From IMG/VR virus record IMGVR_UViG_3300010371_000807, positions 1 through 21,284 of that record: DNA of 21,284 bases; one strand, 5' to 3'. The first letter of the stretch is position 1, and each line of letters begins with the position of its first letter. Source of the DNA: a virus. The position numbers were made by a program, and so were the translations under genes. The notes under the pieces are model-generated. The model did not search any database. It was given only the letters and a program-made list of their open reading frames with translations, and was not told where the DNA came from. Below, piece after piece: positions 1 to 21,284 of this stretch.

Positions 1-27
1 AAGAGCTACTCTCATCGAGTAGCCCCC
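1..27 (-). terminator. Probable intrinsic terminator of the late operon
   Basis: On the minus strand a perfect 7-bp stem (GCTACTC / GAGTAGC, bases 5-11 and 17-23) closes a 5-base loop, followed by TCTT at the window edge. It lies about 20 bases after the stop of the last gene. Stem, position and the start of a T-rich tail fit a Rho-independent terminator for the whole leftward operon. The rest of the tail is outside the window, so the T-tract cannot be fully judged. Confidence 0.55.
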
Positions 28-46
28 TAGTCAGTGAAAACGCTCT

Positions 47-649
47 CTATCGAGTAATGAGAGGCGTTCCTACTTGTTCTGCCCACATTTGTCTAAGCGT
101 GCTCGCCGAGGGCAGAGCGGCAGCCGCTGACTTGTTCAACTTGGCTTTCTTAGCTCCTGCCACCTGAGGTACAAGGGCCAAAAAAGTATTGAGCGTAGAT
201 ACAATCAATTGCACTGCCGCAGTAACTCGATTCAGCAGGAATTGATCCTTGATCTGCGCTGCCGCCAAAAGCTGATTCAGATTTTCCACCAGAGCCGCAC
301 CAGCAGCTTGAATCTGCGCAATTGTAGTTGTCGCATTCTTACTGGTATAGCTTTGATAGGCATTCTGAATCGCCTGAAGACCCTGAGTAGCAACATCCCC
401 GAGATGTTGAATGGCAGCAACTTCAGACGGACTCGGGGTCTGCACCGTCTTTGTAAGCGCGATCAGAGAGGCAATACTTTCTGCCATGCTGATGATCACG
501 GGCAAATCTTGCTCAGCTATTGAAATCCACTGAGGCTTGAACCAACAGGCGCTGAGTGTAGTGGTTGCTACAAGAATCAAGGCAATCGCACAAGTGCGAA
601 GCTTTTGATCCACTCGAAATGCAAAAGGCATCTTCAAAACTTCATTCAT
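47..649 (-). CDS. Predicted outer-membrane lipoprotein, last gene of lysis block
   Basis: This is a 200-residue protein with a long basic n-region, a hydrophobic stretch (AIALILVATTTLS) and a lipobox L-S-A-C, so Cys35 should be lipidated. The residue after Cys is Trp, not Asp, which fits outer-membrane sorting. The mature part is Ala/Gln-rich, probably helical, with a basic patch (GAKKAKLNK) near the C-terminus. I chose ATG 649 because AGGAG lies 7 bases upstream; ATG 655 would be only one base from it. The gene starts 11 bases after the endolysin stop and is followed by the probable terminator. Its place after holin, coiled-coil membrane protein and endolysin suggests an o-spanin-like role, but it is longer than usual o-spanins and no family was recognised. 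A moron lipoprotein that changes the host surface is the alternative. Confidence 0.75.
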   Translation of the reverse strand: MNEVLKMPFAFRVDQKLRTCAIALILVATTTLSACWFKPQWISIAEQDLPVIISMAESIASLIALTKTVQTPSPSEVAAIQHLGDVATQGLQAIQNAYQSYTSKNATTTIAQIQAAGAALVENLNQLLAAAQIKDQFLLNRVTAAVQLIVSTLNTFLALVPQVAGAKKAKLNKSAAAALPSASTLRQMWAEQVGTPLITR

Positions 650-660
650 TAGCATTCTCC

Positions 661-1149
661 TTAGTAACCAGAACAGAATTGAAAGTGCATTGGGTCCTTG
701 CGATCCTGGTCAACAAAGTCACCGCCCCACGTGAAGCCGGCGCTTTTGAAGATCGAAATAACGCGAGGGTCCATGTCACCTACAGTGCCCATCTTATTTG
801 TTTCTGGGTTCAAGTCAATAGCTATTCCCCAGCTGTGTACTGAAAGACGATGTGACGCTCTCTCCGGTCGGTACATAAAACATCCACCGAATAGACTCGC
901 AAGAGAGCTGAGACCTTGCCGAAGAATTTGGCTGAACACATCTGAAAAGATAGGCATCATCAGTTTGTGACAGCGCATGTGAGTAACCTGTTTAGTTTTA
1001 TCCCAAGCTAGGGTCATGGGATAGGGGAGTTGAATTAAACTGATGATACTCTCTTCCCAGTCAGGAGAAAGAGTACCGTCGGGTTGAATGTAATGAGCAA
1101 TGTTACCGAATGTTGCATTGATCTCAGCTAAACCATTCGGAGGTCTCAT
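661..1149 (-). CDS. Endolysin, M15-family (VanY/L-Ala-D-Glu-type) zinc peptidase
   Basis: This 162-residue protein should cut the peptide stems of peptidoglycan at lysis. The C-terminal half carries the M15 signature: SVHSWGIAIDLN gives zinc ligands His105 and Asp112, and the closing DPMHFQF gives His155. The preceding FTWGGDF matches the WGG motif seen before the last histidine in the Peptidase_M15_4 type. The first 80 residues match nothing I know and may be a substrate-binding or helical cap. There is no signal peptide, so export should depend on a holin, which fits the candidate two genes upstream. Its ATG overlaps the stop of the coiled-coil gene (ATGA), implying coupled translation. The enzyme class is well supported; the exact bond cleaved is not. 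Confidence 0.88.
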   Translation of the reverse strand: MRPPNGLAEINATFGNIAHYIQPDGTLSPDWEESIISLIQLPYPMTLAWDKTKQVTHMRCHKLMMPIFSDVFSQILRQGLSSLASLFGGCFMYRPERASHRLSVHSWGIAIDLNPETNKMGTVGDMDPRVISIFKSAGFTWGGDFVDQDRKDPMHFQFCSGY

Positions 1150-1550
1150 GATCTGTCCCTCAATCGCCTTTCTTCAAGCATCTCAAGACGACGATTAACG
1201 CCCCGTGTAATTTCCTCCATGGTACGCATAAATCCTTTAGCGGATTCTTCGAGGAGACTTGTTTGGCGCGAGAGCAGATTGACTTGTTCATCACGTTTCT
1301 TATTCACTTCTAACTGGTATTCTTGAAACTCCATAAGAGTGTCCAGTCTCCTTTGATTCTCAGCGTGCATAATCGCCTGAGACTTGATCATTTCTTCTCT
1401 CTTGGTATCTTCCTCCTTTCTAATCTGTAAATTCTCTCGCCGCTCTTTTCTCTTATCGAGACGGTAGGCCAGATAGGTTAGCGCGAGAGTGACCACCGCC
1501 ATCCAGTCACCCAAATGGATTCTATATGCTTCATTAGTCTCTGCGAACAC
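1146..1550 (-). CDS. Membrane-anchored coiled-coil protein, candidate i-spanin
   Basis: This 134-residue protein has one hydrophobic segment near the N-terminus (about residues 15-30, DWMAVVTLALTYLAYRL), then a very charged helical region of about 100 residues rich in Glu, Arg, Lys and Leu with heptad-like spacing. That layout matches inner-membrane spanins of the Rz type, which span the periplasm and fuse the membranes at the last step of lysis. It also resembles generic phage membrane proteins and some holin-associated factors. The start is GTG 1550, with a GGGGAGG-like purine run about 11 bases upstream, a weak spacing. It sits between the holin candidate and the endolysin, overlapping the latter by ATGA. 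Topology and layout are visible; the spanin role is inference. Confidence 0.7.
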   Translation of the reverse strand: MFAETNEAYRIHLGDWMAVVTLALTYLAYRLDKRKERRENLQIRKEEDTKREEMIKSQAIMHAENQRRLDTLMEFQEYQLEVNKKRDEQVNLLSRQTSLLEESAKGFMRTMEEITRGVNRRLEMLEERRLRDRS

Positions 1551-1583
1551 GAGGGCAATTCCCTCCCCTAAAAAGAAATGGGC

Positions 1584-1859
1584 TTACTGAGTAGGCGGCG
1601 GTACTGGTGGTGCTGGTACTGGTGGATCAGGCTGAGTGACGTTTGCACGCATCCAGCCTTTTACTGTCCCCCAAACTGCTCCTACGAGACCCGAGACAAA
1701 CGCTGACCAGGCATCGTGTGTTACGGGGATACCACCCTGGTAAGTGGTAAAAAATCCCACAACAGCAAATTCCACCGCTATGACAAAAGAATGGAATTTA
1801 CCGTTGAGTCGATATAGCGCAATGAGTTTTCGAAATTGCTGAACCAACCAATCTTTCAC
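1584..1859 (-). CDS. Candidate holin with two membrane segments
   Basis: This is a 91-residue protein. A hydrophobic segment (about residues 24-38, SFVIAVEFAVVGFF) and a second (about 51-70, WSAFVSGLVGAVWGTVKGW) are joined by a short polar turn, with an amphipathic basic N-terminus and a Pro-rich tail (PPVPAPPVPPP). Small size, two membrane helices and location directly before the endolysin genes fit a class II-like holin that opens the inner membrane for the endolysin. I chose GTG 1859 because AGGAGG lies six bases upstream and the codon overlaps the previous stop as GTGA; the GTG at 1865 touches the ribosome site and is unlikely. No specific holin family was recognised. A Glu inside the first helix (residue 30) is unusual. 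Confidence 0.68.
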   Translation of the reverse strand: MKDWLVQQFRKLIALYRLNGKFHSFVIAVEFAVVGFFTTYQGGIPVTHDAWSAFVSGLVGAVWGTVKGWMRANVTQPDPPVPAPPVPPPTQ

Positions 1860-2269
1860 TGGCACCCTCCTATCTGGGCAATCCCGCTCAGAGTATTCGT
1901 ACTACCTGAGATCGGAGCACCGAGAGTGAAAGACATCTGGCAACTCGTTTTCGCCGGTAATTGCGATGGCGTGATCGGGCCGCTGAGTTGATTCACAGGA
2001 GGCACTTGAGAAGGCGTAGCTGTGCCCGTGATCTGTGAGAAGCTAATACTGCTTGTGCTTGTGGGAGAGCTAACTTTTACAAATGGCGCTCCCTGATAGC
2101 TGAAAGCTACCCCATCGGTAGCTACGCAAATTACGCTGTCAGTGTTATGCACTGTACAGCTGGCTAAAAGCTGTTGAGTCTCAGTTCCGCTCCACGGCTG
2201 AGTGGTTGTCTGAGCCATTAGTAGAACAGCAATGGCAGCAACAGCAAGTCCACCAAAGAATTTTTTCAT
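1856..2269 (-). CDS. Small exported fibre-like protein
   Basis: This 137-residue protein has a clear Sec signal peptide (MKKFFGGLAVAAIAVLLMAQ). The mature region is rich in Ser, Thr, Pro and Gly, with a short imperfect repeat (GTATPSQVPP / GPITPSQLPA) typical of trimeric fibre shafts. There are four cysteines (CTVHNTDSVICVATDG, TSCQMSF, GGCQ) that could form disulfides only in an oxidising compartment, which agrees with export. It overlaps its upstream neighbour by ATGA, so it is translated with that large beta-helix protein and could be its partner, chaperone or tip. No enzymatic motif is visible. The signal peptide is well supported; the fibre role is inferred from composition and location. 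Confidence 0.75.
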   Translation of the reverse strand: MKKFFGGLAVAAIAVLLMAQTTTQPWSGTETQQLLASCTVHNTDSVICVATDGVAFSYQGAPFVKVSSPTSTSSISFSQITGTATPSQVPPVNQLSGPITPSQLPAKTSCQMSFTLGAPISGSTNTLSGIAQIGGCQ

Positions 2270-5130
2270 TGTCTGACTCCTGAGATTTTGTTAACGAGCG
2301 TTGGGATATCCGGCCCTAGGTCTTTCCCATCTGAGCCGGCATTGTGTAAAGGACTAGACGTGAGAAGGATGTAGTTACTGGGATTAAAACCGCTATCTCC
2401 AGTCCCATAGTTAGTGAAACCGGGCCCGGCGGTATTAGAGTAAAAGAAGTTATTCAACCCAGAGCCATTGGTTGGCCAATTAGCTCCGAGAGTACCGGTT
2501 GCCCAGTTGAAGACAGCATTGTGATCGACTGTCCAAGTGGTTACACAGGCTTGCAGAATTTGGTAAGCTTTGTTGGCATTATCAAAGGGCGTATCGCAAC
2601 CACCCGTATTACCGATATCCATCCAGCCAAAGCTTGCATAGGACCAGATGTTATTTTGAAGAGTGAAATTCTGCATCTGAGAATTTGTGCTAGGTCCGCC
2701 AAAAATGGTAAGCCCACGGATACCCTTCACAAAGAGGTTATGTGAGATATTGAGATTCTTTATCGTGTTCAAACCCTGATTAGTGGCATCGTTGGTTGCT
2801 AGAATCTCCATCTCATCGCCAGCGCTCTGCGCTGTGAGATTCCCGAGATTGAGATCATCGCCAATGAGATTATCATGGATTGATACATCCCATGCTCCCT
2901 GACTCTGACAAGTACTGCATCCAGCACCCATGAACGCATACACGGCGATACCGTATGCTACGTTGTATGAGTAGTTGTAACGATAGGTAAAGTCTCTCAC
3001 AGTACAAGTCGGGCAAGTCGCCACTATGGGACTCCCACCCGATTGCTGATTGATAGGAGCTACTGAGAAAGTGTAGCCAACTTGAGAGCTATACCATGTA
3101 TTCTCGACAACATTACTCTCGAATAAGGCACGAACTCCCGTTTTCATCTCAAAGCCATTTTTTCCGACGGGCCAACCTGTCCCAGCTACTACTGTCGTAT
3201 TGCCATTCCAACTCTGCGGCTTGAAGAAGTAATTACGACGTATCTCCAGATCACTGGGAGCGTCGGTATTACAGGTTACGAGAATGGTGCAGCCTGAAGG
3301 AGTGAGAGCAGGGCCTCCCGAGCCTCCCAAAAGCATTCCTTCTCCAGATGCTTCGCAATGATTGTTTAGGAGCTTATAGACACCCCACCCTGAGTTGGCA
3401 ATTGAACCAGAACCCCCTCCGACACACTGGGCATCAGTATTACCGTTGGCAGAGGTAGAGCCGTTGTCATAGAAATCCGAAAAGTAGTTATTGATTATCG
3501 CAATGTGATTCGACTGAGCCAGCCAAATTGCTCTTGTCGTGCTGGTGTCTGTCGAAACAGTCTGTGGGAAATTACCATCTTGATTAACCCCATGAAACCA
3601 ATCTCGGTCCCAGATGATGTTATTGGTCTGAGTCCCGCTCGAAGTTAGATCAACTAGATTGTAGATGGGAACACCCGCGGTCGTGACTCTTGTGATCTCC
3701 GCTCCCATAATGCGATAGTGATCACCACTGTTCGATTTGAACCCGTTAGAAGCAGTAGTGGTAACGATTTTGAATGTCAGCACTTGAGGTGAGGGACAAG
3801 GGTATGCTGGGCGATTCGGAATCGAGGCAACTCCCGACCAACAGGGAGTCATGCGTACGCCTTCTCCCGGGAAATTGATATTACTCATCCCAGTAGAGAT
3901 AATCCAAATCCAGTGTGCGTTATCACAGCCTTTTGCTGGCAAATTCACAGTACCCGTAATAACTGAGCCGGCAAGAACTTCAACAGTGTCACCGCAGGCA
4001 GCCGCATTGATATCGGCTTGTAGCGTAGCTAAAGTTGAATCTGGGCCTCTTACAATCCCGGGCGCAGGTGTATTTGAAAGCGCTGTGTTCATGCAAGCGG
4101 TAGGTAAGTTAGCAGGGCCGTCAGTAGTGGGCCCTATCCAAGTCCCATTTGGATTGCAATAGATGCTGTCATCTCCACTTACAGCACTCACCGTTATACT
4201 GTAAGCTTGTACGGCAACGTTTGAACTGGCATCGGTGACTTGCACCGTAAAGTTGTATGTTCCCGCCGTTGTAGTAGTTCCAGAGAGCGTACCAGTAGTG
4301 CCTGCTGTAGGAGTAGTTAGCGATAGTCCTGGAGGTAGTGGACCGCTCCCGACTTGTAGTCCCCATGTCAGCGGAGCTGTACAGTTCAACGTGTTAATGC
4401 TCTGTGAGTACGGGGAACCTACTGTGTTGCCCGGAAGTGAGAGAGTACTGATAGAACATGTCGCCCCCGAGTTAATGGTAATTGAGAGCGGCTGAGAAGC
4501 AGAATTACCGTTGTTATCGACCACATGGACTGTAAATGAATAAGTCCCTGCCACCGTAGGGGTACCGGCAATTGTACCTGTTGAAGCCCCGATGGGACCA
4601 GTCCCAGTTGGGAGTGAACCTGAGCTAATGCTAAAAGTCAAAGGCGCAACACAATTGGAAGTCAATACGGTTTGTGAGTACGCAGTCCCCGTAGTGCCAT
4701 TGGGCAGACTAGTTGTAGAGATCGAACAAGCTGGTTGAATCACAACTGTATAAGGCTGTTGTGCAATCTTGCCATTACTGTCGGTGACTTGCACAGTAAA
4801 AACATAAGTCCCAGCTGCTCCGAGAGGTGAGGCTGAGATCGTCCCGACTGTTCCGGCAGTTGGAGTCGTAAGTGATCCACCTGCGATAATCGCCCCAGAC
4901 GATATACTCCAAGTTAAAGGCGCAACACAGTTGGTCGTACTGATTGACTGAGAATAACTCGCCCCCGAAACTCCGCTAGGGAGAGACGCCGTAGTGATTG
5001 TGCAATTTGGCTGATTGTTGCCCCAGACTAACCCACTCCCGGTAGCAGCGACACCGCTCCCGCTCACAACCTGAGCTGAGAGACTTGCGCAACACATCAG
5101 CAAGGTCATCAGAATTTTTGTAAGTCTCAT
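2266..5130 (-). CDS. Exported adhesin-like protein: three Ig-like repeats plus right-handed beta-helix
   Basis: This 954-residue protein begins with a Sec signal peptide (cleavage likely after CCASLSA). Residues 43-132, 135-220 and 225-315 are three He_PIG-type Ig repeats, each opening with C-[ST]-I and SLP and closing with AGTY.FTV.V.D. Each carries a Cys pair exactly 25 residues apart (43/68, 135/160, 225/250), presumably a disulfide. The remaining ~600 residues look like a right-handed parallel beta-helix: many short strands, Asn-rich turns (NNIIWDRDW, IINNYF, NLNISHNLF) and further cysteines including CPTC and CSTC. Such folds occur in polysaccharide lyases and in phage tailspikes. I see no catalytic signature. 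ATG 5130 has AAGGAG upstream. It may bind or cut host surface glycans. The export signal is odd for a virion protein. Confidence 0.82.
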   Translation of the reverse strand: MRLTKILMTLLMCCASLSAQVVSGSGVAATGSGLVWGNNQPNCTITTASLPSGVSGASYSQSISTTNCVAPLTWSISSGAIIAGGSLTTPTAGTVGTISASPLGAAGTYVFTVQVTDSNGKIAQQPYTVVIQPACSISTTSLPNGTTGTAYSQTVLTSNCVAPLTFSISSGSLPTGTGPIGASTGTIAGTPTVAGTYSFTVHVVDNNGNSASQPLSITINSGATCSISTLSLPGNTVGSPYSQSINTLNCTAPLTWGLQVGSGPLPPGLSLTTPTAGTTGTLSGTTTTAGTYNFTVQVTDASSNVAVQAYSITVSAVSGDDSIYCNPNGTWIGPTTDGPANLPTACMNTALSNTPAPGIVRGPDSTLATLQADINAAACGDTVEVLAGSVITGTVNLPAKGCDNAHWIWIISTGMSNINFPGEGVRMTPCWSGVASIPNRPAYPCPSPQVLTFKIVTTTASNGFKSNSGDHYRIMGAEITRVTTAGVPIYNLVDLTSSGTQTNNIIWDRDWFHGVNQDGNFPQTVSTDTSTTRAIWLAQSNHIAIINNYFSDFYDNGSTSANGNTDAQCVGGGSGSIANSGWGVYKLLNNHCEASGEGMLLGGSGGPALTPSGCTILVTCNTDAPSDLEIRRNYFFKPQSWNGNTTVVAGTGWPVGKNGFEMKTGVRALFESNVVENTWYSSQVGYTFSVAPINQQSGGSPIVATCPTCTVRDFTYRYNYSYNVAYGIAVYAFMGAGCSTCQSQGAWDVSIHDNLIGDDLNLGNLTAQSAGDEMEILATNDATNQGLNTIKNLNISHNLFVKGIRGLTIFGGPSTNSQMQNFTLQNNIWSYASFGWMDIGNTGGCDTPFDNANKAYQILQACVTTWTVDHNAVFNWATGTLGANWPTNGSGLNNFFYSNTAGPGFTNYGTGDSGFNPSNYILLTSSPLHNAGSDGKDLGPDIPTLVNKISGVRQ

Positions 5131-5138
5131 AACTCTCC

Positions 5139-6686
5139 TTAGGGTTTCGGGTGATTCAAAAAAAACTTGTAGAAGATACCTATCGGGTCATAACCTGACG
5201 CGCTCGCTGGTCCTATACCTGAATCCATAAACCCATTACACGGATCAGTAAAATCACAAGTGGAGTTGCGTAGATCGAGAGCTATCTTCGAGCTTAGATT
5301 GGGATTATTGCAACCGAGTGTGTCATTGCCGTTCCAGTCGAATGAACACCAGGGCGAACCCGTTGCATTGCCTTTGAAGCGATAGGCATAGACCTCAGTA
5401 CCGAGTAGTCCTCCTGTATCTTTTCTAACTTGTAAGTTCGAAGGTAGCCCATTGTGAGAACCATCGAATAAGCCGCTACAAAAACTCGTTCCGACATTGT
5501 TCGGTAAATATGTGTGACTCGTAATCTGATCGGTGAAGTCCCAGTAATTCATGGTCGTATCAATCGTATCGGGATGATAGGTAGTCCCGCTACTCACCGT
5601 GAAATTCGTACCGCACATGTCTTGAACGCCGCCGCTTGCAGCGCTTGTAATTCCTGGCTCGATGATTACGGAGATCGGCTGAATTGGCGGAGGCAGCGTA
5701 GAACCAATGTGTTGCTGGGCTGTAGTTGCTACCGTATAGGTTGCTGTAGAGGGGTTATAATCCATACCAAACATTTGAGAGTCATTGTAAGTAGCAACGG
5801 CAGCTACGAGATCAGCTTCCTGAGAAGCGAATTGGAATCCCATCGGAGAGATGAATGACCCCGACGGCCACTCAGTCGCTATATAGACTTTCTTGGGATT
5901 AAGTTGAAGGTCTCTTACGGTAAGCAATAGAACTTGTCGAACAAAATCTGGGTCATTCGGCTCTGTGCCTGCTAACCAACTGAAGGAACTTGTGGTGATG
6001 CCAATGAAGTCCCATTTCTCAGTGGTATTAGCTGTATTAAACATTCCCTCTGGGCATACGACTACGGGAGCAGGTGACGGTACGGTGTGGATATAGGGTG
6101 CCCAGCCTCCGACTTCACCTTGAGGCGGACCACACGGTTGTCCCGTTTGAGTCGGAGTAACTCCGTGACCTCCACCGCCGAAAACGATGATCAGTCCACT
6201 TTGTCCAGCTACGTAATTCGTAGGGATCACAGTGAGCCAATGACGAGTTACTATGGCTGAAACCTCTTGGTGACTCATGTTGCACGAGTTGAATGTGCCA
6301 ACACCTCGATTGGGATAGCCATTAGCGCAGTCGTTTGTAGCTGCTGGGATTGTCCCGGAGACTGTAATAGGGACATCTTTAGTCTGACCTGACAGAGTGG
6401 CACGAATCACAGCTGATCCATTTGAATTCGGGGCTGTATAGACACCATTGCTAGTCACTGACCCAATGCCAGAGATAAGTGACCACGTACAAGTATTGCT
6501 CACGCTATTTGTGCAAGAGAACGGGACAGAGGCAGTCTGTTCAACGGTGGCGGAAGACGGGAAGGTTTGAATAGAGTTAGTGGGAGTGGGCCATACTGTA
6601 GAACCTGTAAAACTCCCAGATAACTGCACTTGCGCAGAGCAAGTCAGACAGCACAGAAATGCAATGATTATCAGGAAATTACGCAT
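5139..6686 (-). CDS. Exported Ig-domain plus degenerate esterase (PHB-depolymerase/feruloyl-esterase-like) protein
   Basis: This 515-residue protein has a Sec signal peptide (MRNFLIIIAFLCCLTCSA). Residues about 41-109 form a Big_2-like Ig domain (TWSLISGIGSVTSNGVYTAP). From about 140 on the layout recalls the LpqC/PHB-depolymerase branch of alpha/beta hydrolases: an oxyanion-type strand and loop (LIIVFGGGGHG, 165-175), then DPDFVRQVLLLTVRDLQLNP before the nucleophile elbow KKVYIATEWPSGS (266-277). The family's G-x-S-x-G is not intact there, since Gly and the nucleophile Ser align with Glu and Pro. The expected catalytic His after EVYAYRFKG is also not seen. It may be a carbohydrate-binding pseudo-enzyme or use shifted residues (Ser275, His411). 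ATG 6686 has GGAG seven bases upstream. The family assignment is from pattern memory and moderate. Confidence 0.7.
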   Translation of the reverse strand: MRNFLIIIAFLCCLTCSAQVQLSGSFTGSTVWPTPTNSIQTFPSSATVEQTASVPFSCTNSVSNTCTWSLISGIGSVTSNGVYTAPNSNGSAVIRATLSGQTKDVPITVSGTIPAATNDCANGYPNRGVGTFNSCNMSHQEVSAIVTRHWLTVIPTNYVAGQSGLIIVFGGGGHGVTPTQTGQPCGPPQGEVGGWAPYIHTVPSPAPVVVCPEGMFNTANTTEKWDFIGITTSSFSWLAGTEPNDPDFVRQVLLLTVRDLQLNPKKVYIATEWPSGSFISPMGFQFASQEADLVAAVATYNDSQMFGMDYNPSTATYTVATTAQQHIGSTLPPPIQPISVIIEPGITSAASGGVQDMCGTNFTVSSGTTYHPDTIDTTMNYWDFTDQITSHTYLPNNVGTSFCSGLFDGSHNGLPSNLQVRKDTGGLLGTEVYAYRFKGNATGSPWCSFDWNGNDTLGCNNPNLSSKIALDLRNSTCDFTDPCNGFMDSGIGPASASGYDPIGIFYKFFLNHPKP

Positions 6687-6699
6687 AATCCGTCTCCAT

Positions 6700-7959
6700 T
6701 TAATAGACGACTGGGAATCCTGTTGTTGCGGGTGGAGTTGAACTAGAGGCTGCTGTGATCCATCCTACCTCTTTCGCTGCTCCCGTTGCGTTCCAAGTGA
6801 TTGTCCAGCCATCTGGGTTGAAACTCGTGAATGACGCCGCGGGATTATTCGTACCATCTCTATCCAAAAGTACTTGTGCTACTGAGCTGGAAGACTTGGC
6901 AACAGTACTGATGGCACTCACCTCTGTTGAATTCGCAAAGACTTGATTGGTCCCATCAGTTGCACCAATAGATTCCACTTCATCGCTTGTAGTGCTAGCG
7001 AAGGCCGTTGTGGAATTTGTTGAAAGCATGAGAAAAGAAGGTTGAAATGCTTCACCAGTTACAGTCTGTGTCGTCGCTGTTGTAGGTTTGGCTCCTGTAC
7101 CTACGTCCCATTGTCCTCCCTGAATGTCTAAAAATCCGAACTGCCACGCCGTTGCTGAAGCTTTAGTTTCATTGTAGTCAAAACCTGTAGCAGTAAATCC
7201 ATTGAAGTCAGCAGCTACGATCTGTGTGCCATCTGTGAAGATCAACTGAACGACTTTTGTGTTTTCACTTCTCGAAACGGCATGTAGATTTGCTGTGGTA
7301 TTTTGATTATCCGTAGTCATTCCCGTAAGAGAGAATCTTTTTGTAGTACTTACGGCTGCTCCGAAACAGAATCCAGCACTAGTACCTGTTGTCGGGCTTG
7401 GTACTAAACTTCCCATCGTAAACAACATATTCCCTTGAAACCCAGCGGATGTTACGCTATGAACTCCCGTTGAACTGGTCGTATTGAATGTTCCAACAAA
7501 AGTGTTTGTAACGTCTGAGCCGCCGATAGCAATGAAATTGATTAGCCAAGCTGCCGATGGGGTGGCATTGAATGTAGCAACAAAGTTATTGGAGTTGTAG
7601 ACTATTCCCGTAATTTGCCCGCCTGTTGCGGTTGTCGGTGTGCCGTTTGTAAAGATTCTCAGAGCGACAGCCGTAAAGGCCATTCCAGCATTCGAAGTAG
7701 CTACAGCATCGTCACTAGCCCAAGAATACGATTCCATGTGGCCGGCGCTATCTACAAAGCCCATTGAGAAAATAGCTGGCCCAGATTCAGTCCCTGAAGT
7801 CTTCCCAGCTGTCCACAGTATTAGAGCCTTCGGCTGAAAGCTGGTCGACACAGTTGTAGTTGCCCCTACAGTAGACGCTGTGAACTGGCCCACTTGAGTA
7901 AGCAGTGAACCCCAAGCTAGTTGGGGCAGTAAGAGTATTAACCACAATAGCTTTTTCAT
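6700..7959 (-). CDS. Exported beta-rich protein with three internal repeats
   Basis: This 419-residue protein has a signal peptide (MKKLLWLILLLPQLAWG). The mature chain is three tandem copies of a roughly 131-133-residue unit. Each contains an FQ element before a hydrophobic strand (FQPKALILW at 41, FQGNMLFTMG at 174, FQPSFLML at 305). The copies end with related strands: NFIAIGG, FGFLDIQGG and VGWITAAS. The middle of each copy has S/T-rich strands and an N/D-G-[FW]-x-[AI]-T element (FNGFTAT, NPDGWTITW). Similar two- and three-copy beta proteins of unknown function occur among phage structural proteins as I recall them, but I cannot name a family. It follows the 488-residue fibre by one base and could be a fibre or receptor-binding unit, or a secreted accessory. 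No catalytic motif is visible. Confidence 0.75.
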   Translation of the reverse strand: MKKLLWLILLLPQLAWGSLLTQVGQFTASTVGATTTVSTSFQPKALILWTAGKTSGTESGPAIFSMGFVDSAGHMESYSWASDDAVATSNAGMAFTAVALRIFTNGTPTTATGGQITGIVYNSNNFVATFNATPSAAWLINFIAIGGSDVTNTFVGTFNTTSSTGVHSVTSAGFQGNMLFTMGSLVPSPTTGTSAGFCFGAAVSTTKRFSLTGMTTDNQNTTANLHAVSRSENTKVVQLIFTDGTQIVAADFNGFTATGFDYNETKASATAWQFGFLDIQGGQWDVGTGAKPTTATTQTVTGEAFQPSFLMLSTNSTTAFASTTSDEVESIGATDGTNQVFANSTEVSAISTVAKSSSSVAQVLLDRDGTNNPAASFTSFNPDGWTITWNATGAAKEVGWITAASSSTPPATTGFPVVY

Positions 7960-7960
7960 G

Positions 7961-9427
7961 TTATTCCGCCTGTACTGTCAGGAGTCGTGGGATTGTAATC
8001 ACAGCCTTTTTAGCATTGATCGCAGATGCCGCCGTCCCTGAGAGAGCGACTTTGATCATCACAGGACTCCCAGGAATGCAGTTATTCAAGCTGGTCATTG
8101 CTGTGAATTGACCACTTTTAGCCCAATTGACATTGGCACTTGCCATCGTCTGAGAAGCAAAAGCGCTCTCGGCGATGAATGCCGGGTCATCTGTAACTGA
8201 GCCATCTTGCTTACTGCAAGCGCTTGATACAGTCCAAATTACTGTACCCGTGGTGTTTGCACCACTCGCATAGAAGATAGAGATAAACGGCTGCTGTGTC
8301 GTATCCCAATCAGCCGGCAATTCAAATACAAATTGAAGAGCTGCTCCTGTGCTGGGAATTGCTTGAAGAGCCGCTCCTATGTTGTTTGTGCCAGCTCGTA
8401 GCGTGGGTGTCCATTGCCCAGATGCATAAGTTACTCCTGAGACAGCTGTTCCTCCAGGAGCTGCTGCGAAGGGGACAATCTTAGCATCTGGAAAGCTGAT
8501 GTAAGTGCAGCTCTTCGAAGTTCCCGAAGATATGCAGGTTTGTTTAGCGGCACTGGCAGCCGCAGAAGCCGTAACAAGATTAGCAGAAGCTACCCCAGAA
8601 TCTGTGAGGCTATTAGGTCCCGTAGCTTTCGGGAGATTACCATTTACCATCGTTCCATCTGACGCCGCAAGAGGTACAGAGGACCCGTTGTTCAAACACA
8701 TCTTGAACCAGTGACTAACCGAGTCAGCCCAGAGAACGTCAATGCCTAAAGCACAAGCAATACTTGAACTTGAAGCTTCTGTACCTGAGAAAGCATTCCC
8801 AGTCCCAGAAAAGCTTGAGGCAGTCATACCCCCGGAAATATTTATACTACTAGGAAGTCTCGAATTGTTGAGTGTACCGCTGCTAATGTTCGTGGCGTTG
8901 GTCGTGTCGGTTGTAGCTGAGGGAGCAAAGCTTGTCCCGTTAGTCTTTGTGCAAGTTACTACTCCAGTAGCGAAATTTATAGTACAGTCGCCTGAAGCTG
9001 TCCAACCACCCAATGCCCCAGAGTTATTATACTGACCTTGCCCTGTTAGACCACCTGCTGAAGCAGAACCGGCAGGAAATGTCCCCCAGGAGCTTCCTCC
9101 CCAGCGACAGAATACGAGTGTTGAGCCTCCTCCAACAGTACAGTCAGTACTCCCAGCGCCGTCAGTTACCACAGCGGGAGTGCCGAGTGGTTGACCGGCT
9201 GGAAGCTTCGCTACTGTCGAAATAATAACCCCGCCCGTTGGTAGGTTCTGTGGAGTTGCTTTTGCATAGTGACCCGCAATACAGGTGTAGAGAAATCCCT
9301 GATAGGAGGCGAAGGTCGTAGTGCAAACTTGCCCCGTAGGGTCAGTAGCCCAGTAGGTGATATCTCCTTGACCATGAGCGAAGGAGGTAGCGAAGAGCAG
9401 ACAGAAAAAAAGCAATGTCTTTTTCAT
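7961..9427 (-). CDS. Exported tail-fibre-like protein
   Basis: This 488-residue protein has a Sec signal peptide (MKKTLLFFCLLFATSFAHG). Next come a chitin-binding-like or carbohydrate-binding-like opening (YWATDPTGQVCTTTFASYQG) and a Gly/Ser/Thr/Asn-rich shaft with fibre-type runs such as NATNISSGTLNNSRLPSS. The last ~170 residues (from YISFPDAKIVPFAAAPGG) form a compact beta domain with paired cysteines, likely the receptor-binding head. The start has AGGGG upstream and lies ten bases after the preceding fibre gene. Composition, size and location fit a tail fibre. The signal peptide does not fit assembly in the cytoplasm. It could instead be a secreted protein carried by the phage. Confidence 0.78.
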   Translation of the reverse strand: MKKTLLFFCLLFATSFAHGQGDITYWATDPTGQVCTTTFASYQGFLYTCIAGHYAKATPQNLPTGGVIISTVAKLPAGQPLGTPAVVTDGAGSTDCTVGGGSTLVFCRWGGSSWGTFPAGSASAGGLTGQGQYNNSGALGGWTASGDCTINFATGVVTCTKTNGTSFAPSATTDTTNATNISSGTLNNSRLPSSINISGGMTASSFSGTGNAFSGTEASSSSIACALGIDVLWADSVSHWFKMCLNNGSSVPLAASDGTMVNGNLPKATGPNSLTDSGVASANLVTASAAASAAKQTCISSGTSKSCTYISFPDAKIVPFAAAPGGTAVSGVTYASGQWTPTLRAGTNNIGAALQAIPSTGAALQFVFELPADWDTTQQPFISIFYASGANTTGTVIWTVSSACSKQDGSVTDDPAFIAESAFASQTMASANVNWAKSGQFTAMTSLNNCIPGSPVMIKVALSGTAASAINAKKAVITIPRLLTVQAE

Positions 9428-9437
9428 TGATTTCCCC

Positions 9438-10268
9438 TTATTGACTCAAAACAGGTGTAACTTCGAGAAAGGTTGTCGGAGCTGGGTTAAGTCCCAATAG
9501 ACCGTTCTGTCTTGTAACAGTGGCATTGGCATTACACATCGCGTATAGAGTGAAGTTGACAACACTCCCGGCCGCATACGTGTGAGATGATATCTCAGAA
9601 GCAGCATTACCGACGTAGCCCAAGCCATTGGCATCTTGACCGCAAAAAGCGAAAGGTAGATTGTTGAGAGTATCTACTACCATCGTAGCAAGCACATTCG
9701 GCCCGATGGTTGCCCACAGACCATAGCGTATGTCCGCCCGATAGACGCCGGCAGCACTCGGGAATGTCACAGCCAGATTGATGATAGCTGCCTGAATGTT
9801 TGCCGTTAATCCTACGGGAGCCGGGAGAATCGAACGCTGAGGAACAGGTAGATTAAAAGGCTGAAGCGAACTTTGCACAAAGGCTGTAGTAGCCAGTTTA
9901 GTTGTATTATCGCCCACTGTGGGAGTCGGCGCAGTAGGCGTTCCCGTGAAATTGGGAGAAGCGAGCAAGGCAAATGGAGTCATGTCTACCTGAGTCATGA
10001 TATTTGCCAAGACCGCTTCGAGATTGGCTAGTGCCGAGGCTGGAGTAGCGCTCCCGTCATTCGGAGAATATCCCTTGTTAGCCATCATATTGGCCATGGC
10101 TGCAATCCAGATACTCCACTGATAAAAAGCCTTGTTAGCAAGAGCACTTGCGAATATGGCATTCGCTGGAGCACCGCCAGAGCGAACACTGTCCCCTGAA
10201 TATGCAGTATCCGTTTCCTGATTGAGAGCGTTTGGGTTCCACTGTAGAAAGTTTGTTGCGCCGGGCAT
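9438..10268 (-). CDS. Tail fibre protein (cytoplasmic, no signal peptide)
   Basis: This 276-residue protein lacks a signal peptide. The N-terminal ~95 residues (opening MPGATNFLQWNPNALNQ, with helices FASALANKAFYQWSIW) look like a baseplate-attachment domain. Residues about 105-130 hold the widespread fibre motif GDNTTKLATTAFVQSSL, which marks the shaft of many tail fibres. The C-terminal ~145 residues are beta-rich (YRADIRYGLWATIGPNV) and probably form the tip domain. AGGAGA lies four bases before ATG. It directly follows the DUF2612 gene, the usual place for the main receptor-binding fibre in P2-like tails (after gpI). This is the most conventional host-recognition protein in the window. 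Confidence 0.83.
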   Translation of the reverse strand: MPGATNFLQWNPNALNQETDTAYSGDSVRSGGAPANAIFASALANKAFYQWSIWIAAMANMMANKGYSPNDGSATPASALANLEAVLANIMTQVDMTPFALLASPNFTGTPTAPTPTVGDNTTKLATTAFVQSSLQPFNLPVPQRSILPAPVGLTANIQAAIINLAVTFPSAAGVYRADIRYGLWATIGPNVLATMVVDTLNNLPFAFCGQDANGLGYVGNAASEISSHTYAAGSVVNFTLYAMCNANATVTRQNGLLGLNPAPTTFLEVTPVLSQ

Positions 10269-10277
10269 TGTGTCTCC

Positions 10278-10937
10278 TTAAGCGAAATGTCCAATATCAA
10301 ATCCAGCAATGAACGCATTGTTTTGATCGAAACCGAATGCTGGAAGCGTAGTACTGAAGACGTAGTTATACAGCACAGCCTCAGGCCGTGGAATGATATA
10401 ACCATTCACAATCAAATCCTCGATAATACTGCTGAATGATCCCGTCAAGAAAATGGTGGCGGTCATATTCTGATTATCTTGGAGTGCAATCGTTCCCCCC
10501 GGAAAGAGCTGTGACCATAGCGAGTAGAGACTGGGAATCTGACCATTCCATTGGTTTTGCGCGATCTTGGCCCTCAGCAGAATACGATAGGTCACGTCAT
10601 CAAGAGTTGGACTGACCCCGGCTGACGGTTGAAAACCTACTGTTCGACTCGCTCCCACAAGTAATCCGAGTACATCTAATTGAGCCCCTACAGCGATATC
10701 GAGATCAAAAGAGGAATCTACAGAGCAAAGACACTGAAAAGCATCAGCAAAGATTTGCAGTGTAGATCGTAGCCAGAGAAGGAATTGATTCGTATTCTGA
10801 TACTCACTGGTAATCAGAGAAACGTAGTAATCGACTGGGCCATTACCCCCCGTGCCGACACCATAACCCCCTTCGCCGTAGCCACCTACGCCGTAACCTC
10901 CACCCTGATTAAAAGTATTACAAGGGAACGATGACAT
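10278..10937 (-). CDS. DUF2612 baseplate protein (gpI-position tail protein)
   Basis: This 219-residue protein has its DUF2612 signature between about residues 70 and 200: SFDLDIAVGAQLDVLGLLVG, then the hallmark YRILLRAKIAQNQWNGQIPS followed by LYSLW. Members follow baseplate wedge gpJ in contractile phages, in the place of P2 gpI, and link the wedge to the fibres. Here it sits between the gpJ block and the conventional fibre, as expected, except that one exported fibre-like gene is inserted before it. The N-terminus carries a Gly/Tyr repeat (GGGYGVGGYGEGGYGVGTGG), probably flexible, which is not part of the domain. The ATG lies four bases after the previous stop, with only a weak ribosome site (GAGA). 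Confidence 0.88.
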   Translation of the reverse strand: MSSFPCNTFNQGGGYGVGGYGEGGYGVGTGGNGPVDYYVSLITSEYQNTNQFLLWLRSTLQIFADAFQCLCSVDSSFDLDIAVGAQLDVLGLLVGASRTVGFQPSAGVSPTLDDVTYRILLRAKIAQNQWNGQIPSLYSLWSQLFPGGTIALQDNQNMTATIFLTGSFSSIIEDLIVNGYIIPRPEAVLYNYVFSTTLPAFGFDQNNAFIAGFDIGHFA

Positions 10938-10941
10938 TTTT

Positions 10942-12324
10942 TTATCTCGTAACCTTCCAGTTGATAGTAGCAGCTGCTGGAGTTACTGATCCGGCAGTGG
11001 GATTGCAAACGAGAAAGTTTACATTCCCTGCGGTTACATAAGCGAGAACATGAAGACTACCTGTATACCCCGTTCCGGGCGCAGCATTAAAAGCCCAGTC
11101 AATTACATCTGTTGAGAGGACTCCTGTTGCTGAGGCGGTTACAACTGTTGCGCAAGAGGTTGAGGGGATAACAGTTGTGCCAAGAGCCGCTGTCCCATTA
11201 GCTATTTTGAAGGAAGCAAAATTGTTCACAAAAGCGGTGGTAGCGATCTTGGTCGAGTTGTCACTCGTTGATTGTGTCGTTCCTACGGTATTCGAAGGAA
11301 GAGCAACAGCGGTTGAACCACTGACATCGCCAACACAGAGACCAGAAGTGTTCGAAGCCCCTCGAATCTGAAATGAGCCATTCGCAAATGTCAATCCGCC
11401 ACAAGATTGTGAGTTGTCATAGATGCGAGCAATGGCCCCATTAGTACCTGCTTGAAGTATGCTAAGTGCCCAGCGGATGCCGGCATAACCGACGAATGTA
11501 TGACCTGTGAATGTGACGCTGGAATCTGTAGAGTTGTTGATGATGAATTGGGAGGTATCGAGAGAGTGAATCCCAGAAGAGGTCCAAGTATTGGCATCGG
11601 GAGCTGTAAATGTGGCTGTCGACCCCAAAGTCAGCGTATGAGTTGAAAAGTTCCAAGTGAAGTTCGAATCACCTGCCATTATTCCATTGTTATTGGCGAT
11701 GACCTGGGTGTTTACGCTCGAAGTCAAACAGGTTGCACCCGCTGAGGTTAGACAAGTAAAAAGCCCCGAGCCGGAATCTCCATACACTCGGATACTCCCT
11801 GCTGATGGGTTCCCGGGACTTGTACCGACCGGGAAGTCAAGCTTTGCAGTGCCTATGCCACTAGTTGTAAATGACACGCAAACTAGATGCCCGCTCCCAT
11901 CGGTAGTACAGAGATCGGGCGAGAGCACTGTTCCATTAGAGGCATAGTAACCCAGCTGACCTGTATTTCCCGTGTTATTACCTGACGGTGAGCAACTTGC
12001 TCCTGTTGATGTAATCCCTGACCACTGAGTGGTAGCGAGATTAAAGAAGACTCGACAGAATCCGCTTGCTGGATTTGCTGGGGCAGAGACAGCTGCAAAG
12101 TCTAAATAGTTCTGAAACATCCCGTGAGACACATTCCACGCGGGAACAACAGCACTTCCCCCGAAATAGTTATCGAGAGTCGTGAAGTTGGCATTCATAT
12201 AAGTGTCCCAATTCGTCGTACCGTGATAGGGCGTATATAGCCCGATGTTCGGAGTAGTCGGGACTGTCTGGGCGCTCACCAGAGAAGCGCAAAGTAAAGC
12301 GATGAAGATCAGAAGTTTTTTCAT
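10942..12324 (-). CDS. Exported tail-fibre-like protein
   Basis: This 460-residue protein has a Sec signal peptide (MKKLLIFIALLCASLVSAQ). An N-terminal module, PNIGLYTPYHGTTNWDTYMN followed by ANFTTLDNYF, is found in fibre-like proteins, often at the head-proximal end. A Gly/Ser/Thr-rich beta shaft follows, then the fibre motif TSDNSTKIATTAFVNNFASF (around residue 360), closely similar to the one in the 276-residue fibre downstream. The C-terminal ~90 residues are a small beta domain with paired cysteines (STSCATVV, FLVCNPT). It lies between the wedge gene and DUF2612, inside the structural block. Fibre features are clear; the signal peptide and insertion point are odd. Confidence 0.8.
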   Translation of the reverse strand: MKKLLIFIALLCASLVSAQTVPTTPNIGLYTPYHGTTNWDTYMNANFTTLDNYFGGSAVVPAWNVSHGMFQNYLDFAAVSAPANPASGFCRVFFNLATTQWSGITSTGASCSPSGNNTGNTGQLGYYASNGTVLSPDLCTTDGSGHLVCVSFTTSGIGTAKLDFPVGTSPGNPSAGSIRVYGDSGSGLFTCLTSAGATCLTSSVNTQVIANNNGIMAGDSNFTWNFSTHTLTLGSTATFTAPDANTWTSSGIHSLDTSQFIINNSTDSSVTFTGHTFVGYAGIRWALSILQAGTNGAIARIYDNSQSCGGLTFANGSFQIRGASNTSGLCVGDVSGSTAVALPSNTVGTTQSTSDNSTKIATTAFVNNFASFKIANGTAALGTTVIPSTSCATVVTASATGVLSTDVIDWAFNAAPGTGYTGSLHVLAYVTAGNVNFLVCNPTAGSVTPAAATINWKVTR

Positions 12325-12333
12325 GGTTTCCTC

Positions 12334-13521
12334 TTAGACAGAATTCACAGTAACGGTGTTCGCTTGCGCAACTTGATAAAAGTTCATGACCAAGTCAACG
12401 GAAGCAGTTGGATTAGGAGCAGTCCCGAGAAAGAGTCCTTCAATAAGCACAATTGGATTGGTGAGATCAGGGTTGACATTCATGGCAATTGCCATAAGCC
12501 CGCTAAAGCTCACAGTCTCACCGATCTGGAGATCGTTCAGGTAGTTAGTGATAGCCGTCTGAATCGCTGTGATCGTTGCAGTTGTGCCTCCTGTGAGCAG
12601 ATGAGCATTGATCGTAACGTATATTTGTTGATACGTGGGACGCGAGAATCCAACAGGGGTAACAATGCCTGTATTCGGATCGACGATATTAACTGTCGTA
12701 GCTCCAGACGTGCTGGTCGGATTCATGAATGGGCCAATCCCACGATTATCATAAATCGCCTGAGCTACTGCGGCATCTGTTCCTCCCTCAACTACAGCAG
12801 TCACCGAGTGAGGGGGATTACCGAAAGCATCTACAGCTCCAGTTGCATTTTCGAGTACTTTATAGCGAGTAACGCCGGCGGTCGCTGCAATCGCAGCAAT
12901 GGTCCCGGAAAGCAGTGTTTGAGAAGGCAGCTCAACACTCAAAGCTTGTCTCTCTCTCAATTGAGCGTCCGTTTCGATAGGTTGACCGACTACAGCAGGA
13001 TTGGGATTCGTCACAGAGGTCCAGCCAGCCACTGGGGTAGCAATAGCGTTGACTTGACCCGCTAGGGCATTGATTGCTCCCGCTGTCTCACAAGTAGCCG
13101 TGACTGTGACTGATCCCCCTGCCCCTATCGTAACAATAGCGGGCAAGTCCCATTTATTACCGTTGACATCGGTTGCTACTCCATTATTTATCACTGCTCC
13201 AGGTGTACCCGTGACTAAGAGCGAGACAATAGAGTTGGTTGCAAGCTTCCTAACCAAACCATTGATCTTCACAAGAGAGTCAAGAGCCGCTCCGATAGCA
13301 AAATTCGGAGCACGGTTTGTAACAGCCAGCTGAATGCCTTTCATGACATCGCTAGCCATGAGAGATAGTACCGATATCCATTGAAAGTCAGCCGAGTCAT
13401 TCCCAAGATAGACGGTTTGACCGTAGATAGACTTATACTGCTCGGTCAGATTATCGAGGATATCCGCGTAGCTTGGGATCGACAGACCAGCAGCCGTAAT
13501 TTGCGGAGGTACGTATGTCAT
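12334..13521 (-). CDS. Baseplate wedge protein, gpJ/gp47-like
   Basis: This 395-residue protein has the Baseplate_J layout. The opening helix (SIPSYADILDNLTEQYKSIY) leads to the wedge N-terminus with NRAPNFAIGAALDSLVKING. A beta middle domain (AVINNGVATDVNGNKWDLPA) follows, then the diagnostic QPIETDAQLRERQALSVELP. Next comes the helix-strand unit with TRYKVLENATG and HSVTAVVEGG, and a C-terminal domain (YQQIYVTINAHLLTGG). In contractile tails it pairs with the gp25-like protein and forms the wedge ring that changes shape to trigger sheath contraction. Its ATG overlaps the gp25-like stop (ATGA). Length is typical for the minimal wedge type, and nothing is missing. Confidence 0.93.
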   Translation of the reverse strand: MTYVPPQITAAGLSIPSYADILDNLTEQYKSIYGQTVYLGNDSADFQWISVLSLMASDVMKGIQLAVTNRAPNFAIGAALDSLVKINGLVRKLATNSIVSLLVTGTPGAVINNGVATDVNGNKWDLPAIVTIGAGGSVTVTATCETAGAINALAGQVNAIATPVAGWTSVTNPNPAVVGQPIETDAQLRERQALSVELPSQTLLSGTIAAIAATAGVTRYKVLENATGAVDAFGNPPHSVTAVVEGGTDAAVAQAIYDNRGIGPFMNPTSTSGATTVNIVDPNTGIVTPVGFSRPTYQQIYVTINAHLLTGGTTATITAIQTAITNYLNDLQIGETVSFSGLMAIAMNVNPDLTNPIVLIEGLFLGTAPNPTASVDLVMNFYQVAQANTVTVNSV

Positions 13522-13919
13522 TGAGGTAGCGCTCGATTCGGAGGAGTTGGTGCGTTAGTAACAGTGACAGCCCCGAACTGCGTTTGAACTGTCGCGGAGA
13601 ATGTATAAGATCGATTTGACGGGCTATAAACAGCGTTTACACTGGTGAGACCTGTGACATAGGGAGTACCCAGTATCCGAGCTTGGATTAGTAGGTTGAT
13701 ATTCTGGGCGTTATTCGCTCCTCCCGCGTATCCTGCAATTGATTGCCAGAATGGTAGACCGTCATTGGTATCAGCCCACCACTCCCCTTGAAGCAGTTGA
13801 AGCCTCTGCTTAATGATCTGGGCTACCGCATCGATATCACTGATGAAGTTGTCTTGACCATTTCCTTGAAAAGGTTCCCAAGTGACAGGGTCGAGTTTTC
13901 TTACTGTGATCGTAGGCAT
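13518..13919 (-). CDS. gp25-like baseplate protein / sheath initiator (GPW_gp25 family)
   Basis: This 133-residue protein fits the small gp25/gpW family, which links hub, wedge and the first sheath disc. Visible signatures are ISDIDAVAQIIKQRLQLLQG followed by EWWADTNDGLPFW, the usual region with a Glu/Trp motif that docks sheath, and then INLLIQARILGTPYVTGL and a strand-rich C-terminal part. ATG 13919 follows the spike stop directly (TAGATG), and the C-terminus overlaps gpJ by ATGA. The trio spike-gp25-gpJ in this order is the canonical contractile baseplate cluster. The identification rests on motif and context and is strong. Confidence 0.9.
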   Translation of the reverse strand: MPTITVRKLDPVTWEPFQGNGQDNFISDIDAVAQIIKQRLQLLQGEWWADTNDGLPFWQSIAGYAGGANNAQNINLLIQARILGTPYVTGLTSVNAVYSPSNRSYTFSATVQTQFGAVTVTNAPTPPNRALPQ

Positions 13920-14621
13920 CTATTTAACCGGGCCAGTGACCCCGCCTCCTGTTTGAACGCCGGTGTGCTGATGAGTCAAAAAATCTTTCCCTTCGATGGT
14001 CGTATGACCATTTCCGCTGACACTGACATCCTGACTGGCACTCACGACAACAGTATTCCCTTGAACATTTACCTGATTCGCTGTGACATTCACTTTCCCG
14101 CTCGGGTCAAGTTCGATGATCGTTTGCCCGTCATCAGAGCGAAGCTGCGTAGTGCTCGGAGAATAGTTTAATAGAGTACGAGTCTGAGACCACGGACCAG
14201 GAATACAGAAGCCGTCTGATAGGTCATGACGCCGTTTATCGAGTTGATTCTGTATGCCACCTGACTGCCACCATCCATCGATACACATGTCCCCAAAAAC
14301 TATGAGACACTCATCACCCTGCTGAAGTGGCATTGTAAGAGTACATTTTCCGCCTCTCGGAAATACCACGGGCACATCCACAAGAGGGGCAATAGCAATA
14401 GGCGTTCTCACGAGATTCTGTAAGATATTTTCCCTGATCGCTAATTGTACCGTCACTGTCTGCTTTACAGGATCAAAACTCTGAATGATTCCTGGGCATG
14501 AAACGCGTAACCCGCAGAGCATTTGCCACTCGAAGAATTCAAAGAGATCATTAAATTTAGAGAATCGAGTGGGTATATCAACGAAGCTAGGGAAGGGTAA
14601 AGGTAGCTGAGGAGTACTCAC
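13920..14621 (-). CDS. Membrane-piercing spike, gp138/gpV-like
   Basis: This 233-residue protein forms the central needle at the tail tip. Residues about 40-130 give the OB-fold N-terminal domain of the phi92 gp138 type (LRVSCPGIIQSFDPVKQTVT, then FPRGGKCTLTMPLQQGDECL). The C-terminal third is a repetitive beta-helix shaft (IIELDPSGKVNVTANQVNVQ, VSASQDVSVSGNGHTTIEG). It ends in the tip sequence THQHTGVQTGGGVTGPVK, whose His217-x-His219 is the motif that binds an iron ion in gpV/gp138 spikes. The order hub-spike-gp25 supports the role. The ATG overlaps the hub stop by ATGA-type coupling (4 bases). Confidence 0.92.
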   Translation of the reverse strand: MSTPQLPLPFPSFVDIPTRFSKFNDLFEFFEWQMLCGLRVSCPGIIQSFDPVKQTVTVQLAIRENILQNLVRTPIAIAPLVDVPVVFPRGGKCTLTMPLQQGDECLIVFGDMCIDGWWQSGGIQNQLDKRRHDLSDGFCIPGPWSQTRTLLNYSPSTTQLRSDDGQTIIELDPSGKVNVTANQVNVQGNTVVVSASQDVSVSGNGHTTIEGKDFLTHQHTGVQTGGGVTGPVK

Positions 14622-15658
14622 ATTCTACCTCCGCTGATGTCTGTACCGATAGCTTGAATCAAAGCGGCTTTTCCGTTGAGACTTGTAATCCCAATAACTT
14701 CCGTATACCAATCAGGGCCACGAGTGTCACCGATATAGCGTACAGCTTGAACGATATATTGCCCGTCCTGATCGAGTAGCCCAGGCAAAACACCGATCTC
14801 TTTCTTCTGCTGACGGATTATGGTGTTATCAATCTTCACTTGCATAAGCGGTTTTTTTGCTTGTATACGAGGATCAAGCAGTACTCGAAAATCTGCGCCG
14901 TATTGAGTTTGTACAGGCGTACCAACTAATCCCGTCTGAGGCGTATAGACTATTACGTCATCCTTCGAAACATCGAGATCGTTGCTGAGATCAGTAAGCT
15001 TGAACCCTTTCGAATCTAACCATCCTTGCATGTTGTTGTCAGAAGCAATCCAGTTGAAATATCTTTTAGGATTACCGAAGACCGTTTTCCCTCTCGGCAG
15101 AGGTGCAGCTTTTACAGTGGAAGAGATCGCACCATTTTGAACAGTAATCGGTCGAAAACAGTCCTTAGCCATGCGGGTAATAAGAGCTTGCTGTGAAACC
15201 GCTGCGTAAGTATTGTTAATAAAATTTCGAGTCAATTCGTCTAGCCCGATGACACAATGCAGTGTGATCTTAAAGTCCACTACATTCTCTCTGTCCCACA
15301 TAGGCTGCATTACAAAGCCATCCCAGATGACTCCGTAGTTACCATTCTGATATCCGGCCGAGAGAACAACCTCCATGCCTTGTTTGATTCCGCTTGGTCC
15401 TTGAGTGTTATTCCCGATAAGTTGTAGAGTCTTCTTCTCATCGAGGTTATAAATGGTAATGTCAGCATACCAAAAGTTCTGCCATGCCGGAGTATATACG
15501 TCAAACGTTATGCGCAGAGCTTCAGGTTCAAAGCTGCTATCCGTCACAGTAAGTACGTCCTGATTACCGGCAGCATCAGGCGGAAACTTAATAAGCAGCT
15601 GATATTTTCTCCCAAAGAGAGGAAGCTGCTTCAGCGTTGTTGTAGGAGTTAGACCCAC
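14618..15658 (-). CDS. Baseplate hub protein, gp27/gpD-like
   Basis: This 346-residue protein has the layout of the short hub of minimal contractile phages. An N-terminal beta region (RKYQLLIKFPP) leads to ITFDVYTPAWQNFWYADITI with YNLDEK, then MEVVLSAGYQNGNYGVIWDG and VDFKITLHCVIGLDELTR. The central part includes a FNWIASDNNMQGWLDSKGF segment and ADFRVLLDPRIQ, and the C-terminal part LPGLLDQDGQYIVQAVRYIG. Such hubs form a trimer on which the spike sits. I prefer GTG 15658, which overlaps the previous stop (GTGGGTCTAA) and has AGG nine bases upstream. An upstream TTG at 15679 has no ribosome site but cannot be excluded. The assignment uses context as well as sequence. Confidence 0.85.
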   Translation of the reverse strand: MGLTPTTTLKQLPLFGRKYQLLIKFPPDAAGNQDVLTVTDSSFEPEALRITFDVYTPAWQNFWYADITIYNLDEKKTLQLIGNNTQGPSGIKQGMEVVLSAGYQNGNYGVIWDGFVMQPMWDRENVVDFKITLHCVIGLDELTRNFINNTYAAVSQQALITRMAKDCFRPITVQNGAISSTVKAAPLPRGKTVFGNPKRYFNWIASDNNMQGWLDSKGFKLTDLSNDLDVSKDDVIVYTPQTGLVGTPVQTQYGADFRVLLDPRIQAKKPLMQVKIDNTIIRQQKKEIGVLPGLLDQDGQYIVQAVRYIGDTRGPDWYTEVIGITSLNGKAALIQAIGTDISGGRM

Positions 15659-16548
15659 CAGCTTTGACCTGCTCCGCAAGGAAATACAGGAACGGTAGCT
15701 CCTGAGACTTGTATGTTATCGATGGTCTCCTGCTGCAATTGAAAAGCTCCGCTGATCTTACGGTAGTAACGCCACGCAACTCGACCGAATCCCTGTACAT
15801 AGTAGGTAGATTCTTTGTCAATGAATGTTGCTCCTGTAATGTTCCCGCCGTAGTAATAATCATTCTGAATCGTGGGAACACCATTGACGTTATCGATGAC
15901 TCCGCCACCTGCTCCAGAATCAATACTGCCGGCCCAGGTCATATTAAAGGGACCAGATGTAACGGTTTGAATATCTCCCAGATCAAGAAGAGTCGAGGAG
16001 ACCTCACAGTCTGTAGTTCTTACGTACTTGTTGGGAGCTGGATTGTTGATAACAATAACAGAGCCAGGTACAAAAAAACGAGGCATGAACTGCACAGGAG
16101 TAAGAAATCGCTTGTAAGCTCTCGAATAACCCCAACATCCGCCGGGAGAACCGGCTGCTACACAAGCAGGCTGATCGACTGGATCGCCATCCTCAGTAAT
16201 CCAATGAAAGAAGTTATTGAGATCATACTTCTCAATGTCCCACGGGTTCCCTGCTACGTTCTTAATCCAGATGAACACTCCGGGTGGAAATCCCACGGGA
16301 TAAGTCGGGTCGGTGTCCAAGATGTGATAGGAATTTGTATTTGTTCCCGTCATGTGCTTGGATGAGCGATTAGCTAGGCTCATGATCGCCCAATTCAGCA
16401 GGTCAATAGGCGGAGTAGCGCCTCCTCCCGAAGGTGGAACTGTAACGGCAACTTCAACCAGAACCGTATTGCCCACCTCTGTGGGAGTATCTCCCCAGAG
16501 CAGGAGAAAATCTTTTCCGAGATTCAGATTGTTGGGACGATCACTCAT
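15649..16548 (-). CDS. Unknown baseplate-block protein between plug and hub
   Basis: This 299-residue protein matches no family I recognise. It has no signal peptide or membrane segment. It opens with FLLLWGDTPTEVGNTVLVEV, has a helix (LLNWAIMSLANRSSK), a Trp/Asp-rich middle (WDIEKYDLNNFFHWITEDGD), a Cys-bearing loop (CVAAGSPGGCWGYS) and a beta-rich C-terminus (DYYYGGNITGATFIDKESTY, then GRVAWRYYRK). It starts at TAATG, sharing a base with the plug-fusion stop, and overlaps the hub at its end, so it is made in step with baseplate parts. Structural protein is the most likely role, for example a hub-associated or adaptor subunit; this is context only. Confidence 0.8.
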   Translation of the reverse strand: MSDRPNNLNLGKDFLLLWGDTPTEVGNTVLVEVAVTVPPSGGGATPPIDLLNWAIMSLANRSSKHMTGTNTNSYHILDTDPTYPVGFPPGVFIWIKNVAGNPWDIEKYDLNNFFHWITEDGDPVDQPACVAAGSPGGCWGYSRAYKRFLTPVQFMPRFFVPGSVIVINNPAPNKYVRTTDCEVSSTLLDLGDIQTVTSGPFNMTWAGSIDSGAGGGVIDNVNGVPTIQNDYYYGGNITGATFIDKESTYYVQGFGRVAWRYYRKISGAFQLQQETIDNIQVSGATVPVFPCGAGQSWWV

Positions 16549-18302
16549 TAGCTCACCCTACTGGCATTAAACACGGTAGCACTCCCTATCTTGAGATAGG
16601 CAAACTGAGCGAGTAAATTTTGAGACTTACCAACTCCCGTAACAAATGGTACGGAGTCGAGTAAGAGATTGCCATTTTGATCATAGATAGTTGCTACCCA
16701 GTACTGTGCGATCTCGTTATAACGTAGCGCCACCTGTAGTGGTATGGACTTACCGTCTACGCTCACAGAGATATTCCAGAACTGGTTAGGTGAATTATCG
16801 AGCGGGACAGTTTGAGCTGTGCCCGATACTAGCCCAGAAGGTGCCACATAATGATCTCCTCCCGGCGGAGATGGTACGTTTGAACTCAGCGTGATAGGGA
16901 TATGGGCTGAATTTATGATGGCGATATCAAACCACTCAAATGCTGTGGGAATGCCTCCTGGAGTCATCGCCCAAAGAGTCATATCGATAATAGAGGTCTT
17001 GTGTGGGTTGCTATTAGTGTCATCCAAGTTATGAAAACGCCCAACACTTGGGTCTGTATGAGTAGGCCCAAGTAGGACAGTAGAAAACCCAGTAGAGAGA
17101 TCATTTTTTAATAGCGCAAATCCCGCTATCTCAAACCAGGTTGCTCCGCCATTCAGCCTACTCGTGTTGGGAGTACAAACTCTAAAACCAAAGAGACCCG
17201 GCACCATTGAAGAATAGCCAATTTTGGTGGCGTTAGAAGTTACAATTGTCGGCGTTCCTGTGATATCCATGCTCACAGAACCCGCATTGTAACTTTGACT
17301 GACAATCAAATGACCAGTTATGGGGTCATAAGTAAGAGCGTCAATCTCGCTGGCATCTCCGAAAGGTAGAGCAGGCATCGCATACAGTGTTTGTGTTCCT
17401 AGAGGAACAGCTATCTTTAAGAGCTGTGCATTTGCGGGAACCAGATGGTTAGTGACTCGCCACAAATTACCAGACCCGTCAAAAGCGCAAGGAGTGCTGA
17501 GAATAACGGAACTCCCAGAATCGTACGTGATATGAATAACAACGCTCATGTCAGAGGTTCGAACCACAAACGTCTCAAAAATTTTGTCACTGACATTGTT
17601 GTTATTGCACCCAGCCCACGCCACGTAGTCAATCCCGCCTATGCTGACAAGATCGATATCTCCTGCGCTCCCCTTAAAGGTGCCGGCAGTAGTCACACTA
17701 CCAACAATAGAGCCATCGGAAGTTTGTAGTTTATCGACTACGAAGTTGTTAGTTCCCGTAGCTATATGCGACCACACAACATAAAGATGAAGACCGTCAC
17801 TCGAAACTATCAGAGCGCCCGGCTGAAAAGTGTCAGTATTGTGAACCAGAACTGACCATACCACAGAATTCGTTGCACGATCAAATTTAACAATTCTAGC
17901 TTCTTCAGGAGGCCCGAGGTTGTCGGAGTAGAATCCCCAATAGGCGCTCGTATCTGTAGGGGAAAACACAATTTTGCTATTGAATGTATCTGAAGGTTGA
18001 GGGGTAAAGGGCAGAGCAAAACTGCCATGATTGACTACGGCATAACCGCTGGTAGGAACGATATCCAGATGATCTACATAAATACCGGGACTTACAGCAC
18101 TACTATCTACCGTAACGGTTTCTGTAACGGGAGTAGTGCCAGAAGTCGGAGCAACGGAATCCCAAGATTGCGATACAGAGGCCGTATAAGGAACTTCAAA
18201 GTTGGGGGAATCACTCGAAGTTACAGCAACCGTCTTATTAGACGGATTGGGAGGTCCAATTGTAAAACTCAATGATGATGGATTTCCCTCTAAGTTTATC
18301 AT
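16548..18302 (-). CDS. BACON-like domain + beta-propeller-like region + baseplate plug domain
   Basis: This 584-residue protein starts with a BACON-like Ig domain (residues about 5-90: SLSFTIGPPNPSNKTVAVTS, then WDSVAPTSGTTPVTETVTVD). Next is ~370 residues of strand-rich repeats resembling a beta-propeller (NSVVWSVLVHNTDTFQPGAL, DGLHLYVVWSHIA, GIDYVAWAG, DGSGNLWRVTN, ALTYDPITGHLIVSQSY). Residues 478-584 are a plug domain of the cyanophage Pam3 gp18 / DUF6983 type (VPLDNSPNQFW, LRYNEIAQYWVATIYD, NGNLLLDSVPFVTG, LKIGSATVF). About two thirds of positions match the plug of the upstream protein by hand alignment. ATG 18302 overlaps the upstream stop by ATGA. Free plugs are short; this one is a C-terminal fusion. 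No signal peptide. Plug identity is solid as a pattern; the propeller call is less sure. Confidence 0.85.
   Translation of the reverse strand: MINLEGNPSSLSFTIGPPNPSNKTVAVTSSDSPNFEVPYTASVSQSWDSVAPTSGTTPVTETVTVDSSAVSPGIYVDHLDIVPTSGYAVVNHGSFALPFTPQPSDTFNSKIVFSPTDTSAYWGFYSDNLGPPEEARIVKFDRATNSVVWSVLVHNTDTFQPGALIVSSDGLHLYVVWSHIATGTNNFVVDKLQTSDGSIVGSVTTAGTFKGSAGDIDLVSIGGIDYVAWAGCNNNNVSDKIFETFVVRTSDMSVVIHITYDSGSSVILSTPCAFDGSGNLWRVTNHLVPANAQLLKIAVPLGTQTLYAMPALPFGDASEIDALTYDPITGHLIVSQSYNAGSVSMDITGTPTIVTSNATKIGYSSMVPGLFGFRVCTPNTSRLNGGATWFEIAGFALLKNDLSTGFSTVLLGPTHTDPSVGRFHNLDDTNSNPHKTSIIDMTLWAMTPGGIPTAFEWFDIAIINSAHIPITLSSNVPSPPGGDHYVAPSGLVSGTAQTVPLDNSPNQFWNISVSVDGKSIPLQVALRYNEIAQYWVATIYDQNGNLLLDSVPFVTGVGKSQNLLAQFAYLKIGSATVFNASRVS
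16551..16871 (-). repeat. Plug-domain duplication, copy 2
   Basis: This stretch codes for 107 residues from SPPGGDHYVAPSG to the end of the 584-residue protein. It is a diverged direct copy of 18302-18628. Linker (SPPGGDHYV), core and C-terminal FNAS all match, and similarity is visible at the DNA level. A tandem duplication of the plug with different N-terminal partners, or recombination between two plug genes, explains it. Confidence 0.9.
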
Positions 18303-20524
18303 GCCGTTGCCTGCTGACTCGCATTGAAGATGGTTGCACTTCCGATTTGAAGATAGCGAAACTGACTGAGTATATTCTGAGCAATTCCCTCACCGGTCAC
18401 AAAAGGAATTGAGTCAAGTAGTAAGTTTCCCTGACCATCCCATATGGTCGCTACCCAGTATTCTGCGATTTCGTTATATCGCAGCGCTAGTCTAAGAGGT
18501 ACTGACTGACCTCCGACATTCACAGAAACGTTCCATACTTGATTGGGCGAGCTATCGAGAGGGATATTCTGCACTGGTCCCGCTAATTGACCGGGCAATG
18601 GTACATAGTGATCGCCTCCTGGAGGCGAAGGGAAATTCGGTGGAGGCGGAACTGGGGCAGCGACGGGTATCCCTATGCCGAAGGTCTCTCCGATTAAAGC
18701 AACGGGTGAAGTTATAAATGCAAGAGCAACAGGCTCGCCGATAATAGCGCCTGTAGCCGGGCCGCCCATGCCACTAAAACCCTGAGTACCATTGCCTACA
18801 GCATTTGAGATGATTCCCGTACGCTGAACAATTCGAACAGAGAAATTTCCCGTATCACAGATATAGAGATTATTGTAGTTGTCGAATGCTGAAAAGTAGG
18901 GAAGACTACCGCTTGGGGTAGGTCCTGAGCTATTCCCTAATTTGGCAGCTGTAGCTTGTCCTCCGTTCCCTGAGTAACCTGAGACCCCGGGAGTACCTGC
19001 CACAGTTTTTATATCTGAGGCAGCTATGGCAGTATTGAAGAATGTTTGTGCCGCTTGCTTATTTACCATCCGAACAACTACATTGAATGTATCTGTCAAA
19101 CATTGGTTACCAAATGAGTCGTAACTTATGCCCAAGGGTCTATTAAGCTCAGTAAAGGTTGGTGGAATAGTACCATCACCCGCAAATCCTTGTGTGCCAT
19201 TGCCGATGTTGGTAGTTATCTGCCCGTTGGTTGCAACCATTCTCACTCGTTGATTAGCTTGATCAGAAATGTAGAGCTGACCACCCGAGTCTAATGTTAT
19301 GCCATAAGGCCCATTCAGTTTAGCTAATATTGCTGCGGCACCGTCTCCTGAAAAACCGCTTACTCCCTTTGTTCCTGCAACTACCGCAATATCTCCGGAG
19401 GCTATACTAACGCCCAAGATGGTCTGAGTAGTCGCTTGACGATTCACAGCAAGAACAACACTGTCACCTACATCGCTGATATAGAGATTGCCTGCTTTAT
19501 CGAGCGCCACATAATAGGGAGTGTGAAAGGCGTAACCTAACGCCCCTGACCCGCCTCCCCCAGCAATTCTAGTAACAGTCTTGGTCGTATCATTCAGCAT
19601 GAAGATAACACCGGTAGCGGGACTTCCAGCTGATTGATCGACCACGAAGACGTTCCCAGAGCTATCCGCAGTAATTCCCCAGTTAGCTACAAAGAACCCA
19701 TTGACATTAAAAACAGGGTCGGTAGAGTTGAGCGTAGGTCTTGTGATGACTCCAGCTGAGTCTACACGTAATAGCCCGTTTACTAGGTCAGAAATCCAAT
19801 ACGGGTCTTGTGTTAGATTTGTTGCTGATCCGCTATCACCTGAATAACCGGGTGTACCAGCGGGGCTCCCAGCAACAACTGAGTAATTACCCGAGGAATC
19901 AAGGGTATGAACCCAACCTCTGCCACCCCCGGCGAACCCAACATCACAGACGTATAGATTGCCTATATTATCTGGAGCACAAGCCCAAGCGTCAGTAATT
20001 CCCTCACCAGAATTAGTGATGAGAGTGTCAATGTTTCCTGAAGCTATAGTTTTCCCGCAGACAGTTTTCGGGCTACCTGAGAGATTGATAGCTCTGATCG
20101 CACCTGGATGATTGCCATTTTTGCCTAAACACAGGATGTAGAGAACTCCATTATTGTCGAGAGACAAACCAAGCGGAGCATCAAGAGAGGCTGCGCTAGC
20201 CGGCCCGCCGTCACCCGTATTGGCTGCCGTTCCAGTTCCCGCTATTTTGGTAGCTACACCGCTCGGGTCAGTTTTCCAGATGTCATTCCCGTGTCCTGTG
20301 TTATCTCCTTCCTCGCCGGCATAAATATTCCCTAGGGCATCTACAGCTATTGAGTAATCTGACTTAAATCCTTGTCCCGTATTAAATCCAGCCACCTCAG
20401 CGGCAAATCCAACTGCGATATTGATGCCGCACACATTGATCGGAACATTTTTCATGTTCACACAAACAATGGTTTGAAAGTTGGGCATACCGAGATAAAG
20501 ATTGCCGTCAAGCCCAGCTTTCAC
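18299..20524 (-). CDS. NHL beta-propeller + baseplate plug domain (start unresolved, extends upstream)
   Basis: The part with an ordinary start codon (GTG 20524) is 741 residues, but coherent coding continues upstream in the same frame. Most of the chain is NHL-type propeller: repeated strands such as GNLYISDVGDSVVLAVN, GQLYISDQANQRVRMV and NNLYICDTGNFSVRIV alternate with loops of the type GNGTQGFAGDG and GTPGVSGYSGNGGQATAAKL, common in Acidobacteriota. A Pro-rich linker (PVAAPVPPPPNFPSPPGG) leads to the C-terminal plug domain (residues 633-741; IPLDSSPNQVW, LRYNEIAEYWVATIWD, NLLLDSIPFVTG, LQIGSATIF), Pam3 gp18 / DUF6983-like. The stop overlaps the next gene (ATGA). The plug should sit in the baseplate centre above the hub; how it carries a propeller is unknown. 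GTG 20524 is probably not the real start. Confidence 0.82.
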   Translation of the reverse strand: MKAGLDGNLYLGMPNFQTIVCVNMKNVPINVCGINIAVGFAAEVAGFNTGQGFKSDYSIAVDALGNIYAGEEGDNTGHGNDIWKTDPSGVATKIAGTGTAANTGDGGPASAASLDAPLGLSLDNNGVLYILCLGKNGNHPGAIRAINLSGSPKTVCGKTIASGNIDTLITNSGEGITDAWACAPDNIGNLYVCDVGFAGGGRGWVHTLDSSGNYSVVAGSPAGTPGYSGDSGSATNLTQDPYWISDLVNGLLRVDSAGVITRPTLNSTDPVFNVNGFFVANWGITADSSGNVFVVDQSAGSPATGVIFMLNDTTKTVTRIAGGGGSGALGYAFHTPYYVALDKAGNLYISDVGDSVVLAVNRQATTQTILGVSIASGDIAVVAGTKGVSGFSGDGAAAILAKLNGPYGITLDSGGQLYISDQANQRVRMVATNGQITTNIGNGTQGFAGDGTIPPTFTELNRPLGISYDSFGNQCLTDTFNVVVRMVNKQAAQTFFNTAIAASDIKTVAGTPGVSGYSGNGGQATAAKLGNSSGPTPSGSLPYFSAFDNYNNLYICDTGNFSVRIVQRTGIISNAVGNGTQGFSGMGGPATGAIIGEPVALAFITSPVALIGETFGIGIPVAAPVPPPPNFPSPPGGDHYVPLPGQLAGPVQNIPLDSSPNQVWNVSVNVGGQSVPLRLALRYNEIAEYWVATIWDGQGNLLLDSIPFVTGEGIAQNILSQFRYLQIGSATIFNASQQATA
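18302..18628 (-). repeat. Plug-domain duplication, copy 1
   Basis: This stretch codes for the last 109 residues of the NHL-plug protein, from SPPGGDHYVPLPG on. By hand alignment about 72 of 107 positions equal those of the copy at 16551-16871, including YNEIA.YWVATI, D..GNLLLDS.PFVTG and IGSAT.FNAS. Both copies share the same linker before the domain. Confidence 0.9.
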
Positions 20525-20757
20525 AGTATAGAGCTGAGTGCCTAAATTCCAGTTAGTGGCTATATCATTTGGGCCTACCCCCGTACCACCTCCTGCAATT
20601 CTTACGGTAGTTCCGTCGATGATATTTATTTGCCAGAGTATGCCCGTTGCTTGATCCGCAACATATACGAGATGGTCGCCCAGAATAGTTACGCCCCAAA
20701 CACCGCTGAAAGCAGACCCGGGCGGATTCTGGATGTCGGCATAACTAAAAGTTGTAC
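20525..20757 (-). other. N-terminal coding extension of the NHL-plug gene in a frame without its own start
   Basis: The NHL frame stays open from GTG 20524 back to a TGA at 20777-20779, and it reads like propeller: AFSGVWGVTILGDHLVYVAD followed by DGTTVRIAGGG. No ATG, GTG or TTG occurs in this frame. A well-placed ATG (20760) lies in the neighbouring frame, where it reaches a TAA after 23 codons. A single extra base in the TTTT at 20747-20750, or another one-base change within the 69 bases after the ATG, would join them. Sequencing or assembly error, a true mutation, or recoding are all possible. Confidence 0.7.
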
Positions 20758-21068
20758 CATTTCTTGATCTCCTGAATCAGGTACGGCTCATCATCAGACT
20801 TGAACGCCAGGAAGGACAGCACTTCTTCAGGCGGATATTTCCTCGCCAACTGGCCGAATGCAGCCTCAAGAAAAGATGTTGCATATCCTTCCGTGCCGTC
20901 AAGGTCAATCAGCAACGTACCTCCCTCAGCACGAACGTGTTCATAGGCAGGGAGCAACAGCGTTTCCAGAAATTCCTCACCTGAGGAATCGCCTTCGGCC
21001 TTAGCACGGGGGCCTGGGGTATCCGAGAACTCTTTCGCAATTGAAATTCTTTGTAGTGTGGCTGGCAT
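20745..21068 (-). CDS. STAS-like DUF4325 protein
   Basis: This 107-residue protein matches the DUF4325 pattern along its length: EFSDTPGPRAKAEGDSSGEE followed by FLETLLLPAYE (13-43), a central strand GGTLLIDLDGTEGYATSFLE (49-68) with Ser65 at the place of the STAS phospho-acceptor loop, AAFGQLARKYPP, and a last strand and helix (VLSFLAFKSDDEPYLIQEIK). STAS-like proteins bind partners by switching, classically with a GHKL kinase/anti-sigma factor. DUF4325 genes often sit beside an ATP-binding gene. I chose ATG 21068: AGGA lies eight bases upstream and overlaps the previous stop (TAAAGGAATCTGTTATG). The TTG at 21101 lacks a site. Its end overlaps the start signal of the NHL-plug gene, so it seems translated with the structural operon. 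Role in the phage unknown. Confidence 0.85.
   Translation of the reverse strand: MPATLQRISIAKEFSDTPGPRAKAEGDSSGEEFLETLLLPAYEHVRAEGGTLLIDLDGTEGYATSFLEAAFGQLARKYPPEEVLSFLAFKSDDEPYLIQEIKKWYNF
20758..20773 (-). promoter_or_regulatory. Ribosome binding site and likely start codon for the NHL-plug gene
   Basis: AGGAG (20769-20773) is followed after exactly eight bases by ATG (20758-20760), inside the end of the STAS-like gene. This is as good a start signal as any in the window, and it makes the two genes overlap by 16 bases. The frame it opens ends early, as described for the extension at 20525-20757. Confidence 0.6.
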
Positions 21069-21079
21069 AACAGATTCCT

Positions 21080-21284
21080 TTAAACTAACTCGATCTCCCA
21101 ATACAGCACTGTTCCTCGAAATGACTCTTTAAGCATCCGATATTCACTCACGGCAACATTGCAGTAAACGTCATTCGCAACCAAGGGACCAATGGTATGA
21201 ATATTGTTGTTTGTATCTACGAAGCGAATTAGGCTATTCCTACTGTCCCCAAAAACATACTTCAAAGTTACGGGATTACCACTT
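21080..21284 (-). CDS. C-terminal part of an unidentified gene, cut by the window edge
   Basis: The frame is open to the right edge, giving 67 residues before the stop, so the start is outside the window. A TTG at 21265 exists, but with coding continuing upstream of it there is no reason to start there. The end (FRGTVLYWEIELV) resembles the last strand of GHKL ATPase domains, which often closes with GT and alternating hydrophobics. That would fit the neighbouring STAS-like gene, since such pairs are common. The rest (YVFGDSRNSLIRFVDTNNN) shows no ATP-binding motif, and those would lie upstream in any case. The stop codon overlaps the ribosome site of the STAS-like gene, which implies one transcript. 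ATPase identity is a guess from context. Confidence 0.6.
   Translation of the reverse strand, partial: SGNPVTLKYVFGDSRNSLIRFVDTNNNIHTIGPLVANDVYCNVAVSEYRMLKESFRGTVLYWEIELV

Follow-up and report, generated by a model that had tools for sequence, protein, structure and literature searches.

Apparent export of tail fibres through the secretion channel of the host in many viruses of soil Acidobacteria-like bacteria

Tailed-phage assembly is taught as wholly cytoplasmic, and the question raised by this locus is why products of a tail operon should carry signal peptides (SPs) for export. The stretch analyzed here (the window) is a linear viral record of 21,284 bases, read as the minus-strand baseplate-to-lysis part of a contractile-tail phage; besides the features of Table 1, it encodes a baseplate hub-like protein and small neighbours. 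A sequence-only reading had proposed that six proteins, starting at 12324, 9427, 7959, 6686, 5130 and 2269, begin with Sec SPs, several having paired cysteines, and that these proteins (a) function outside the virion, (b) join the particles after lysis, or (c) have N-termini that anchor them in the membrane or are left over from captured host genes. All six ORFs exist on the minus strand. Their genes belong to the tail/baseplate operon and form the fibre block that separates baseplate J from the lysis region, the first lying between the baseplate J and DUF2612 genes and the other five after the fibre without SP, with the start of the last overlapping the stop of the fifth (ATGA-type coupling). 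Our results suggest that, in many viruses of soil Acidobacteria-like bacteria, tail fibres appear to be exported by the secretion channel of the host, to lose their leader and to form disulfides.

Table 1. Features of the window from the lysis region to baseplate J (SP, signal peptide; a slash marks the predicted cut between the signal and the first mature residue).
Feature	Coordinates	Strand	Remarks
Peptidase_M15_4 endolysin	661..1149	-	SP genes lead straight into the putative lysis region
Small membrane protein close to the endolysin gene	1584..1865	-	Holin-like, by position only
SP protein 6, 137 aa	1856..2269	-	Signal MKKFFGGLAVAAIAVLLMA/Q; 4 mature Cys
SP protein 5, 954 aa	2266..5130	-	Signal MRLTKILMTLLMCCASLSA/Q; 22 mature Cys; three He_PIG Ig-like domains, then a long stretch of unknown fold
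SP protein 4, 515 aa	5139..6686	-	Signal MRNFLIIIAFLCCLTCSA/Q; 3 Cys in signal, 12 mature (15 in all)
SP protein 3, 419 aa	6700..7959	-	Signal MKKLLWLILLLPQLAWG/S; 1 Cys, exception to the even rule
SP protein 2, 488 aa	7961..9427	-	Signal MKKTLLFFCLLFATSFAHG/Q; 12 mature Cys (13 in all)
Non-exported fibre/adaptor, 276 aa, NFLQWNP...QETD type	9438..10268	-	Conserved in the clade, without SP
DUF2612 baseplate-associated protein	10278..10937	-	Without SP
SP protein 1, 460 aa fibre	10942..12324	-	Signal MKKLLIFIALLCASLVSA/Q followed by fibre N-domain TPNIGLYTPYHGTTNWDTYMNANFTTLD; 10 mature Cys (11 in all); C-terminal part with a TTAFV motif
Baseplate J protein	12334..13521	-	Anchor for collecting relatives

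SPs were scored with a home-made procedure (n-region charge, h-region, residues at -3/-1) calibrated on 37 annotated Escherichia coli genes, which does not tell N-terminal membrane anchors apart from SPs. The six N-termini, in the order of the starts given above, scored 14.8, 12.8, 11.4, 13.7, 11.6 and 12.5, compared to 11.4-14.6 for the exported E. coli controls OmpF, SsuA, LdtD, MepK and ElfA (OmpF 13.9, SsuA 12.2, LdtD 12.9); one lipoprotein and three membrane proteins among the E. coli controls also passed, and the cytoplasmic maximum was 3.1. All six present the layout of a Sec/signal peptidase I substrate, with a basic n-region, a hydrophobic core and small residues at -3/-1, and no other gene of the window scored above 2.0, including the fibre at 9438-10268, which the sequence-only reading had already described as lacking a signal. 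None of the 1028 internal windows of the SP proteins passed the scorer, and 7.4% of the shuffled N-termini did so because the N-terminal composition is itself hydrophobic. The predicted cuts precede Q or S, and none of the six has a lipobox with a cysteine at +1 of the cut site, the lipobox-like matches in 1856-2269 and 5139-6686 lying outside it; a lipoprotein reading, as for superinfection-exclusion lipoproteins, was consequently dropped. Membrane-anchored surface proteins were also considered, and this reading does not fit, as only 2 of 84 SP proteins have a hydrophobic C-terminal stretch and none has a PEP-CTERM signal. Shine-Dalgarno-like sequences are found 5' of most of the six starts (the weakest at 7959) and complete genomes of cultured phages show the trait again, so that wrong start codons, assembly errors or gene-calling errors are hardly credible as its source, even though a few loci (L046 and Tunturi_4 gp111) do hinge on the choice of start.

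To assess conservation independently of the trait, relatives were gathered through the baseplate J protein, a search blind to SPs. In the tree of 63 baseplate modules, the trait clusters in one clade with 39 members (SH-aLRT 96). Counting genes of at least 190 aa within 9 kb of baseplate J on its 3' side, SPs occur in 69/155 large genes of this clade, versus 1/208 on the 5' side (P=2e-29); outside the clade, where the relatives are mostly from Firmicutes or unassigned, the counts are 1/90 (3' of baseplate J) and 2/119. Within the clade, 33 of the 39 members pass the scorer, and in three others the SP is missed because of truncation or the threshold. The usual order is baseplate J, DUF2612, an adaptor fibre of 190-390 aa without SP, and then one to four SP genes encoding 200-1600 aa. 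The extension of SP prediction to the structural genes of related phages, a check that had been proposed for this locus, thus shows a conserved trait and confirms that exported and non-exported fibres differ, more generally than first noticed.

Where it was recognized, the sequence behind the signal is of phage fibre type. Among the six SP proteins of the window, a fibre N-domain or fibre repeats were recognized in 10942-12324 and partly in 7961-9427, whose residues 177-219 form a fibre-type repeat matching a cyanophage tail fibre. Fibres with the TPN[IV]GLxxPxxGSxNWNxPLNYNFNxLD domain start with an SP ending just before the domain in 17/17 cases (one after start correction), at a distance of about 2-6 residues. 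A scan with the mature domain alone retrieved 54 distinct N-termini, of which about 24 have an SP directly 5' of the domain; the rest have no SP, and the protein begins 2-6 residues before the domain. Since the same domain starts proteins with or without an SP across phages, the signal has been added ahead of what is otherwise a usual fibre N-terminus. Ordinary tail fibres of tailed phages assembled in the cytoplasm (NKGLxxPxxGxxNWDVPLNxNF-type N-domain, as in loci L184-L210) share the N-terminal domain, the position in the tail region and the repeat-rich body, but they start 2-6 residues before the domain, lack an SP, and have few cysteines without any bias toward even numbers. The domain gave no convincing match in the PDB.

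The sequence of the signals themselves is variable: the mean frequency of the top residue is 0.36 within the SP versus 0.82 over the 31 columns behind it, and the Q at the junction is invariant in the domain fibres. As judged from these alignments, this is the pattern of a signal peptide, unlike that of a docking peptide. In a variant layout (L148, L158, L170, L173, L176, L179 and L183), the fibre N-domain is a separate SP-less protein of 126-136 aa, often with SP fibres after it that have an NPxxQIxWP-like motif in common at their mature starts; Tunturi_4 gp112 is similar to this short protein.

Exported bacterial proteins favour even cysteine numbers (PMC7678975), and the mature cysteine count is even in 67/75 SP proteins versus 103/256 proteins without SP from the same loci (P=5.5e-15), with a cysteine density 2.5 times higher in the former. 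With one representative per family, the proportions are 41/48 and 20/49 (P=6.7e-6), and no bias is seen in the non-SP adaptors of the same phages (16/37) or in non-SP fibres (5/13). In 33 SP proteins, the signal itself holds an odd number of cysteines, and 29 of these 33, a count that includes some near-duplicate rows, are even only without the SP, the full-length protein being odd; SP proteins 1, 2 and 4 of the window behave in this way. The paired cysteines noticed in several of the six proteins are accordingly found in five of them, the 419-aa protein being the exception. This parity after SP removal is the strongest evidence, from the sequences, for working signals that would be removed and for disulfide folding of the remainder; the signals look functional, and the even mature count would suit an oxidizing compartment. 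DsbA-like and VKOR genes are present in genomes of candidate hosts.

These patterns bear on the third of the initial options. A role of the N-termini as uncleaved hydrophobic peptides for docking or membrane anchoring, with no export involved, could draw on the similar N-termini of several fibres of one phage and on the blindness of the scorer to anchors, but the variable N-termini before 31 conserved columns, the invariant junction Q and the parity attained only after SP removal make it very improbable. We also consider it improbable, though a little less so, that the genes are morons or captured host genes for secreted proteins, residing in the tail operon with their SPs carried along as baggage. 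He_PIG domains, host-style A/Q ends (a small residue followed by Q occurs in 10/22 Terriglobia SPs) and the distant resemblance between residues 31-116 of one protein and two ORFs from Acidobacteriota genomes would fit such an origin; against it, the position is kept in dozens of phages and recurs in three unrelated cultured ones, the mature N-terminus is a phage fibre domain, the parity indicates continuing selection for oxidized folding, and the 515-aa SP protein 4 has no full-length host homologue in 199 genomes. On conservation, parity and recurrence in cultured genomes, uncleaved docking peptides, host-gene relics and gene-calling artefacts were all rejected, and option (c) is thereby contradicted: the SP is variable, the phage fibre sequence behind it is conserved, and the same domain starts SP-less fibres elsewhere.

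The remaining choice is between a function outside the virion and joining the particles. In the former, the exported proteins would be secreted before lysis and would either mask receptors, preventing superinfection or re-adsorption, or cut capsule and EPS for the spread of the progeny. We regard this as rather unlikely, but it has arguments of its own: export signals are present on all these proteins, the SP block adjoins the lysis genes, and some members are enzyme-like, such as Tunturi_2 gp14, annotated as a pectin lyase. The conserved fibre N-terminal domain retained right behind the SP, the fibre-type repeats and the near absence of C-terminal anchors speak against it, as do the late position and large size, unusual for exclusion proteins. 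A published parallel exists in Xanthomonas phage PBR31, whose gp40 is an SP-bearing SGNH esterase, thus a phage hydrolase with an SP beside lysis genes; it differs in being one enzyme, for which the authors propose a help in lysis, without a fibre block (PMC10975493). Joining the particles at or after lysis is favoured over the non-virion role because the SP is followed by a retained fibre N-domain; the scarcity of anchors likewise favours docking. Against the explanation that we prefer, set out below, several SP proteins have host-secretome-like domains (He_PIG) and one SP protein of the window has a single cysteine; moreover, the adaptor could itself be the receptor-binding fibre, the SP proteins then being non-virion.

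The explanation that we hold to be probable, by a modest degree, is that the SP proteins of the window are fibre-type proteins made late, exported via Sec, oxidized and docking at lysis, in a host that is probably an acidobacterium (Acidobacteriota). Receptor- or glycan-binding proteins of fibre type would be produced late in infection, pass through the host Sec channel, be cleaved by signal peptidase I at A/Q and be oxidized in the periplasm to a disulfide-bonded form, while the non-exported baseplate and adaptor fibre would be assembled in the cytoplasm. The exported fibres would then attach to the particles once the neighbouring lysis genes bring the contents of both compartments together, or shortly after release. 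Such an export would permit disulfide-dependent folding and stability in soil and would keep the distal fibres off the particles until lysis; the exported fibres may also mask host receptors before it. The statistics of the sequences show the signals, their conservation and location, the fibre domain behind them and a cysteine pattern indicative of cleavage and pairing; from these we infer Sec export, signal peptidase I cleavage and periplasmic oxidation, and, more weakly, docking to adaptor-bearing particles at lysis.

Cultured phages extend the trait beyond this phage group. The Tunturi phages, infecting the genus Tunturiibacter, are the first cultured viruses of Acidobacteriota: Tunturi 1-3 are podovirus-like, 4 siphovirus-like and 5 myovirus-like, and only Tunturi 1 and 2 are related; the main text describing them contains neither the term "signal peptide" nor virion proteomics (PMC11924767). 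The search with the mature fibre domain matched Tunturi_4 and Tunturi_5, both weakly (E 0.01 and 1), and these were judged by their annotated genes. SP genes are gp12, 13, 14, 16 and 17 in Tunturi_2, gp113 and gp114 in Tunturi_4, plus gp111 if an upstream in-frame start is used, and the six consecutive gp337-342 in Tunturi_5; no SP fibre was found among the genes of Tunturi_3. Tunturi_2, _4 and _5 likewise carry blocks of SP-bearing, cysteine-even tail fibre genes; their genomes are otherwise unrelated (PMC11924767). The gp111 gene (L106 10871-13966) is annotated from 11228, and its ORF reaches the upstream start at 10871, which has a better Shine-Dalgarno match and adds an SP similar to that of gp113.

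The phage stretch of viral locus L004, including one SP fibre, also occurs in a Terriglobia MAG contig, and no further prophages of this type were found in 396 Acidobacteriota genomes beyond the starting one. The host of these phages is most likely Acidobacteriota, that of the window being deduced from its relatives. The trait is not universal in Acidobacteriota-linked phages, being absent from Tunturi_3 and from the Bryobacterales locus L092, a member of the clade, and no SP fibres were found in the controls from another Gram-negative phylum, the crAss001 tailspikes and Flavobacterium phage 11b.

Virion proteins that reach the inner membrane through cleaved SPs and are only then assembled are familiar from pIII and pVIII of filamentous phages, which differ in that assembly occurs in the membrane, where the filament is extruded, with neither tail nor lysis. 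In streptococcal prophages, PblB is a tail-type protein found outside the cell, and one pneumococcal PblB has a predicted SP; it differs as a single protein of a Gram-positive prophage, studied as a host adhesin, and the description used here reports no disulfide pattern for it (PMC4508584). In the open-access literature, we found no published description of an SP-bearing tail-fibre block in tailed phages. We propose only tentatively, as an idea somewhat short of probable, that tailed phages of Acidobacteriota build their particles in two compartments, the cytoplasm supplying head, tail and adaptor, the periplasm supplying receptor-binding fibres with disulfide bonds, and the two sets joining at lysis, and that within one host phylum this habit arose in, or spread among, lineages of podo-, sipho- and myovirus-like type. 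If true, conserved, host-linked, exported and disulfide-bonded fibres would break the rule of wholly cytoplasmic assembly; if non-virion, the SP proteins would amount to a large, secreted class of phage effectors in a phylum that is among the commonest in soil. With the trait present in three cultured phages, the reading is already open to experiment. Annotation is affected too: soil-phage fibres may be thrown out as secreted proteins of the host, and SP-bearing starts may be trimmed, as seemingly in Tunturi_4 gp111.

Several minor observations concern individual proteins. SP protein 4 is hydrolase-like by eye; it matched nothing in the PDB by sequence, no viral relative turned up in the scan, and structure prediction without relatives gave a mean pLDDT of about 32 and 33 for SP proteins 4 and 5. 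In L013 (19949-20983) and L015 (16565-17602), an SP gene of the fibre block has a mature start that is metallophosphoesterase-like by eye, and the exported set may therefore include enzymes. Small SP proteins of 120-150 aa occur beside the large ones (Tunturi_5 gp339 and gp340, lying in L107 19949-20732; Tunturi_2 gp16; 1856-2269 in the window) and could be periplasmic chaperones or fibre tips.

Elsewhere in the window, 16548-18302 and 18299-20524 encode tandem proteins, each with a C-terminal Pam3 gp18-like baseplate-plug domain, which is a stand-alone protein of 110-140 aa in relatives and is here fused to a BACON-like N-terminal part in the first and to NHL (beta-propeller) repeats in the second. 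A STAS-like DUF4325 gene (20745-21101) at the 5' end of the tail block is an odd neighbour for baseplate genes. The 202-aa product of 47-655, beside the endolysin, has a lipobox-like LSAC some 36 residues from its start and may be an outer-membrane spanin or a different lipoprotein.
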